Source: Acidimicrobiia bacterium (lineage in GTDB: Bacteria > Actinomycetota > Acidimicrobiia > Spongiisociales > ZC4RG35). From it: DNA of 64,000 nt. The notes below the pieces were generated by a model that saw only the letters and a list, made by a program, of their open reading frames with translations, was not told where the DNA came from and made no database searches. This document shows positions 1 to 64,000 of the stretch, in pieces; the stretch's first letter is position 1; each line of letters begins with the position of its first letter. Location of the stretch: NCBI GenBank assembly GCA_028285585.1, contig JANQOU010000002.1, forward strand, positions 62,001-126,000, given 5' to 3'. The position numbers and the translations under genes were made by a program.

Positions 1-51
1 ACGCCGGCCTCGACCCAGCCTGGCGGTTGACGAGGACGATCCATCGAGGTC

Positions 52-2586
52 TCATCCAACCCCTTGAGCTGCAACAACACCTCTGTCGATCGACCGCAGT
101 GCCGAGTTGGCATCGTCGCGCAGCTCCGCAACCGCATCGCGGAGCTGACGGAGTAGGTCGACCAGCTGCCTGGAGACCCTGACGAAGTCGCCGGGGGCCA
201 TCCCTCCAGTAGACAACTCGTCGAACCCGGAGCCTGTTGCCCACTGGTATGTCAGAAGGGCGAATCCCGGATCTGGCCGGCGACTGGGGGCCAGGGTCTG
301 TGCCTTCTCCTTGACCACTAGCTCGTCCCAGATCGCCATGACCTGATCCCAACGCTCGTCCAGGATCGAGCTCGGCCATTCCGCCGTCGAGACATTGTCC
401 GACCTGGGGTCGTATATGAAAACGGAGGCAAGCGCTGCCAACTCTTCGGGCCGGAGCCCGTGCAAGGCGCCTCGCTCCACGGACTCGGCGAGAAGAAGAT
501 CGGACTCGTTGTAGATCCTGCGGAGCCGCTCTCCCCTGCTTGTCAGCGACCAGTCGTCGACATATCCGAGCTGCTCCAGCAGCGAGTGGATCGACCTGAA
601 CTCGGCGACCAGTCCGTGTCCGCTGGATCGCCGCGCCGACATGTGCTGATCGAGCCGGCGGCTGAGGCGGTCGCTCTTCCGCAAGGCGGCGAGATGCCGG
701 GAGGCGTCCGGGCACTCGGCCACCGGGTGTGCACTGGTTGGTGACGAGGAAGTGCCCTGAGGTGGAACAGTGGGCACCTTTCTGAGCCTTCTCGCCGCCT
801 GTTGGACGAATCGGCGGTCCCGGGGCTTGAACGGTGTCGGCAGCTCGATGCTCCCGACACGTCTGCTCAGGTCCGTTATCTGCTTGTAGCCAAGCGTTGA
901 GACACGCCCCGAGGTCGAGAGCACCAGGTAGCGAGCACCGCCATCCTTGGAAGAGAGACGGCGTAGCACCGCGTATCGCCCGTCCCTCGCCCCGCCGACG
1001 ACATCGAGCACCGCACCGGGCCCCAAAGTGGACTTGACCGGGTCCCTGCGACCCTTCGGCTGAGCCGACTCGAGTGACGCCAGGTACTCGCGGACGTTGC
1101 CACGCTCGCAGTTGGCCTGCGCCAATTCTCGCTCCAGCTCCTCCTGAATCGCGTCTATCGACTTGATCATGGCTTCGCTGTCTTTGTCGCGCTGAAAGGC
1201 GGCAAACGAAGCCTGGAGCAAGGTCTCGGCTCTCGACCTGCTGTAGTTGGCCACGAGGTTGGCGGTCATGTTGTAGGTAGGGCGGAAGCTGGAACGAAGC
1301 TCATGAGCTCCCACCGAGGCGATCTCCGTCACCTGTGCGAAACGGACAAACTGCGAGTGAAGGACCACTCCGTACCCCTCCACGTCGATCCCCCTGCGAC
1401 CTGCCCTGCCCGTCAGCTGGGTGTAGTCACCTGGTCGGAGCAACTCGTGGCTCTCTCCGTTGAACTTCGACAGGTTCTCGAGCACAACCGACCGGGCCGG
1501 CATGTTGATCCCCAACGCCAGCGTCTCGGTGGCGAAAACCACCTTGAGCAACCCGGCCTCGAACAACTCCTCCACGGTCTCCTTGAACGCCGGGACCATC
1601 CCTGCGTGATGTGCCGCGACTCCGGCTTCCAGCGCCGCGATCCACCTGTCATAGCCGAGCACGCCGAGATCACCGTCCTCCAGATGCGCGGTCCTGGTGT
1701 CGGCCACCTCACGGATCATCTCCCGTTCATCGAGGCTGGTCAGCCGGACCCCCATGTCGACCAGTCTCTGGCTGGCAGACTCGCAGCCGGCACGAGAGAA
1801 GATGAAATAGATGGCGGGCAGCAAACTCGCGCGTGACAGCTCCTCTACGACGTCGGCTCGGTTCGGTGTCTTGTAGCGACGCCGCCGGCCCCGCTCCAGG
1901 CCGAGCATGTGCTCCACCTTGTGGTTGGGTCTCCTTCGGCCGTCCCTCGTCGTGAAGGTAGGAAGCATGATCGTCTCACCCATCCGCTCCTTGATCATGT
2001 ACATCGACTCCAGGGGCACCGGGCGCTCCTTGGTGTCAACCAGTCGAGTGGGCCCCCGCCGCTCTTCGATCCAACTGGCGAACTGCCCGTTGTTCGAGAT
2101 AGTGGCCGAGAGGCATGTCAGCTGGATCTGCGGCGGGCAGTGAATGATGACCTCCTCCCACACAGCCCCCCGGGCACGGTCCTGGAGGTAGTGCACCTCA
2201 TCCAGCACGACTGTCGCCACGTTGTCCAACTGCGAGCTTTCCGCGTAGATCATGTTGCGCAGCACCTCGGTTGTCATCACCACCACGTCTGCTTCACCGT
2301 TGACGACGTTGTCGCCGGTGAGCAGCCCGACGCGTCCGGCGCCCAGCTGATCGGCGAGATCGGTGAACTTCTGGTTGGACAGAGCCTTGATCGGCGTGGT
2401 GTAGAAAGCTCTCTTGCCGGTGCTCAACGCCACATGAATCGCTGCTTCGGCGACCAAGGTCTTGCCCGAGCCCGTCGGCGCAGTCACCACCACTGTCTCG
2501 CCTCTGGCGATGGCTTCCGCCGCCTCGACCTGAAAGGGATCCGGTTTGAAGGAGAGGCTGTCCCAGAATTCGTCGAGGACGCTCAC
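52..2586 (-). CDS. helY: DEAD/DEAH-box RNA helicase, HelY/Mtr4-like
   Basis: An 844-residue superfamily 2 helicase. A Walker A motif APTGSGKT lies at residues 36-43, and a DEVH motif II sits in the stretch VLDEVHYL. The QLTGRAGRRG motif VI closes the RecA-like core, and a long C-terminal region resembles the DSHCT domain of Ski2/Mtr4-type RNA helicases. Actinobacterial HelY proteins of this length usually sit next to tat genes, as here. The ATG overlaps the tatC stop by 4 nt, so the gene is the last of a tatB-tatC-helY transcription unit. The precise RNA substrate cannot be read from the sequence. Confidence 0.9.
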   Translation of the reverse strand: MSVLDEFWDSLSFKPDPFQVEAAEAIARGETVVVTAPTGSGKTLVAEAAIHVALSTGKRAFYTTPIKALSNQKFTDLADQLGAGRVGLLTGDNVVNGEADVVVMTTEVLRNMIYAESSQLDNVATVVLDEVHYLQDRARGAVWEEVIIHCPPQIQLTCLSATISNNGQFASWIEERRGPTRLVDTKERPVPLESMYMIKERMGETIMLPTFTTRDGRRRPNHKVEHMLGLERGRRRRYKTPNRADVVEELSRASLLPAIYFIFSRAGCESASQRLVDMGVRLTSLDEREMIREVADTRTAHLEDGDLGVLGYDRWIAALEAGVAAHHAGMVPAFKETVEELFEAGLLKVVFATETLALGINMPARSVVLENLSKFNGESHELLRPGDYTQLTGRAGRRGIDVEGYGVVLHSQFVRFAQVTEIASVGAHELRSSFRPTYNMTANLVANYSRSRAETLLQASFAAFQRDKDSEAMIKSIDAIQEELERELAQANCERGNVREYLASLESAQPKGRRDPVKSTLGPGAVLDVVGGARDGRYAVLRRLSSKDGGARYLVLSTSGRVSTLGYKQITDLSRRVGSIELPTPFKPRDRRFVQQAARRLRKVPTVPPQGTSSSPTSAHPVAECPDASRHLAALRKSDRLSRRLDQHMSARRSSGHGLVAEFRSIHSLLEQLGYVDDWSLTSRGERLRRIYNESDLLLAESVERGALHGLRPEELAALASVFIYDPRSDNVSTAEWPSSILDERWDQVMAIWDELVVKEKAQTLAPSRRPDPGFALLTYQWATGSGFDELSTGGMAPGDFVRVSRQLVDLLRQLRDAVAELRDDANSALRSIDRGVVAAQGVG

Positions 2587-3296
2587 TTCTTGAGCAGCAG
2601 TCTCACCAGCCAGTAGGTGATCTCGTACATGAGATAGAGCGGGATGGAGAGGGCTAGGAGATTGAAAGCGTCACCAGTGGGTGTGATCAGAGCGGCTCCG
2701 ATGACGATGATCAGGACCGCCCATCGCCGCCCCCGAGCGAGCTGCTCCGAGGAAACGACTCCCGCTGCGGCCGCGGCAAACAGAAACACGGGATAGAGAA
2801 AGGACACACCGACAGCGAACATGAAGCGAAGGACAAACGAGTAATAGGCCCCGATCTGCAAGTCGGTCTGCACACCAGGAAAGATGCCGAGAAGGAACTC
2901 GAGGCCGCGCGGGAGAATCCAGTAGCCGAAGAGCACACCGGCCACGAACAAGATCGCCATCGCCCCGACCACCGGGAAAGCCCACTTTCTCTCCCGGCTG
3001 GTCAAGGCCGGGGTGATGAAGGCCCAGAGCTGATAGATGACAACCGGGCTGGACAGGATCAGGCCGCCGAAGAAGCCGACCCGCATCAGCACTCCCCACT
3101 GCTCGGCGACGGCAAGGCTCTGGAACTCAGAGTCGGGAACCGCGGCGAAGAAAGGGCGTTCGAGAACAGCAGTGAGGTCGCTGGCGAAGAAGAACGCAAC
3201 AATTCCTCCGGCCAGGATCGCGATGAAGATCTTCACGATCCGCCAACGCAACTCCTCGAGATGGGTGAGGATCGTCTGTGGCCTGTCGGGGTTCAT
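2583..3296 (-). CDS. tatC: Sec-independent protein translocase TatC
   Basis: A 237-residue polytopic protein with about six hydrophobic helices. The N-terminus carries the conserved LEELRWRI stretch that in TatC binds twin-arginine signal peptides, and the periplasmic-loop FFA..PF pattern is also present. TatC forms the receptor complex for export of folded proteins across the cytoplasmic membrane. It overlaps tatB upstream and helY downstream by 4 nt each, so all three are translationally coupled. Length and composition are normal for the family. Confidence 0.95.
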   Translation of the reverse strand: MNPDRPQTILTHLEELRWRIVKIFIAILAGGIVAFFFASDLTAVLERPFFAAVPDSEFQSLAVAEQWGVLMRVGFFGGLILSSPVVIYQLWAFITPALTSRERKWAFPVVGAMAILFVAGVLFGYWILPRGLEFLLGIFPGVQTDLQIGAYYSFVLRFMFAVGVSFLYPVFLFAAAAAGVVSSEQLARGRRWAVLIIVIGAALITPTGDAFNLLALSIPLYLMYEITYWLVRLLLKK

Positions 3297-3706
3297 GTGG
3301 CGTCCTGAGAAGACGATCCGGTTGACTCGTCATCGGGCGACTCGTCTTCAGAGGTCTCATCTGACTTGGCTTCGAGCTCTTCCAGATCGCGCATGGCGTC
3401 TTCCGGTGTCGGGCCCGAGACCGGCTTGGGGCCCGTCCAGTCAAAGCCGCTCACCCCGGCATCGTCGATGTCGCGCTGGATGTCTTTGATCGGCTCGGAA
3501 AGCTCTTCCAGAGGTGCTTTGAGATCGTCGCCGATCTTCTTGAGATCCCCCACCTCGGCTTCGAGCCCAGCGGTTATCTCACGAGCAGCCTTGCGAAGCT
3601 CCGTCGACCATTGGCCGATCTTCCTCGCCAGCTCGGGAAGGCGGTTCGGGCCGAGCACGATGAGAGCGACCAGAGCGATGATGATGAATTCGCCACCCTG
3701 AATCAT
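3293..3706 (-). CDS. tatB: Twin-arginine translocase TatA/TatB family subunit
   Basis: A 137-residue protein with one N-terminal transmembrane helix (about residues 4-20), then the hinge motif LGPNRLPEL, an amphipathic helix and a long acidic, Ser/Asp-rich tail. The Gly-Pro hinge and the length favour a TatB-like rather than a short TatA-like subunit, but the families intergrade. It is the first gene of tatB-tatC-helY. The ATG lies 8 nt after a TAGCAT -10-like box, so the transcript probably has almost no leader. Confidence 0.85.
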   Translation of the reverse strand: MIQGGEFIIIALVALIVLGPNRLPELARKIGQWSTELRKAAREITAGLEAEVGDLKKIGDDLKAPLEELSEPIKDIQRDIDDAGVSGFDWTGPKPVSGPTPEDAMRDLEELEAKSDETSEDESPDDESTGSSSQDAT

Positions 3707-3720
3707 AGAAGCGAATGCTA
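3707..3720 (-). promoter_or_regulatory. Putative near-leaderless promoter of tatB-tatC-helY
   Basis: TAGCAT at 3720-3715 on the minus strand fits the actinobacterial TAnnnT -10 element and stands 8 nt before the tatB ATG. No convincing -35 hexamer is visible. The call rests on position and on the same spacing at other genes in this window. Confidence 0.4.
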
Positions 3721-3748
3721 GGGCGTCGATTAGGGCTAGCTGTGTGAG

Positions 3749-3774
3749 GGTGACGACTCCCCCAAGTCGTCACC
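3749..3774. repeat. Perfect 10-bp inverted repeat between tatB and the zinc-ribbon gene
   Basis: GGTGACGACT and AGTCGTCACC flank a 6-nt loop (CCCCCA), forming a perfect 10-bp stem. It lies after the zinc-ribbon gene and before the tatB promoter. No T-run follows on either strand, so a simple rho-independent terminator is not supported. It could be an operator or a transcript-end hairpin. Confidence 0.6.
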
Positions 3775-3833
3775 TCCACGGTCGAGGAGCACCATGCCCG
3801 TAGTGCCCGTCGAGATCGGTTGGGAAATCTCGG

Positions 3834-4124
3834 CTAGCCGGCCAGCAGACGGAGCGGGTCCGGCTCCATCTCGAGGGCGGCCACAAAAGCCTCGATCTCG
3901 CCTTCAGTGATGGGATCGGTGTTGATGACCTCGAAGTGCACGCCTGTCGCCAACAGAACGCTCACGACTCGCGAGTTGGCGGGCCTGCGCTGCTGAGCGG
4001 TGCATGTTGGGCACCTGAAGCAATAGTCGCCTTCCCTACCACCGGGGCGCAGCTCGAGGGCCACGTCATCCGGGGTGAGGTGAATATCGCCACATTGGGA
4101 ACACGTGGTCTTGATGGTCGTCAT
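3834..4124 (-). CDS. Small zinc-ribbon protein of unknown function
   Basis: A 96-residue cytoplasmic protein starting MTTIKTTCSQCGD. A CxxC pair near residues 8-11 and a later CFRCPTC cluster are suited to bind one zinc ion. The C-terminal half has no recognised domain. The start at 4124 is chosen because GGAG lies 8 nt upstream and the cysteine knuckle begins directly after it. An upstream in-frame ATG at 4160 would only add a basic extension. It lies between pafC and tatB on the same strand. I do not recognise a named family, so the function is unknown. Confidence 0.7.
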   Translation of the reverse strand: MTTIKTTCSQCGDIHLTPDDVALELRPGGREGDYCFRCPTCTAQQRRPANSRVVSVLLATGVHFEVINTDPITEGEIEAFVAALEMEPDPLRLLAG

Positions 4125-4209
4125 CTCTGGTCTCCGGTCTCCCATTACAAGAAAGGGCATCGGCAGCTACCGGCGATGACTGAAGGCCGTTTGCTAGGTC
4201 GTTAGACCC

Positions 4210-5142
4210 CTATTGGTAAATGGAGGCGAGCTCACTGCCCAAAGCGGCAACTCTGGCAGCGACCTCTTCCCCTTTTCGGAGCTTGGCGTCGGCACCGAGT
4301 CTCAGCAGCAGACGGGCCGGGACCTCGGCATCAGGGGACAAGAACTTGATGATCGTGCTCCTCTTCGTCTCGCGGAGAGTCTCCACCGGGTAGTAGTCGA
4401 GGACCCATGTAGCGGAAGGAAGAAGCTCGATCTCGCACGTCACGTCACCGGGCGACGGTGAATAGCCAACGCCGGGCTCCGGTATCGACTCCGGTCGCTG
4501 GAACACCTCATCGGTCAACTCCAGCTCACGGATGCGATCCACCCGGAACGTGCGCTCGTCGTCGACGAGCCGGCAATGGCCAGTTACGTACCAACGGCCA
4601 AGGGTGGCAAACACCGACCATGGCTCCACCTCGCGGCTGGTGGTCTCCTCCTTGCCCACAGATCGATAGACGATCTTCACCACTTTCGACTCGGCTGCTG
4701 CCTCTCGCAGCCGGCTGGTGTTCGCCGTCTCGTCGAGGAGATCCACCGCCAGAGAAGTCTCCGCCTCCGGCATGACGGCCTTCGTCAGCTTGGCCACCGC
4801 CGACTCCAACGTGGCCGTGGACTCACCGGCACCGATCACGGCCATCCCGGCCGCGAGCAGCCCGAGAGCCTCAGTAGGGGTCAGGCGGGGAGCGCGGATG
4901 AAGTAGTCCGCAGCGTCGATCACCACTGCGTCTTCGTCGATGTACGCCTCCATGAGGTCGCCAGGCCCGTAACCAGGGAGACCACACACGAATACGGTGT
5001 TGAGGTCCTTCGTGAGCTGAGCCTCGGTGTACCCGAAGCGCTCGAGGATCTCGGCGACGTCCGCGGATTCGTTCTCGAGGACGAAAGGGATCAAAGCGAG
5101 AATCCGGGACAGACGAGAGACGGTCCTCGAGCTTGTGCTCAA
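4210..5142 (-). CDS. pafC: WYL-domain transcriptional regulator PafC
   Basis: A 310-residue regulator with an N-terminal helix-turn-helix-like region followed by a WYL domain, visible around PWSVFATLGRWYVTGHCRL and FRVDRI. In mycobacteria PafB and PafC form a heterodimer that activates LexA-independent DNA-damage genes. Downstream placement after pafA and pafB supports that assignment. It starts with TTG inside TTGA, overlapping the pafB stop, so the two are translationally coupled. A generic WYL regulator is the alternative, but context makes this unlikely. Confidence 0.9.
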   Translation of the reverse strand: MSTSSRTVSRLSRILALIPFVLENESADVAEILERFGYTEAQLTKDLNTVFVCGLPGYGPGDLMEAYIDEDAVVIDAADYFIRAPRLTPTEALGLLAAGMAVIGAGESTATLESAVAKLTKAVMPEAETSLAVDLLDETANTSRLREAAAESKVVKIVYRSVGKEETTSREVEPWSVFATLGRWYVTGHCRLVDDERTFRVDRIRELELTDEVFQRPESIPEPGVGYSPSPGDVTCEIELLPSATWVLDYYPVETLRETKRSTIIKFLSPDAEVPARLLLRLGADAKLRKGEEVAARVAALGSELASIYQ

Positions 5143-6062
5143 CTCGATCCCTCCTGTGCCGCCAGCACCCGAGCGAGGATCTCGGCCCTGATCTCAGCTG
5201 GCTCGACGACTTCGGCTGCTGCTCCGAAACTCAGTACCCAGCCGATGAAAGCGTCGCGATTGGCGACGGGGATGGATGCGACAAGCTCGCCTTTGGGCTC
5301 TTCCAGGCCCAGAGTCCTCGCTGCCCACCACGAGACATCCTCCTCAAAACGAACCTTCGCTTCGATCTCGGCGTCGGGGCCAGCTTCCCACGGCTGACGG
5401 TCCATGATCGTCCTGGCGTCAAACCCGGCGGGCTTCTCGAAGGACTGCGGTTCACCCGTGACGGAGAGTTGACTGATCCGATCAACCCGGTAGACCCTCT
5501 CCTCGCCGCCGGCAGCTGCACCGACTACGTACCAGTGCCCTCGGCGATGCGCTATGCCGTAGGGGCTGAGAGCTCGCTCGTTGCCCCGGTAGTCGAACTC
5601 CACTGGTCGACGTTCTGTGATTGCGCCAAACAACGCTCCGAGAGTCTCCGCCTCTGCACCCAAGTCGGCGCCTAGTGGCTCGATGCCGACACCTCGCTCG
5701 ATGCCACCGAGCTTCAACAACGCGTCCAGCCCGACGTGGGAGCCGCCCAGCCGCACCATGCGCGCTGCCACGGAAAGCGCGACACGTTCCTCCTGCGTCA
5801 ACCCGGGGTCGGGCACTGCGTACTCGTCCGGATTGACCGTGTAGCCGAAGTCGACCTCCCAGACGTCCAGCGCTTCCCGCTTCAGAGGCACTCCGAGACG
5901 TCTCAGCACGTCCTTGTCACGCTCGAACATGCGGTGAAAGGCCTCATCTGTCTGCCCTCCGTAGCCGGCAACGGTGTTCCTCACCTCATCTGCGGTGACT
6001 GGCGTGGGCGACTCCAAGAGGAATATGAGGAGGTTGAGCACGCGCTCGACGACGCTTTGCAT
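5139..6062 (-). CDS. pafB: WYL-domain transcriptional regulator PafB
   Basis: A 307-residue paralogue of the next gene, with the same fold order: an N-terminal DNA-binding region, then a WYL domain (PYGIAHRRGHWYVVGAA, then VYRVDRI). PafB is the partner of PafC in the DNA-damage response of proteasome-bearing actinobacteria. It starts with ATG 11 nt after the pafA stop and overlaps pafC by 4 nt. The pair belongs to the proteasome operon by spacing. The ligand sensed by the WYL domains cannot be inferred from the sequence. Confidence 0.9.
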   Translation of the reverse strand: MQSVVERVLNLLIFLLESPTPVTADEVRNTVAGYGGQTDEAFHRMFERDKDVLRRLGVPLKREALDVWEVDFGYTVNPDEYAVPDPGLTQEERVALSVAARMVRLGGSHVGLDALLKLGGIERGVGIEPLGADLGAEAETLGALFGAITERRPVEFDYRGNERALSPYGIAHRRGHWYVVGAAAGGEERVYRVDRISQLSVTGEPQSFEKPAGFDARTIMDRQPWEAGPDAEIEAKVRFEEDVSWWAARTLGLEEPKGELVASIPVANRDAFIGWVLSFGAAAEVVEPAEIRAEILARVLAAQEGSS

Positions 6063-6072
6063 ACTCAGCTAT

Positions 6073-7431
6073 CTACAAGCTCTCGATCAGCTTGTCGACG
6101 CGCTCATCTTCTGATTTGAACGGGTCTTTGCACATCACGGTGCGCTGAGCTTGGTCGTTCAGCTTCAGATGCACCCAGTCAACCGTGAAGTCGCGCTTCT
6201 TGGCCTTGGCGGCCTTGATGAAGGCGCCCCGGAGCCGGGCCCTTGTGGTCTGAGGCGGTCTGATCACCGCATCGGCAACCTTCTCGTCGGTCACCACGCG
6301 ATCTGCCAGGCCCTTGCTTTCGAGGAGGTAATAGAGCCCTCTGGTGCGATCGACATCGTGGTAGGCGAGATCCATCATCGACACCTTTGGGTCGGAGAGC
6401 GGTATCCCTCTCGTCGCCGCATACCTGTCCAGAAGCCGGTATTTCATGACCCAGTCCACCTCGCGATCCAGGGTCATCGGGTCTTTCTCCAACCCTGTCA
6501 GCAGATGCTCCCACTTGTCGACGGCGCGCTGCACCTGTGGAGGGAAGCCAGGACTGCGAGCAAACCTCATCGCCCGGTCGAGGTACTCCCACTGGATGTC
6601 GAGGGCACTCAGCTCCCGGCCGTTGGCAAGCCTGATCTTGCGGTTGCAGGTGGTGTCATGCGACACCTCTCGGATGGCCCTGATCGGGTTCTCCAACGTG
6701 AGGTCCCTGAACACCACATCACGCTCGATCATCTGGAGCAGAGCGACCATCGTGCCCACCTTCACGAACGTCGCGTACTCGCTCATGTTCGAGTCGCCGG
6801 CGATGACGTGAAGCCTCCGATACCGCTCAGCATCGGCGTGAGGCTCGTCCCGGGTGTTGATGATGGGCCGGGACCTCGTCGTGGCCGAGGAGACCCCTTC
6901 CCAGATGTGGTCGGCGCGCTGCGCGATCGAGAAGGCAGTGCCGCGAGGAGTCTGCGCCAGCTTTCCTGCCCCCAAGAAGATCTGCCGGGTGACCAGGAAC
7001 GGGATCAGGACATCGACAGTCCGGTGGAAGTCCTTATGCCTGCTGACCAGGTAGTTCTCATGACAGCCGTAAGAGTTGCCGGCACTGTCGGTGTTGTTTT
7101 TGAAGACGAAGATCTCACCTCTGATGCCTTCCTCGTCGAGTCGCTCCTCGGCACCTTTCACCAGCCCCTCGAGTATCCGCTCGCCGGCCTTGTCGTGGGC
7201 GACCACATCTTCGAGGTCGTCGCATTCGGGGGTGGCGAACTCGGGGTGGGAGCCGACGTCGAGGTAGAGACGTGCCCCGTTCTCGAGGAACACGTTGGAT
7301 GACCGGCCCCATGAGACGACGCGTCGGAACAGGTAACGGGCAACCTCGTCGGGGCTCAGCCGGCGCTGCCCGCGCAGCGTGCAGGTCACCCCGTATTCGT
7401 TCTCCAGCCCGAATATGCGTCGATCCACTCG
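6073..7431 (-). CDS. pafA: Proteasome accessory factor A, Pup-protein ligase
   Basis: Ligates the C-terminal glutamate of Pup to lysines of target proteins, using ATP. The glutamine-synthetase-like fold is shown by the N-terminal [15 protein letters not shown] (catalytic-type Glu9), [10 protein letters not shown] (Asp57, the expected general base), and the [16 protein letters not shown] and [12 protein letters not shown] stretches. It is 452 residues when started at GTG 7431. That start matches the known family N-terminus better than the TTG at 7458, which adds nine residues. It sits between prcA and pafB. Confidence 0.95.
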
Positions 7432-7464
7432 GGTCAGGCTAAACGCCGGGCCTGCCAAGCCGGG

Positions 7465-8133
7465 CTACGGCGTGGGAATCTCCCCGGGCTCGAGTCTGCG
7501 GAAGGTTCGGCGGCCGTTGGCCTGGTCGAGGACTGCGGCTTCCCAGCCCTCTGACTCGCGGCCTTCGGCTCTCCTGAAGGCCTCTGCACCGGCTTCGAGA
7601 GCCTCTTCCAGAGACATGCCTTCACTCCAAAGCTCGCCGAGCGCCTCGGTCAGCTCCTCGGCCTTGCCACCGATGGCCACAAACGATCTCTCGTCGAAGA
7701 GAGTCCCGTCGTAAGTCACCCGGAAGAGTCGATGCTCCGAGCCATCCTCTGACAACTCGGCAAGGAGGATCTCTGTCTCGAAAGGCTTGGGGTCTCTGGT
7801 GAAGATCATGCCCAATGTCTGGGCGAAAGCGGTCGCGAGGCCCATCGCGGTCACATCGTCACGCGAATACAGATAGCCCATCAGGTCGGCCTGGCGGACT
7901 CCCGCCTTGCGCAGGGTCTCGAACTCGTTGTATTTGCCGACGCCGGCGAAGGCGATCCGGTCGTAGACCTCCGAGACCTTGTGGAGCGCAGTCGAAGGAT
8001 TCTCGGCGAGTAGCAGCACGCCGTCCCTGTAGTCGACGGCGACAATAGACCGGCCACGTGCGATGCCCTTTCGGGCAAACTCTGCCTTGTCCCTGACAAG
8101 CTGCTCGGGAGCGACGTAGAAGGGGATGCTCAT
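7465..8133 (-). CDS. prcA: 20S proteasome alpha subunit
   Basis: A 222-residue N-terminal-nucleophile-fold protein. It starts with the alpha-type N-terminus (YVAPEQLVRDKAEFARKGIA), whose helix gates the barrel, and lacks a catalytic threonine. It forms the outer rings of the core particle that receive substrates from Mpa. The ATG overlaps the prcB stop by 4 nt. About 30 nt separate its end from the pafA start. Length is normal for the family. Confidence 0.95.
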   Translation of the reverse strand: MSIPFYVAPEQLVRDKAEFARKGIARGRSIVAVDYRDGVLLLAENPSTALHKVSEVYDRIAFAGVGKYNEFETLRKAGVRQADLMGYLYSRDDVTAMGLATAFAQTLGMIFTRDPKPFETEILLAELSEDGSEHRLFRVTYDGTLFDERSFVAIGGKAEELTEALGELWSEGMSLEEALEAGAEAFRRAEGRESEGWEAAVLDQANGRRTFRRLEPGEIPTP

Positions 8134-8924
8134 CTGATCGTCTCCACGGCGGTCTCGGCGATCGGGCCTATCACCGAATCGCTCAACTCTTCGACACCGT
8201 CCTGGTCGATCCTGACCACGTTGGGAAGGATGCCGCGACGCAGGTCCGGGCCGCCAGTGGCCGTGTCCTCCACCGCAGCCGAGACCAGGGCGCGAACTGC
8301 AAAGGCCGCAGCCTCCTCACCAGAAAGGCCCTGCTCATAGACGGTCCTCAGATATGACCTGGCCAGACGAGAGCCGGATCCGGTGCTTCCGAACTCGATC
8401 TCCTCGTAGCGGCCGCCCACGACGTCGAAGGTGTAGACCTTGCCCTCGTCATCACGCTCGTCGAACCCGGCGAACAGCGGCACCACGACCAGCCCTTGGA
8501 ACGCCATCGGGAGCTGCGAGCGGACCAATCGGGCCAGGAACGACGCCTTTCCTTCGAGCGAGAGACGCACTCCCTCGATCTTCTCGTAGTGCTCCAGCTC
8601 GACCTGAAAGAGGCGCACCATGTCGATGGCCAGACCGGCGGTGCCGGCGATGGCGACGGCCGAGTACTTGTCGGCGGGAAACACCTTGCGGATGCGGCGA
8701 TGCGCGACGAGGTGGCCTTCAGTGGCCCTTCGGTCGCCGGCCATCACAACCCCTCCCTCGTATCTGAGGGCGAGAACCGTCGTCCCCTCGGGCGCAGATG
8801 GGATCGACGCACCCTCCGGAACGGAAATCGCTGGAGCGGCTCCGATCGACTCGAGGAGGTCGGTGAAACTCGACCCCGGGACCGGTGCGTCTATCGGGAG
8901 AGGGCCGCTTGGTCGGTCGATCAC
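8130..8924 (-). CDS. prcB: 20S proteasome beta subunit
   Basis: The catalytic subunit, 264 residues. A propeptide of about 47 residues precedes the mature N-terminus TTVLALRYEGGVVMAGDRRA, so the predicted nucleophile is Thr48 after autoprocessing at Gly47. Lys and Asp residues typical of the active site follow (AGDRRA). It starts with GTG in GTGA, overlapping the pup stop. Together with prcA it encodes the 28-mer core peptidase. Confidence 0.95.
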   Translation of the reverse strand: MIDRPSGPLPIDAPVPGSSFTDLLESIGAAPAISVPEGASIPSAPEGTTVLALRYEGGVVMAGDRRATEGHLVAHRRIRKVFPADKYSAVAIAGTAGLAIDMVRLFQVELEHYEKIEGVRLSLEGKASFLARLVRSQLPMAFQGLVVVPLFAGFDERDDEGKVYTFDVVGGRYEEIEFGSTGSGSRLARSYLRTVYEQGLSGEEAAAFAVRALVSAAVEDTATGGPDLRRGILPNVVRIDQDGVEELSDSVIGPIAETAVETIR

Positions 8925-9109
8925 TCGCCGCCCTTCTGAACGTAGTTCTTCACGAACTCCTCAGCGTTCTCTTCGAGAACCTCATCGATCTCATCGAGCA
9001 GGTCGTCCAGCTCTTCTAGATCGGTTTCGGACTCGACCGTTGACTCCACAGCCTCTTCGGCTTCGGGCTGTTCCCTATCCCGGGACTGTGAGCGTTCCCT
9101 ATCTGACAT
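8921..9109 (-). CDS. pup: Prokaryotic ubiquitin-like protein Pup
   Basis: A 62-residue, highly acidic, intrinsically disordered protein tag with the family C-terminus VKNYVQKGGE. It is covalently attached to substrates by PafA and recognised by the Mpa coiled coil. The last codon is GAG (Glu), not a Gln codon, so this Pup should be ligation-competent without deamidation. The gene lies between dop and prcB and overlaps prcB by 4 nt. Confidence 0.97.
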   Translation of the reverse strand: MSDRERSQSRDREQPEAEEAVESTVESETDLEELDDLLDEIDEVLEENAEEFVKNYVQKGGE

Positions 9110-9114
9110 CTAGC

Positions 9115-10584
9115 TCATCCTCCTAAGTGCTTGAGCAGGTCTGCTGCGTCGTCGGCTTCGTCGAGAAGATCGCCGACACGCGCTGCATCTCCTCGCAAGG
9201 GCTCCATCATAGGAACCCGCTTGAGATGCGCTTCTCCGACATCGAACACCAGCGAGTCCCAGTTGGCGGCCACCAGTGAATTGGGGAACTCAGAGACACA
9301 TCGACCTCTGAAATAGGCCCTGGTCCTCGTAGGAGGGTCGGTGACCGCAGCACCGACCGTGGCCTCATCAAAGAGCCGGCGGAAACCTCCTCTCGACTCG
9401 ATTCGGTAGTGAAGGCCCTTGGCCGGATCGACGTCGTGATATTGATGATCGAGCGCTTTCAGCTTGGAATCCGACCACTGCAAGCCGTCCCTCTGGACGT
9501 AGCCCTCGATGAGACGCTGTTTGGCCACCCAATCGAGAGTGTCGGCGAGTTTCCCCTGGTCGGTCTCGAGAAGGCTGAGGGTCCGCTCCCACTCGTCGAT
9601 CAATTGGGCCCAAACCGGGTCGTCGAGCTCCTTCTCCGCGTACTTCGAGAGCCACTCCAGATATCGAGTTTGAATCTCCAAGGCGGTGGCGCTGCCCCCG
9701 CCGTCGAGTTTGATGGGACGTGCCAGTCCAGTGTCGTGACTCACTTGCCAGCAGGCTTCCACGGGATCCTCTAGATCGAGCGGATCGGGCAGGGCTCCGT
9801 CCTCCAGCGCCGCCAGCATCAGAGCAGTCGTCCCCAACTTCAGGAAGTTTTGGACTTCTGACATGTTGGCGTCGCCGATGATGACGTGGAGCCGCCGATA
9901 CTGTGACGGGTCGCCGTGGGGCTCATCGCGGGTGTTGATGATCGGGCGTTTCAGGGTCGTCTCCAACCCGACCTGCTCCTCGAAGAAGTCGGCGCGCTGC
10001 GTGATCTGGTAATCGACTTCGGGACGGTCGTTCTCCTTGCCCACCTTGCCGGCGCCGGTGAAGATCTGGCGAGTGACCATGAACGTCATCGCGTACCTGA
10101 TCACGTCGCCGAACGGTGTCTCGCGGCTCAGCAGATAGTTCTCGTGTGCTCCGTAGGAGTTGCCCTTGCCGTCTGAGTTGTTCTTGTAGAGGGAGATGTG
10201 ACGCCCCGAGGCCTCTCCCGCAGCGACAGCTGCCGCATGCATCACACGCTCCCCCGCCTTGTCGTACAACGCCGCCTCGAGCGGGTCGTATGACTCTGGA
10301 GCCGAGTATTCGGGATGGGCGTGATCCACATAGAGACGGGCACCGTTGGCCAGCACCGAGTTGACGACGGCACCCTCCGGATCGATCAGCCCGTAGGTGT
10401 CATGACCGAAGCCGCGGGCGTCCCGACCGGGTGACTCCTCTTCATACGACCACCGGACTTTGACGCGTTCGCCCGGATAGCTGTTGACGACAAGTGAAGA
10501 TGCCACGGCCGGGTTGAAGCCGGGATCACCCCTGACGACTATCCCGTACTCGGTCTCGGTGCCGAGCACCTTGTGGATGGCCAT
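9115..10584 (-). CDS. dop: Pup deamidase/depupylase Dop
   Basis: A 489-residue paralogue of PafA with the same fold. N-terminal GTETEYGI supplies the metal-binding Glu, LYVDHAHPEYS holds the catalytic Asp, and NNSDGKGNSYGAHENY and [12 protein letters not shown] follow. The start [14 protein letters not shown] at 10584 is chosen over an upstream in-frame start because it matches the family N-terminus and overlaps the mpa stop as TAATG. Dop removes Pup from substrates. Because Pup here already ends in Glu, the depupylase activity is probably the one that matters. Confidence 0.95.
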   Translation of the reverse strand: MAIHKVLGTETEYGIVVRGDPGFNPAVASSLVVNSYPGERVKVRWSYEEESPGRDARGFGHDTYGLIDPEGAVVNSVLANGARLYVDHAHPEYSAPESYDPLEAALYDKAGERVMHAAAVAAGEASGRHISLYKNNSDGKGNSYGAHENYLLSRETPFGDVIRYAMTFMVTRQIFTGAGKVGKENDRPEVDYQITQRADFFEEQVGLETTLKRPIINTRDEPHGDPSQYRRLHVIIGDANMSEVQNFLKLGTTALMLAALEDGALPDPLDLEDPVEACWQVSHDTGLARPIKLDGGGSATALEIQTRYLEWLSKYAEKELDDPVWAQLIDEWERTLSLLETDQGKLADTLDWVAKQRLIEGYVQRDGLQWSDSKLKALDHQYHDVDPAKGLHYRIESRGGFRRLFDEATVGAAVTDPPTRTRAYFRGRCVSEFPNSLVAANWDSLVFDVGEAHLKRVPMMEPLRGDAARVGDLLDEADDAADLLKHLGG

Positions 10585-12296
10585 TACAAGTACTGGCCGC
10601 CAGAGACTTTCTCGATGAGCCGGCTCTCCTCGTCGCCGCCAACCAGAGTCCGCACGTAAACGATTCGCTCGCCCTTCTTGCCCGAGATCTTTGCCCAATC
10701 GTCGGGGTTCGTGGTGTTCGGCAAGTCCTCATGCTCGCGAAACTCCTGCTTGATGGCAGCCTTCAAGTCGTCGAGCTTGACTCCGCCTTCCCCGGAGCTG
10801 ATCTCACGTTTGATCGCGTCCTTCTTGGCCCGGCGCACGATGTTCTCGATCATCGCACCCGAGGCGAAGTCCTTGAAGTAGAGGATCTCCCGGTCGCCAT
10901 TGGCATAGGTGACCTCGAGGAATTGGTTCTCGTCTGCTTCCGAGTACATGTCCTCGACGGTGGCTTCGATCATCTTGTCTATGACATCGCCAGGATCACC
11001 ATCGGCTTCACTGCTGAGAGGTGTCTCGTCTGTCATGTAGATGCGGAAGATCTCGCGTGCGGCCACTGGATCGGGGCGATTGATCTTGATCTTCACGTCG
11101 AGTCGTCCCGGCCTCAGGATGGCCGGGTCGATGAGGTCTTCGCGGTTGGACGCTCCGATGACCACGACGTTCTTCAGCGATTCGACCCCATCCAACTCGG
11201 AGAGCAGCTGCGGCACGATGGTCGACTCGACATCTGAGCTGATCCCGGTACCTCTCGTTCGGAACAACGAGTCCATCTCGTCGAAGAAGACGATCACGGG
11301 CACGCCTTCATCTGACTTCTCTTTCGCCCTTTGGAAGATGAGCCGGATCTGACGCTCGGTCTCGCCGACCCACTTGTTGAGCAGCTCGGGGCCTTTGATG
11401 TTGAGGAAGTACGACATGATGTCGGGCCGGCCAGTCCTCTCCGAGACTTTTTTGGCGAGGCTATTCGCCACTGCCTTGGCGATGAGAGTCTTGCCGCAGC
11501 CCGGAGGGCCATAGAGGAGAATCCCCTTGGGCGGTTCCAGCTCGTACTCCCGGAACAGGTCTCGATGGAGGTATGGCAACTCGACGGTGTCCCGGATCTG
11601 CTCGATCTGATCGGCGAGGCCGCCGACGTCGCCGTAGGTGATGTCGGGCACCTCTTCGAGCACGAGCTCCTCGACCTCGGGACGCTCCATCTTCTCCAGC
11701 AACAAACCCGTCTTGTTGTCCACCCGCACATAATCGCCGGCTCGGACGAACACGTCGGCCATCGCTTCGGAGCGTCTCAAGACCTTCTCCTCGTCGGCGT
11801 GGGCGATCACCACCACGCGGCCGTCGGGAAGTGTCTCTCGGATTCTCAAGACGTCACCGGCCGGCTCGAAGTGACGAACGTCTATCACGTTGAAGGCCTC
11901 GTTCAGAAGCACTTCCTGGCCTACTTGAAGCTTCTTCACCTCGACGCTGGGTTGTGCGGCCACCCTGAGCTTGCGGCTGCCGGTGAGCACATCGACGGTT
12001 CCGTCTTCGTTGACCTGAAGCACGGTCCCGAAGTTGTTTGGGGGTGAAGTGAGCTTCTCGACTTCCTCGCGCAACACTCCGAGCTGCTGGCGTGCTTCTT
12101 CGAGAAGCTGGCTGAGCTTGTCGTTCTGGGCGGCAGCCCGCTCCAAGCGCTCCCTGGCCTTGCCCAAGTCGGCCTCGAGCTCGTCGATCCGCCCGGGTGC
12201 CTCGCGGACGCGGCGGCGCAGGTAGGAGACCTCTTCTTCGAGCGCCACAACCACCTTGCGCAGCTGCGCGTTGTCTTCGTGTGTCCGTCCGTCCAC
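10584..12296 (-). CDS. mpa: Proteasome-associated AAA ATPase Mpa/ARC
   Basis: A 570-residue hexameric unfoldase that feeds pupylated proteins to the 20S core. It has an N-terminal coiled coil (about 10-80) for Pup binding, tandem OB-like domains (about 85-205), and an AAA module with Walker A GPPGCGKT at 263-270 and Walker B VIVFFDE at 334-340. The C-terminus GGQYL carries the penultimate-Tyr motif that opens the proteasome gate. It starts with GTG, and AGGAGGA lies 4 nt upstream. It is the first gene of the proteasome operon. Confidence 0.96.
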
Positions 12297-12328
12297 GGCT
12301 TCCTCCTGGCTCAGGGTCGCCTTCGGTC

Positions 12329-12334
12329 AGTATA
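12329..12334 (-). promoter_or_regulatory. Putative -10 of the proteasome operon
   Basis: TATACT (minus strand) lies about 33 nt before the mpa GTG, in the 76-nt gap after trmI, leaving room for a short leader with a strong AGGAGGA ribosome site at 12307-12301. The -35 region is weak. No other promoter-like site is obvious down to pafC. Confidence 0.5.
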
Positions 12335-12372
12335 CGAATGGCCTCGGATACTGCTCAGAGTTGCACGAGCGA

Positions 12373-13152
12373 TCATCTCGAGTCGGTCTTTCTCATGAAG
12401 ATGAGGAAGCCGGTGTGGGCGACCATGCTGTGCTCGGGCCGCACTGATCGCCCCTGCACGTTCCAATCCCGGAACAGGAACTCCTTGACTTCGATCTCGG
12501 CAAACCTCTCTGTAGCGCGCGCCCCCTCGACAACGGCTTGCACCTGAGGAACCGTGGGCAGGTATGTGGTCACCACTCCCCCTCCGGGCATGTGCTCGGC
12601 AGCGGAGTCGATGGCATGCCATGGTTCGGGAAGGTCGAGAACCAGACGATCCGGCCTCACCTCAGCAAGGTGTTCGACCACATCGCCGGTCCGAAGGTCG
12701 AGGTTCTCGGGCACTTCCCCAAACCAGCGCTCGATTGCTTTGCGAGCATGTGCCCCGTGGTCATCGCGAAGCTCCACAGAGACGACGGTTCCGGATTCCC
12801 CGACAGCTCTGGCAAGGGCCAGAGTGAGGGCCCCGGAGCCGGTGCCGGCCTCCAGCACCGTCATACCAGGGGCAATGTCCCCGTAGATGAGGATCGGCCC
12901 CAGGTCCTTCGGATACACAACTTGTGCGGCGCGTTTCATCTTGAGGATGTAGTCGGCGAGCCGGGGTCTGAGCAGCAGCAGCTTGGCTCCTGTCGATGCC
13001 TCCACCCAGGAGCCGTCCTCGGAGCCGATCAGCGCCGAATGCAGAACGCTCCCTTGGTGATATTGAAACGATCTCGCCGGATCCAACTTGAGCAGGAACT
13101 GCCGGCCTTTGGAGTCGATGAGGAGGGCGGGGTCGCCCTCGTTGAACGGCAT
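12373..13152 (-). CDS. trmI: tRNA (adenine-58-N1)-methyltransferase TrmI
   Basis: A 259-residue SAM-dependent methyltransferase. An N-terminal TrmI-type barrel precedes motif I VLEAGTGSGALTLALA, and DLPEPWHAI matches the family's catalytic DxPxPW motif. The enzyme methylates N1 of A58 in the tRNA T-loop. In many actinobacteria trmI lies directly upstream of the proteasome ATPase, as here. Its ATG overlaps the stop of a tiny upstream gene as TGATG, which implies coupled translation. Confidence 0.93.
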   Translation of the reverse strand: MPFNEGDPALLIDSKGRQFLLKLDPARSFQYHQGSVLHSALIGSEDGSWVEASTGAKLLLLRPRLADYILKMKRAAQVVYPKDLGPILIYGDIAPGMTVLEAGTGSGALTLALARAVGESGTVVSVELRDDHGAHARKAIERWFGEVPENLDLRTGDVVEHLAEVRPDRLVLDLPEPWHAIDSAAEHMPGGGVVTTYLPTVPQVQAVVEGARATERFAEIEVKEFLFRDWNVQGRSVRPEHSMVAHTGFLIFMRKTDSR

Positions 13153-13247
13153 CAGATGATGGCTGCGGCAGCAGCAACGATCAGGCTCAAGACCATCGCT
13201 ATCACGACGAACCAGATCACTGCCTTTGTGAACTTCTTGCTTTGCAT
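13152..13247 (-). CDS. 31-residue single-helix membrane protein
   Basis: A tiny protein, MQSKKFTKAVIW followed by one strongly hydrophobic helix ending AAAAAII. A basic N-terminus and single helix suggest N-in membrane insertion. Its TGA overlaps the trmI ATG by 1 nt, which argues that it is truly translated. No named family is recognised. It could assist membrane proteins or act mainly as a translational coupler for trmI. Longer readings upstream are out of character and start in the divergent gene region. Confidence 0.55.
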   Translation of the reverse strand: MQSKKFTKAVIWFVVIAMVLSLIVAAAAAII

Positions 13248-13286
13248 GCTGATATACGTCCGAACTGAGGGAGCCACGGTAGACAA

Positions 13287-13562
13287 ATGGCGAAGTTGAG
13301 GGACAGAGCGCTCAAGAAGGTGTTCGGCTCGTCGGATGCCCGGAAGGTCGGTCGCCATAGAGCGATGCGCGGACTGCGAGAAGGAGACTCGCGAGAGCTC
13401 GTGCTCGGACTGGTTCTGACCGCCGTTGCCTATCTTCAACGGACCAAGCCCAAAAAGGAGCGCATCTACCGCCAGGAGCTTGCCGAGGATGCTGTGCTCG
13501 TGATCAGGCATCGCAATTCGGGTGAGTCGAAGTTAGAGATCATCAGACCTGACGACAGCTGA
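13287..13562 (+). CDS. Small basic conserved-type protein, unknown function
   Basis: A 91-residue protein, MAKLRDRALKKVFG..., rich in Arg/Lys at the N-terminus, with a central hydrophobic stretch (ELVLGLVLTAVAYLQ) too short to be a clear transmembrane helix, then a charged C-terminus. It reads divergently from the 31-residue membrane gene across a 39-nt gap that must hold both promoters. The composition resembles small conserved actinobacterial hypotheticals, but I do not recognise a family. Confidence 0.6.
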   Translation: MAKLRDRALKKVFGSSDARKVGRHRAMRGLREGDSRELVLGLVLTAVAYLQRTKPKKERIYRQELAEDAVLVIRHRNSGESKLEIIRPDDS

Positions 13563-13582
13563 TGATGCCGGCCGGGCTTGAT

Positions 13583-13777
13583 TCAGACCCGGTACACCTC
13601 GACAACGGTTCGGTTGCGGCCGCCCCTCCGGCGACCGATGACGAAGGCCGCCACCACGACTACTGCCGCCACGGCCACACCGATCATCGCCATGTCCCGA
13701 GCCGACTCCTTGGTCTGATCGACAGCACCGACGATCTCCATGGCCTTGGCCTCGATGTCGTCCCGTGTGATCGTCAT
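13583..13777 (-). CDS. Small single-pass membrane protein
   Basis: A 64-residue protein, MTITRDDIEAKAMEIVGAVDQ, with an acidic amphipathic N-terminus, one transmembrane helix (MIGVAVAAVVVVAAFVIG) and a basic tail RRRGGRNRT. The start at 13777 is preferred because it overlaps the stop of the next upstream gene as ATGA. An upstream extension has a non-native composition. It pairs with the holin-like gene, and both may modulate the envelope. Confidence 0.65.
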   Translation of the reverse strand: MTITRDDIEAKAMEIVGAVDQTKESARDMAMIGVAVAAVVVVAAFVIGRRRGGRNRTVVEVYRV

Positions 13778-14115
13778 GCCGTCTCCGTTGTCGTCGTCGA
13801 GTCGCCTTGCTTCGAGATTCGCCAGCCGATCACGCCTGCGGTTGCACCGGCAGCCAACGCCGTGGCTAGACGAGACACAACCACCCACCAGCGGCTGCCC
13901 GAGACAGTGGCTTCGAAGAGCTGAGTGAGCCCGTAGTAGAAAGCCCAGGTGAGACATATCGCACCGAGTGAGAGCGCAAAGGCCCCGCCGATGCCCAGCC
14001 CGGCGTGTTTGCCGAGGCGTTTCGCCGGCTCGATCGTCTCCTGTCGCAGATATTCGCGCGACATGTCGACGAGCTCGGTCGTCAGCTGCGGGATCTCTTT
14101 CGGATCAGCCATCAA
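13774..14115 (-). CDS. Phage-holin-superfamily-like membrane protein
   Basis: A 113-residue protein. An amphipathic N-terminal half (LTTELVDMSREYLRQETIEPAKRLG cut at about residue 35) is followed by two transmembrane helices (about 40-63 and 76-98) and a Thr-rich tail. This layout is typical of the actinobacterial holin-X/phage holin superfamily 6 proteins, which are chromosomal and of unknown role. No phage genes are nearby, so a lysis function is not implied. It is the first gene of a two-gene unit. Confidence 0.65.
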   Translation of the reverse strand: MMADPKEIPQLTTELVDMSREYLRQETIEPAKRLGKHAGLGIGGAFALSLGAICLTWAFYYGLTQLFEATVSGSRWWVVVSRLATALAAGATAGVIGWRISKQGDSTTTTETA

Positions 14116-14135
14116 CGTCAGAATCTAACAAGGGC

Positions 14136-14163
14136 TCGACACTCCGCTACTGGGGTCTATCGT
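14136..14163 (+). promoter_or_regulatory. Putative leaderless promoter of the MFS gene
   Basis: TCGACA (14136-14141, one mismatch to TTGACA) is 16 nt from TATCGT (14158-14163), which is 8 nt before a GTG codon at 14172. The spacing fits a sigma-70-type promoter with transcription starting at or next to the start codon. Confidence 0.5.
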
Positions 14164-14171
14164 GCCTGGCG

Positions 14172-15464
14172 GTGAATTTCGTCAGGTCCATGCGGTCTTT
14201 GGGGCCGAGGTACTTCGCTCTCTGGGTTGGCCAAACCATAAGCGGATTCGGCACCTACATCGCCTTCTTAACCATCCCTCTCCTGGTTCGTCACATCCAA
14301 CTTGCGGCTGAAGAGGAAAACACGCTCGACTTCGCCATCGCCTACGCATTGGAGACTGCACCGACCTTGCTAGTGGGCCTCGTGGGCGGGGTCTTGCTCG
14401 ATCGCTTGGCTTTGCGCCCGGTGATGATCGCGACGGACCTGCTTCGAGCATGTGCCTTCTTCTATCTAGCGGCGACAGTCGGCCAATACGGGACGGGCAC
14501 CGTGTTTGTCATGGCTTTCTTGGTGGGCTCTATGACCACTCTCTTCGACGGTGCGATGTACTCCATGATCCCGTCGCTAGTGAGCAAGAAGAGCCTTTCC
14601 GACGCCAACTCTTTTGTCGCTGCAAGCCAGCAAATCATGTTCGCTCTGGGGCCCCTGGTCGCCGGAGCATTGGTTGTCGCCTCGACGAGCCCGGCCTTGG
14701 GGCTGTTCATCAACGGCATCACGTTCGTTTTTTCAGCTGTGTCGCTGAAATGGGTGGGAAAGGTCAGACATCATCGCGATCCCGACGAGGAGCGCTCCCC
14801 CTTCCTGACCGAGGCATCGAATGGCATCCGTTATCTCTGGTCAGAGCCACGGCTCCGAATCAGCACCATCGCCTCGGCGATCCCGAACCTGGTGATGGGC
14901 TTCATCGAAGCGACGTTCGTCGTGCTCGCCTTTTGGGTGCTCGGTGCCCAGGACGAGCTGGAGGCCGGCATGCTGGTGGCGGCGATGGGCGTTGGCGGTG
15001 TGCTTGGGGCACTGCTGGCGCCGAAGATCACGGCGCGGCTCGGCTTGGGCCGCACTTACGTCTTCGGGATGGCTCTCGCTGGTGTCGGTTTGCTGCTGGT
15101 GATGTTCACCTCGTATGGGCCGGTGGCACTCGCCCTCCAGGCTGTCTGGATGGTTGGGGTCTCGGTCATCAACATCCCACTCGCGACGATACGCCAGCAC
15201 TATGCGGCCGAGTCGATGTTGGGTCGCGTCATCACGGCGAGCCGGGCAATCGGCTGGGCGACACTCCCGATCGGAGCATTGGTTGGTGGGTGGCTCGGCT
15301 CAACTCCAGAGACTTATCCGTGGGTAGCGCGCTCGGTCCCCGTCCTGCTGATAATCACCGCGATCTGGCTCTACAAGACGGTTGTCTGGACTGACACATT
15401 CGGACCGGAGTTCAAACACAGCTCGTCGTCGCCCAGCGGTGACGTGGAGCAGATCGGGTCCTGA
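14172..15464 (+). CDS. Major facilitator superfamily transporter
   Basis: A 430-residue polytopic protein with about 12 transmembrane helices. Typical MFS features are GPRYFALWVGQTISGFGTY at the N-terminus and repeated G-rich helices (GLVGGVLLDRLALRPVM resembles motif A). Overall it looks like the MFS_3/enterobactin-exporter-like group, but the substrate cannot be told. Start GTG 14172 is chosen because of the promoter just upstream; ATG 14190 is an alternative. The gene reads away from the holin-like gene and toward the luciferase-like gene. Confidence 0.85.
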   Translation: MNFVRSMRSLGPRYFALWVGQTISGFGTYIAFLTIPLLVRHIQLAAEEENTLDFAIAYALETAPTLLVGLVGGVLLDRLALRPVMIATDLLRACAFFYLAATVGQYGTGTVFVMAFLVGSMTTLFDGAMYSMIPSLVSKKSLSDANSFVAASQQIMFALGPLVAGALVVASTSPALGLFINGITFVFSAVSLKWVGKVRHHRDPDEERSPFLTEASNGIRYLWSEPRLRISTIASAIPNLVMGFIEATFVVLAFWVLGAQDELEAGMLVAAMGVGGVLGALLAPKITARLGLGRTYVFGMALAGVGLLLVMFTSYGPVALALQAVWMVGVSVINIPLATIRQHYAAESMLGRVITASRAIGWATLPIGALVGGWLGSTPETYPWVARSVPVLLIITAIWLYKTVVWTDTFGPEFKHSSSSPSGDVEQIGS

Positions 15465-15470
15465 TAGGTT
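15465..15470 (+). promoter_or_regulatory. Putative -10 of the luciferase-like gene
   Basis: TAGGTT directly follows the MFS stop codon and lies 6 nt before the ATG at 15477. This is the same TAnnnT-to-start spacing seen at several genes here. No -35 match is clear because the upstream bases are coding. Confidence 0.35.
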
Positions 15471-15476
15471 CACTCC

Positions 15477-16247
15477 ATGCGTGGATTTGGCATTGATGCT
15501 TCTGTTCCCATCGACGTGGCGCGTGAAGTGGCGTCGATGTCTGAAGAGGCCGGATACGGATCCTTCTGGATAAACGGAAGCCCTCACGAAGCGGCATTGG
15601 ACATTCTCGAGGCAGCCGCCGAGGAAACAGACCTCGACCTGGGAGTCGGCGTTTTTCCGTTGACGAGAATCTCGGCAAATGAGATTGTCGAAGAAGTCCG
15701 GGCTCGCGATCTGCCGCAATCCCGGCTCTGGCTTGGAGTCGGGTCGCCACGCTCTCCTGGCGCCCTCGCCGAGGTCCGCCAGGCTGCGGAGACCTTTCGA
15801 TCCCAACTGGATGTGAAGGTTACGACCGGGGCCGTAGGGCCAAAGATGACTGCTTTGGCCGGAGAAGTCTTCGATGCGGTGATCTTCACCTGGTCGATGG
15901 TGGGCGAAGTCGAGCAGAACCGAGCCATCCTCGCCGAGTCCGCTCAGGCAGCTAGCCGGGATTCACCCACGGTCATCTCCTTCATCCGTTGCGGGCTGTT
16001 GCCGCAGGCTGCAGAGGCGGTGGCGACGCGTGCCGAGGCCTACGGCACCATCCCCCACTATCAGGCCGTCTTCGAGCGGAACGGTGTTTCAGCCGCCGAC
16101 ACGGTTGTCACTGGTTCGAATCGAGCCGAGATCCTTCCGGGCATCGTCCGAGAGGAGGCACCCTTGGACATGTCGGTCATCCGGGCGATCCCAGCCGACA
16201 ACACCGTCGAGTCGATCGGTGAGTTGATAGTTGCCTGCGCTCCCTGA
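15477..16247 (+). CDS. Luciferase-like (LLM class) flavin-dependent oxidoreductase
   Basis: A 256-residue TIM-barrel-type protein. The early GIDASVPIDVAREVASMSEEAGYGSFWI resembles the LLM first strand and helix with the usual Glu-Xaa-Gly-Tyr turn. LGVGVFPLTRISANEIVEEV and RLWLGVGSPRSPG match the later barrel strands of F420- or FMN-dependent members. It is short for the family (usually about 300-350), lacking part of the insertion region. Its last 17 nt overlap the next gene. The cofactor choice and substrate are unknown. Confidence 0.75.
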   Translation: MRGFGIDASVPIDVAREVASMSEEAGYGSFWINGSPHEAALDILEAAAEETDLDLGVGVFPLTRISANEIVEEVRARDLPQSRLWLGVGSPRSPGALAEVRQAAETFRSQLDVKVTTGAVGPKMTALAGEVFDAVIFTWSMVGEVEQNRAILAESAQAASRDSPTVISFIRCGLLPQAAEAVATRAEAYGTIPHYQAVFERNGVSAADTVVTGSNRAEILPGIVREEAPLDMSVIRAIPADNTVESIGELIVACAP

Positions 16248-17247
16248 CGGCGTCGTCCATTGGCTCGTCGGGAGCGAATCTGACCCGTCCGTTCGCTGGC
16301 AGGCCCTGCGAGATCTGTCGAAAGAACCAGAAGAGGTCTGGTCGACAGAGAGGTCCAAAGTCGAGCACGAGGGTTGGGGCGCTTGCCTCCTCGCCACACA
16401 GGATCCTGATGGTCAATGGGCAGGTGGCGCATACAACCCCAAAGGTTTTGATTGGGACGGGCCAGAAGGGCAGCCCGGGGCCGGTCAGCCATGGACCGCA
16501 ACGATCCACACCTTGTCGCTGCTCCGGGAGCTCGGCTTGGGCCCGGAGTCGGCGAGCGCCCGCAGTTCCGCCGGGAGGATCGGCGCCAACTCCCGGTGGC
16601 TGGCGACGGATACACCGCATTGGGAAGGAGAGGTGGAACCGTGCGTCAACGGACGGACTGTCGCCAACGGCGCGTATTTTGGCGTCGACGTCTCCTCGAT
16701 CGTGGATCGGCTGAACAGCGACCGATTGGATGACGGCGGATGGAACTGCGACACAGAGCGCGGTTCAGTCCGGTCGTCATTCGACACGACGATCAACGTC
16801 CTCGAAGGGCTCCTCATCTTTGAGATGAAGACTGGCGGCACCCAGGCATCCGTCGAATCGCGGAGAGCGGGTGAGCAGTATTTGCTGGAGAGGCAGCTGT
16901 TCCTCCGCAAGACCACGGGAGAGCCTGCCGACCCCGACTACCTGGTCTTACGCAATCCGTGGCACTGGCAATACGACATCCTTCGCGGTCTCGACTATTT
17001 CAGAGCCGCCGGCGAGCTCGACGGGACCGGGCCCGACCCGGCACTCGGACTGGCGCTAGAGCATCTCCAATCCCAAAGAGACTCGGATGGGAAATGGCCT
17101 CTTGGCAAGACACCACCAGGTCGGATGTGGTTCCCGCTCGATAGAGGCCCGGGCAACCCATCCCTCTTGGTGACCCTGCGAGCGGCTCGGGTGCTGCGCT
17201 GGGCCGGAGAAGCCGCCCCTAGTGGCTCGGAGGCGCCGGAGTCTTGA
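16231..17247 (+). CDS. Squalene-cyclase/prenyltransferase-fold alpha-toroid protein
   Basis: A 338-residue protein built from alpha-alpha toroid repeats. QW-like segments include QDPDGQWAGG, LDDGGWNCD followed by SSFDTTINVLEGL, and QRDSDGKWPLG. There is no clear DxDD cyclase acid motif or isoprenoid-binding aspartate cluster, so catalysis is uncertain. The start is TTG at 16231, overlapping the upstream luciferase-like gene by 17 nt, which suggests co-translation. The 3' end overlaps the convergent antiporter gene by 29 nt. Confidence 0.65.
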   Translation: MPALPDGVVHWLVGSESDPSVRWQALRDLSKEPEEVWSTERSKVEHEGWGACLLATQDPDGQWAGGAYNPKGFDWDGPEGQPGAGQPWTATIHTLSLLRELGLGPESASARSSAGRIGANSRWLATDTPHWEGEVEPCVNGRTVANGAYFGVDVSSIVDRLNSDRLDDGGWNCDTERGSVRSSFDTTINVLEGLLIFEMKTGGTQASVESRRAGEQYLLERQLFLRKTTGEPADPDYLVLRNPWHWQYDILRGLDYFRAAGELDGTGPDPALGLALEHLQSQRDSDGKWPLGKTPPGRMWFPLDRGPGNPSLLVTLRAARVLRWAGEAAPSGSEAPES

Positions 17248-19405
17248 CCGGTGGCAGGCCGATGACAGCCACCGGGAGTGACGACTCGGCCAGGATGTAA
17301 GAGACGCGATGCCCATAGAAGGGCCTATCCGTCAGCGCTCGCGTGCTCGCTCCGATCACGAGCAGGTCGAAATCACCCGAGTTGGCAAAGTCGACGATCT
17401 CCTCCTCCGCATGAGGAGCAACTTTGACACCTGTGCGAACCGAGACTCCCAGCCGTTCTCCAAACGCTGCGGCGACGCCGACCATCTCCTGTCCGGCTCT
17501 CATCCCTTCATCCACTGCGGCAGATTCGACAAGCAGCCCTTGTCCCTCGGGACGGTTGATCACATGAAGTGCGAAAGCGCTTCCTCCGGCTGCCTTGACC
17601 ACTGAGTACGCAAACTCCTCAGCGGCGCGAGTCGATCGAGTGGCTGCCACCGGCACCAAGACGTTGTGAGGCAGGTGCCCGACGTGGCGGTCCCGGGGTA
17701 TTCGCATCACGATTGAGGGCACGTCCAGTCGGGCGAGCACTCGGTCGATCACATTGTCGAACACACCCTCGCCGGCCTCGGTCGCCCCCATGACGACCAG
17801 GTCGTAACCGAGCTGGCTTTCAGCGGCGATCGCTTGAGCGGGGTCTCTGGCCAGCCGTCTTATGGTCCTCGCCCCGGGTACCTGCTCCAGCACATCCTCT
17901 GGATTACCGGGCTCGCCCTCGAGCCGGCGGAACAGTCGTCCGAAGAACCCCGGTTTGACCAAGTCGACGGTGAGCACCGTCATCTCGGCATCGGGATATG
18001 CCGAAGCAATCAAGATGGCCGCGTACCTGCTGTTGGCTCCGCCCCTTGTCGGGATGAGGATGCGTTGTGCGCCGAGTATCTCGCTCGACTCTTTGATCTC
18101 TTCCTCGGCCAGCCGCCGCGCTTCGTCCTCGGGGATCTGCCAATTGCGAACGATGAGCTTGAGAAGTTGTGGCGCACCAACCGAGGTCACGATGGCTGCC
18201 AGCACCATCACGGTGTAACCAGTCTCGCTGACGACCCCGATGTTCAGGCCGATGATGGCGACCACGATGCCCATCGCTCCCAACGCCGACAGCCCGGCCC
18301 CGAGAGCGAAAGCCTCGCGGCCGCGGATGTCACTGAAGAATCCGCCGGCAAAGGTCCCAAGGATCTTTGCCACGACAGCTACTCCGATCAGGGCCGTCGT
18401 CCACCAGATCAGCGTCGGGGTGTCGAGCAACCCCACGTCGACTCTCAGCCCGGAGAAAGCGAAGAAGATCGGGGCAAAGAACGCCGCGGTCACGGTCTCC
18501 AGAACGGAGCGAACCTGTGGCAGCTGGTGACGCAGGCCGGCAAGGACGATCCCGACCAGGTAGGCACCGAGAATCGCCTCGATGTTCAGAGCCTGAGTTA
18601 TGGCACCACCGATCAGGGCGGCGACCAGGGAAATCGAAAGAGCTGCTGTCAGTGAGGACCCGGTCGCCATCACCCGTCGCAGAAGACGATCGAGGAGCCA
18701 GCGCATCAGCGTGAAGGCCACAATGAGAAAGAGCACCAAGCCTCCAAAGCTGATCAGGAGGCGATCCGGGTTGAAGCCATCCAACGCGATTCCGGCGATC
18801 GTGGCCAGTACCAGCCACCCAATGGCGTCGATCGTCATCCCGGCGGCGAGGGTCACTTGACCAAAGTTCCTTCGCAGATACCCGAGGTCCTGGAGGATCT
18901 TTGCGACCACCGGCAGGGCCGCAACAGACAAGGCCAAGGCGAGGAAGCCGGCGAATATGAGCCGATCAGTTCCCTCTCCTATCAGCGACTCCGGCACGTA
19001 GAACGCCATGGCGCCCACAACCACAAAGGGGGCGATCAGGGCACCGGCAGCCACGGAGAGTGCTGCGGCGCGGTATCGAGTGATGATGCTGAGGTCGGTC
19101 TCGAACCCGATGACGACCAACAGCATGATGACGCCTAGCCAGGCGAGGCCGAACACCACTGAGTTGACGATTGGCTCGCCAAACACCCAATCGAAGGTTT
19201 CCGTGGCGAATCTGCCGAGAATCGTCGGGCCCAAGACGATGCCCGCCAGAAGCTCACCGATGACTGGAGGCTGGCCGACCAGCTTCACCAGCCAACCGAA
19301 TATGCGAGCAACGCCAACAAGCAGGATCAGCTGTACGAGCAGGACCAGGACTTCGTGTTCACTCAGTGGGGCGAGTGAGCCGCTCTCAGCGGCGAGGAGG
19401 GACAC
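17219..19405 (-). CDS. Kef-type cation/proton antiporter with two C-terminal Usp domains
   Basis: A 728-residue membrane protein. Residues 1 to about 400 form a CPA2/Na-H exchanger domain with about 12 helices. The C-terminal third carries two universal-stress-protein-like domains, one around ILIPTRGGANSRYAAILIA with LVVMGATEAGEG and one around HNVLVPVAATRST with LLVIGASTRA. In the family the Usp parts bind nucleotides and are thought to gate transport. It starts with GTG. The ion is not determined by sequence. Confidence 0.85.
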   Translation of the reverse strand: MSLLAAESGSLAPLSEHEVLVLLVQLILLVGVARIFGWLVKLVGQPPVIGELLAGIVLGPTILGRFATETFDWVFGEPIVNSVVFGLAWLGVIMLLVVIGFETDLSIITRYRAAALSVAAGALIAPFVVVGAMAFYVPESLIGEGTDRLIFAGFLALALSVAALPVVAKILQDLGYLRRNFGQVTLAAGMTIDAIGWLVLATIAGIALDGFNPDRLLISFGGLVLFLIVAFTLMRWLLDRLLRRVMATGSSLTAALSISLVAALIGGAITQALNIEAILGAYLVGIVLAGLRHQLPQVRSVLETVTAAFFAPIFFAFSGLRVDVGLLDTPTLIWWTTALIGVAVVAKILGTFAGGFFSDIRGREAFALGAGLSALGAMGIVVAIIGLNIGVVSETGYTVMVLAAIVTSVGAPQLLKLIVRNWQIPEDEARRLAEEEIKESSEILGAQRILIPTRGGANSRYAAILIASAYPDAEMTVLTVDLVKPGFFGRLFRRLEGEPGNPEDVLEQVPGARTIRRLARDPAQAIAAESQLGYDLVVMGATEAGEGVFDNVIDRVLARLDVPSIVMRIPRDRHVGHLPHNVLVPVAATRSTRAAEEFAYSVVKAAGGSAFALHVINRPEGQGLLVESAAVDEGMRAGQEMVGVAAAFGERLGVSVRTGVKVAPHAEEEIVDFANSGDFDLLVIGASTRALTDRPFYGHRVSYILAESSLPVAVIGLPPVKTPAPPSH

Positions 19406-19494
19406 AAGCCAAACTTAGTGCGTGGCGGCCCGTGGCGGCCATCATCCGATTCGGAGCGTGCCCGGCCCTCGCTGTGAGTGACATCAACGGTGTG

Positions 19495-19500
19495 TACTCT
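19495..19500 (+). promoter_or_regulatory. Putative leaderless -10 of the amidohydrolase gene
   Basis: TACTCT stands 8 nt before the GTG start at 19509, in the 103-nt divergent gap shared with the antiporter gene. No good -35 is visible. Confidence 0.35.
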
Positions 19501-19508
19501 CACCCGGA

Positions 19509-20696
19509 GTGACGGTCAGACACGGGCCAGCGGGTCGTTTCGCACTCCGCGCACAGCGCTTGTTCGATGGTGAACGGTTCATAGATAGCCCTGTCGCTCT
19601 CATCGAAGACGAGCGAATCACAGCCGTTGGTGCCGATGTGCCCGATGACGTGACCACCCATGACCTCGGTGCCGTCACTCTCCTGCCTGGCCTGGTCGAC
19701 TGCCACCAGCACCTTGTGTTCGACGGCAAGGGCACCCTCGAAGAGCAGGTTTCTGGTGTCAGCGACGCTGACCTTCGCTCGCGTGCCAGAGCTTCGGCGC
19801 GGCGGGCGCTGCTCGGCGGGACGACGACTTTGCGCGATTTGGGTGACCGCAACTACGTGACGCTTGACCTGCGCGGCGACCCTGAGATGCCCACCATCGC
19901 CTGTGCCGGCCCTCCCATCACCATTGTCGGAGGACACTGCTGGTATCTCGGCGGCGAAGCCACGCCGGGTGACGGGATGGTCACCGCCGTCCGTGAGCGT
20001 ATAGAGCGAGGTTGCGACACAGTCAAGATCATGGTCACTGGGGGTTTCCTGACACCGGCCACTCCGATGTGGAAATCCCAATTCGAGCTCGAGGACATTC
20101 GGACGGCGGTGCAAGAGGCCCGAGCAGCAGGCATGACCGTCGCTGCACATTGTCACGGGCTCCAGGGGATCAGTGACGCCATCGACGCCGGAGTCGACAC
20201 CATCGAGCACTGCACTTTCCTGGATGAGACGATGACACCGGCCCCGAGCACCGATCTGCTCGAGCGGCTGGCAAAGTCGGATACGACGGTGTCCGCCACT
20301 TTCGGGCTGACGCCAAACGGCGCCATGCCGGAGGCATTCGAGCGGATCTTGTCGGATATCCGCAGCGCCTTTGGCGAGGTGCACACCCGCGGCGGCCGAG
20401 TCGTGCTGGGCTCTGATGCAGGAATCGACGAGTTCAAACCACACGATGTTGCCCACTACTCGATGGGTGACTTCGTGGCCATAGGAATGAGTCCGGTCGA
20501 GGCGCTTCAAGCGCTGACTATCGGCGGTGCCGACACACTGAAGATGCCGCGGAAGGGACGTATCGTCCCGGGCGCAGATGCCGATCTTCTTGCCGTGCAA
20601 GGTGACCCGGAGAGCAACCCCGCAGATCTCAGTCAAGTTGAGCAGGTCTGGCGAGCCGGCAGGCCGGTCAGAGAGTCGGGGCCAGCCTTCAACTAG
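19509..20696 (+). CDS. Metal-dependent amidohydrolase family protein
   Basis: A 395-residue amidohydrolase-superfamily enzyme of the imidazolonepropionase/prolidase-like type. The metal ligands are visible in order: LPGLVDCHQHL (HxH), VKIMVTGG (bridging Lys), AAHCHG and IEHCTF (His ligands), and LGSDAGID (Asp). A small beta-sandwich at both ends completes the fold. The substrate is not predictable. A 423-residue reading frame on the opposite strand covers the same DNA but has no domain features. It starts with GTG. Confidence 0.85.
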   Translation: MTVRHGPAGRFALRAQRLFDGERFIDSPVALIEDERITAVGADVPDDVTTHDLGAVTLLPGLVDCHQHLVFDGKGTLEEQVSGVSDADLRSRARASARRALLGGTTTLRDLGDRNYVTLDLRGDPEMPTIACAGPPITIVGGHCWYLGGEATPGDGMVTAVRERIERGCDTVKIMVTGGFLTPATPMWKSQFELEDIRTAVQEARAAGMTVAAHCHGLQGISDAIDAGVDTIEHCTFLDETMTPAPSTDLLERLAKSDTTVSATFGLTPNGAMPEAFERILSDIRSAFGEVHTRGGRVVLGSDAGIDEFKPHDVAHYSMGDFVAIGMSPVEALQALTIGGADTLKMPRKGRIVPGADADLLAVQGDPESNPADLSQVEQVWRAGRPVRESGPAFN

Positions 20697-20770
20697 ACGC
20701 AGCCGATTCCGACAGGACGTCGGCATCGATTCGACTTGTTGTCGGTGCGAGCGATGGACAAGGTCGCTCA

Positions 20771-21355
20771 ATGCCCAAGAGAGTTCGACTTACACCTGCA
20801 CTGGTTGCTTTGGCGCTCGTGATCGCTGCCTGCGGCTCAGACAACCCGGCTTCAGCAGGCGACACCACCACCACTTCGGCACCGCCGACAACGCAAGCGG
20901 AGCCGGATCCAACGACCACAACGACATTGGCGGAGACCACAACCACGGCGCAAGCGACGACGACGACAACCACCGCCGACATTCCCTTGGCACCAGTCGA
21001 AGCCGGTGCGGATGCTGATGTCGACGCCATCGTCGCGGTGTATGCCGTGGTCTTCGATTCCACCACCAGCTTCGAGGAGAAGGCCGCCCTCATAACCGAG
21101 CCCGACGGCCTCGAGTCCACAGTGGAGACCTATGCCTCGACCGGAGATTCCGTGGGGGGTGTGACCGCCACGGTTACCGCGGTCGGAATCGCCGGGTCTG
21201 AGGCGAAGGTCGAGTACACACTCGAGTTCAGTGGGAATCCGACCTATCCGAACTTGAAAGGCACCGCTGTGCTGACCGATACCGGTTGGCAGGTCTCTCG
21301 CGAGATGTTCTGCGGGATCATGGCTTCTGCGAGGTCTGCCTGTCCCGCCGCCTGA
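20771..21355 (+). CDS. Lipoprotein with Thr-rich linker, unknown function
   Basis: A 194-residue exported lipoprotein. The signal peptide ends in lipobox LVIAAC, so Cys21 is the lipidated residue. A long Thr/Pro-rich linker (about residues 32-70) leads to a small NTF2/low-molecular-weight-antigen-like domain. Its stop overlaps the ATG of the substrate-binding protein gene by 1 nt, suggesting that it belongs to the ABC importer operon. It could be an accessory binding factor, which is inference. Confidence 0.7.
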   Translation: MPKRVRLTPALVALALVIAACGSDNPASAGDTTTTSAPPTTQAEPDPTTTTTLAETTTTAQATTTTTTADIPLAPVEAGADADVDAIVAVYAVVFDSTTSFEEKAALITEPDGLESTVETYASTGDSVGGVTATVTAVGIAGSEAKVEYTLEFSGNPTYPNLKGTAVLTDTGWQVSREMFCGIMASARSACPAA

Positions 21356-22218
21356 TGTGGCGGCTCGCCTGGCTGGCCGCGCTGGCACTAACCGTCGGAG
21401 CGTGTGCCGAGAGTCAGGAGCCGACACCCGAGGTCGACACCAGCCGAATCGTCACCTTGTCAGGTGACCTCACGGAGTTCGTCTACGCCTTGGGAGCAGG
21501 CGACCAGGTCGTCGGAGTCGACGTCACAACGGTCTCCCCAGACGAAGCGCTTGAGCTCCCCATTGTCGGTGTCGGCCGATTCATAACAGCCGAAGGCGTG
21601 TTGTCTGTTGAGCCGACGCTCGTGCTCGGCGACTCCCAGACAGCACCGGAGGACGCTCTCGGCCAGATTGAGGATGTTGGAGTTCATGTGGAGAGGCTCC
21701 CGATTCCGACGGACTTCGAGAGCTTCTTCGAGAAGCTCGAGTCGTTGGGCGAGTTGTTGGGCAGGCAGCAAGAGGCAGCCGATCTTGCCACCCGGCTCGA
21801 GAGAGAGCTGGACGAGGCCACTGCCGATGCGCTGGGCACGGATCTACGTGTCGCATACGTCTACGCCCGCGGCCCGGATGTGCTCCTGTTCTTCGGTGAC
21901 GGCATGGTCACCCGCCCAATCATCGAAGCAGCCGGGGTCATCGATGCCGGTGCCGCCAGCGGCATCAAGGGCACCGTACCGGTGTCGGCGGAGGCCCTCG
22001 TGGCCGCCGCTCCCGACGTGTTTGTGCTGCCCGAGGAGGGACTCTCGATTCTCGGTGGTGTAGAAGCTTTCCTCGATGTGCCGGGAGTCTCCGAGACTCC
22101 AGCCGGCGAAGCCGGGGCGATTCTCGTCTACCCGGAAGGCGACTTCTTGACGTTCGGGCCGCGGATCGCCGAATCCATCAAGAGACTCATTGATGACCTG
22201 AACGGCCTGGCTCGGTGA
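21355..22218 (+). CDS. ABC transporter substrate-binding lipoprotein, BtuF/HmuT-like
   Basis: A 287-residue lipoprotein with signal peptide and lipobox LTVGAC. It contains the two-lobed cluster A-III binding fold: RIVTLSGDLTEFVYALG at the start, SVEPTLVLGD in the first lobe, and TRPIIEAAGVID and LVAAAPDVFVLPEEG in the second. Proteins of this type deliver heme, siderophore or cobalamin to a FecCD permease. The start at 21355 is chosen because it overlaps the previous stop and begins the signal peptide. The cognate ligand is unknown. Confidence 0.85.
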   Translation: MWRLAWLAALALTVGACAESQEPTPEVDTSRIVTLSGDLTEFVYALGAGDQVVGVDVTTVSPDEALELPIVGVGRFITAEGVLSVEPTLVLGDSQTAPEDALGQIEDVGVHVERLPIPTDFESFFEKLESLGELLGRQQEAADLATRLERELDEATADALGTDLRVAYVYARGPDVLLFFGDGMVTRPIIEAAGVIDAGAASGIKGTVPVSAEALVAAAPDVFVLPEEGLSILGGVEAFLDVPGVSETPAGEAGAILVYPEGDFLTFGPRIAESIKRLIDDLNGLAR

Positions 22219-23186
22219 CAACGCGCTGGGCGCTGCTGGTCGGTGCCGTCTTGTTGGCGGCGGTCGCAGGACTCTTCGTAGGGGTGGCCGGTGTAAGCCT
22301 CGATGAAGTTTGGGACGGGCTGACACGCCAGGGAAGCACACTGACCAACGGTGTCATCTGGAACATTCGTGTCCCTCGCATCTCAGCCGGCTTGATCGCC
22401 GGTGCCGCCTTGGGCCTTTCCGGTGTCGGCCTCCAAGGGGTGTTGCGCAACCGTCTCGCCGAGCCCTTCCTGCTCGGTTTCTCTCCGGGTGCAGGTGTGG
22501 GAGTGGCGGTTGGGGCTCTCGTCAGTGCCGCTGCTTGGCCGGTATCTGAGGCCGTGGCAGCGGTGGCTGCCTCTCTTGTCGTCGCATCAATCCTTGTCAG
22601 GATCGCCCGATCAGCCACCAGTGACAACGGTTTCCTGCTTGGCGGTGTGGCCGTGGCCCTGACTGCTCTGGCCCTGATCCTGCTTGTGATATTCGCCGCC
22701 AACTCGCCACGTTTGCCGACCTTCACCTACTTCATCTTCGGTGGTCTCTCCGTGGCATCTTGGGAATCGATCGCATTGGCGATGATCATTGCCTCATTGG
22801 GCGTTGTTGCCATCAGCACCCAGTCTCGATCACTCGACCTCCTGACGCTGGGCGATGTCGAAGCCAAGACTCTCGGAGTCGACGTCAACCGCGCGAAGCG
22901 ACTGGTCATAACCGGCTCGGCTCTCGCGGCGGCTGCATCGGTGCTTGTCGCCGGCGTCGTTGGTTTTGTCGGGCTTGTCGCACCACTGCTGGGTCTCAGA
23001 TTGTTCGGCCCAGACCACAGGCGTCTCGCTCCTGCTGCCGCTCTGATCGGTGCGCTGATCGTGTCTAGCTCAGACCTTCTGATACGAGCCTCCGGCACCG
23101 TGGTGGAGATACCCCTTGGAGTGATCACATCTGTCGTCGGCGGCCCGATCCTGCTCGCTGCGATACTCAAGGGCCGGGTGACATGA
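22215..23186 (+). CDS. FecCD-type ABC transporter permease
   Basis: A 323-residue integral membrane protein with about 10 helices. Diagnostic family stretches are IWNIRVPRISAGLIAGAALGLSGVGLQG, cut at its core, and GFVGLVAPLLGLRLFGPDHR, which is the coupling-helix region. It forms the homodimeric channel of a heme, siderophore or vitamin B12 importer. GTG lies in GTGA, overlapping the stop of the binding-protein gene. Confidence 0.9.
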   Translation: MTTRWALLVGAVLLAAVAGLFVGVAGVSLDEVWDGLTRQGSTLTNGVIWNIRVPRISAGLIAGAALGLSGVGLQGVLRNRLAEPFLLGFSPGAGVGVAVGALVSAAAWPVSEAVAAVAASLVVASILVRIARSATSDNGFLLGGVAVALTALALILLVIFAANSPRLPTFTYFIFGGLSVASWESIALAMIIASLGVVAISTQSRSLDLLTLGDVEAKTLGVDVNRAKRLVITGSALAAAASVLVAGVVGFVGLVAPLLGLRLFGPDHRRLAPAAALIGALIVSSSDLLIRASGTVVEIPLGVITSVVGGPILLAAILKGRVT

Positions 23187-23962
23187 GCTATCTGTCGGCT
23201 AGGTCGCTGACCAAGACGGTGAATGAAGCGTCCATCGTCTCCGAAGTAACCATCGACGTCGAGATAGGCGAGTTCGTCGTGATCGCCGGCCCCAACGGAG
23301 CCGGCAAATCGACGCTTCTCGGGATGCTGGCAGGACTCGTCTCCCCGACCGAAGGACAAGTCACCATCGCAGGTGACGAGCCTGGCCAGCTCACTGCGGG
23401 TGAACTCGCCTTGCGTCGCTCGTTTCTGCCACCTGCGGCCCCGCCGAGGTCGCCGTTCACTACTCGCCAGGTGATCTCCATGGGCCTCCACCCTTGGAAC
23501 CCCCAAGACGACGACATGGCGACTGTGGAGTCTGCGCTCGACACCGTTGACCTGTCGAACCTCGCCAACCACCGCTTCGACTCTCTCTCGTCTGGAGAAG
23601 CTCGCCGAGCGGAGCTGGGTCGAATCCTGGTTCAGGACACTCCTCTCGTGCTTCTCGACGAGCCGACGAACGGGCTCGACATCGCACATGAGGAGAGCAT
23701 CCTCGCCGCCTTCGCTCGGCTAGTCGAGAAAGGCAAAGCCGTTGTAGCCACCACTCACCACCTGGCCGGAGCAGTTCGACACGCCACCCGTCTGGTGCTC
23801 ATGGATAGCGGCAAAATGGTGGCGAACGGTACTCCCGATGAGGTCTTGAACGGTGACCTGCTCTCCGAGCTCTACGACTATCCGATAGCCGTCACCAATC
23901 ACCCATTTCGATCCGGCTGGCTAATCGACGCACTCGATCCCGAGGATCCTTCACCGCTGTAG
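23183..23962 (+). CDS. ABC transporter ATP-binding protein, HmuV/FecE-like
   Basis: A 259-residue ATPase with Walker A GPNGAGKST, signature SSGEARRAELGR (degenerate LSGGE type), Walker B LVLLDEPTNGLD and the switch His in TTHHLAG. It energises the adjacent FecCD permease. The last 64 nt overlap the end of the convergent serine hydrolase gene, an unusually deep tail overlap. No Fur-like palindrome was found before this operon, so regulation by iron is not shown. Confidence 0.9.
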   Translation: MSYLSARSLTKTVNEASIVSEVTIDVEIGEFVVIAGPNGAGKSTLLGMLAGLVSPTEGQVTIAGDEPGQLTAGELALRRSFLPPAAPPRSPFTTRQVISMGLHPWNPQDDDMATVESALDTVDLSNLANHRFDSLSSGEARRAELGRILVQDTPLVLLDEPTNGLDIAHEESILAAFARLVEKGKAVVATTHHLAGAVRHATRLVLMDSGKMVANGTPDEVLNGDLLSELYDYPIAVTNHPFRSGWLIDALDPEDPSPL

Positions 23963-25350
23963 GCAACGACCAGCCTGAACACTGCCCAGAGGACTCCGAA
24001 TACTGCTGTAGCCGTCAACGCCAAACCCAAATCAGGTTGGAACCGGCCCACAACGCTCAGTGGGGCACCCAGCGTGTTTGGAACCAGCCACAAGATGACA
24101 ACGGCCGCGGCGAGAGTAGTGAGCAGAGGAAACCATAGGCTGAACAGGCCAAACGCCCCATGCTTCGCCCGGATGTCAGCACGACGGTGCCAGGCCCACA
24201 CCATGCTGAGAAGGTAGATGAAGGGCAAGAACGCCAGTGAGAGAAAAACCGCCTTCTGGAACCAGCGCGACCCTTCACCTTCGTAGTTAAGTGCCAGCGC
24301 TCTTGCAACGATCCCGTTGCGAAGCTCCGTGGTCTCGCCAAATCCCATCCCGCTTCCTCTGTTGACCAAGACAACGGCTCCACTGCGCTCAGCTGGGATC
24401 ATCACAGCAAGGGTCTCGACGCCGGGAGTCGACCCACCATGTGACACGCTCTCGTCGGCTGAATCCAAGAACCAGCCGAACCCGTAGAAGGGAGATGTTT
24501 CGCTGGCGGCACTCATCATTTGCGTTTTGCCTGCCGCACTCAGTACGTCGTCTTCACCGTTCATCATCATCTGCATGTAGATCGCAAGGTCATGCGCACT
24601 GGAGATGACACCGCCTTGAGGTGCAGTCCCCCGGTCGGTGAGGTTTCCTGCCAGAGGCCGCCTACCTCCGAACCAAGGCCTGTGCCCTGTTGCCATCGAG
24701 TCGTGCGTCTCACCGTCTGCGACGAAGCTGTCGTTCATACCGAGCCGATCAAGGATGTTGGATTGGATGTATGCCTGGTACTCCTCCCCACTCACTACCT
24801 CGATCACACGCCCCAGGATCTGATAGTTGGTGTTCGAGTACTCCCAACGCTCATCGGGCCCATATGCAGGCGCAACGCCAGTGAGCAGGTCGACGGTACG
24901 TTCCAACTCGTCGTCGCTGCTTGCGACGCTCGAATCCGAGCTGTTCCCTTGCAGCGTAGAAAATCCGCTCGTGTGACTGAGCAACTGGCGGATCGTGATC
25001 ACCCCGGAAGGCTGGTTGCCAAAAACTTCGAGGTAGCGAGAGAGTTGCATGTCGAGATCGATCTCACCTCTCTCGATCAGTTGCATGATGGCCAAGGCAG
25101 TGAAGCTCTTCGTGATGGAACCGGCCAGGAACGGTGTGTTCGGCGTGATCTCTTCGTCACCACCCAGCCTGAGCACTCCATACGCGCCAACTGACTTGAT
25201 CTCACCGTCGGAGACCACGGCGTAGGACAGCCCCGGCACGCCCGATGCCGACATCTCGCTTTCGATGAAGTCCTCGATGGACCCGTCTGCCGGCGCGGAT
25301 TGCGCGACGAGGCCGATACTGATTGAGGCGACGGCTAACAACCGGATCAA
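23899..25350 (-). CDS. Membrane-anchored beta-lactamase-fold serine hydrolase
   Basis: A 483-residue exported enzyme of the class C beta-lactamase/D-alanyl-D-alanine carboxypeptidase fold. The signal peptide is at residues 1-20. SITK at 78-81 supplies the nucleophile, YSN at 171-173 the second motif, and HGG (in SHGGSTPG) the third. Residues from about 365 form several transmembrane helices, an arrangement seen in esterase-like members. The start is TTG. The substrate is unknown. It overlaps the convergent ABC ATPase gene by 64 nt. Confidence 0.8.
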   Translation of the reverse strand: MIRLLAVASISIGLVAQSAPADGSIEDFIESEMSASGVPGLSYAVVSDGEIKSVGAYGVLRLGGDEEITPNTPFLAGSITKSFTALAIMQLIERGEIDLDMQLSRYLEVFGNQPSGVITIRQLLSHTSGFSTLQGNSSDSSVASSDDELERTVDLLTGVAPAYGPDERWEYSNTNYQILGRVIEVVSGEEYQAYIQSNILDRLGMNDSFVADGETHDSMATGHRPWFGGRRPLAGNLTDRGTAPQGGVISSAHDLAIYMQMMMNGEDDVLSAAGKTQMMSAASETSPFYGFGWFLDSADESVSHGGSTPGVETLAVMIPAERSGAVVLVNRGSGMGFGETTELRNGIVARALALNYEGEGSRWFQKAVFLSLAFLPFIYLLSMVWAWHRRADIRAKHGAFGLFSLWFPLLTTLAAAVVILWLVPNTLGAPLSVVGRFQPDLGLALTATAVFGVLWAVFRLVVAYSGEGSSGSSASISQPDRNG

Positions 25351-25477
25351 AAGAACGTCCTTCTCAAGACTCGTTTGGCATTGAGACCGCCGGCGACGCT
25401 AGCCACCATTCCGGGGTGCGACTCGAGTGACAGGGTGAGAAGTGCACGAGACCAGGTCGATCACTTCATCGAGCCGG

Positions 25478-26032
25478 CTACCAATGATGCCCGGCGATGA
25501 AAGCCCAACTGGGGAAAGCCTCTGAAAACGTATCCAGGTGTCCTGACCAGTCATCAGGCTGGAGTAGATGCACTGGGCCGATGAGCACCTCGCCCTCCAC
25601 CATCTGAAAGCCCCAGCTGAAGCCCACGACAGCTTCGACCTCCTTGTTCATTGGATGTCTCGGGGAAACGCACAAGAAGGCATGTGCCAGCCAATCCAAG
25701 TAGACGCTCCTGTCGCTACGGTATGGAGCATCGAACATGACCGGGTTGAGGCCGTAGAACGCGTACGGCAGATCGAGACCTTCGAATACCTGAAGGGGGT
25801 CAACCTCAAAACGGCGGTCGTCATCTGGCGATGTCTTGGTGCCAATCGTCTGGACCCAGCCGAGCAGCCCGTTGTAACCGTCTAGCTCGAAGTCGACCGT
25901 CGCCGTGCAGATCGGAAACCCAGCCGCACCATCTACTTGACCGTATCGGCTGGGATCTTCATTCCGCTCGATGGTGACTTCTACGAGTCCCGCACCCGAT
26001 CTGGCTGCAAACGGGATGGTCAGCTGATGCAT
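25478..26032 (-). CDS. Hypothetical protein
   Basis: A 184-residue soluble protein starting MHQLTIPFAARSGAG. It contains aromatic-rich strands (YLDWLAHAFLCVSPRH, VVGFSWGFQMV) and an acidic centre. No known motif, signal peptide or membrane helix is seen. A longer start at 26167 is possible, but it would run into the antitoxin promoter and operator. It reads divergently from the toxin-antitoxin pair. I do not recognise a family. Confidence 0.5.
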   Translation of the reverse strand: MHQLTIPFAARSGAGLVEVTIERNEDPSRYGQVDGAAGFPICTATVDFELDGYNGLLGWVQTIGTKTSPDDDRRFEVDPLQVFEGLDLPYAFYGLNPVMFDAPYRSDRSVYLDWLAHAFLCVSPRHPMNKEVEAVVGFSWGFQMVEGEVLIGPVHLLQPDDWSGHLDTFSEAFPSWAFIAGHHW

Positions 26033-26137
26033 AACTGTTGGTGTCCTGAGAAGCGTTCCGCCTGCGGAATACACAGCCGCGAGCCCTGATGACAGTGTTC
26101 CCGCAACGTTACCTTTGGCCGGGCAGTTCAGCAGAGT

Positions 26138-26158
26138 CGTAGCATCAGGTGCTACGCT
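26138..26158 (+). promoter_or_regulatory. Antitoxin operator overlapping a leaderless -10
   Basis: CGTAGCA and TGCTACG (26138-26144 and 26150-26156) form a perfect 7-bp inverted repeat with a 5-nt centre. The right arm overlaps TACGCT (26153-26158), a TAnnnT -10 that is 7 nt before the antitoxin ATG. This is a typical layout for autorepression by a Phd/VapB-type antitoxin. Confidence 0.65.
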
Positions 26159-26165
26159 TGTCTTC

Positions 26166-26420
26166 ATGAGTGGCGAGATCAGTCAGCGAGAGCTGAGAAA
26201 CAACAGCGGACGCATCATGCGTGCCCTCGTCGACGGAGAGACATTCATCATTACCCGCAATGGTGAACCGGTCGGTGAGCTGGCTCCGCTCCGGCGCCAT
26301 CGGTTCGTGCGAGCAGAAGCTGTGATCGAGCTGTTCCGCACGGCACCCACCGTGGACTACAAGCAGCTCCGCCAAGATCTCGACGACATCGGCGACCAGA
26401 CAATCACTCCCCGTGCCTGA
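26166..26420 (+). CDS. Phd/YefM-type antitoxin
   Basis: An 84-residue DNA-binding antitoxin. The N-terminal ISQRELRNNSGRIMRALVDG and the strand FIITRNGEPVGEL are diagnostic of the Phd/YefM fold, and a flexible C-terminal tail would wrap the toxin. The ATG at 26166 is preferred because the fold begins there and an operator and -10 stand directly before it. It overlaps the toxin gene by 8 nt. Confidence 0.85.
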   Translation: MSGEISQRELRNNSGRIMRALVDGETFIITRNGEPVGELAPLRRHRFVRAEAVIELFRTAPTVDYKQLRQDLDDIGDQTITPRA

Positions 26421-26826
26421 CAAGGTCCGACCTGATCGGGGCCTGCTCGACACGTCGGTGGTCATCGACTTGGAGTCGATTCCCACCACCGCACTGCCTG
26501 TCGAAGTGGCCATCAGCTCAATCACGCTTGCAGAGCTGGCCGCTGGGCCTCATGCCACCACTGACCCGACCGAGCGAAGTCGCCGACAAGACCGACTCCA
26601 GCGAACCGAAGCGACCTTCGACCCCCTCCCCTTCGACGCCAACGCTGCCCGCGCCTACGGCCGCGTCTTCTCCACCGTCACCGCTGCGGGTCGGAAGCCC
26701 CGAGGTGCCCGAGCCGTCGACCTCCTCATCGCCGCCACCGCCCTCGCAGCAGGTCTCCCGCTCTACACCCGCAGCCCCGCCGACTTCCGAGCCCTCGACA
26801 ACCTCATCGACATCTTCACCATCTGA
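26413..26826 (+). CDS. vapC: PIN-domain ribonuclease toxin, VapC family
   Basis: A 137-residue PIN-domain endoribonuclease. Acidic active-site residues are visible in LLDTSVVIDLE (Asp), ITLAELAAG (Glu) and RAVDLLIAATALAAGLPL (Asp), ending with the typical YTRSPADF strand. It inhibits growth by cleaving RNA unless bound by the upstream Phd-type antitoxin. GTG at 26413 lies inside the antitoxin 3' end. The pair appears intact. Confidence 0.88.
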   Translation: MPDKVRPDRGLLDTSVVIDLESIPTTALPVEVAISSITLAELAAGPHATTDPTERSRRQDRLQRTEATFDPLPFDANAARAYGRVFSTVTAAGRKPRGARAVDLLIAATALAAGLPLYTRSPADFRALDNLIDIFTI

Positions 26827-27127
26827 CCGCGCGTGCCGAGGAGTGAGTAAGCGACGCCAAACTCCAGCCCTAATCGCCTTTTGGGCCCTGTTGCTTCGTG
26901 TCGGAGGGCTGAGCTGGTCGCAGGCCTTGAGCTGTGGTCGAATTCCATCTCCTCGAGAGCAAAGAGGTTCGAACGCCTGCCTGAATCGGTGTCGCTACCG
27001 TCAGCTGGGTCGATACAAGGCCGAGATCCTGGATGCCACGACATCGAATCAGCTGGCTAGATGGTTGCCTTAGGCAACCTCGCCTTCGCGTGGGTGCCGC
27101 AGCCCGCGAGAGGTGGGACAAGCATTC
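26827..27127. other. Gene-free stretch with a 17-nt palindrome
   Basis: Between the two PIN modules no convincing gene is seen. The only clear structure is GGTTGCCT and AGGCAACC around a single T at 27063-27079, a perfect odd-centred palindrome with no following T-run. A GGTTCGAAC string near 26970 recalls a tRNA T-arm, but no cloverleaf can be built. Confidence 0.5.
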
Positions 27128-27158
27128 TTTAGACATCCAGAGAACGGATATCTAAACT
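27128..27158 (+). promoter_or_regulatory. Operator palindrome and leaderless promoter of the second PIN module
   Basis: TTTAGACATCC (27128-27138) and GGATATCTAAA (27146-27156) form an 11-bp inverted repeat with one mismatch and a 7-nt centre. It spans TAGACA (27130-27135, -35-like) and TAAACT (27153-27158, -10-like), 17 nt apart, with the ATG 6 nt after. A repressor bound here would block the promoter. Confidence 0.65.
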
Positions 27159-27164
27159 GATCGC

Positions 27165-27704
27165 ATGACGCCATCGACGGCTTTCACCCACGACATCCAC
27201 CAAGACGACTTCCTCCACGATCCGCATGCGTCGAAGTATCGCGATGAGTTGGATCGTCGACCCGAGGCGTTCGTCCGGCTCTTTGCGCTACTCAACGATC
27301 CCGCAAACGAGCAGCGCCTCATCGACGCCGAGATGCACGAACTTCCGGCGCTTTGTGGCGTCGTGCGCTTCATTGAAGCTGATCCTGCAATCAAGGCCGT
27401 GCTCGCCGAGGGCCGCGCTGGCTATCGCTTCCGCCAGACCGTCGGCGTCGTACTGAAGCTGAAGATGGCCAAGCTCGGCTGGCGAACCACCGGCAGAAAG
27501 GGCAGCGTGAAGGGCGCCAGCCACTTCACCAAGGCCGAACACTACGTCGCCGATCCCTCGACTCGCGACGATCCAGCGTCGAGGGCCCTCGCTGCTCTTG
27601 ATGCAGTTGCAGCAATCGGCGATCACGACGAACGAGAAGCGACCGGACGTGAGCTCATGGACGCGCTAGCCGCAACCCGACACGCCGAGGGACGTCCGTT
27701 CTGA
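27165..27704 (+). CDS. Unrecognised protein paired with a PIN toxin, candidate antitoxin
   Basis: A 179-residue soluble protein with an acidic N-terminus, a helical centre and a basic segment (LKLKMAKLGWRTTGRKGSVKG, split near residue 112) that could touch DNA or RNA. No known antitoxin fold was recognised. Its stop is 1 nt before the ATG of a PIN-domain gene, and an 11-bp operator-like palindrome covers its promoter. Both features support a toxin-antitoxin role by context. It is larger than usual VapB antitoxins. Confidence 0.6.
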   Translation: MTPSTAFTHDIHQDDFLHDPHASKYRDELDRRPEAFVRLFALLNDPANEQRLIDAEMHELPALCGVVRFIEADPAIKAVLAEGRAGYRFRQTVGVVLKLKMAKLGWRTTGRKGSVKGASHFTKAEHYVADPSTRDDPASRALAALDAVAAIGDHDEREATGRELMDALAATRHAEGRPF

Positions 27705-27705
27705 C

Positions 27706-28155
27706 ATGCTGATCGTCCTCGACAGCGGACCACTCGGACTACTCAGCAACCCAACCACCACTGGCTCTGGCCAGCAGGCACAGGACTGGGCCCGCGATCG
27801 AATTTCCGCAGGCGACGAGTTCATCGTTCCCGAGATTGCCGACTACGAGGTTCGGCGCGAACTCACCCGCGCTGGGAAGACCCAGGGCATCGCCCGCCTC
27901 GATGAACTCTGCGTCGGGCTCGGCTACCACCCGCTCTCGACATCCATCATGCGCGACGCCGCACACCTCTGGGCTGAAGCTCGCAGCGGCGGCTATCCCA
28001 CCGCCCACGAAGCGGCACTCGACGGCGACGTGATCCTCGCAGCTCAGGCCCGCGATCTAGACAGCAACCTGTCGGCCGAACGAGTTGTGGTAGCGACAAT
28101 GAACGTGATGCACCTCGAGCGGTACGTCGACACCGAGCTTTGGACGTCGCTCTAG
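27706..28155 (+). CDS. PIN-domain nuclease, candidate toxin
   Basis: A 149-residue protein with the PIN active-site pattern. LIVLDSGPLG gives Asp near residue 6, VPEIADYEVRREL gives the central Glu, and LDGDVILAAQARD gives the third Asp, followed by VVVATMNVMHL. It resembles VapC-like nucleases, but its partner is not a standard VapB. A single base (A, 27705) separates it from the upstream gene, so translation is probably coupled. Confidence 0.75.
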   Translation: MLIVLDSGPLGLLSNPTTTGSGQQAQDWARDRISAGDEFIVPEIADYEVRRELTRAGKTQGIARLDELCVGLGYHPLSTSIMRDAAHLWAEARSGGYPTAHEAALDGDVILAAQARDLDSNLSAERVVVATMNVMHLERYVDTELWTSL

Positions 28156-28492
28156 TCCCCGTAGACCGCCTGACCGCCGCTCATCGACAACACGCATCGC
28201 CCCGATCAGTTGAACCGCTCGACTGAGCTGCACGAAGTTGCGACTGACGCAACCCTGTGCAGCGCAAACGAGTTTTGGAGTCTTGGGTGTCGGAGAGAGG
28301 ATTCGAACAACGGAGAGTTGCCTCCGACTCGTGCCACCCTGTGCGTGTTTACCAGGTCAGAGCAGGTTTTGGTCAGATCGCCGTGACGGCTGCCGCCCTC
28401 GTGGAGAAGCACAACGGGGTGTGGGGCGGTCAGCGACAGTCACGTCAGCTGGGACGCTGTGCTGCTGGTTCGCGGCGGCTTCGGTGCCCGGT
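28156..28492. other. Gene-free stretch holding a tRNA-end repeat
   Basis: Apart from the tRNA-Leu 3'-end copy described separately, no gene, RNA or terminator is supported. Short reading frames crossing it have no homology-like features. Confidence 0.5.
28281..28308. repeat. Direct repeat of the tRNA-Leu 3' end and flank (attachment-site-like)
   Basis: Positions 28288-28308 match 34207-34227, the tRNA-Leu 3' end, at 20 of 21 bases in the same orientation. The preceding TCTTGGGTG (28281-28289) also occurs just outside the tRNA at 34194-34202, where 6 extra bases (CTGGTG) intervene. This is the pattern left by site-specific integration at a tRNA 3' end. Confidence 0.7.
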
Positions 28493-29026
28493 TCAGCCTG
28501 GTGTTTGGTAGGTGTGGCCGCGTGGGGAGAGCCGGTAGCCGGTGTCGAGGCTTTCGGTGAGGCCGAGTCCCTTGAGTTGCCGGACTCGTCGCTTTAGTCG
28601 GGGCTGGTCGATGTCGAGATGGTCGGCGAGATCGGCGGATCGTCGTCCGGGCATTTCGGCGAGGGTGTCGAGGAGTGCGGTTGTCCAGGGGCCGGTGCGG
28701 CTCGCGGCGTCCCAGCGGAGAAGCTGGTTGTCGATCTGGGCGCGTTCGACGTCGCTCATCTCGGTCTTGGCTCGCAGCCCGATACGAGGGTCCTCGCTCT
28801 TGCGGTGGAACCGGATCCGGTAGAGCTGGCGGTCCGGGCCCGGTCGCAGTGAATCGATGACGGCGTCACGGTTAGCGAGTCCTGTGCGTGGGCGTCGGCG
28901 TCGTCGATGTCGGCGGTATCGATCGGTGTGACCTCATCGATCTGCAGAAGGCCGCTTCCAGTTCCGGAACGCGACGGTGACGTCGCCGGAGCGGATCTGG
29001 TCGTGCAGGTCCGAAGAGAAGAGCAT
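28493..29026 (-). pseudogene. Decayed ASCH-domain gene (two frame disruptions)
   Basis: Translating the minus strand from ATG 29026 gives MLFSSDLHDQIRSGDVTVAF then NWKRPSA and a stop. The next frame continues with QIDEVTPIDTADIDDADAHA. A third frame continues with ANRDAVIDSL, then LYRIRFHRKSEDPRIG and the winged-helix-like C-terminus (ADLADHLDIDQPRLK, GYRLSPRG). In order these match actinobacterial ASCH-domain proteins with a C-terminal helical domain. A deletion after KRP and a small frameshift near 28890 break the gene. The 88-residue frame at 28493-28759 is only its tail. Confidence 0.7.
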
Positions 29027-29036
29027 GCGAGAGCGG

Positions 29037-29468
29037 TCAGCGCCCAGAGCGGTAACGGCGCGGAGGTTGCGTCGGGTCGCCGTCGTGTATCGACACCGTC
29101 ACCGGCGTCAGCTCGACGAACAGCAACTCGGGGTTGTCAGCGGTTACGTAGAACTGCTCCTGGTCGTATGGCAGGACGTGCCGGTCCCACAGTGTGCGGC
29201 GTTCGATGGGGTCGTCGACGAGACGGGCGGTCGCGCGCATGAAGATCAGCCGGTCGGGTCGTTCGGGCCAGTGAAGCGCGACCCGCGGTTCGTGACGGAG
29301 GTTCTTCGCCTTCTGCGAACTAGCGTAGGTGGCGGTCCACATGACGTCGGCGTCGAAGCCGATCCCGACCCAGGCAACGTGGGGGTGGCCGTCGCTACGG
29401 ACCGTTGCGAGGTAGGTGCCATCGGCCACACCGGTGCACTCGGTCCTAACACTCTCCCAATCGAGCAT
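29037..29468 (-). CDS. Pyridoxamine 5'-phosphate oxidase-family (FMN split-barrel) protein
   Basis: A 143-residue protein. TYLATVRSDGHPHVAWVGIGFD is the characteristic first strand pair (cut near residue 39), MWTATYASSQKAKNLRHEPRVALH carries the usual Lys/Arg flavin-contact region, and a C-terminal barrel strand follows. Family members bind FMN or F420 and often act as reductases, or have unclear roles. GGAGG lies almost directly before the ATG. The gene appears intact although its downstream neighbour is decayed. Confidence 0.8.
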   Translation of the reverse strand: MLDWESVRTECTGVADGTYLATVRSDGHPHVAWVGIGFDADVMWTATYASSQKAKNLRHEPRVALHWPERPDRLIFMRATARLVDDPIERRTLWDRHVLPYDQEQFYVTADNPELLFVELTPVTVSIHDGDPTQPPRRYRSGR

Positions 29469-29860
29469 TCCTCCAGCGTACCGCTGCCTGGCCGGTGCCG
29501 AGAAAGCGCGATCGCCCCCAGCCGATCCGCACTGCTCAGACGATTGAGGGCAACCTTGGACCGACGACGTCTCCCGGCGCCGCCGTCAGCCGCAGGGTCG
29601 TCGCCCAACGTGCACAGCACGAAACCCGCCCTACCGCTCCCAATACTGTCGCCACTCCGCACAGGAGTGGCGTTGGAATCAACGGTGTCGGAGAGAGAAC
29701 TCCACTGCTCCCTGGCGGTTCCGACTGTTCATGGCGATTCGCTGTTTCCCCAACTCAACAAAGTTTCTTGTGATTCCGGTTCCGATCGATCCCGGGGTGG
29801 TGCGGCTGCTCCCGGGAATCTGATGACATCGTGATGACAAGCGACACGACCTCAGCACGA
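29469..29860. other. Gene-free stretch with a second tRNA-end repeat and a hairpin
   Basis: GGTGTCGGAGAGAG at 29684-29697 repeats the tRNA-Leu 3' end exactly (34205-34218), and ACTC follows after one mismatch. About 12 nt earlier, CGCCACTCC and GGAGTGGCG form a perfect 9-bp hairpin (29650-29672). GGAGTGGCG also occurs in the 5' part of the same tRNA. No gene is supported here. Confidence 0.55.
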
Positions 29861-31072
29861 TCAGAATCGATCGATGATCAGGGAACGAGCGACGTCAGGG
29901 TCTGGCTCGAAGTTGGGCACTGATGCCTTTGCTATCCGAAATGCTCCGCGACGTTGACCATGGAGGTTGCCCGCCGTTGGTCCCAGCACTAGAGCGGCCG
30001 GCGCTCCAACAACGTGTACAGGCATGCCAGCCCAACCGAGGTCCTCATCCAGGTCAGGGATGCCGTCGTGTATTGGGATCGGATGGCGTTGTGCCATCTG
30101 GCTGAGTATCGGATGGGCTTCCACACTCTGGTCGAAACCTGTTGCGAGCCAGACCTCATCGACCCAGCGTTCAGCAGTTCCGAGCAATACCCGTACGCCA
30201 TTTGTGCCGGCTGCCACTCCAACTAGCGGACTCTTTCGGAGAACCTCGATCACACCCGAGCGTTCGAGATCGGCCAAGGCCCGACGAGCCCATGGCGGCA
30301 GGTGGCCTCCGCCCCGGGCCTCTTCCACAGCCATACGGCGTTGGGATCGATTCGGCTCAGCGGTGAATCCGGTCAGATACTTCGGACCCATCCATCCCGG
30401 AACTACGTCGAAGTGTCGAACACGGAACTTCGAGCGCAACGCCAGAGTTACCGAGAGGCCGGCAGCCGCCGCTCCGATGACAAGATGAGCGGCGGTCAGT
30501 CCACCGCCGACCACAACAACTCGTGTCCCGGGTGGGGGCGGAGTTCGCAAGTCAACCGCTTCAGCATGCCTCACTCTTGGGTGGTTTGGAATGTTCTCGC
30601 CGATCCTCGGCTTACCGATCCCGGTGGCTATGACAAGCCGTCGGCATGAGACTGTGTTGCCGCAGGTCAAGTTGACCTTCACGCCGTTGGGTTCCACGTC
30701 GAAATCAGCCACAGCAGATGGCATGACATCCGGCAGGGCGTGCTCGGCGATCACCGAATCTGTGAAGTGGGCAAACCCAGCGGTGCTCGGCAACTCCTTG
30801 CCGTCTCGAACGACGTGCGGCAGGCCTTCCCGGGCACAATGTTGGATGAAGGACCACGGATCCGGGTGTGGATGGTGCGTGCTTGGCGACCGTAAATGCT
30901 CTATTCCTTGACGGGCCATCCGATCGTGCCACCTGGCCAACCAGGCTCCTGACGGATCCACGACGGCTGTGCGCTGCATCATCTCCGGATCGGTAGTAGC
31001 CAATGCGAGAGCGATTGCTAGGCCGGCTGGGCCCGCACCTGCCACGAGCACGTCGACATCCGTTTTACTCAT
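29861..31072 (-). CDS. FAD/NAD(P)-binding flavoprotein, N-hydroxylase-like
   Basis: A 403-residue protein with two Rossmann motifs, VLVAGAGPAGLAIALALA at the N-terminus (FAD) and VVVVGGGLTAAHLVIGAAAAG (NAD(P)H), plus an LATGFDQS motif near the C-terminus. The layout resembles SidA/IucD/CzcO-type flavin monooxygenases and related reductases. The start is MSKTDVDVLVAG at 31072; a longer start at 31099 adds a Cys-rich stretch that is probably not translated. It is the last gene of the Fur-boxed module. The substrate is unknown. Confidence 0.75.
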   Translation of the reverse strand: MSKTDVDVLVAGAGPAGLAIALALATTDPEMMQRTAVVDPSGAWLARWHDRMARQGIEHLRSPSTHHPHPDPWSFIQHCAREGLPHVVRDGKELPSTAGFAHFTDSVIAEHALPDVMPSAVADFDVEPNGVKVNLTCGNTVSCRRLVIATGIGKPRIGENIPNHPRVRHAEAVDLRTPPPPGTRVVVVGGGLTAAHLVIGAAAAGLSVTLALRSKFRVRHFDVVPGWMGPKYLTGFTAEPNRSQRRMAVEEARGGGHLPPWARRALADLERSGVIEVLRKSPLVGVAAGTNGVRVLLGTAERWVDEVWLATGFDQSVEAHPILSQMAQRHPIPIHDGIPDLDEDLGWAGMPVHVVGAPAALVLGPTAGNLHGQRRGAFRIAKASVPNFEPDPDVARSLIIDRF

Positions 31073-31166
31073 GGTCGCCCGACGGCAGCACGGCAACATC
31101 GCCGTGAAGGTCCTCTGTCATTTGGCAGACGGCCACCCAGATCGTCTTACAGGTTGTCTTGGGGCT

Positions 31167-31181
31167 ATTCGGATTCCGAAT
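31167..31181. repeat. 15-nt perfect palindrome between the FeoB-like and flavoprotein genes
   Basis: ATTCGGA and TCCGAAT are arranged around a single T in the 123-nt gap before the last gene of the module. It could be an operator or part of an internal promoter. There is no T-run, so a terminator is unlikely. Confidence 0.45.
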
Positions 31182-31195
31182 GCTGGGGGCTGTGT

Positions 31196-32854
31196 TCATG
31201 TGACGAACACAGCTCCAACCCAGGCGATGGTCAGCGAGAAGACCGCCGCCGCGGCCGCCTGCCTGACGATCAGCTTTCCCGCCATCATCGTTGTGCGCTC
31301 GCGAGCAATCGTGGTCACTGTGACCAGACACGGCAGGAGGACGCCGGCCAGATAGGTAGCCGTGAGTAGCTGAACTGAGTCAAGGGTGGGCGCAATGCCA
31401 TCGGTGGCCAACAGCAGTATTCCGTCCTTGCGAACCGACGCCAACACCACCGCCAGGGCGGTGTCAGACGGCAGATTGAACAAAGCCATCAGCGGGCTCA
31501 AGGCGCGGGCCGCTAGGTCGAGCAAACCTAGGTGCTCAGCCAAAGACGCAAAGGCACTGATTCCGAGAAACACAGGGATGGCTGTCCCAAAAAACTGGCG
31601 AATCGAAGTGGATGCCTCCCTCGCCATTTCTGAAATGCTCGGGACCGACAGAAACGACCGGTGGTCAACGAGAAGCAGGTTGTGACGACTCCGCGCTTCT
31701 TGGGTGGAGGTCAGTCGGATATAGACCAGTGTTGAGCCCGTTAGCACCAACAGAAATGGGATCACCAATTCCGGCGCTCCAGCAGCCCCGAGTACTGCAA
31801 GCGTCGCTCCTAGCTGGTAGCTGCAAGGTGACCCGAAGGCGATGGCGGCGATGGTCGTGTTGCGAGTAGATCCGCTACACGACCGAGTGGACACCACCGC
31901 AGGTACGTTGCACCCCAATCCCATCATCACGCGCACCAGATCGCGACCTTCAATACCGACCCGAAGCATCACGGTGTGAAGCGCGGCAGCCAATCGATCG
32001 ACAAGTCCGCTCGCCTTGTAAGCACCGAGCAGCGCCGCGTACGCCACAACGGTTGGAGCGGCCCACACAAACAGCAACGGGAACATCGTCAGAATTCCGT
32101 AGTCGCCCACCAGAATGTCGGAGACCAGGCTTGGGTCGCCAACTGCCCCGACAATCGGAGCCAATGCAGTTTCAACGACCGGCTCAAGCAAGCCGGCCAC
32201 AACGTTGGCGACAAGGACCGCTGCCACCGCGGGGACGAGCAGCAGGATTGCTGCGAGGATCGGGCCGAAACGGGGCCGCTCGAGGGGACCGGAGCGAGGC
32301 TCTATGCGCCAGCCGACGGTCGGAGCCGAGGAAGGCAGGGCTTTGTGGGATGACATTCCCGCCAGAACCGCTTGGCGGTCACCAGTCTGCAAGCTCCTGG
32401 CATCCACGAGCATCACCGGCACATCCATCTCATCCGAGAGGAGCTCGAGCGTTCTCGGTGCCGTCCGCTGATCAACTTTGTCAGCGAATGTAACTACCAC
32501 CAACCCCCGTCGGCCCGCAACGATGGGAAGGAGGCTGGCTAAGTCGTGGTCGATGCTGCCAGCCCTAGCCACCACAATCATGATGGCTTCCGCCTCGGTG
32601 GTTGCTTCTACTGCAAGCCGTGCGGTCTCGGCGTCTGACTGCCTGCTCAGTCCGGGAGTGTCGATAATGGTGGCGTCAGGAGCGGCATGACGGTGGACAG
32701 CCACGGTCGAACCACGAAAGTTGGCTGAGCTGGTCCCAGGCCGCCCCGTGAGAGCACATGCAAGGGTTGACTTTCCGCTGCTCTCGAGGCCGACAAGGAC
32801 TCCTGTTGGTGTCTCAACTGTCGGTCTTAGCAAGCGCACTCCACGTCGCAGCAC
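31196..32854 (-). CDS. FeoB-like GTPase/permease (compact)
   Basis: A 552-residue protein. An N-terminal G domain has P-loop GLESSGKST, DTPG (G3) and a degenerate ADKVD in place of the usual G4. The membrane part has FeoB signatures: GLGCNVPAVVSTRSC in the first Gate domain, SPCSYQLGAT after it, and SVRKDG followed by LLPCLVTVTTIARE in the second. FeoB imports Fe(II). This version is shorter than usual (about 600-800 residues), mainly between the G domain and the first Gate. GTG 32854 overlaps the upstream flavoprotein gene by 28 nt; GTG 32839 is an alternative start. Confidence 0.78.
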   Translation of the reverse strand: MLRRGVRLLRPTVETPTGVLVGLESSGKSTLACALTGRPGTSSANFRGSTVAVHRHAAPDATIIDTPGLSRQSDAETARLAVEATTEAEAIMIVVARAGSIDHDLASLLPIVAGRRGLVVVTFADKVDQRTAPRTLELLSDEMDVPVMLVDARSLQTGDRQAVLAGMSSHKALPSSAPTVGWRIEPRSGPLERPRFGPILAAILLLVPAVAAVLVANVVAGLLEPVVETALAPIVGAVGDPSLVSDILVGDYGILTMFPLLFVWAAPTVVAYAALLGAYKASGLVDRLAAALHTVMLRVGIEGRDLVRVMMGLGCNVPAVVSTRSCSGSTRNTTIAAIAFGSPCSYQLGATLAVLGAAGAPELVIPFLLVLTGSTLVYIRLTSTQEARSRHNLLLVDHRSFLSVPSISEMAREASTSIRQFFGTAIPVFLGISAFASLAEHLGLLDLAARALSPLMALFNLPSDTALAVVLASVRKDGILLLATDGIAPTLDSVQLLTATYLAGVLLPCLVTVTTIARERTTMMAGKLIVRQAAAAAVFSLTIAWVGAVFVT

Positions 32855-33954
32855 GACAGGTCGTCAAGGAAGAAGCCATCAGCGGCGAGCTCAGATAGGG
32901 GATCTGTATCCAACTCAAGCCGGGTGGCGATTTCACTCGCAACGACGGCAAACCGTTGCCGAAACTTGTATATGAAGCAGAAGACGACTCCTCTGTGGCG
33001 AAGAGCGGGACCCGTGACAAACATTCCTGGGGTGATGGTCGACTCATCAGCTCTCTCAGTTACTTCGGGGAAGCCGCCCTCATCGGAGGCGAAGTGTGGA
33101 GATGCAACCGCTGAAAGAGGACGGAACCCTGTTGCCAGTATCGGCTCACCGTCACATGTCCAGCACTGTCCATCAGCACCTCGAACGACGTAGCCACCTT
33201 GCGAGGTCTCCAAAGAGAGCACGTCGACACCGCCTACTAGCTCGATCCCTCCCCCCTGGTTCCAGAGACGGTCATGAGTGTTCGGCGAGAGCACCATGCT
33301 CGGATCGCTTTCTCGCCCTGCCCAAGGCTCTCCGCGATCGAGAACCGTCACCTTGCTGCCCCGACGAGCAAGCTCCAATGCTGCGTCTATCCCGCTTTCG
33401 TAGCCGCCAACGACCACATGGTGATCGCCTCCGGTGAGCTCACCCCATTCGCCAACCCGACCAACGTGGACTCCAAATTCAGCGCCGGCCATCGTCCCGG
33501 TACTCGGCTGGTTGTATTCACCACCGGCCCAGACCACGAATCGGGTGCTGATCGGACCTTGCGACGTATCTAGTCGGAACCCTCCGTTAGTTGGCCTGAT
33601 TGATTCCACGTTGACGTGGGTTTCAACCGGAATCTCGTAGTAGTCGACAACTGATTGGAGATAGTGCGCGTACTCGGCGCCGGTCGGATGTTGAGTACCG
33701 AGCGTGAAGGCCGGCGATGTCGTTGGGGTGACCGCATTCAGGTCCACCATTCCGAATGCATTTGAGGTGAAGGAGGGCGTCAGAAACCGCATCTGCTCGT
33801 GCCACTTGCGAAAGGTCTCTCCAACCTCCCCTGACTCCAGAACGAGGGTGTCGATACCGGCGACCTCGGACAGGACCCATGACACTCCGACGCCTGCGGC
33901 TCCCGCTCCCACAACCACGACTTCCGCTGTCGCTTCGCTGTTCGATCTATCCAT
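32827..33954 (-). CDS. FAD-dependent oxidoreductase with C-terminal Cys cluster
   Basis: A 375-residue flavoprotein. VVVVGAGAAGVGVSWVLSE is the FAD Rossmann motif, HHVVVGGYESGIDAALELA the NAD(P) motif, and ILATGFRP the terminal FAD motif. It resembles CzcO/YUC-type or thioredoxin-reductase-like oxidoreductases. The last residues SCCDVECAC hold four Cys that could bind a metal or cluster. The start MDRSNSEATAE at 33954 is chosen because a TATGAT -10 lies exactly 7 nt upstream. It is first in the module, under a Fur-like box. Confidence 0.78.
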   Translation of the reverse strand: MDRSNSEATAEVVVVGAGAAGVGVSWVLSEVAGIDTLVLESGEVGETFRKWHEQMRFLTPSFTSNAFGMVDLNAVTPTTSPAFTLGTQHPTGAEYAHYLQSVVDYYEIPVETHVNVESIRPTNGGFRLDTSQGPISTRFVVWAGGEYNQPSTGTMAGAEFGVHVGRVGEWGELTGGDHHVVVGGYESGIDAALELARRGSKVTVLDRGEPWAGRESDPSMVLSPNTHDRLWNQGGGIELVGGVDVLSLETSQGGYVVRGADGQCWTCDGEPILATGFRPLSAVASPHFASDEGGFPEVTERADESTITPGMFVTGPALRHRGVVFCFIYKFRQRFAVVASEIATRLELDTDPLSELAADGFFLDDLSCCDVECAC

Positions 33955-33961
33955 CCCCAAT

Positions 33962-33991
33962 ATCATAACTAAGAATGATTCTCATTCGCAA
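33962..33991 (-). promoter_or_regulatory. Promoter with Fur-family operator
   Basis: On the minus strand TTGCGA (33991-33986), an 18-nt spacer and TATGAT (33967-33962) precede the ATG at 33954 by 7 nt. The spacer and -35 are covered by the palindrome GAATGA-GAA-TCATTC (33987-33973). Aligned to the classical 19-bp Fur consensus, 14 of 19 positions match. Repression by an iron- or zinc-loaded Fur-family protein is inferred. Confidence 0.7.
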
Positions 33992-34206
33992 TCAGTGCTG
34001 CTTCTTGCAAAAAGCAAATCTGATCTGCGATTTTGGTTTCACGGACCCCCGCCCCATCTTCAACGCCAACACCCTCCCGGGCGGTCATTGGCGAGATACC
34101 ATCAGGCTGCCCTCCCCCACCATCAGACGGTGCTGACGACAGACGACGGTGGGGCGACCCGTCGGAACTGGACGAAGTGCAGGTCAGTGCCGTTCTTGGG
34201 TGCTGG

Positions 34207-34293
34207 TGTCGGAGAGAGGACTCGAACCTCCACGGGGCTATAAACCCCACCAGATCCTTAGTCTGGCGCGTCTTCCAATTCCGCCACTCCGAC
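34207..34293 (-). tRNA. tRNA-Leu (anticodon AAG)
   Basis: An 87-nt class II tRNA. The acceptor stem is GTCGGAG/CTCCGAC with discriminator A. The anticodon arm is CCAGA-CTAAGGA-TCTGG, so the anticodon reads AAG with T33 and G37. A long variable arm GGGG...CCCC and the T arm GGAGG-TTCGAGT-CCTCT follow. CCA is not encoded. Anticodon AAG would read CUU, and CUC if A34 is deaminated. The 3' end is duplicated at 28288 and 29684, as for an integration target. Confidence 0.93.
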
Positions 34294-34326
34294 GTGGCTA
34301 TGAGCCGAGCGATTCTACGTCGGTGA

Positions 34327-34569
34327 TCAGCTCAAGACGAAGGTCAGCACGAACGTGCTGATGCCGAACAGGACCCCGACGATGACTGTGAGCCGGTCGA
34401 GATTCCTCTCGACGACGGTGGAGCCGGTCAGGTTCGATGTCGACATGCCACCACCAAACACGTCGGAGAGCCCCCCTCCTTTGCCGGAGTGGAGAAGCAC
34501 AAGGGCGGTCACTCCGAGTGAGAGCAGGATGTGTACGACGATGGCGAGGGTTTCGAGAATTGAACTCAT
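34327..34569 (-). CDS. secG: Preprotein translocase subunit SecG
   Basis: An 80-residue protein with two transmembrane helices (LAIVVHILLSLGVTALVLL and LTVIVGVLFGISTFVLTFVL) joined by the family loop HSGKGGGLSDVFGGG. SecG assists SecYE in protein export. The start MSSILETLAIV at 34569 is chosen over the longer frame because it gives the normal N-terminus and size. It closes the glycolytic gene cluster, as in many actinobacteria. Confidence 0.92.
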   Translation of the reverse strand: MSSILETLAIVVHILLSLGVTALVLLHSGKGGGLSDVFGGGMSTSNLTGSTVVERNLDRLTVIVGVLFGISTFVLTFVLS

Positions 34570-34641
34570 GGGAACTTCAGAAAGTTTGGGATCCTGCCGG
34601 TGGGCAGGCACGGTCATCGTACCAGTCGTACCGCTCTTCAC

Positions 34642-35382
34642 CTATCCAGCCTGGCGGCTGACTGCGTCGGCAGCTGCTTGGGCCGCATCGGGATCGCCCA
34701 GGTAGCGGTTGCTGATCGGGTTGAGGTCGTCGTCCAACTCGTACAGGAGCGGTATTCCGGTGGGGATGTTGAGAGCGATCACTTCTTCTCTGCTCAGGCC
34801 GTCGAGATGCATCACCAACGCCCGCAGCGAGTTGCCGTGAGCAACCACGAGCGGGGTCTTCCCTTCCCTGATTTGCGGGACGATCGTGTCGTGCCAGTAG
34901 GGCAGCATCCTCTCAACGACGTCGGCAAGGCACTCGGTCGACGGCAGGTCGTCGGGATCGATTTTGGCGTAGCGGGTGTCATGCGACGGGTGTCTTGGGT
35001 CAGACTCCTCCAGGGCAGGGGGTTGCACGTCGTATGACCGGCGCCAGGCGAGAACCTGCTCATCTCCGTACTTCTCCGCCGTCTCCTTCTTGTTGAGCCC
35101 TTGCAACGCCCCGTAATGACGCTCGTTAAGACGCCAGGTCCGTTGTGTGGGTATCTCGTCCCATCCTGCCGCTTTCATGGCGATGTCGGCTGTGCGCACC
35201 GCCCGGGTGAGCAGCGACGTGTGAAGGACGTCGGGGGCAAGGCCTTCCTCGACCATGAGCAGGCCCGCCTGGTGGGCTTCTTCTTCTCCCTGCTCGGTGA
35301 GGTCGACGTCAGTCCAGCCAGAGAAGAGGTTCTCCAGGTTCCAAGTCGACTGCCCGTGGCGAACAAGGATGAGCTTGCTCAT
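34642..35382 (-). CDS. gpmA: 2,3-bisphosphoglycerate-dependent phosphoglycerate mutase
   Basis: A 246-residue histidine phosphatase-superfamily enzyme that interconverts 3- and 2-phosphoglycerate. [10 protein letters not shown] contains the phosphorylated His and RHG triad. [30 protein letters not shown] and [11 protein letters not shown] are all family hallmarks. It overlaps tpiA by 4 nt. Its placement between tpiA and secG is less common than a direct tpiA-secG pair. Confidence 0.95.
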
Positions 35383-36152
35383 CGCCAGTACCTGACGATC
35401 GTGGCGAATTGGTCGGGGTCTAGAGACGCTCCACCCACCAGAGCTCCATCGATGTGCTCCTTGGCCATGAAGTCCTTGATGTTGCCTGCGTTCACAGAAC
35501 CTCCGTAGAGAACGTTGGTGTTGGAGGCAACCTCACTGTTGCTGACGTTCAACACAGTCTCTCGGATGATGCCCGCGATCAGGCCGGCGTCGTCAGGCAG
35601 AGCGGTTCGCCCGGTTCCGATCGCCCAAATCGGCTCGTAGGCGATGACGACGCCTGACACGTCGAGTGGGTCCACGCCTTTCAGCGCGGCGGTCACTTGA
35701 GACGTGACGACGGTCTCTGCCTCACCGGCTTCCCTCTGCTCGAGAGTCTCGCCGACACAGAGGATGGGTGTCATCTCCGCTGCCAGGACTGCTTTCAGTT
35801 TCTTGCCCACAATCGCATCGGTCTCACCAAAGTGCTCTCGGCGCTCCGAGTGACCAACGATCACATGACCGACATCGAGCTTCTTCAGCATCGGAGCCGA
35901 CACCTCACCAGTGAAAGCTCCGCTCTCCTGCCAGTGGACGTTCTGCGCGCCGAGCCCGATCCTCATGTGGTCGGTCTCGATGAGGATTTGGAGTGATCGC
36001 AACGACGTGAACGGTGGAGCGACGACGACATCGGCGCGGTCATAATCCTCCAGGTCGAGCCTGTAGAAGAGCTTCTGAACCATCTGAATCGCTTCGAGAT
36101 GGTTGGCGTTCATCTTCCAGTTGCCCACCATCAGCGGCTTCCGATCAGTCAT
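35379..36152 (-). CDS. tpiA: Triosephosphate isomerase
   Basis: A 257-residue TIM-barrel enzyme of glycolysis. The N-terminal GNWKMN holds the catalytic Lys, [14 protein letters not shown] the catalytic His, [13 protein letters not shown] the catalytic Glu and loop 6, and [11 protein letters not shown] the phosphate-binding loop. It overlaps pgk by 8 nt and gpmA by 4 nt, so the three are probably co-translated. Confidence 0.97.
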
Positions 36153-37284
36153 TCACCCATCTTCCCAGAACCTCGACACCAGGCAGCATCCGGCCTTCCA
36201 ACAACTCCAGACCGGCACCACCACCCGTTGAGAGATGCGACACGGCTTCATCCAGTCCCAGTAGCCGGAGCGCCGCTGCCGAGTCGCCACCACCGACTGC
36301 GGTGAACCCATCGCAATCGGCCATCGCCATCGCTATCTGCTCCGTGCCGTTGCGGAAGCTCTCCCACTCGAAGACACCCATGGGACCGTTCCAGAAAACG
36401 CTCTCAGAGGAGGCAATCAACTCTTTGAAGGCCACGACGGACTCAGGGCCGATGTCGAGCCCCATCCCATCGTGAGGAAAATCGTCCGCCGATGCGACAA
36501 CCCCGTTGGCGTCTTCTGCGAAACGGTCGGCGGAGATCAGATCCACCGGCAAGACGATCTTGCGGCCATGTGATCCCTCGAGCAGGTTGCGCACCTTGTC
36601 GATCATGTCGTCCTGGACGAGTGATTGGCCCACCTCGCGTCCTGTCGCGGCGAGAAACGTGAAGCACATCCCTCCCCCGATCAGCATCCGGTCGACTTTC
36701 GGCAGCAGGTTCTCGATCACGCCGAGCTTGTCACTGACCTTGGCCCCTCCCAACACAACGGTGTAGGGGTGCTCCGGCTCACCAAGGAACCGGCCTAGTG
36801 ACATCAACTCGTTATCGAGCAACGGGCCTGCCGCAGACCTGACCAGCTCGGCTACTCCCACCGTCGAAGCGTGAGCCCGATGAACCGACCCGAAAGCGTC
36901 CTGAACGAAGAGACCCACATCGTCGGCCAGTTGCTCGGCGGTTTCGCGGCTGTTCGAGGTCTCCCCATCGAGAAAACGGGTGTTCTCGAGGACGGTGATG
37001 TCACCTCTAGCCTCGAACCCGACTTCGACTTCTGCCAGTTGATTGAGCCGGTCAGCCACCACCCGCAAGGACAGCGCCGGGTCAACGCCCTTGGGTCGTC
37101 CGAGGTGCGAGCACACCTTGACGTTGGCCCCGTCTTTGACAAGACCTTCCAGGGTCGGGAGGGCGGCTTGGAGACGGAAGTCGTCCGCAACTCTGCCACC
37201 ATCGAGCGGCACGTTGAGATCGGAGCGGACGAGGACAATCAGACCGTCGACATCCACTTCTGAGAGGGTGAGATAAAGAGACAA
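36145..37284 (-). CDS. pgk: Phosphoglycerate kinase
   Basis: A 379-residue two-domain kinase. The N-terminal VRSDLNVPLDGG is the signature substrate-binding segment, followed by CSHLGRPKG. The C-terminal nucleotide domain has VLGGAKVSDK and the GGGDSAAA and STGGGAGLE loops. It starts with TTG 1 nt after the yvcK stop, so it belongs to the same operon. It is slightly shorter than the family's usual 390-400 residues. Confidence 0.95.
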   Translation of the reverse strand: MSLYLTLSEVDVDGLIVLVRSDLNVPLDGGRVADDFRLQAALPTLEGLVKDGANVKVCSHLGRPKGVDPALSLRVVADRLNQLAEVEVGFEARGDITVLENTRFLDGETSNSRETAEQLADDVGLFVQDAFGSVHRAHASTVGVAELVRSAAGPLLDNELMSLGRFLGEPEHPYTVVLGGAKVSDKLGVIENLLPKVDRMLIGGGMCFTFLAATGREVGQSLVQDDMIDKVRNLLEGSHGRKIVLPVDLISADRFAEDANGVVASADDFPHDGMGLDIGPESVVAFKELIASSESVFWNGPMGVFEWESFRNGTEQIAMAMADCDGFTAVGGGDSAAALRLLGLDEAVSHLSTGGGAGLELLEGRMLPGVEVLGRWVND

Positions 37285-37285
37285 T

Positions 37286-38254
37286 TCAGGTTTCGGTGAC
37301 TAGCTGTTCCAGGACCCTTCCCAGCTTCAACGGGTCGTGCGCGGGCCAGTCTGCCGTGTCGTCGGCGACATCAGCAAGAAGAAGCCGCCAACCGTGCTCG
37401 GCAGCCGCTTCCGGTGTGACAGTCACAGCATCGTGGCCTGCCGGCACGTCGAGATCACCGAGGTGGGCGACGACCACCCCTGGCCCCTCGATCCCAGCAT
37501 GACGACTCAACGCCCGCAGGTGATCCTCGCCGTCCAAGCCCAGTGTCTCACCGTCTTGGGTGACCAGGTTGAGGACGAAGACCCTCTGAGCTTCAGCTCC
37601 CATCACTGCGGGCCCCAGCATCTGCACCTGGAGAGCGGACAAGACCGAGGTGTAGAGGCTCCCCGGGCCGAGGACGATCTGGTCGGCCCCGGCCACGGCC
37701 TCCAGAGCCTGACGATTTGCGAGCGTGTCCGACGGCTCGATGGCCAACTCCGAGATGAGACCGCTTGTCTTGGTTATGGAGTCTTGACCGGTGACCTCAC
37801 GACCATCGATCACCGCCCGCAGAGTGACGGGCGTGTCGGCAACGGGGATAACCCTGCCAAGAGCACCGAGCATCATCTCCGCTGTCGAGACTGCGGTCGG
37901 AAAGTCGCCGAAGACATCTGCCAGAGCAGCGAGGATGAGATTGCCCAGCGAGTGCTCGTTGACATCACCGCCACTGAAGCGATGGGCAAACAGCTCCGAC
38001 CAGAGTGATGGTTCCGGTGTCAATGCCAACAAGCATCGGCGCACGTCACCCGGCGGGGGAATCCCCAGCTCGGCGAGACGGCCCGATGACCCGCCGTTGT
38101 CGGCAACCGTCACCAACGCCGAGATGGCACCGGCGTAGGTCTGGATCGCCTCTAGGGCTGACGCCTGACCGTGGCCTCCTCCGATCGCAGCCACGTTCGG
38201 GCCATCGGGGTTGAGCAGTAGAGGCTCGAGGGCAGTCTCGGTCTGGGGTTTCAA
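37286..38254 (-). CDS. yvcK: Gluconeogenesis factor YvcK/CofD-like protein
   Basis: A 322-residue Rossmann-like protein with VAAIGGGHGQASALEAI near the N-terminus (nucleotide-sugar binding), VTVADNGGSSGRL and HSLGNLIL. YvcK binds UDP-sugars and influences carbon flux and cell-envelope growth. TTG 38254 is chosen as start because it overlaps the rapZ stop as TTGA. Longer readings add a low-complexity Arg-rich tail. whiA, its usual downstream neighbour, is absent here. Confidence 0.92.
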   Translation of the reverse strand: MKPQTETALEPLLLNPDGPNVAAIGGGHGQASALEAIQTYAGAISALVTVADNGGSSGRLAELGIPPPGDVRRCLLALTPEPSLWSELFAHRFSGGDVNEHSLGNLILAALADVFGDFPTAVSTAEMMLGALGRVIPVADTPVTLRAVIDGREVTGQDSITKTSGLISELAIEPSDTLANRQALEAVAGADQIVLGPGSLYTSVLSALQVQMLGPAVMGAEAQRVFVLNLVTQDGETLGLDGEDHLRALSRHAGIEGPGVVVAHLGDLDVPAGHDAVTVTPEAAAEHGWRLLLADVADDTADWPAHDPLKLGRVLEQLVTET

Positions 38255-39123
38255 CGGTCGATGTCTCGATGTCTCACCGCGGTGCTGACATCGTGTTGCG
38301 ACACGCGGCGCGAGAGCTCTTCGGCGATGGCCACCGAGCGGTGATGCCCGCCGGTGCACCCGATGCCGATCGAAAGGTATGACTTGCCCTCGACCTGATA
38401 CTTGGGGATGAGGAATTCGAGCAGCTCGTCGACGCGATCCACGAACTCTTCGGCACCGTCTGTCCCCAGGACGTACTGGCTCACAGGCTCGTCAACACCT
38501 CTGAGGTCCCTGAGCTCTGGGACCCAATGTGGGTTAGGAAGAAATCGAACATCGAAGAGCAGGTCCACATCTCGAGGTGAGCCGTGTTTGAACCCGAACG
38601 AGCGGATCGACACCCTCATCGGCCGGACTTCCCCGTCTTCGCTGAATTGTGTCGTGAGTCTGGAGCGAAGCTCGTGAACGTTGAGCCTGGAGGTGTCGAC
38701 GATCACGTCGGCGTTCGCCCTCAACTCCGCCAGCAGGGCCCTCTCGGCGGTGATCGACTCCGAGATAGTGTCGAGCCCGAGTGGATGCGGGCGTCTGTTC
38801 TCCTCGTAGCGGGCGACGATCACACCATCGTCGGCATCGAGGAACACGGTGCGTGTCGGCACTCCTTCACGGTCAAGGGCGACCATCGCATCCTGGAGCT
38901 CTTGCACAGGCAGGCCACCTCGCGAGTCGATGACCACGGCAAGCCGTTTGCTCGACTCGGGAATGTCGTGCTCTCTCACCGACAAGCCGAGGAGCGCCGG
39001 CGGGAGGTTGTCGATCACCGTGTATTCGAGGTCTTCGAGGATCTTGGCGGCAGAGGAACGACCTGCACCCGACATGCCGGTCACGACCAGCACCTGAGGT
39101 GCTTCGGTTGCAGCAGAATCCAT
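38251..39123 (-). CDS. rapZ: RNase adapter/nucleotide-binding protein RapZ
   Basis: A 290-residue protein. VVTGMSGAGRSSAAKILEDL is the altered Walker A (GAGRS) typical of actinobacterial RapZ. VIDNLPPALL, DADDGVIVARYEENRRPHPL and the C-terminal SIGIGCTGGHHRSVAIAEEL follow. In other bacteria RapZ senses glucosamine-6-phosphate and guides RNA decay; the actinobacterial role is unclear. It lies 11 nt after uvrC and overlaps yvcK. Confidence 0.94.
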   Translation of the reverse strand: MDSAATEAPQVLVVTGMSGAGRSSAAKILEDLEYTVIDNLPPALLGLSVREHDIPESSKRLAVVIDSRGGLPVQELQDAMVALDREGVPTRTVFLDADDGVIVARYEENRRPHPLGLDTISESITAERALLAELRANADVIVDTSRLNVHELRSRLTTQFSEDGEVRPMRVSIRSFGFKHGSPRDVDLLFDVRFLPNPHWVPELRDLRGVDEPVSQYVLGTDGAEEFVDRVDELLEFLIPKYQVEGKSYLSIGIGCTGGHHRSVAIAEELSRRVSQHDVSTAVRHRDIDR

Positions 39124-39133
39124 ATCGCCCTCG

Positions 39134-40960
39134 TCAGGTGTGAAGAGCAGCGTACAAGTCGCCGGCCACGCTCCCTGGCACCACTTCGGACAGGTCCTCG
39201 ACTGTTGCTGCTCTCATCTTCTTCAGGGAACCGAAACGCCTCAGCAAGTCTCTCTTGCGCTTTGCTCCGACACCGGGCACGTCGTCGAGGATCGAATCGA
39301 CCATCGACTTAGAGCGAAGCTGCCGGTGATAGGTGACGGCGAAGCGGTGTGCCTCGTCTCGCACTTGTTGCAGGAGATAGAGCGCTTCGGCGTCTCGCGG
39401 GATCCGGATCGGCTCGGGTCGGCCCGGTAGATAGACCTCCTCCATCTTCTTGGCGAGCCCGATCGCAGGGACGTCGAGACCCAGCTCATCGAGAACCTTC
39501 ACAGCCCTTCCGAGTTGCCCCGCTCCCCCATCGATCAGGACCAACCCTGGCGGGTAGGAGAACTTCCCCTGCTCCGACACCGGCTTGTCACGCTCCCGCA
39601 GGTATGCCTTGAAACGACGCCGGATCGTCTCCTCCATCGCAGCGAAGTCGTCTTGGCCTTTCACCGTGCGGATCTTGAAGCGGCGGTAGTCGTTTCGCCG
39701 GGCCACTCCGTCCTCGAGGACAACCATCGAAGCCACAGTGTTGGTGCCTTGCAGGGTCGAGATGTCGTAAGCCTCGATGCGCAGCGGAGGCTCTGAGAGC
39801 CCGAGCTCCTCCTGAAGTGACCGCAGGGCTTTGGCGCGGGCGTTGTGGTCTTTTTGCCGGCTCAGCCGATGACGGGCGAAAGCCTCAGCGGCATTGGCCG
39901 ATGTCGTTTCCATCAACCGCCGCTTGGCGCCACGCTGCGGCACTCTGAGGCTCACCAACGACCCACGCAGACCTGCGAGCCACTCCTCGAGCAGTTCGGC
40001 CTCGTCGGGGGCGAGACTCACCAGGACCTCACGGGGCGGTCGATCGTCTCCATAGAGCTGGCGAACGATGCGGCCCATCAGCTCGGGATCGGTCAACTCT
40101 TCCACCCGGTCCACCACTGTTCCCCGGCGCCCCACCACCCGGCCGCGCCGGATGTTGAGCACCTGAAAGGCTGACTCGAGCTCGTCTCCGTGGAAGGCGA
40201 TCAGGTCGAAGTCCTCCGGCTTCTCCGTGACCACTTCCTGGCGAAGCATCGCCCGTCGCACGTCCTCGATTCGGTCGCGATACCTGGCCGCGAGCTCGAA
40301 CTCCTGACGCTCGGATGCTTCCCACATCTGAGCCTCGAGATCGGCGTTGACGCCTTCGGTGTCACCGCTGAGAAACGCGGCGAGGCCGTCGACCATCGTG
40401 TCGTACTCGGGAGTCGTGACTTCTCCGATGCAGGGACCTGAGCACTTCTCGATGTGAAAGAGAAGACACGGTCGGTTCTGCGCCTTCTGCCGCTCAAACA
40501 TCGCGTTCGAGCAGGTACGGACCGGGAAGGTGCGGAGCAGTTGATCCAGTGTCTTCCGTATCGCGTAGGTGTGTGCATAGGGCCCGAAGTACTCGTTGCC
40601 CTTGCGTTTCTTGCCTCGCATCACCATCGCCCGGGGCCAGTCGTGGGATCGCGTGATGGCGAGGTACGGGTAGGACTTGTCGTCGACGAGCTTGACGTTG
40701 AAGCGGGGACGATGCTCTTTGATCAACGAGTACTCGAGCATCAGTGCTGCAACTTCGGATTCCGTGATGATCCATTCGACAGTTCGGGCGGTGTCGACCA
40801 TTGCCGCGGTTCGGGGATGGAGGCCGACGCCGAAGTAGGAAGACACACGGCTCCTCAGGCTTTTGGCCTTCCCGACGTAGATCACCTTGCCGTGGCGATC
40901 GCGAAACAGATACGCCCCCGGCTTGGCCGGTATCTCGGATGGTTTCGGTCGATCGAACAT
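39134..40960 (-). CDS. uvrC: Excinuclease ABC subunit C
   Basis: A 608-residue nuclease of nucleotide excision repair. The N-terminal GIY-YIG-type domain reads GAYLFRDRHGKVIYVGKAKS. A UVR motif follows (EFELAARYRDRIEDV), then the RNase H-like C-terminal nuclease domain (IEAYDISTLQGTNTVASMVV, with LVLIDGGAGQ), and a terminal helix-hairpin-helix (VPGVGAKRKRDLL). The gene starts the uvrC-rapZ-yvcK-pgk-tpiA-gpmA-secG run. GAGGGG precedes the ATG. Confidence 0.97.
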   Translation of the reverse strand: MFDRPKPSEIPAKPGAYLFRDRHGKVIYVGKAKSLRSRVSSYFGVGLHPRTAAMVDTARTVEWIITESEVAALMLEYSLIKEHRPRFNVKLVDDKSYPYLAITRSHDWPRAMVMRGKKRKGNEYFGPYAHTYAIRKTLDQLLRTFPVRTCSNAMFERQKAQNRPCLLFHIEKCSGPCIGEVTTPEYDTMVDGLAAFLSGDTEGVNADLEAQMWEASERQEFELAARYRDRIEDVRRAMLRQEVVTEKPEDFDLIAFHGDELESAFQVLNIRRGRVVGRRGTVVDRVEELTDPELMGRIVRQLYGDDRPPREVLVSLAPDEAELLEEWLAGLRGSLVSLRVPQRGAKRRLMETTSANAAEAFARHRLSRQKDHNARAKALRSLQEELGLSEPPLRIEAYDISTLQGTNTVASMVVLEDGVARRNDYRRFKIRTVKGQDDFAAMEETIRRRFKAYLRERDKPVSEQGKFSYPPGLVLIDGGAGQLGRAVKVLDELGLDVPAIGLAKKMEEVYLPGRPEPIRIPRDAEALYLLQQVRDEAHRFAVTYHRQLRSKSMVDSILDDVPGVGAKRKRDLLRRFGSLKKMRAATVEDLSEVVPGSVAGDLYAALHT

Positions 40961-40967
40961 CTACCCC

Positions 40968-41633
40968 TCAGGGTAGGAGGCGCCACCGACAGGCCAGCAG
41001 ACGGGGAATCCCGGCTTGATCGTCGAGCTCATGGTGTGGGGCCTCTTCCACGTGCTCCAACGACCACTTCGCCTCAGCCGCAGCGTTGAGCAGAGCGGCA
41101 AGCGATCGATGATGAAAGACGATCGAGCCTTCACCGGCCGGATAGGTCGTGGACCCGTGCGAGAAGTAGTCACCCGGCCTCCAGAGGACTTCTCCGTCCG
41201 TATCGGTGATGGGCGTGGACTCAGGCGATGTCCAGACAGGGTGGTTCATCACCAATGCCAGCGAGCCGTCCGGCCTCACCACCCTGGCCGCCTCTGCAAA
41301 GAAGTCAGAATGATCCGGGACATGCTCGAGGGTCAGCACCGTGTATGCGCCGTCACAACTGTTCTCCTTCAGAGGAAGGGACTGTGCTCGTGCAACCGCC
41401 GCCGGCTTGGTGGCCAGTGCGGCGAGCGTGGGGCTGAGATCGATGCCGAAGACTCGTGCGCCTGCCTCCGACACGACGGCCATGACACGCCCCTCCCCGC
41501 AACCGATGTCGAGGTACAGCTGCTCCGGCTGGGGTGAGAGGGCCCGTATGAGCATCGGAGTGACCGCCTGCTCATACGCCGGATCGGAACTCAGCTCGGA
41601 CAGCCACCATTCCGAGGACGCCGACCAAGACAT
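40968..41633 (-). CDS. Class I SAM-dependent methyltransferase
   Basis: A 221-residue methyltransferase of the Methyltransf_11 type. Motif I LYLDIGCGEGRVMAVV binds SAM, FGIDLS is motif II, and DGAYTVLTLEHVPD is the motif after the catalytic strand. It lies 8 nt before uvrC and may be co-transcribed with it. The substrate is unknown; small-molecule methylation is typical of this group. Confidence 0.85.
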   Translation of the reverse strand: MSWSASSEWWLSELSSDPAYEQAVTPMLIRALSPQPEQLYLDIGCGEGRVMAVVSEAGARVFGIDLSPTLAALATKPAAVARAQSLPLKENSCDGAYTVLTLEHVPDHSDFFAEAARVVRPDGSLALVMNHPVWTSPESTPITDTDGEVLWRPGDYFSHGSTTYPAGEGSIVFHHRSLAALLNAAAEAKWSLEHVEEAPHHELDDQAGIPRLLACRWRLLP

Positions 41634-41664
41634 TGAGAACGTTCAGAGAAACCGCAGAGCGATG

Positions 41665-42642
41665 TCAGTGACCAAGGACGTCCTTGAACCAAGGAAGCGT
41701 CCGCTCCAGGCCTTGCCGCAGCGAGATCTGTGCTTTCCAGCCGAGAATGTCCTCGGCTCGCGTGGTGTCAGGCCGTCGCACGGTCGGGTCGTCGGTCGGA
41801 CGTGGGTGAAACTCGATCCCGGGGTGATTGCCGACGACGTCTTGCACTGCCTCTGCCAGCTCGATCATCGTCACCTCTTCGGGGTTTCCGATGTTGACCG
41901 GATCGGTCTCGTCCGATAGCAACAGACGCAGGATGCCCTCCACCTCGTCGTCGACGTAGCAAAGAGACCTGGTCTGGCTGCCGTCGCCATGAACGGGAAG
42001 CGGTGTGCCCTCCAAGGCGGCCTTGAAGAAGGCAGGCACGGCACGCCCGTCGTCAGCGCGCATGCGAGGGCCGTAGGTGTTGAAGATGCGGACGATCCTG
42101 GTGTCGAGGCCGTGCTCACGGTTGTAGGCCAGAGTCATGGCCTCGGCGAAGCGCTTAGCTTCGTCGTAGACGCCTCGTGGGCCGATCGGGTTGACATTCC
42201 CCCAATAGGTCTCTGGCTGCGGGTTGACCTGTGGGTCGCCGTAGACCTCCGACGTCGAGGCGAGAAAGAAGACGGCACCTTTGTCCAACGCGAGCCCAAG
42301 GCCCTTGTGAGTGCCGAAAGCTCCCACTTTGAGAGTGTGGATAGGCCACTTGAGGTAGTCCACCGGTGATGCCGGCGAGGCAAAGTTCATCACATAGTCA
42401 ACGTCGCCGCTGATGTGCATGTAGTCAGTCACGTCGTAGTCGATGAGCCGAAAGCGCTTGTCCCCCATCAAATGAGCGGCGTTTGATGCGTTGCCCGTGA
42501 TCAAATTGTCGAGACAGGTGACCTGAGCCCCGGAGTAGACCAGCCAAGTGCACACGTGTGAGCCGAGAAAGCCGGCACCACCCATGACCACGGCGTGCTT
42601 CCCCTCGAGATCCTGAAATCCGCCGAGAGCGGACCGCCTCAT
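41665..42642 (-). CDS. NAD-dependent UDP-glucuronate decarboxylase-like epimerase
   Basis: A 325-residue extended SDR enzyme. [15 protein letters not shown] is the NAD motif, [12 protein letters not shown] carries the Thr/Ser, and [12 protein letters not shown] is the catalytic Yxxx[19 protein letters not shown] and [12 protein letters not shown] match the UDP-xylose synthase/UXS group closely. It should make UDP-xylose or a related nucleotide sugar for surface glycans. Start ATG 42642 is listed. A TTG at 42651 with GGAGG 8 nt upstream is an alternative. Confidence 0.85.
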
Positions 42643-42733
42643 ATCGAACAAGTTCTGACCCTCCAAAACGTCTGTAAGGGTACATCGGCACAAAGCACGA
42701 GCGGTTGAGCCAAGCCGTGGAAAACTGAGTTGG

Positions 42734-43783
42734 ATGAAAGCCAGTTCAGCCTTTTGGCGCTGGTTCACTCTTGGCACGATCGCCGCCGGGGTGCTGGTGC
42801 TCGCTCAAAGCGCAGCCGTCGACGGCATGGCTGGTTTGTTGCAAGTCGGTGAGAGCAGCAGCTTGAGACTGTTGATAGAGGAGCAGCTGGGACCGGTGCC
42901 ACTGGCGCCCGGACCAGGCCATGACGGTCAGATCTTCTACGCAATCGGCATTGACCTCATCGGTGAGCAGGTACCTGACCTGCTCGATCACGCCGGCTAT
43001 CGCTACAGACGCATCCTGTACCCGGCGGTTGCAGCTGCCGGAGGGCTTCTCGAAGGATGGCCCCTTCTCTACTCCATGGTTGCAGTCAGCGTGCTCTCGT
43101 TCGGATTGGCTGCTGGAGCCGTAGCCGCGATCGCTGTACGAGGTGGAAAGAGCGACTGGCTCGCCCTAGTCGTGATTCTGAACCCTGGCATGTGGTTGTC
43201 CGTGAGGCTCCTCACCTCGGACACTCTCGCGCTGGCGATGATGGCCGGAGCATTGGCCTTGATGTCGAGCAGGCTTGTTCCGTCGATAGCCCTCTTCTCG
43301 CTTTCTGGGCTGGCCAAAGACGTCTATCTGGCCACGCCGGCGGGTGTTGCGATCACCAGCGTCAGACGACGCCGAGTTTTTCTCATCGTCCCGGCGATAG
43401 CCCTGGTGGTTTGGATGACCTGGCTGAGCATCGCCATGGGTAACGGGTTCACCGGCAGGGGCAACTTGTCGATGCCGCTCGTGGGCATCATCAGAGGCTC
43501 GGCCAACTGGTCATCGCTAGAGGCCGAACAATGGGTGTATCTGGTCTTTGCTCTCGGGTCCATGGCAGCCGGGCTGGTGAGCGGCCTGATCAGAAGGAGC
43601 TGGCTTCGCTGGCCGATCCTGACCTGGTCACTCCTCGCGCTGATCTCATCAGACTGGGTATGGGACTACGGCAACAACGCTGCCCGAGCCTTTGCGCCAA
43701 TCGCGGTTTTGATAGCGCTGTCTTACGTGCCTGAGAGAACCGCCGCCCGGACAGGGCCAAAGAAGCGACCCTTCACCGCCTGA
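42734..43783 (+). CDS. Polytopic membrane protein, GT-C-like (paralogue A)
   Basis: A 349-residue protein with about 9 transmembrane helices. After a first helix comes the extracytoplasmic motif [15 protein letters not shown] and then [11 protein letters not shown], a pattern typical of GT-C-fold lipid-linked glycosyltransferases and their relatives. Two other genes here (43723-44685 and 47582-48670) share the pattern. The donor and acceptor are unknown. It reads opposite to its neighbours, and its last 61 nt overlap the convergent gene. Confidence 0.7.
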
Positions 43784-44685
43784 TATCCAGGGCCAAATGC
43801 CCAAAGCACAGGGAGCATGCCCGCGGCACGCCAAGCGTTGACTGGATCCAGGGTCACGTCGGTCCCTAACGACACGACCAGCAGAGCAGCGGCCCCCCAA
43901 GCCCAGTCCTTGCGCCAGATGCCGACGAGGAGAGTGACGACGGCGAGGGCTGCCAACACCCAGCCGAGCAACGAACTGTTCTCGAGATAGGCCGTGAATG
44001 GGACAGCGACCCGACCGCCATCAGGAACGAATTGTGCAGAGCTGAACCGAAGGAAACCGTAAACCAGGATGGCAATGGTGGCTATGACCCCGACGACGAT
44101 TTGCCGCAGGCGTCCGGCGAGTGCCACCAGATAGCTGGGGCGGGTGATCCCGAGAAGCGCCGAAGCGATTAGTGAGCCACCACCCAGCGCCCACACCAAT
44201 AGGAAGATCCCGAGGGGCTCAGCGGTGTCGCCGGCAAAACCCAGATACAAAGCTGGGTTCGCCACGATGAGCCATGCTCGAGCGCCGAGACGATCTCTCA
44301 GTCTGGCGGCGAGAGCAAGTGTCCCAACGATGGCGAGGGTGCCGACGACAGCTAACCCGTAAGGGATCCACGTCTCTCTGCCGAGAGAACCGAGAGTCGC
44401 AGCCCAGCCGTATCCGGCCCTCGTGTACCGATAAGCAGGCTCCTTGATCTCGCCGGAGAGCTTGACGCCGCTCGGGTCGGCGGCGATCACAGCGAACGCT
44501 TGACCGTCACCCAGCGACCAGGCACTGAACCAAGCACCGGGTTCGGAGATATCCAGGTCGTACCTCTCCGCGGCGACTTCGACGTGTCTGTCCGCAAAGG
44601 GAGGGATGTACTCATATCTGGCCCAGAGGGCGACGCTGATGACGATGAGGGCCACCAGAGCGAACTCGTATCGATGTCTCGTCAC
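43723..44685 (-). CDS. Polytopic membrane protein, GT-C-like (paralogue B)
   Basis: A 320-residue protein with about 8-9 helices. SLGDGQAFAVIAAD followed by AYRYTRAGYGW is a shortened version of the GHDGxxFF/RYRRxLYP pattern seen in its two paralogues. It starts with GTG, 46 nt after uvrA, and could be read from the uvrA transcript. Function in surface glycan assembly is inferred only from fold and neighbours. Confidence 0.65.
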   Translation of the reverse strand: MTRHRYEFALVALIVISVALWARYEYIPPFADRHVEVAAERYDLDISEPGAWFSAWSLGDGQAFAVIAADPSGVKLSGEIKEPAYRYTRAGYGWAATLGSLGRETWIPYGLAVVGTLAIVGTLALAARLRDRLGARAWLIVANPALYLGFAGDTAEPLGIFLLVWALGGGSLIASALLGITRPSYLVALAGRLRQIVVGVIATIAILVYGFLRFSSAQFVPDGGRVAVPFTAYLENSSLLGWVLAALAVVTLLVGIWRKDWAWGAAALLVVSLGTDVTLDPVNAWRAAGMLPVLWAFGPGYQAVKGRFFGPVRAAVLSGT

Positions 44686-44731
44686 GTTGAGACTCTGATC
44701 GGCACGAGGTCTGAGATGGTGAAGTCCCTCG

Positions 44732-47554
44732 TCAGCCTCCGACGAGCTCCCGCAAGAACTTGCCGGTGTAGCTCTCCCCTACCTGCGCAACTTCTTCAGG
44801 GGTGCCACTCGCCACGACTCGGCCGCCGCCGCTGCCACCTTCGGGGCCCAGGTCGACGATGTGGTCAACAGACTTCACGACATCGAGGTTGTGCTCGATG
44901 ACCACGACGGTGTTTCCCGAGTCCACAAGCCGGTGAAGCACTTGAAGCAGCTTCCTGATGTCCTCGAAGTGCAAACCCGTCGTTGGCTCGTCGAGGATGT
45001 AAAAGGTCTTACCGGTCGATCGTTTCCCGAGCTCAGATGCGAGCTTGATCCGTTGCGCCTCACCGCCGGAGAGTGTCGTTGCAGGCTGACCCAGCCGGAC
45101 GTAGCCGAGCCCGACGTCGAACAACGTCTGGAGGATCCTCACGATCTTGGGCTGGTTCTCGAAGAATCCCAGCGCTTCCTCGACCGACATCTCCAACACG
45201 TCGGCGATGTTGTGGCCTTTCCAGAGGATCTCGAGTGTCTCCCGGTTGTAACGGCGGCCGGCACAGACCTCGCACGGCACATAGACGTCTGGGAGAAAGT
45301 GCATCTCGATTCGAATCGTCCCGTCCCCTTTGCATGCCTCGCAACGCCCACCGGAAACGTTGAACGAGAAACGCCCAGGTTTGTAGCCGCGAGCCCTCGC
45401 CTCCTGGGTCTGGCTGAACAGGGAGCGAATGTTGTCGAAGAGCTTGGTGTAGGTGGCCGGGTTTGATCGCGGGGTCCGCCCGATCGGCGACTGGTCGATG
45501 TCGATGACCTTGTCGATGTGCTCGATACCGTCCACCTTCTTGTGCCTTCCGGGCACGACGCGGGCGCGATTGACCTTTTGCGCCAAGGTCTTCCAGAGGA
45601 TCTCCTCCACGAGGGTCGACTTGCCCGAGCCCGAGACCCCGGTAACCGCCGTGAACACTCCCAATGGGAATTGCACGTCGATGCCCTGGAGGTTGTTCTC
45701 CGAAGCACCCGAAATGGACACGAATTCTCCGTTGCCCTGGCGGCGGAGCAGCGGGATCTCGATCTGGCGTCGGTTGGCCAGGTAGTCCCCGGTGATCGAG
45801 TCGGAACTGGCTGTGATCTTCTTCAAAGGCCCCTCGGCGACGACGGCCCCACCATGCTCACCCGCGCCCGGCCCGATGTCGACGATGTGATCGGCCACTC
45901 TGATTGTCTCTTCGTCGTGCTCGACCACAATCAGAGTGTTTCCCAGGTCCCGCAGCCTCAGCAGGGTCTCTATGAGCCGCTGGTTGTCTCGTTGATGTAG
46001 GCCAATCGACGGCTCGTCCAGGATGTAGAGCACCCCAACCAGACCCGAACCGATCTGTGTGGCGAGCCTGATCCTCTGAGCTTCACCCCCGGCCAACGTT
46101 GCGGCTGAGCGGGACAGGGTCAGGTAGTCGAGACCGACGTCGAGCAGGAAGTTGATCCGCGCCCGGACCTCTTTGAGTACCCGCTCTGCGATGTGGGCGT
46201 CGCGCTCGGACAGCTCGAGCTTCTCGAAGAACTCATATGACTCGCCGAGGCTCATGTCGGAGACGGCTGCAATGTTGTGCTCGTCGATGGTCACCGCCAG
46301 AGCAATCGGATTCAAACGACCTCCATTGCACCCGTCACACGGGACTTGAGCCATGTACTCCTGGTAGTACTCCCTCGCCGAGTCGGACTCCGCCGACTCA
46401 TGACGCCGGTTCAGGAACGGGATCGCACCTTCGAACGTGGCGTCCCACTTCCTCTTGCGGCCAAACCGATTGGTGTACTCGACCGTTATCCGCTCGTCAC
46501 CCGTCCCGTAGAGGATCATCTCCCGGATGTCGTCGCCGAGATCCGACCAGGGCACTTCCATCGAGAATCCGTGAGCCTTGCTCAGCCCGGCAAGCAACCG
46601 GTGGTAGTAGCGCATCCGATTCGAGGACCACATCGCGATTGCGCCCTCGTCGAGTGACAAGTCGGAATCTGCAATGACCAGCTCAGGGTCCACCTGGTAC
46701 TTGGTGCCGATGCCCGAGCACTCGGTGCATGCGCCGTAGGGGCTGTTGAAAGAGAAGTTGCGAGGTTGGAGGTCCTCGAAAGAAAGCCCGCACTCCGAGC
46801 AGGCAAGATGCTGTGAGAAGGTCAGCGTTGGGCCGTCGTTGATCTCGATGTCCGCGACGCCTTCGGCAAGGGTCAACGCAGTCTCGAGAGACTGGGTGAG
46901 CCGCTGATTCATCCCTTCCTTGCGTACCAGCCGATCGACGATGACCTCGATGGTGTGCTGGTAGTAGCGGTCGAGCCGGATCTCCTCGGTGAGGTCGCGA
47001 ACCTCGCCGTCGATGCGCGCTCTGGCGAATCCTTGCTTGGCCAGGTCGGCGAGCAGCGACTCGTACTCACCCTTGCGGCCCCGGACGACCGGAGCCAGCA
47101 CCATGAACCGCGTTCCTTCTTCCAGCTCGAGGATCCGATCCACGATTTGCTGTGGTGTCTGCCTCTCCACCGGCGTGCCGTCATTGGGGCAGTGAGGCAC
47201 TCCGATCCGTGCGTACAGAAGCCGGAGGTAGTCGTGGACTTCCGTGACCGTCCCCACTGTGGATCTCGGGTTACGCGACGCGGTCTTCTGATCGATGGAG
47301 ATCGCCGGCGAAAGCCCATCGATGAAGTCGACGTCGGGCTTGTCCATCTGGCCGAGGAACTGCCGCGCATAAGCCGACAACGACTCCACGTACCGGCGCT
47401 GCCCCTCGGCGTAGATGGTGTCGAACGCGAGCGAAGACTTCCCGGATCCGGAGATGCCGGTGAAAACGATCAGCTTGTCGCGGGGCAGCTCAACCGTGAG
47501 GTTCTTGAGATTGTGCTCACGGGCACCCCTGATGAGTATCGAGTCGGTGGACAA
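44732..47554 (-). CDS. uvrA: Excinuclease ABC subunit A
   Basis: A 940-residue damage-recognition ATPase of nucleotide excision repair with two ABC modules. The first Walker A is GISGSGKSS and the second GVSGSGKST. Two signature regions read [12 protein letters not shown] and [12 protein letters not shown]. Zinc ligands appear in CSECGLSF and again in the CEACKGDG...CEVC module. The start is TTG. An SOS-type palindrome lies 50 nt upstream. The gene sits within a glycan cluster, with uvrC below and uvrB above. Confidence 0.97.
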
Positions 47555-47581
47555 CGCTCCGCCTGGTCGCCGCTAGTTACG

Positions 47582-48670
47582 TCACTGTAATACGTTTGAC
47601 GGGCGAACACCTGTTCGTTCGGCAGAGTTCTGTGACAGAAACATGAGAAGCACGAAACTGGTGATGACCGGCGCAACTGCCCTCGTGATGTCGAAATAGG
47701 AGCGCCACACCTGCTCGGTGAACACCACGCCGAGAACGGCGAAGCCCGCGAATGCGAGGCCAACGATACCGCGAGAGATGAGAACCCTTCTGATGAAGAG
47801 AACGAAGAGAACCATCATGGCCACTCCGACAACGAGGTCGATCGGATCCTCCACCCAAGAACTAAAAGCTTCGATGAATCCGTAGAACGGCCAACCGATC
47901 TCTTGCACTTCAGACACTACTGACGCTCCCCCAATCTGAACCCGGAGGTAAGCGGCCCAGGCCGCAACTGCCGCAACCGGGACCAGCGCCGTCGTCAGGG
48001 CAACACGTCGCTCTCCTTGCATCCACAGCCAAAGGGCTGACCCAGCGGCTGCAATCAACATCGCCTCTCTCGACAGAGCCGCAAGAGCCAGAAGCACCAC
48101 AGCCAAAACTCGCCTATCCACTTTCAGGGCCAGCACCGCTCCGAACGCAGCTGTGGCTGCGACGACGCCGGCACCACCGATGTTCACCTCACTGATGAAG
48201 CCGAGATTGAGAGCAAACGCCAGCCCCCACCATGGCGAGCCCCCCATCTCCTCGGCGATGCGAGCCACCACCCATGTTCCCGCACCCATGGCCACGATGT
48301 TCACCAGCAACATGGCCCAGGGAATGGCCGCGGGGGCGAACAGGCCACCGCCGCCGGCAAGCATCGGGTACAACATTCTCTGACTCCGGTAACGCGGACG
48401 GTCCAGAACCTCAGCGTGCTGGTCAGGCTCGAGCACCCAGGGGTCGTTGGCCTGCACGAAGAAGAACTTGCCGTCGTGACCCTGACTAGGACGCAAGAAG
48501 ACGCTGCCGAGTCTTTGCTCGGCATAATCCCTGGTGGGCGTTGCGTCTTCTCCGAATCCGACGAAAACGCTCGCATCCCATTCGGATCCACTCAGAACTC
48601 GAATCGAAACACCTGCGATGAGACCTGCGCCAATGACGGCGACTACCAACGGACTGATCTTGCGGAGCAC
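47582..48670 (-). CDS. Polytopic membrane protein, GT-C-like (paralogue C)
   Basis: A 362-residue protein with about 9 helices. SQGHDGKFFFVQAND and YRSQRMLYPML match the pattern of the 42734-43783 protein and suggest a GT-C-like fold with an extracytoplasmic active-site loop. It starts with GTG 4 nt after the fused GT2/methyltransferase gene. Its 3' end contains the SOS box and probably the promoter of uvrA. Confidence 0.7.
   Translation of the reverse strand: MLRKISPLVVAVIGAGLIAGVSIRVLSGSEWDASVFVGFGEDATPTRDYAEQRLGSVFLRPSQGHDGKFFFVQANDPWVLEPDQHAEVLDRPRYRSQRMLYPMLAGGGGLFAPAAIPWAMLLVNIVAMGAGTWVVARIAEEMGGSPWWGLAFALNLGFISEVNIGGAGVVAATAAFGAVLALKVDRRVLAVVLLALAALSREAMLIAAAGSALWLWMQGERRVALTTALVPVAAVAAWAAYLRVQIGGASVVSEVQEIGWPFYGFIEAFSSWVEDPIDLVVGVAMMVLFVLFIRRVLISRGIVGLAFAGFAVLGVVFTEQVWRSYFDITRAVAPVITSFVLLMFLSQNSAERTGVRPSNVLQ
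47604..47617. promoter_or_regulatory. LexA-type SOS box upstream of uvrA
   Basis: CGAACA-CC-TGTTCG is a perfect 6-bp-arm palindrome matching the Gram-positive/actinobacterial LexA site GAACN4GTTC. It is 50 nt before the uvrA TTG, inside the last codons of the upstream gene. LexA repression of uvrA, relieved on DNA damage, is expected. Confidence 0.8.
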
Positions 48671-48674
48671 TGAC

Positions 48675-50051
48675 CTAGGGCACTCGGGCCACTGCGAGAA
48701 GGCTGAGCCCTCCGCTTTGGAGTAGCGGATCCATAGCCTTGGCTAGAGGAACCAGCAGATCAAAGGCTCTCGCCTCAGTAGCCGAGATGCGGCCGGCACC
48801 GAAGGCATGGTGCAACCGCCAGCCAAGCGCCCCCAGCCGGTTGAAACTGCGAACACTGACCAGCTCCAGCCCTGAGGCCCCGACTACCTCTGTGAGGTCC
48901 TGCTCGGTGAATCGACGAGCATGCCCGGCTGCTTCGTCTGTCTTGCCGTAGAGGCCCGGGTCCTCCGGTACCTGGATCAGAACATGCCCGCCCGAGCTCA
49001 CGTGCCGAGCCACAGCGGCAAGCTCTTCTTTCGGTTCCTCCGAACGTTGAAGACCGTCAAACAAGATCGCGGTGTCCACGCAATCGGTTTCGACGCCTTC
49101 GTCCGACATGTGCACTTGCACGTTCTCCATGTGCCCGAACCGTCGCCGCAGCGTTTCGACATGCACCGGATCATCATCCGTGACGATCAGACGATCGGCG
49201 TCGAGGAGATGGCTGGTGGTGTGACCTGGTCCGGCGTTCACCTCGAGGACGCGGTCACCGAGATAGCCATCGAAAGACTCCAAGACCCAGCGCCTGAATC
49301 TCGGAGCACGCCCCAGGCTCTGACGAGTGACCACGGAGTCTTCGTTGGTTGCTCGGCTGTCGAGAAACCGGAACTTGAAGATCAGCCAGATGGCTTCGAC
49401 GCCATCTCTCCAGCCGATGTTCTTGCCTTCTGCATAGGTTCGCCCGTGATAGCTGATCGGCACTTCGTAGATACGCGCCCCCCAAGCGGACAGACGGGCG
49501 GTTATCTCAGGTTCGAGGCCGAACCGGTCGCTGGTGAGCCTGAGCCGCTTCAGCACGTCGCCGCGGACCGCCTTGTAACAAGTCTCCATGTCGGTCAAGT
49601 TGAGGTCGTTTGCCATGTTGGAGAGCAACGTCAGCAACCGATTGCCCAATGCGTGCCAGAAGAACAGCACCCTCCGTTGCTCACTCGCCGCGAAGCGCGA
49701 TCCGTAGACCGCATCGGCGCGGCCCTCGACTATCGGGGCGAGAACTTGCGGATACTCTGCTGGGTCGTACTCAAGGTCGGCATCCTGAATGATGGCGACG
49801 TCGCCGGTCATGGCGTCAATGGCGGTCCGGATCGCCTTTCCTTTGCCCATGTTCACGGGCTGTGCGATCACTTTGATCCTGTCGTCATCTGCGGCGAGGT
49901 CGCGAAGGATTTCGAGGCTGTCATCCCGCGAGCAGTCATCGACACAAACCAGCTCCAGGTCCATCTCGACCGGAGTGGCCAGAACCTTGGCAACGATCGT
50001 GCGCAGAGTGCGCGACTCGTTGTAGACAGGCATGAGAACGGATAGCTTCAT
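48675..50051 (-). CDS. GT2 glycosyltransferase fused to a methyltransferase
   Basis: A 458-residue two-domain protein. Residues 1 to about 235 are a DPM1/GT2-type transferase with VLMPVYNESRTL, the DxD-like IIQDADLEYDP and an ISYHGRTYAEGKNI segment. Residues from about 255 are a class I methyltransferase with VLEVNAGPGHTTSHLL and AILFDGLQRSEEP. ATG 50051 is chosen (a GTG just before is possible); it overlaps the next gene's stop by 1 nt. A glycolipid or polyprenyl-sugar product is likely but not determined. Confidence 0.82.
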   Translation of the reverse strand: MKLSVLMPVYNESRTLRTIVAKVLATPVEMDLELVCVDDCSRDDSLEILRDLAADDDRIKVIAQPVNMGKGKAIRTAIDAMTGDVAIIQDADLEYDPAEYPQVLAPIVEGRADAVYGSRFAASEQRRVLFFWHALGNRLLTLLSNMANDLNLTDMETCYKAVRGDVLKRLRLTSDRFGLEPEITARLSAWGARIYEVPISYHGRTYAEGKNIGWRDGVEAIWLIFKFRFLDSRATNEDSVVTRQSLGRAPRFRRWVLESFDGYLGDRVLEVNAGPGHTTSHLLDADRLIVTDDDPVHVETLRRRFGHMENVQVHMSDEGVETDCVDTAILFDGLQRSEEPKEELAAVARHVSSGGHVLIQVPEDPGLYGKTDEAAGHARRFTEQDLTEVVGASGLELVSVRSFNRLGALGWRLHHAFGAGRISATEARAFDLLVPLAKAMDPLLQSGGLSLLAVARVP

Positions 50052-50782
50052 CACGTGGGCTTTCTAGCTAGACAGACAACAGACGTTCCGAACGGAAGAA
50101 AGTCTCGTCTCAGCAGCGCAAGCCGAGTCTCTGCTCGAAAGTAGCTATTCCCTAAGGCGTTGAGAGCGGAACCAATAGCTAGACCTGACCCAAGTTCTCG
50201 ATCCAGCAGTCGCTCGCCAACTGCGATCATCGCCTTAGGAACCACCAAAGCGCCGAACCAGTAGCCCGTTCTCTGAGGCAGCAACCCGGCCAAAGACATA
50301 TCAGCCGCTAGACGACCTCTCGTGTACCTCCTGAAGTGCTGGTTCCGCTCATCATGCGAGCTCCAGAGCCACTGATATGCGGGCACGGTGACCAAGACAA
50401 ACCCGCCTGGTTTGGTGTTGTGAACTAGGGCTTCGAAAGCTCTCCCTTCGTTCTCGAGGTGCTCCACAGAGTCCATCGCCATCACGAGATCAAACTCTCC
50501 CAACGAAGAGCTGAGGGTCAGATAGTCACCGCATACAAAAGTCGGCGAGCGAGCACCGCCCTCGACGACGGGCGGCAAAGGACCAATATCGACGCCAACA
50601 ACGTCCGCTCCCGCATCAGCGAGACTCTTGGCCGTCATACCTGATCCGCAGCCAACGTCGAGTATCGAAGCGTCCGCCGAAACCGATTGAGCGATCAGCT
50701 CCACTGCAAACTCTCTTCGTGCTGACCACCAAAAATGGTCGCTCTCAACCTGCGGATATTGGGTTACCAGACTCTCGTCCAC
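50051..50782 (-). CDS. Class I SAM-dependent methyltransferase (surface-glycan type)
   Basis: A 243-residue methyltransferase. HFWWSARREF at the N-terminus, SILDVGCGSGMTAKSLADAG (SAM motif I) and MAMDSVEHLENEGRAFEALV are typical of Methyltransf_23 enzymes next to GT2 genes. It starts with GTG and overlaps the end of the upstream GT2 gene by 38 nt. It probably methylates a sugar or polyprenyl intermediate in the cluster, which is inference from context. Confidence 0.82.
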   Translation of the reverse strand: MDESLVTQYPQVESDHFWWSARREFAVELIAQSVSADASILDVGCGSGMTAKSLADAGADVVGVDIGPLPPVVEGGARSPTFVCGDYLTLSSSLGEFDLVMAMDSVEHLENEGRAFEALVHNTKPGGFVLVTVPAYQWLWSSHDERNQHFRRYTRGRLAADMSLAGLLPQRTGYWFGALVVPKAMIAVGERLLDRELGSGLAIGSALNALGNSYFRAETRLALLRRDFLPFGTSVVCLARKPT

Positions 50783-51737
50783 GATCCTGCTCCGATTCGT
50801 AAAGTTTGTCTACGACATATACCGGTCGCTTCTTTACCTCTTCGTAGATACGTCCCACATACTCTCCGATCACGCCCAGCACGAGCAGCAGCATGCCGGA
50901 GAAGATCACCTGGAGCAGCGCTAGCGTGGCGAACCCTTGCGGCGGCGAACCCGCAACGCGAGCAATGAGCACGTAGATGCCGTATACACACCCACCAGCA
51001 ACGGTCATGAGCCCAAGCAAAGTCGCCACTCGGAGTGGAATTCTTGAGAACGCGAAGAGCCCAGAGAAGGCGAGACCAAAAAGGTCCACCACCGAATACT
51101 TGGTAACACCCGAGTGTCGTTCGTGGCGGTTGACAGCAACACCTACTTGTTTCAAACCGATCCAGGCTCGCAAACCACGGACGTAACGCTGCTTCTCTGG
51201 CAAGCCGTTGACTAGATCCACAGCGCGACGTGACATCAAGCAGAAGTCACCAGCATCGACCTGGACCGGCGAGTCGCTGAGCATGGACATCATTCGGTAG
51301 TGTGCGGCGTACGCTGCACGTCTGAGTAGACCCTCCGGCCGACCTTCGCGGCGCGCGTACACGACATCGGCACCGGCTCGATACTCGGCGACAAACGTAG
51401 CAAGCATGCCGGGATCATCCTGAAGGTCGCCGTCCATGACCATCACAACGTCGCCGCGGACATGCTCCAAGGCGGCGGTGACAGCGGCCTGATGGCCGAA
51501 GTTCCTCGACAGGTTGAGGATGCGGAGTCGATGAAAGCGCGACTGGAGTGCGGCGAGGCTCCGAAATGTCTCGTCTTCAGAGCCGTCGTTGACGGCCAGA
51601 ATCTCATGGTTCCCTGGTCCGATGGCATCCAACGCAGCGTTGACCTGAGTCATCAACTCCACGATGTTGCCTTCTTCGTTGAACAGCGGAATTGCGACAC
51701 TGACGTCCAAAGGGGCTGCCGAATCCGATTGACTCAC
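50745..51737 (-). CDS. GT2 glycosyltransferase, GtrB/ArnC-like with two membrane helices
   Basis: A 330-residue enzyme. An N-terminal GT-A domain carries VAIPLFNEEGNIVELM and VMVMDGDLQDDP (DxD region), and DFCLMSRRAVD lies in the acceptor part. Two C-terminal transmembrane helices follow (about 235-260 and 270-295), then GEYVGRIYEEVKKRPVYVV, the family tail. It transfers a sugar from a nucleotide donor to polyprenyl phosphate. GTG in GTGA overlaps the upstream stop. Confidence 0.88.
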   Translation of the reverse strand: MSQSDSAAPLDVSVAIPLFNEEGNIVELMTQVNAALDAIGPGNHEILAVNDGSEDETFRSLAALQSRFHRLRILNLSRNFGHQAAVTAALEHVRGDVVMVMDGDLQDDPGMLATFVAEYRAGADVVYARREGRPEGLLRRAAYAAHYRMMSMLSDSPVQVDAGDFCLMSRRAVDLVNGLPEKQRYVRGLRAWIGLKQVGVAVNRHERHSGVTKYSVVDLFGLAFSGLFAFSRIPLRVATLLGLMTVAGGCVYGIYVLIARVAGSPPQGFATLALLQVIFSGMLLLVLGVIGEYVGRIYEEVKKRPVYVVDKLYESEQDRGRESGNPISAG

Positions 51738-53512
51738 TGCGACTCACTCCAATAGACGTCAAAAGGCCCGAAAGAACTCATGTGGGAGAAAGCACTGTGG
51801 ATACGATCGACTTCCGGGTGAGGGATCGGGGCCGAGAAGTTCGGATCGTTGTTGACAACGACAGCACTTCCTGACCCCACCCATCTCGCAGGCATCGTAT
51901 AAGACCAGTCCGGGTCCAAGACCTCGAAGAACCCTTCGTACAAACTCGGGACGTCCGCCAGGAACGAGACTTCGGGGGAGTCAGGCCCTGCGTACAGGTC
52001 TGTGACCCCGAGATCCGCGATGTGAGCCGTCATGTCGTTGTAGTAGTCGTGGAACACAGGAATAGAGATGCCACCCCGCTCTGGCTCCAGCGCCACGAAC
52101 GGAACTGACTCCTCGAGAGCTGTCACACCGACCAGCCGGCCCGACGCAGAGTGGGCTGCAACAATGACGAACGCTAGCGCTGCGACAACGGCGACAGTTT
52201 TTCCCACATGCGGCATAAGTTTGACCAACGCCAGCAACAGCAAGGGAATCGTGTATGCGCCGTAGATGCCGTTCCAAAGGGGGACCTGGACGACAAGAAA
52301 TGACGTCGCCAGAGCTACCACCAAGATGGCATCTGGCGAATAAGCCCGGTACTGATGGGTGGCTATCGCATACATTGAGATCCCGAACCCCATCCAGAGT
52401 ATGGCAAGAAAGAAACTCCCAACCGTTTGCGAGAACCCGGTATACAGCGAAACGATGACCAGGAAGGACATAACCACAAGGGTCTTCTGCTCCCCTATGG
52501 CTCTCCTGGCGAGCCAAGCTGCGATTACGGATCCGCCCAACACGACGAGTCCGCCCAAACTCAAGGGTGCATTTCTCGAAGCTGAGCCAAATCTCAGAGC
52601 TGGCGACTCCACCCACCCCGACAGCAGGGCCTCGGCTTCGCCCATCATGGCGAAGGCTGATATGGCCAATAGTGGAAGCGCAACAACGCCGAGGCTGTAT
52701 ATCACGTGAGGCTTGTCGAGCATCGAGGGAACTAATGCGGGCTTGACCTCAGTCCTATGGAGCCATATCAGGACAAGGCCTGCAAGAGCTGGGCCTCCGA
52801 TCAGGATGAATCGTGACAGCGGCGCTCCCGGGACAACAACCGCCATCACGGCCGTGGCGCCCAAGATCGAACACACAGCAAGCGACATGTCCGATCGGCG
52901 GGGTGATCTAGAAAGAAGCCACAGGAAGGCTGGGATTGCGACGATGGCACCACCCGTCGACTTGATGAGAATACTTGCTCCGGTGATCAGCCCCGCAAGG
53001 AGAACGTAGCGTCTGCCATCTCGACTTCGAGGCCTTTGCGACGCCTGTAGCAACCAGGCGACAGCAAGCGCCGCGGCCAGATTCCACCATGTCGGCATCG
53101 AGGACGGATAGAACACAAACCCGGCGAGAGTGAAGGCGAAGCCTGAGATTGTCGCCCAGGCTAGCCCTAACTCTCGCACCACCAGGTGGAACGACACCAA
53201 GCCAGCGATGGCTGCCACGACTAGCCAAGCGATACGCATGGACGCGATGCTCTCGCCGAGGACTGCCATGAATCCTGCATGGATGAATCCTTGGAGACCC
53301 GGATAGACGTCAAGAAAGTCGATATGTGGCATCTGGCCGTCGAGAATCCTCGTGGCCGCTTGGGCGAGCGTTCCCTCGTCGTGCGGTATCCACCCGCGAA
53401 AGGCCACCGGAAGCAGTGCCAACGCAGTCAAAGCTCCGACGGCCAAACCCGCGCCCACTTTGATTCCGGATGGCTCAAATGCAGTGAGCCTCTGCCTACT
53501 GATCATCGTCAT
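51734..53512 (-). CDS. Large polytopic GT-C-like membrane protein
   Basis: A 592-residue protein with about 12 helices. After the first helix, GWIPHDEGTLAQAATRIL contains the acidic loop (HDE) expected of GT39/GT-C lipid-linked glycosyltransferases, and HIDFLDVYPGLQGF follows. A soluble C-terminal domain of about 110 residues ends the protein. ATG 53512 is chosen because AGGAG lies 6 nt upstream; TTG 53533 is less likely. It is the promoter-proximal gene of the glycan cluster. Confidence 0.78.
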   Translation of the reverse strand: MTMISRQRLTAFEPSGIKVGAGLAVGALTALALLPVAFRGWIPHDEGTLAQAATRILDGQMPHIDFLDVYPGLQGFIHAGFMAVLGESIASMRIAWLVVAAIAGLVSFHLVVRELGLAWATISGFAFTLAGFVFYPSSMPTWWNLAAALAVAWLLQASQRPRSRDGRRYVLLAGLITGASILIKSTGGAIVAIPAFLWLLSRSPRRSDMSLAVCSILGATAVMAVVVPGAPLSRFILIGGPALAGLVLIWLHRTEVKPALVPSMLDKPHVIYSLGVVALPLLAISAFAMMGEAEALLSGWVESPALRFGSASRNAPLSLGGLVVLGGSVIAAWLARRAIGEQKTLVVMSFLVIVSLYTGFSQTVGSFFLAILWMGFGISMYAIATHQYRAYSPDAILVVALATSFLVVQVPLWNGIYGAYTIPLLLLALVKLMPHVGKTVAVVAALAFVIVAAHSASGRLVGVTALEESVPFVALEPERGGISIPVFHDYYNDMTAHIADLGVTDLYAGPDSPEVSFLADVPSLYEGFFEVLDPDWSYTMPARWVGSGSAVVVNNDPNFSAPIPHPEVDRIHSAFSHMSSFGPFDVYWSESQ

Positions 53513-53591
53513 GGCGTCTCCTGTGCGTTCCAATTCGTAGTTGTCGCCTCAGTTTCTCGAACTCTTCGCACAGTCCTTGCTGCAGTTCCAT
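53496..53591 (-). CDS. Possible 31-residue upstream ORF overlapping the GT-C gene start
   Basis: MELQQGLCEEFEKLRRQL followed by a basic tail, with GAGGGGG about 6 nt before the ATG. Its end overlaps the start of the 592-residue membrane protein in another frame, so it could act as a translational leader. No homology can be judged at this size, and it may be chance. Confidence 0.25.
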   Translation of the reverse strand: MELQQGLCEEFEKLRRQLRIGTHRRRHDDDQ

Positions 53592-53897
53592 AGCAAGCCC
53601 CCTCGTCGCCACCGATCCTTGCCGACGAGCAACCGGTTTCGTTGGATCATCACGTCGAAATCGAAGGACAGGCCTCCAGACGACGGATCTGTATCGAATC
53701 GAATGGACCGGCAACACCTACCCTCGTCAACACAGATCAATGTCTTGAAGAACTCGGCGTATCAACGGCTGTTACCTGCACTCAACTAGCCGCGCCCTAA
53801 CACCGTATTGGCCAACCAGCCCTGTTTCGACGCCTGCCGTTGTCGCTACACCACTGATCGGTATAGCAAAACCCAAATGGTCCCGGAGCAACGCTGC
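53592..53897. other. Gene-free stretch between uvrB and the glycan cluster
   Basis: No convincing coding frame, RNA gene or T-run terminator was found. It must hold the promoter of the downstream glycan operon, but no clear -10/-35 pair could be singled out. Short frames crossing it are incompatible with each other and featureless. Confidence 0.45.
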
Positions 53898-55904
53898 TCA
53901 GCCCGCTTCTGCGACTTCCCTCAGCTCTCTTCTGAGCTCGTTGACCTCGTCGCGCAATCGGGCCGCGTATTCGAACCGAAGATCCTTCGCTGCCTCGTGC
54001 ATCTCCTCCTCGAGACTCATCACCAGTCGGGCCAGGTCGTCTCCCTCGAGGTCGAGAGGAGCGCGCGGCTGACTCTCGCGGCGGCGCCGGTCCCCTGCCG
54101 GATTCTCGGTTTGAACCAGCTCAAGGATGTCCGAAACTCTCTTGCGAACCGTCTGGGGGTCGATCCCGTGCTCTTCGTTCCAATCCCTTTGGAGTTGACG
54201 ACGGCGATTTGTCTCATAGATCGCCCTCTGCATCGAATCGGTGATGTTGTCGGCGTACATCACCACTTCACCGTCGACGTTGCGAGCGGCGCGGCCGATG
54301 ATCTGGATCAAGGAGGTCTCCGATCTGAGGAAACCCTCTTTGTCTGCATCCAAGATGGCAACGAGCGAGACCTCGGGGAGATCCAGGCCTTCACGGAGCA
54401 GGTTGATCCCGACCAGAACATCAAAGTCGCCGAGTCTCAGCTCACGCATGATCTGGACACGCTCGAGGGTATCGATCTCAGAGTGCATGTAACGAGCGCG
54501 GACACCCATCTCCAATAAGTAATCGGTGAGATCCTCGGCCATCTTCTTGGTGAGGGTCGTGACCAACACTCGTTGATCTCGAGCCGCCCTCTCCTTGATC
54601 TCACCGAGGAGGTCGTCGATTTGCCCTTTGGTGGGCCTGATCATCACCTCGGGGTCGACGAGCCCGGTTGGCCGGATGATCTGCTCGACGACTTGGGCCG
54701 AGTGACCGATCTCGAACTCTGCGGGAGTCGCAGAGAGGAACACCACCTGGTTGGCCTTTTCCAGCCACTCGTCGAACCGCAAGGGGCGATTGTCTTTTGC
54801 CGAGGGGAGGCGGAAGCCATGGTCGACCAAGACCTCCTTACGGCTTCGATCACCTTCGAACTGGCCTCCGATCTGGGGCACAGTGACATGCGACTCATCG
54901 ATGATCGTCAGATAGTCGTCAGGGAAATAGTCGAGCAGCGTGTACGGCGACTCCCCTGGTGCCCTGCCGTCAAGATGCCTGGAGTAATTCTCGATCCCGT
55001 TGCAGAACCCGACTTCCCGCATCATCTCCAGGTCGTAGTTGGACCTCATCCTGAGACGCTGGGCCTCGAGCATCTTCCCGTTCGACTCCAAGTGCTGGAG
55101 CCGGTCAGCAAGCTCCTCTTCTATGCCGGCAATCGCTTTGAGCAACCGCTCCCGCTCTGTCACATAGTGGGTCGCCGGGAAAACGAAGAGCTCGGTCAGC
55201 TCATCGATCACCTCTCCGGTCACCGGGTTCAGCTTGACGATCCTCTCGATCTCGTCTCCCCAGAACTGCACACGCACGATCGTCTCTTCGTATGACGGGA
55301 AGACTTCGAGCGTGTCTCCACGGACTCGGAACTTGCCACGGATCAGGTTGACCTCGTTGCGCTCGTACTGGATGTCCACCAGACGCTTGATGGCATCTTC
55401 CATCGGGTACTCCACGCCTTGCACAAGCCGGAGCAGCTGGCCTTCGTACTGCTCAGGAGAGCCAAGGCCGTAGATCGCGCTCACCGATGCGACGATGATC
55501 ACGTCCTCGCGAACCAAGAGGCCTGCCGTCGCAGAATGACGCAGTCGATCAATCTCGTCGTTGATCGTGGCGTCTTTCTCGATGTAGGTGTCCGTCTGCG
55601 GGATATACGCCTCTGGCTGGTAGTAGTCGTAGTAGGAGACGAAATACTCGACTCTGTTATTCGGGAAGAACTGCCGGAACTCGTTGGCCAGCTGGGCGGC
55701 CAGCGCCTTGTTGGGAGCCAGCACCAAAGTCGGCTTCTGGACCTGCTCAATCGTCCAGGCAATAGTCGCCGACTTGCCCGACCCGGTGATGCCGAGGAGG
55801 GTTTGAAAGCGGTCTCCGCGGTCGATGCCCTTGGACAGGGCCGCAATGGCACGGGGCTGATCACCTGCAGGAGCGAACTCGGAGGTCACCTCGAAACGGG
55901 GCAC
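53898..55904 (-). CDS. uvrB: Excinuclease ABC subunit B
   Basis: A 668-residue helicase-like repair protein that loads on damage after UvrA. Walker A is GITGSGKS. The beta-hairpin region reads [20 protein letters not shown] (cut at 20 residues). LTIIDESHV is motif II and [10 protein letters not shown] is motif VI. A C-terminal UVR motif ([20 protein letters not shown]) contacts UvrC. The ATG lies 52 nt downstream of coaE, the pairing seen in other actinobacteria. No clear SOS box was found in the short upstream gap. Confidence 0.97.
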
Positions 55905-55955
55905 ATTGCTCAGGGTACAGCCGGGCTGGGACAGGATTGCTCGAAGCCGATCGAG

Positions 55956-56543
55956 TCAGCCAGGCACCCCGTAGCCGTCGACGGCTTGTCGCACCGTGTC
56001 GGACAACTGTTCCAGATCATCGTGATTGGGCAGGATCAGGTCGCCGATGGCAAGCCATTCAGATCTGGATGGCTGAGATCGCATCCGCTCGACGGCTTCA
56101 TCGTTCGATAATCCCCTGCTGACAACTCTCTCCAACCTGACCTCGTCCGTCGCGTCGACTACGACCGTCAACCACTCGCCCGATGGCGTCACGTTCCGCA
56201 GTGGGGTTTCAACGACAACCGAGTTCTCCCCGGCTCCGGCTACGAGCTGCTCGATCTGGCCGAATATCAGCGGATGAGTGATCGCTTCCAGACGGGAAAG
56301 CTCTTCCGGGTCACCAAAGACCACTCTTCCCAATGCGCGGCGATCGATCACTCCATCGGCCACGACCCCTGGCCACAACCTCGAAACTTCGTCGAAGCCG
56401 GCACCAGCCGGTTGAAGCACTTGGTGACCGACCTTGTCGGCTTCGATTCGCAACCAACCGAGATCTTCCAGCACCTCGCAAACAGCGCTCTTGCCGCTCC
56501 CGATTCCTCCCGTCACCAACCAGCGATGTCCTGGGCCTGCCAC
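55956..56543 (-). CDS. coaE: Dephospho-CoA kinase
   Basis: A P-loop kinase for the last step of coenzyme A synthesis. WLVTGGIGSGKSAVCEVLE is the Walker A region, RIEADKVGHQVLQP the CoaE signature (usually DADxxxH), and ITHPLIFGQIEQ the substrate lid. GTG 56543 is proposed as start (195 residues), because longer frames run into the promoter of the divergent kinase gene. The exact start is uncertain. Confidence 0.85.
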   Translation of the reverse strand: MAGPGHRWLVTGGIGSGKSAVCEVLEDLGWLRIEADKVGHQVLQPAGAGFDEVSRLWPGVVADGVIDRRALGRVVFGDPEELSRLEAITHPLIFGQIEQLVAGAGENSVVVETPLRNVTPSGEWLTVVVDATDEVRLERVVSRGLSNDEAVERMRSQPSRSEWLAIGDLILPNHDDLEQLSDTVRQAVDGYGVPG

Positions 56544-56554
56544 CCACGCGACGG

Positions 56555-56560
56555 TAGCCT
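56555..56560 (+). promoter_or_regulatory. Putative leaderless -10 of the histidine kinase gene
   Basis: TAGCCT is 7 nt before the ATG at 56568 and lies in the 24-nt gap shared with divergent coaE. No -35 match is clear. Confidence 0.35.
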
Positions 56561-56567
56561 CAAAGTC

Positions 56568-58070
56568 ATGGATTCCTCCCCTGCTCCTTGGGAATCTCGC
56601 GTCCACCGAACGGTGGTAATCGGACAGTGGGTGGCACTCGTGATAGCGATCGCATCCGAGATGATCGCATCAGGAGGGCCACCATCCTCGATAGTGGCGC
56701 TGACCGTCGCATCGCTATACGTGATCGGGTCAACCGTCATACCGGAAGCCTGGTACTGGACGAGATTCGGCACCGAGGCCATCACCCTGCTCGGGGCGGT
56801 CTTGATCGCCGTCGTGCTCACCCTGACCGGCTCTGCGAACAGCCCCTACCTCCTGCTCTCCATGGGGCCGCCGATCTTCGCCACGCTCTACGGCGGGCTG
56901 AGGAGTGGTCTGATGACTGGCCTGTTCTCGGCCGGCCTTCTCGCCTTGGTGACCCTTGCCGGGTCACTGCCGATGATCGACACCGCACCGGCAATGGCGC
57001 TCTACCTCGTTTTTGTCCTTCTCGTCGGTGTCATCCGCAGGCTGCTCGAAGACATACACGAGCAAGCAACGGCTCTCGCCCATGAGAAGGCTTCGGCGAC
57101 TCAGCAACTCGAGCGACTGGAGTCGATTCATGGTGCTCTGCTGCGTCTCTCCGAAGATGTGTCCGCTGGCCGCCTCAATGCCATCGAAGTCGGAGCCGAC
57201 ACTCTGGACAACATCCTCGAGCGTTTCCCCGGCTCGGCGGGACGGTTGGCGGTGCACGGCGAGGGAGGTCTCGTGGTTCTGGCAGCGCGCGGGATTCCTG
57301 ACGAGCACGGTCATGTCCACGAATTGCCACTCCGCACCACAGACGCGGACGTCGGGACTCTCGAGTTGATTACCCCAGCGCCAATGACCGCTGACGAAAC
57401 AGCGGAAGCTGCGGCGATCCTCCTTCCTGTGACACTCGCTTTCGCCAACTTGCAACTGCTCCAGGACATCGTCGGTTCGGCTGTTGCTGAAGAGCGAGCC
57501 CGTCTCGCCCGGGAGATGCACGACGAGATCGGGCCTTCGCTGGCGTCCCTTGGGCTAGCCCTGGACATGGCCGCGATGCAGCAGACGGAGCGTCCCGAAG
57601 TGGCTGCCGACCTCCAGGTCCTCAGGTCCAACGTGACCAAACTGGTCGAGGATGTCCGAGCCTCCGTGGCCGACCTTCGGAGCGCACCCGGCCCAACCCT
57701 CACCGCACGGATACTTCAAGGTATCTCTGGCCTCGAAGGCGAGCCGCCGGTCGTTGTCGACATCGACGAGAGGCGACCCCCCAGAGCGGCAATCATCGCC
57801 GACCTCACCTCGATCATCACCGAGGCGACTCGCAACAGCCACCGGCACAGCAAGGCCTCGAAAGTTGTGATCTCCGGCCAGGTGGACCGCGCATTCGGTC
57901 GGTGCGCCATCGTCGACGACGGCTCAGGATTCGACACCGAGCACCAGCCGGAAGGCCACTACGGGCTGATCGGCATGCGAGAACGAGCGACCAAGATCGG
58001 AGCCGCCATCAAATTCGACTCAAAGCCCGGAGTGGGCACGGCGGTGACTGTTGAATGGGGAAGCAAATGA
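56568..58070 (+). CDS. NarL-family sensor histidine kinase
   Basis: A 500-residue sensor. Residues 1 to about 165 hold five or six transmembrane helices (MASE-like), then a short coiled coil and a GAF-like region. The HisKA_3 box RLAREMHDEIGPSLASLG has the phospho-acceptor at His318, and the HATPase has TEATRNSHRHSKAS, DDGSGFD and YGLIGMRERA. It overlaps the response regulator gene by 16 nt, so the two form one system. The signal is unknown; adjacent pilin genes are plausible targets. Confidence 0.88.
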   Translation: MDSSPAPWESRVHRTVVIGQWVALVIAIASEMIASGGPPSSIVALTVASLYVIGSTVIPEAWYWTRFGTEAITLLGAVLIAVVLTLTGSANSPYLLLSMGPPIFATLYGGLRSGLMTGLFSAGLLALVTLAGSLPMIDTAPAMALYLVFVLLVGVIRRLLEDIHEQATALAHEKASATQQLERLESIHGALLRLSEDVSAGRLNAIEVGADTLDNILERFPGSAGRLAVHGEGGLVVLAARGIPDEHGHVHELPLRTTDADVGTLELITPAPMTADETAEAAAILLPVTLAFANLQLLQDIVGSAVAEERARLAREMHDEIGPSLASLGLALDMAAMQQTERPEVAADLQVLRSNVTKLVEDVRASVADLRSAPGPTLTARILQGISGLEGEPPVVVDIDERRPPRAAIIADLTSIITEATRNSHRHSKASKVVISGQVDRAFGRCAIVDDGSGFDTEHQPEGHYGLIGMRERATKIGAAIKFDSKPGVGTAVTVEWGSK

Positions 58071-58705
58071 TTCGCGTCATGATCGCCGACGACCACCAGC
58101 TCTTCGCCGAGGGCCTCAGCCAAGCTTTGAACAGTCTCCCCGACACTCGTGTGGTGGGCGTGGTGGCCTCCGGCCCGGCGTTGGACGAGGCACTGATGTC
58201 ACAGCCGGCAGAGGTGTCGATCGTGGACATCGAGATGCCGGGTGGTGACGGCATTGACACGATTGCCGAGCTGGGCATGCGAACCAAGGCGATTGTCGTG
58301 TCGATGCATGCCAACGAAGCTCAGCGAGAGCGAGCCTCGGACGCAGGGGCAAGAGGTTTCTTCTCCAAGGCAGTTCCGCTGACCACACTGGCAGCAGCTG
58401 TAAGGGCCGTTGCCGACGGCGAGAACCTTCTCGAGATCAGCGACGAAGCCCGCGACGAACTGCTCGAGACCTACCGGGAGGCTCAGCTAGACCCCGGAGC
58501 CGCATCTCTGACCCAGCGTGAGCGTGAGATCTTGCAGCTGCTCGCCGCAGGGGTATCTGCCACAGATGAACTGGCTGACCGTCTCTATATCTCTCAGAAG
58601 ACGGTCAAGAACCACCTGGCGTCGGTTTTTCAGAAGCTGGCGGTGAGTGACCGAACCCAGGCGGCGATCGAGGCCATCCGGCTCGGCATCGCCAAGCCCA
58701 ACTGA
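58055..58705 (+). CDS. NarL/LuxR-family response regulator
   Basis: A 216-residue regulator. The receiver domain has MIADDHQLFAEGL and phosphorylation site Asp58 in VSIVDIEMPGGDG. The C-terminal LuxR-type HTH reads LTQREREILQLLAAG and YISQKTVKNHLASVFQKL. It should bind DNA as a dimer when phosphorylated by the upstream kinase. The next genes downstream encode Flp pilins, starting 57 nt later with their own -10, so direct control of pilin expression is a reasonable guess. Confidence 0.9.
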   Translation: MGKQMIRVMIADDHQLFAEGLSQALNSLPDTRVVGVVASGPALDEALMSQPAEVSIVDIEMPGGDGIDTIAELGMRTKAIVVSMHANEAQRERASDAGARGFFSKAVPLTTLAAAVRAVADGENLLEISDEARDELLETYREAQLDPGAASLTQREREILQLLAAGVSATDELADRLYISQKTVKNHLASVFQKLAVSDRTQAAIEAIRLGIAKPN

Positions 58706-58749
58706 TAGGTATGGGCCTCAAGACCCATGATCTCCTGGGGTCCTGGACT

Positions 58750-58755
58750 TAATCT
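58750..58755 (+). promoter_or_regulatory. Putative leaderless -10 of the first pilin gene
   Basis: TAATCT lies 7 nt before the GTG at 58763. An ATGGG...CCCAT inverted repeat (58711-58728) sits at about the -35 position and might be a regulator site. Confidence 0.4.
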
Positions 58756-58762
58756 GACTGTC

Positions 58763-58930
58763 GTGCGCAGACTCCTACAGGTTCTTGATGATGATCGAGC
58801 CGCAGGTTTGGTGGAGTGGGCACTCCTCGTGCTCTTGATCGCCGTGGTCGCGCTGGTCGCTGTGAGGATTGGCGGGAACGAGCTTTCTTCGTCTTATTCA
58901 GAGATTGCCTCAAGCCTGGCCAATGCCTGA
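58763..58930 (+). CDS. Flp/Fap-type pilin
   Basis: A 55-residue prepilin with a short basic leader MRRLLQVLDDDRAAG, then the mature hydrophobic helix LVEWALLVLLIAVVALVAV. The Glu in GLVEW is the conserved Glu+5-type residue. Cleavage by a TadV-type peptidase after Gly is expected. GTG 58763 gives the usual leader length. It has Trp where most Flp pilins have Tyr (VEYALL), which marks it as divergent from the second pilin. Confidence 0.75.
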   Translation: MRRLLQVLDDDRAAGLVEWALLVLLIAVVALVAVRIGGNELSSSYSEIASSLANA

Positions 58931-59035
58931 CCGTAGATATAGATGTTGATGGTCCCGAAGACCCATTGTTTTGGGGACCTCACGGGCTAATTTGCCCAAC
59001 TGCAAGCCGGAAACACGAACCCAAGGAGGGGTTAA

Positions 59036-59206
59036 ATGCTTGCTCTGTGGACCAAGGTAACGACCTGGTTGAAGGATGAGAAGGGTGCTTCCATGGTGGA
59101 GTATGCCCTCCTTGTCGTTCTGATTGCGATTGTTGCTCTCGTGGCCATCTCTATTGCTGGCCAAGAGGTCTCAACGGCCTTCAGCGAGATCAGCTCGGCT
59201 CTCTAG
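59036..59206 (+). CDS. Flp/Fap-type pilin (major candidate)
   Basis: A 56-residue prepilin: MLALWTKVTTWLKDEKGASM then VEYALLVVLIAIVALVAISI. The KGASMVEYALL motif is canonical for Flp pilins, with cleavage after Gly17. A strong AGGAGG (59024-59029) stands 6 nt before the ATG, suggesting high expression. A strong terminator follows. It is the likely main subunit of the pilus assembled by the Tad genes at 60.6-64 kb. Confidence 0.88.
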   Translation: MLALWTKVTTWLKDEKGASMVEYALLVVLIAIVALVAISIAGQEVSTAFSEISSAL

Positions 59207-59238
59207 TCGTACCTACAAGTCAAAAAAACGAGTGAGTG

Positions 59239-59267
59239 GGGCCCGCTTCGGCGGGTCCTTCTCTTTT
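59239..59267 (+). terminator. Rho-independent terminator after the pilin genes
   Basis: GGGCCCGC-TTCG-GCGGGTCC forms an 8-bp stem (one G-T pair) with a UUCG tetraloop, followed by TTCTCTTTT. An A-tract at 59222-59228 could make it work from the opposite strand too, for the convergent membrane protein gene. Confidence 0.8.
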
Positions 59268-59329
59268 GTGCGGCCGGTTGCCAGCCGGGAGGCACGCAGC
59301 TCTCAAGGTCGAACCTGCGAGTCGTCTAC

Positions 59330-60667
59330 CTATCTGAGGACGACGTAGTGCTCATCTGCATACTCGACTGACCAGCCTGAGCCTGTCAGTTCCTCGACAA
59401 GGAGTTCGTCAACTCCCATCAGAACCTGGGTGATCCCGTCACGCTCGAACACTGGCTGCCACGGTGCCTCCAGGTCACGAATAGCGACAAACTCGGCCAT
59501 CCGTTCGCCATAGAGTTCGGCCCGGTCGTCGAGGAAGACCTGTCTCTCTGGGCCGTCACGCCAAATCAGGAAGCCACCTACCCGATCGTCGTGGAAGGTG
59601 TTGGCGTCCAGCAAAGCGTCAGCTGCCGCAACCGGGAACCGCACCTCGTTCAACGATCCGTCACCCCTCAACAACAGAGGGACGACAATGACCAGGGCCG
59701 CCATTGTCACAGCTGCCGGACGTCTGATCAGACGCACCGAACCAACCTTCACCGGTCCCAAAGCGGCGGCGACATAGGGAATCAAGCCGATCCAGGCCGT
59801 GGGAACCGCTCGTGTCGAGGTGAAGCCGAGGGCGATGAACGGTGCGATCACCCAGAGATCTGAGGTTCGAATGCGACCTCTAAGCGCGCCGAAGAAAATG
59901 ATGCCGACACCGATGAGAAACGGTGTGAACACAGCGGACAGCAGCTCCGGCCGGCGCCACTCTGTGAGCAGGCGCAAAGTGTCACCGGCCTCGGCAAATC
60001 CGAGCAGCATGGTGACGACCCCGAGCCCGTGTGCCGTCGCCAAGGTGACCGCTGCTGAAACTGCGACGTTGGGCATTGCACGCCAGTCCCTGCGGGAGAG
60101 AACGTTGAGCCCGATGTAGGCGAGTCCAACCGCAAAGCTGCCATGTGCCGATGCCCAAACCCAGAACAGGAACGGCACCACCCAACGCGTGCGTGGGTGC
60201 TCCCACGCCAGCACAACCAGCACGAAAAGCGCATATGAGAACAGAACAGGCCTGGGCACCAAGAAGCTGACTATGAGGAAGGTCGTCATCAAAAGCACGA
60301 CCGCCGTTGTAGAAACTGAGCGAGACCTCTTGTATGCGACCAGACCGACACCGGCAAACGTGAGCGTGGAAACGGACAACAGCATCAACGGAACAAACCC
60401 GAGACCGGTCCAGACTTCGAGCCGGTGATACAGGAGCTCCACCAGCCAGCTCTGAGTCAGCCACGGCTCGCCACCTCTGGTGAAGGAGAAGGGATCTTCG
60501 GTGAGGACACGCGAAGCCTCAGCCTGCAACCCACCCGCCCGAATGTGCCAAAGGAAAGAGTTGTCTCCTATTGGGACCCAGGCATCGATTATCAATGCCA
60601 CCAGAGGCACCAGAAGCGCCAGTTGGGCTACAGAGAATCGCCGCGACGACGGCTGAGACGCCGTCAT
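59330..60667 (-). CDS. Polytopic membrane protein (GT-C-like)
   Basis: A 445-residue protein with about 10 helices. After helix 1, DNSFLWHIRAGGLQ and EDPFSFTRGGEPWLTQSWL form an extracytoplasmic loop typical of a GT-C/oligosaccharyl-transferase-like fold. It ends with a soluble C-terminal domain of about 100 residues. The start MTASQPSS at 60667 is 4 nt after the tadC stop, so it is the last gene of the Tad operon. A role in pilus or surface glycosylation is possible. Confidence 0.65.
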   Translation of the reverse strand: MTASQPSSRRFSVAQLALLVPLVALIIDAWVPIGDNSFLWHIRAGGLQAEASRVLTEDPFSFTRGGEPWLTQSWLVELLYHRLEVWTGLGFVPLMLLSVSTLTFAGVGLVAYKRSRSVSTTAVVLLMTTFLIVSFLVPRPVLFSYALFVLVVLAWEHPRTRWVVPFLFWVWASAHGSFAVGLAYIGLNVLSRRDWRAMPNVAVSAAVTLATAHGLGVVTMLLGFAEAGDTLRLLTEWRRPELLSAVFTPFLIGVGIIFFGALRGRIRTSDLWVIAPFIALGFTSTRAVPTAWIGLIPYVAAALGPVKVGSVRLIRRPAAVTMAALVIVVPLLLRGDGSLNEVRFPVAAADALLDANTFHDDRVGGFLIWRDGPERQVFLDDRAELYGERMAEFVAIRDLEAPWQPVFERDGITQVLMGVDELLVEELTGSGWSVEYADEHYVVLR

Positions 60668-60671
60668 GGCA

Positions 60672-61616
60672 TCAGTCGACGAACGCTTCGCCGATTTGAA
60701 TGGCGGCTGGGCCGAGGAGGACCACAAACAGCGACGGGAAGATGCAGAAGACAAGGGGGAACACGAGCTTCACCGGGGCAGCGAACGCCTTTTCCTGTGC
60801 CCTTTGACGCCGCTTGACCCTCATCTCGTCAGCCTGGACTCGCAGCACCCGAGCGATAGTCACACCGAACGCCTCCGCCTGGATCATCGCCAGGAGGAAG
60901 CTCCTCAACTCGTCGAGGTCAGTGCGCTCCATCAGGTGACGCATGGCATCTCGGCGGCTGACACCGACGCGCGTCTCCTGAAGCATGCGGAAGAACTCCT
61001 CGGACAATGGGCCAGGCACGGTGGCCACGACACGCGAGAGAGCCGAGTCGAAACCGAGGCCGGCCTCCACGGAGATGACCAACAGGTCGAGGATGTCCGG
61101 CAACGCTCTGAGCATTGTTTGGCGTCGCTCGTCGATCTTGCGCTTCAACCAGGCGTTGGGGCCAAAGAACCCCAGTGCGATGGGAAGCACAAACAGGACG
61201 ATTCGCTGAAGACCGTCACCGCCCAGATCCACCAAGAAGAACCCTGCAACCAGACCACCAAGTGTTGCCAGCAACTTGACGACGACGAATGCCGGCGCAT
61301 CCAGGTTCCCCGGGCTCCCCGCCAGAATCAACTGCTGCTCGATCTTCTCGAGATATCCGACTGGAGTAAATCGCCTGAGGAAGTTGGAGATGCCGAGAAC
61401 GACCGGCCCGACGGTCCGCTGTGCCAGCGGCTTGGCCAGTTCCTCTTCACGCGCTGACTGAGCGGATTGGTTGCGGCCATAGAGGGCAAGCCGATCCGTC
61501 ATCTCCTCGCGCGCTCTGGTGACGCCTATCCCGATCCAGACAACGACGAACAGCATCAGCAAGAAGACCGACACCACTGCCAGCACCTGACCATCGATCG
61601 ACTCGAGGAAACTCAT
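60672..61616 (-). CDS. tadC: Tad pilus inner-membrane platform protein TadC
   Basis: A 314-residue T2SS F-domain protein. DILDLLVISVEAGLGFDSAL and FFRMLQETRVGVSRRDAMRHL form the cytoplasmic F domain, flanked by transmembrane helices near both ends. TadC partners with TadB to anchor the ATPase and drive pilin assembly. Its ATG overlaps the upstream VWA-TadB gene stop by 4 nt. Confidence 0.92.
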   Translation of the reverse strand: MSFLESIDGQVLAVVSVFLLMLFVVVWIGIGVTRAREEMTDRLALYGRNQSAQSAREEELAKPLAQRTVGPVVLGISNFLRRFTPVGYLEKIEQQLILAGSPGNLDAPAFVVVKLLATLGGLVAGFFLVDLGGDGLQRIVLFVLPIALGFFGPNAWLKRKIDERRQTMLRALPDILDLLVISVEAGLGFDSALSRVVATVPGPLSEEFFRMLQETRVGVSRRDAMRHLMERTDLDELRSFLLAMIQAEAFGVTIARVLRVQADEMRVKRRQRAQEKAFAAPVKLVFPLVFCIFPSLFVVLLGPAAIQIGEAFVD

Positions 61617-63559
61617 ATCTCGATGTCCACGATCTTCTTGAGCCAGAACAAGCCGCCAGTCATCAGGAGCAGCCCTACACCAATCGAGATCTGTCCGAAG
61701 GTGGATTCAATCAGCGGCAACAAATAGTCGCGATTGGAAACCCAGAGAAACCCAAACAGGAGGAACGGCAACGAGCCCAGCACCATGGCCGAGATTCGAC
61801 CCTCGGCCGTCAGCGCCCGGATCTCACCCTTCAGACGGTTCCGAGCTCTCATGGTGTCGGCGACGGTCTGTAGGACCTCGGCCAGGTTCCCACCCACCTC
61901 ACGCTGAATGTCGATGGCCATGACAGCCCACTGGAAGTCCTTGGATCGAGTCCGCTCAACTATGCCGTTCAGAGAGTCGGACACCGTGACACCTAGCCTC
62001 GCCTCAGCTATGGCTCGCCCGAACTCGCGCGCCGTCGGGTTGGGCGCCTCGGCCGCAACCGCCTCGGTCGATTGAAGAAGCGAGTAGCCCGCTCTCAGCG
62101 AGGTAGACATCAGAGTCAACGTGTCCGGCAGCTGGTTCTCGAACTTCCGTCGCTCTCTCCCGCCGGCGAAGTTGATCAAGAAGACCATCAACAAGAGGAG
62201 GAATCCGAAAGTGATAGCTCCCCAGAGGGGGCTGTTGAAGATGGCCGTGAAGATGCCACCAACGGCCGCCAGGCCAAACATGGCGAGGATCGCCTCACCC
62301 GGTGTCATCGGGATGTTGGCCTGCTCCAAGGTCGAGTTGACACCGGACAGGAGACCCCGCTTCTTCACCTCTTCCTCAGCGGCTTCGGTGAACCTGTTGA
62401 GCAGCGGGATGCGCTCGAGGAAGGAACCCTTCTCCTCGGCTTGGGGCTTCCCTTTCCGCCCATAGGCCTGGAGCCGCTTGGCAAAGCGGCCCGGGTCGTC
62501 GGCATCGTCTCGCCCGAACAAGATCACGAGGAAGAGAAAGAGCGTCAACCCCAGCCCGACAGCTCCGACGAGAGCAAGTGTTGTCGTGTCGAGCGGTGCG
62601 TTGTTCTCGATGATGACCGTTGTTATCGGCTGGAGCGTCGTGGTGGTGGTGGGACCGGTTGTGGTGGTCGTGGCGAAACCAGAAACAGCGAAGGTCGTGG
62701 CAGTCGCCAGCCCTTGGTAGGAGACCGCGAACTCGACGTCTCCGGGCACGCTGATAGGAGAAGCAAACCTCGCCACCAGCGTGTTGCTGATCTCTCTGCT
62801 GATCTCGCTGTACAACGCCGAAAGCTGAGCCGGGTCGGGTGTCGAAAGGAAAAGCCCCGTCCCAGCCGCTGCAACGGCACCGACGGGATCCGGATTGAAA
62901 TCGGGCGACTCCAGAGCGACGCCGAAAACTCGCACATCATTGGCCGCGACGGCGGCTACGACATCATCTTGTGTGGCCACCGACACTGTGTCGTCGCCGT
63001 CGGTCAGCACGATCATGTTCGCCAGCAGATCGCGCGCCGTGGCGTCGCCATACATGTCGATGCCTTTCAACACCGCGTCATTGAAAGCCGTTTCCCCGCC
63101 GGCCTCGATCGAGTCGATCAGACCGTTTAAGACCTGAGCGTTTCCGGTGAACCCAGATATGACCTGCACCTCATCGGCGAATGTGACCAAAGCGATGCGA
63201 TCCTCAGGACGTGCCTGCGAGACGAAATCCTGAGCAGCGGTCTTGGCCGCCGCCAGAGGGTCACCGGCCATCGACCCAGAAGCATCAATGGCAAGAACCA
63301 CACCGACAGGAAGGGTCGATTCCGCAAGAGGTGTCACGTCGAGGTTGGAAACAGGCTCACCGTTGGCGGTCACTTCCAGGTCTTCGGGATTAGGCGCATT
63401 GGCCAGATTGCGAAACTCGATGACCATCGTTGTCTGGCCACCCTCGGGATAGCGCGAGCCATTGACATCCACGATGCCAATCTCGGCGCCAGTCGTCTGG
63501 GCCAGCGCCGGTGACGCCACCAGGAGAATGGCGACCAGAGCGAGGAGGGCTCGTCTCAA
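61613..63559 (-). CDS. VWA-TadB fusion, exported von Willebrand domain plus pilus platform
   Basis: A 648-residue protein. It has a cleavable signal peptide (cut after ALA, about residue 20), then an extracytoplasmic VWA domain with a complete MIDAS: DASGS at 92-96, Thr157 and Asp187. A Thr-rich linker (about 297-313) leads to a transmembrane helix at about 327-348 and then a TadB F domain (LEQANIPMTPGEAILAM, LPDTLTLMSTSLRAGYSLLQ). TadB is normally about 300 residues and has no VWA. The order fits a metal-dependent adhesion sensor tied to the pilus motor. Confidence 0.87.
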   Translation of the reverse strand: MRRALLALVAILLVASPALAQTTGAEIGIVDVNGSRYPEGGQTTMVIEFRNLANAPNPEDLEVTANGEPVSNLDVTPLAESTLPVGVVLAIDASGSMAGDPLAAAKTAAQDFVSQARPEDRIALVTFADEVQVISGFTGNAQVLNGLIDSIEAGGETAFNDAVLKGIDMYGDATARDLLANMIVLTDGDDTVSVATQDDVVAAVAANDVRVFGVALESPDFNPDPVGAVAAAGTGLFLSTPDPAQLSALYSEISREISNTLVARFASPISVPGDVEFAVSYQGLATATTFAVSGFATTTTTGPTTTTTLQPITTVIIENNAPLDTTTLALVGAVGLGLTLFLFLVILFGRDDADDPGRFAKRLQAYGRKGKPQAEEKGSFLERIPLLNRFTEAAEEEVKKRGLLSGVNSTLEQANIPMTPGEAILAMFGLAAVGGIFTAIFNSPLWGAITFGFLLLLMVFLINFAGGRERRKFENQLPDTLTLMSTSLRAGYSLLQSTEAVAAEAPNPTAREFGRAIAEARLGVTVSDSLNGIVERTRSKDFQWAVMAIDIQREVGGNLAEVLQTVADTMRARNRLKGEIRALTAEGRISAMVLGSLPFLLFGFLWVSNRDYLLPLIESTFGQISIGVGLLLMTGGLFWLKKIVDIEI

Positions 63560-63564
63560 GTCGA

Positions 63565-64000
63565 CTATCTCCGAGCGAAAGGCTCTGGGTCGAAGAGGTC
63601 GGAAGGCAGTCTGATGCCCTGGTTCTCCAGTTCCTCGGAGAACGTCGGGCGGATGCCTGTTGCCTTGAGACGGCCTTTGTAGACGCCGTCGTCGTCAACG
63701 CCCATGCCGTAGTCGAAAAGGAACAGATCCTGAAGCGTGATGATCTCGCCCTCCATCCCCTCGACCTCTGTGACGTGGGTGATTCGGCGCGTGCCGTCCT
63801 TCAGCCTGGAGACGTGAACGATCAGATCGACCGCCGATGAGACCTGCTCGCGAATGGCCTTGACCGGCAGGTCGTAGCCGGCCATCAGCACCATCGTCTC
63901 GATACGAGACAGGGTGTCACGCGGGCTGTTCGAGTGAACCGTCGTCAAGGAGCCGTCATGACCCGTGTTCATGGCCTGGAGCATGTCCAGTGCCGCAGCG
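63565..64000 (-). CDS. cpaF: Tad pilus assembly ATPase CpaF/TadA (5' part outside window)
   Basis: The C-terminal 144 residues of a T2SS E-type ATPase. The visible start AAALDMLQAMNTGHDGSLTT (Walker B-adjacent His box region) and HSNSPRDTLSRIETM are strongly conserved in CpaF. The reading frame is open to the window edge, and the start lies outside. It is 5 nt before the VWA-TadB gene. It powers pilin polymerisation. Confidence 0.92.
   Translation of the reverse strand, partial: AAALDMLQAMNTGHDGSLTTVHSNSPRDTLSRIETMVLMAGYDLPVKAIREQVSSAVDLIVHVSRLKDGTRRITHVTEVEGMEGEIITLQDLFLFDYGMGVDDDGVYKGRLKATGIRPTFSEELENQGIRLPSDLFDPEPFARR

Follow-up and report, generated by a model that had tools for sequence, protein, structure and literature searches.

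A candidate Zur-repressed zinc-acquisition operon with a FeoB-like GTPase-permease and two flavoproteins in an Acidimicrobiia genome

The stretch of Acidimicrobiia DNA analysed here (the window, 64,000 nucleotides; G000:C1:62001-126000, from a genome of 2.6 Mb that is 97% complete) contains an operon of three genes, designated A, B and C, which is probably a Zur-repressed, FeoB-type zinc-acquisition operon whose permease has flavoproteins as partners. Its regulation by zinc starvation is well supported, and that zinc is also the ion transported is a further step that we consider likely. The operon, its candidate operator, the identity of its regulator as Zur (judged by context), its conservation, its zinc-related neighbourhoods and the cysteine signatures of its proteins can all be read from sequence; we infer, beyond this, that A receives zinc, and what A and C would oxidise or reduce. 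A preliminary description of the same DNA had presented these genes as an iron-uptake module. Much of that description holds, in that the module is conserved, controlled by a Fur-family protein and likely to be concerned with metal uptake, but the context of the regulator gene, the operators and the zinc neighbourhoods described below indicate that both the metal and the regulator were wrong.

Table 1. Coordinates of the features in the window, followed by the gene content of related loci
Feature or locus	Position	Strand	Remarks
Gene A	32827-33966	minus	FAD/NAD(P) flavoprotein, two-Rossmann, C-terminal cysteine cluster
Gene B	31196-32854	minus	compact FeoB-like GTPase-permease, N-terminal G-domain and two Gate (nucleoside recognition) domains
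Gene C	29861-31072	minus	second FAD/NAD(P)-binding protein, 403 aa
44-codon ORF	31065-31199	minus	overlaps end of B and start of C; two cysteines
Sigma-70-like promoter TTGCGA-18-TATGAT	33991-33962	minus	spacer filled by operator
Zur-type operator AATGAGAATCATTCTTAGT	33968-33986	minus	candidate, motif match
Palindromic core GAATGAGAATCATTC of operator	33973-33987	minus	inside promoter spacer
tRNA-Leu (AAG)	34204-34293	minus	apparent insertion hotspot
Repeat copy 1, tRNA-Leu 3' end	34205-34223	plus	attachment-site-like
Repeat copy 2	29684-29702	plus	1 mismatch; with copy 1 brackets the operon
Repeat copy 3	28286-28304	plus	1 mismatch; delimits another segment, 28.3-29.7 kb
G172			Zur, ZnuA, ZnuC, A, B, C, S14
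G290			C, B, A, ZnuC, ZnuA, ZnuB, Zur
G322			as G290, plus S14
G463			Zur, ZnuB, ZnuA, ZnuC, A, B
G124			A, B between two Fur-family genes and znuABC
G437			znuA/znuC on the contig carrying C
G332			COG0523 neighbour
G012 (same family as G000)			last 36 residues of ZnuA end ~90 nt before B
Planctomycete Pan216			COG0523-like gene upstream (read from ORF)
Acaryochloris			cyanobacterium; zigA and Fur-family genes
Haloferax, Haloarcula, Halocatena			S14 between A and B, overlapping B; GTP-binding protein divergent
Paenibacillus			COG0523, S14, A, B, L33
Klebsiella plasmids			folE2, dksA, carbonic anhydrase, GTP-binding protein (COG0523), two Fur-family genes, cysS, zigA
Staphylococcus			ZnuA and CobW GTPase

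The trio of minus-strand genes reported in the preliminary description (flavoprotein, FeoB-like protein, flavoprotein) consists of three real and conserved reading frames (Table 1), the first two of which overlap by 28 nt. One sigma-70-like promoter was found upstream of A, where 0.1 would be expected from shuffled sequences. Because its -10 element overlaps the first ATG of A, translation probably starts at the next Met (33954), in which case the A-B-C mRNA is probably nearly leaderless. The 44-codon reading frame at the junction of B and C, absent from the preliminary description, has no counterpart in the relatives with an A-B-C operon and is therefore probably unimportant; in G172 and G322, C begins ~12 nt after B. 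For the same reason it was rejected as a FeoC-like component, and its status is left uncertain.

A Fur-family box is indeed present within the spacer of the A promoter, and 14 of its 19 positions do match the E. coli Fur consensus when counted by eye, but the box belongs more specifically to the Zur type. Scored with a 19-bp matrix that was built solely on promoters of A and znuA in other genomes, it ranks first among 127,964 positions in the window at 22.0 bits, the next non-overlapping site reaching 13.4, and it is again first (25.2 versus 15.3) with a matrix made from the zinc promoters of its own genome. Searching that genome with the box and allowing up to three mismatches returned 11 sites per strand, as compared to 1 for the reversed control. 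Promoter-like placements occur before the A-B-C operon, in the znuA1-zur intergenic region (two sites), before a second znuA, whose product matches PF01297, and before an AztD-like gene (G000:C1:246080). The latter encodes a histidine-rich protein right behind its Zur-type box and matches the AztD model at E = 2e-41, which is below the cut-off of that model; aztABC genes were not recognised in the 5 kb read near it.

The whole genome encodes exactly one Fur-family protein, with no second member found that might serve as an iron Fur. Its gene is divergent from that of a histidine-rich ZnuA, followed by that of a ZnuC-like ATPase, and a ZnuB-like permease is encoded on the far side of znuA. Judged by this context, the sole Fur-family protein is Zur. 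Its best matches in the PDB include both Fur and the M. tuberculosis Zur FurB, and in NCBIfam it matches Fur models far under their cut-offs. The single DtxR/IdeR-type regulator in the genome is a candidate iron regulator. With the only Fur-family gene assigned to Zur and the same operator standing before znuA1-zur, znuA2 and the aztD-like gene, the control by Fur and iron that was originally proposed for A-B-C no longer holds.

The product of B (552 aa) contains a G-domain that scores 36.8 bits against PF02421 (cut-off 27) and two stretches that match the Gate model PF07670. Among the 59 PDB sequences that its profile matched at E up to 0.01, FeoB G-domains were on top. The FeoB_C domain (PF07664) is absent from B, as it is from the whole G000 genome, and against the feoB equivalog model TIGR00437 the protein scores 85.5 bits, under the cut-off of 315.65, with other members of its type at 64-120 bits. 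In an alignment of 17 B-type sequences with 16 classical FeoBs, three gate cysteines of window B, namely C315, C344 and C509 (in the motifs GCN, CS/CG and PC), are common to the B-type proteins and to all 16 of the classical ones. A further cysteine, C326, occurs in 17/17 of the B-type and 0/16 of the classical sequences. Position 329 is a cysteine in 16/17 B-type proteins and completes an extra CxxC in the first gate that is found in 0/16 classical FeoBs; the exception is window B itself, which has Ser at this position (CxxS), its gate cysteines being C315, C326, C344 and C509. In a tree the B-type proteins separate from classical FeoB with support of 100/100, two long branches being flagged. 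Foldseek comparison of an AlphaFold model of B (pLDDT 81) returned FeoB G-domains first, and the membrane part weakly matched concentrative nucleoside transporters (CNTs). B was rejected as a canonical FeoB on three grounds, i.e., its score under the TIGR00437 cut-off, its missing FeoB_C domain and its position outside the classical clade.

Protein A matches PF13738 (E = 4.5e-83) and ends in the cysteine cluster LDDLSCCDVECAC, in which C373, C377 and C379 are invariant in 19/19 A proteins and C372 is present in 17; the internal C330 is likewise invariant in all 19. The structure of tail residues 368-379 is predicted with low confidence, as may be expected of a flexible cysteine tail that is free of metal. 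A also occurs without B in Paracoccus, on Acaryochloris pREC1 and in Enterococcus and is thus not solely the partner of B. In Paracoccus it adjoins aztABCD, a Fur-family gene and COG0523-type genes, which suggests that any zinc role of A does not depend on B alone.

Protein C is a more divergent flavoprotein than A. It is 36% identical over 390 residues to a flavoprotein annotated in a Zur cluster on plasmid pAQ7 of Synechococcus sp. PCC 7002, which we equated by gene order with G0132, an FAD-dependent oxidoreductase (PMC4628125). In this cyanobacterium both a zur mutation and TPEN are reported to derepress the hemB-II, folE-II, G0131, G0132 cluster; since the TPEN treatment limited iron as well (PMC4628125), the zur mutant provides the stronger datum. 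Corynebacterium glutamicum encodes a strongly Zur-repressed oxidoreductase, cg0795, divergent from a COG0523 gene (PMC2823685), which merits comparison with A and C. Two of the genomes sampled (G259 and G343) carry C without zinc neighbours.

Relatives of the operon were sought in 397 genomes of the phylum and, beyond it, in plasmid and E. coli collections and one planctomycete genome, so that the breadth of sampling is uneven. Among the 397 genomes, B-type genes occur in 10, C-type genes in 12 and both in 8 (hypergeometric P = 1.5e-12, relatedness not corrected for), and within the family of the window genome B is present in 2 of 34. The preliminary description had suggested a search for the same three-gene neighbourhood and would have been undone had the neighbours been conserved together in no other genome; the three genes do stand side by side in G172, G290 and G322, and many more genomes have A next to B. 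At 16 of 18 B-bearing loci at least one zinc-homeostasis gene is present, either in the vicinity or on the contig that carries the partner gene (Table 1). The window locus and G205 have no such neighbour, but in both a Zur-type box lies upstream of A. In G012, a box of the type of the window operator lies between A and C, which point away from each other. S14, L33, folE2, dksA and COG0523/ZigA, which recur in these neighbourhoods, are classical partners in zinc starvation, and the S14 proteins that were checked are not of the zinc-ribbon "type Z". The COG0523 family has been linked to zinc (PMC2770081), and the divergent GTP-binding protein of Haloferax appears, by its N-terminus, to belong to it. 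The module is present in about 499 Klebsiella plasmid records and in 52 of 5,426 complete E. coli genomes, where the island that holds it further includes thrS and a metal ABC system. The remaining zinc-starvation genes of this E. coli island (positions 1-20000 of the chromosomal stretch read) are folE2, dksA, cysS, A-B, zigA, a hisI pseudogene and Fur-family genes, and it adjoins yersiniabactin genes, among them ybtX, which is associated with zinc. FeoB goes unmentioned in the main text of the paper on COG0523 (PMC2770081) and of two Zur reviews (PMC6103462, PMC8000910), and the open-access literature, to which the search was confined, yielded no account of a FeoB-like protein linked to Zur; the A-B or A-B-C zinc-starvation module is apparently undescribed so far.

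The operon probably lies on an insertion anchored at a tRNA gene. The tRNA-end repeats that had been placed at 29684 and 34207, as bounds of the segment, were confirmed as copies 2 and 1 of Table 1, and a third copy was missing from the preliminary description; 0.06 copies would be expected by chance. Together the three tRNA-Leu 3'-end copies (28286-34223) bracket two adjacent segments, at 28.3-29.7 kb and 29.7-34.2 kb, and stepwise insertions at one tRNA-Leu are a possible origin. Other genera of the family have different genes after the same tRNA-Leu: in G003 and G019 it is followed by an MFS gene whose window counterpart lies ~19 kb further, and in G006 and G026 matches to the MFS gene lie ~5 kb past it. 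No integrase was seen between the repeats, so that a complete island was rejected in favour of an insertion hotspot only, and the GC content of the segment is not distinctive. The window-specific stretch after the tRNA-Leu also includes, at 21286-23962, a complete FecCD-family ABC importer (Peripla_BP_2, FecCD, ABC_tran); FecCD-family ABC genes are found on the Klebsiella and E. coli zinc islands as well.

As a zinc-acquisition system the operon might work in the following way. In the presence of plentiful zinc, Zn-Zur would occupy the operator in the -35/-10 spacer and block transcription, and as zinc falls A-B-C would be made. With its G-domain gating or driving the passage, B would admit Zn(II) to the cytosol through a pore of two Gate half-channels that has kept the three FeoB cysteines and gained the CxxC (CxxS in window B). 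A, a FAD-NAD(P)H protein of the YpdA/3D1C type, is envisaged to act at the cytosolic face, where its tail, CC-x(2-3)-x-C-x-C, would take the zinc, while its flavin and invariant internal cysteine would keep the thiols of tail and pore reduced, so that zinc could be bound and released. C, the other flavoprotein made in this response, would play a supporting part in redox chemistry. Several features count against this reading: zinc is not redox-active, so that there is no obvious need for two flavoproteins, window B has CxxS in place of CxxC, and A is found without B, and C without zinc neighbours, in some genomes.

The first of these features is better accommodated by the main rival explanation, that B, still under Zur control, imports Fe, Co or Mn to serve cambialistic or zinc-free paralogues, with the flavoproteins controlling the redox state of this substitute. 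Relatives of FeoB transport Fe(II) or, in the case of P. gingivalis FeoB2, Mn; furthermore, the module travels with the zinc-independent paralogues S14, L33, folE2, dksA and cysS, and flavoproteins fit a redox metal better than they fit zinc. However, the extra CxxC of the gate and the thiol-rich tail of A resemble ligands for soft metals and zinc, and the module can lie directly by znuABC, B adjoining znuA in G012; we regard import of a substitute metal as unlikely. The Gate domain, being common to nucleoside transporters, and the weak likeness of the B membrane part to CNTs allow for another alternative, in which A, B and C produce and transport a metallophore or small thiol during zinc starvation by means of flavoprotein oxygenases and a nucleoside-transporter-like gate. 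A and C do resemble flavin monooxygenases and disulphide reductases, but the B gate retains all three of the FeoB gate cysteines and no synthetase, methyltransferase or nicotianamine-type gene recurs in the neighbourhoods read, which makes this alternative quite improbable.

Least probable is the model of the preliminary description, Fur-controlled uptake of Fe(II) aided by flavin ferric reductases, which draws on the homology of B to FeoB and on the partial agreement of the box with the E. coli Fur consensus. Against it stand the location of the sole Fur-family gene in a znu locus and the matching operators at zinc genes. Beside the module no FeoA, FeoC or iron gene was seen in the loci read, with the exception of the FecCD-family ABC on the Klebsiella/E. 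coli island, and those ABC genes themselves adjoin Fur-family and zigA genes. Regulator, operator and neighbourhoods led us to reject the Fur/iron reading, the name FeoB being all that points to iron.

Returning to zinc acquisition, we see an even chance that A-B-C represents a new class of zinc importer, comprising a FeoB-superfamily GTPase-gated channel with a five-cysteine gate and a flavoprotein metallochaperone with a redox-guarded cysteine tail, distributed among bacteria, haloarchaea, Klebsiella plasmids and E. coli chromosomal islands. If so, the few families of zinc importer known in bacteria would gain another, the FeoB scaffold would have been re-tuned to another metal, and a role would be suggested for many database entries named "nucleoside recognition domain-containing protein" or "NAD(P)/FAD-dependent oxidoreductase", for proteins misnamed ferrous iron transporter B and for the S. 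aureus protein 3D1C. Carriage by Klebsiella plasmids and E. coli would make competition with the host for zinc a testable role, and the direct question raised is why NAD(P)H flavoproteins would be required for the handling of zinc.

Several known systems share parts of this module. The likeness to FeoB lies in the N-terminal G-domain, the two Gate domains and the three shared gate cysteines. Classical FeoBs are longer (~590-830 aa), whereas B has neither a FeoB_C domain nor a FeoA, and B-type proteins alone combine the extra first-gate CxxC with a clade of their own and zinc-starvation neighbours. The B of Staphylococcus differs again in having no G-domain and a CobW GTPase next to it; at this locus (7938-11271 of the Staphylococcus stretch read) the end of the gate-only B is overlapped by the CobW (G3E) GTPase gene, as if the class of GTPase had been swapped. 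A has a full-length homologue, with an SCCxVxCxC tail, in S. aureus 3D1C, which is its closest structure (E = 6e-65; Foldseek E = 4.9e-32) and whose PDB title ("flavin-containing putative monooxygenase") assigns no function; a zinc role for 3D1C is suggested by its S. epidermidis relative in an A-B-CobW operon beside znuA. The next fold after 3D1C is that of the bacillithiol disulphide reductase YpdA, against whose model TIGR04018 A scores 79.1 bits (cut-off 339.9). G0132 of Synechococcus 7002 is C-like and Zur-controlled, yet neither A nor B is annotated beside it in a 35-kb stretch of pAQ7. In operator type and in neighbours, the A-B-C module resembles the Zur regulons that contain COG0523/ZigA proteins and zinc-independent paralogues.
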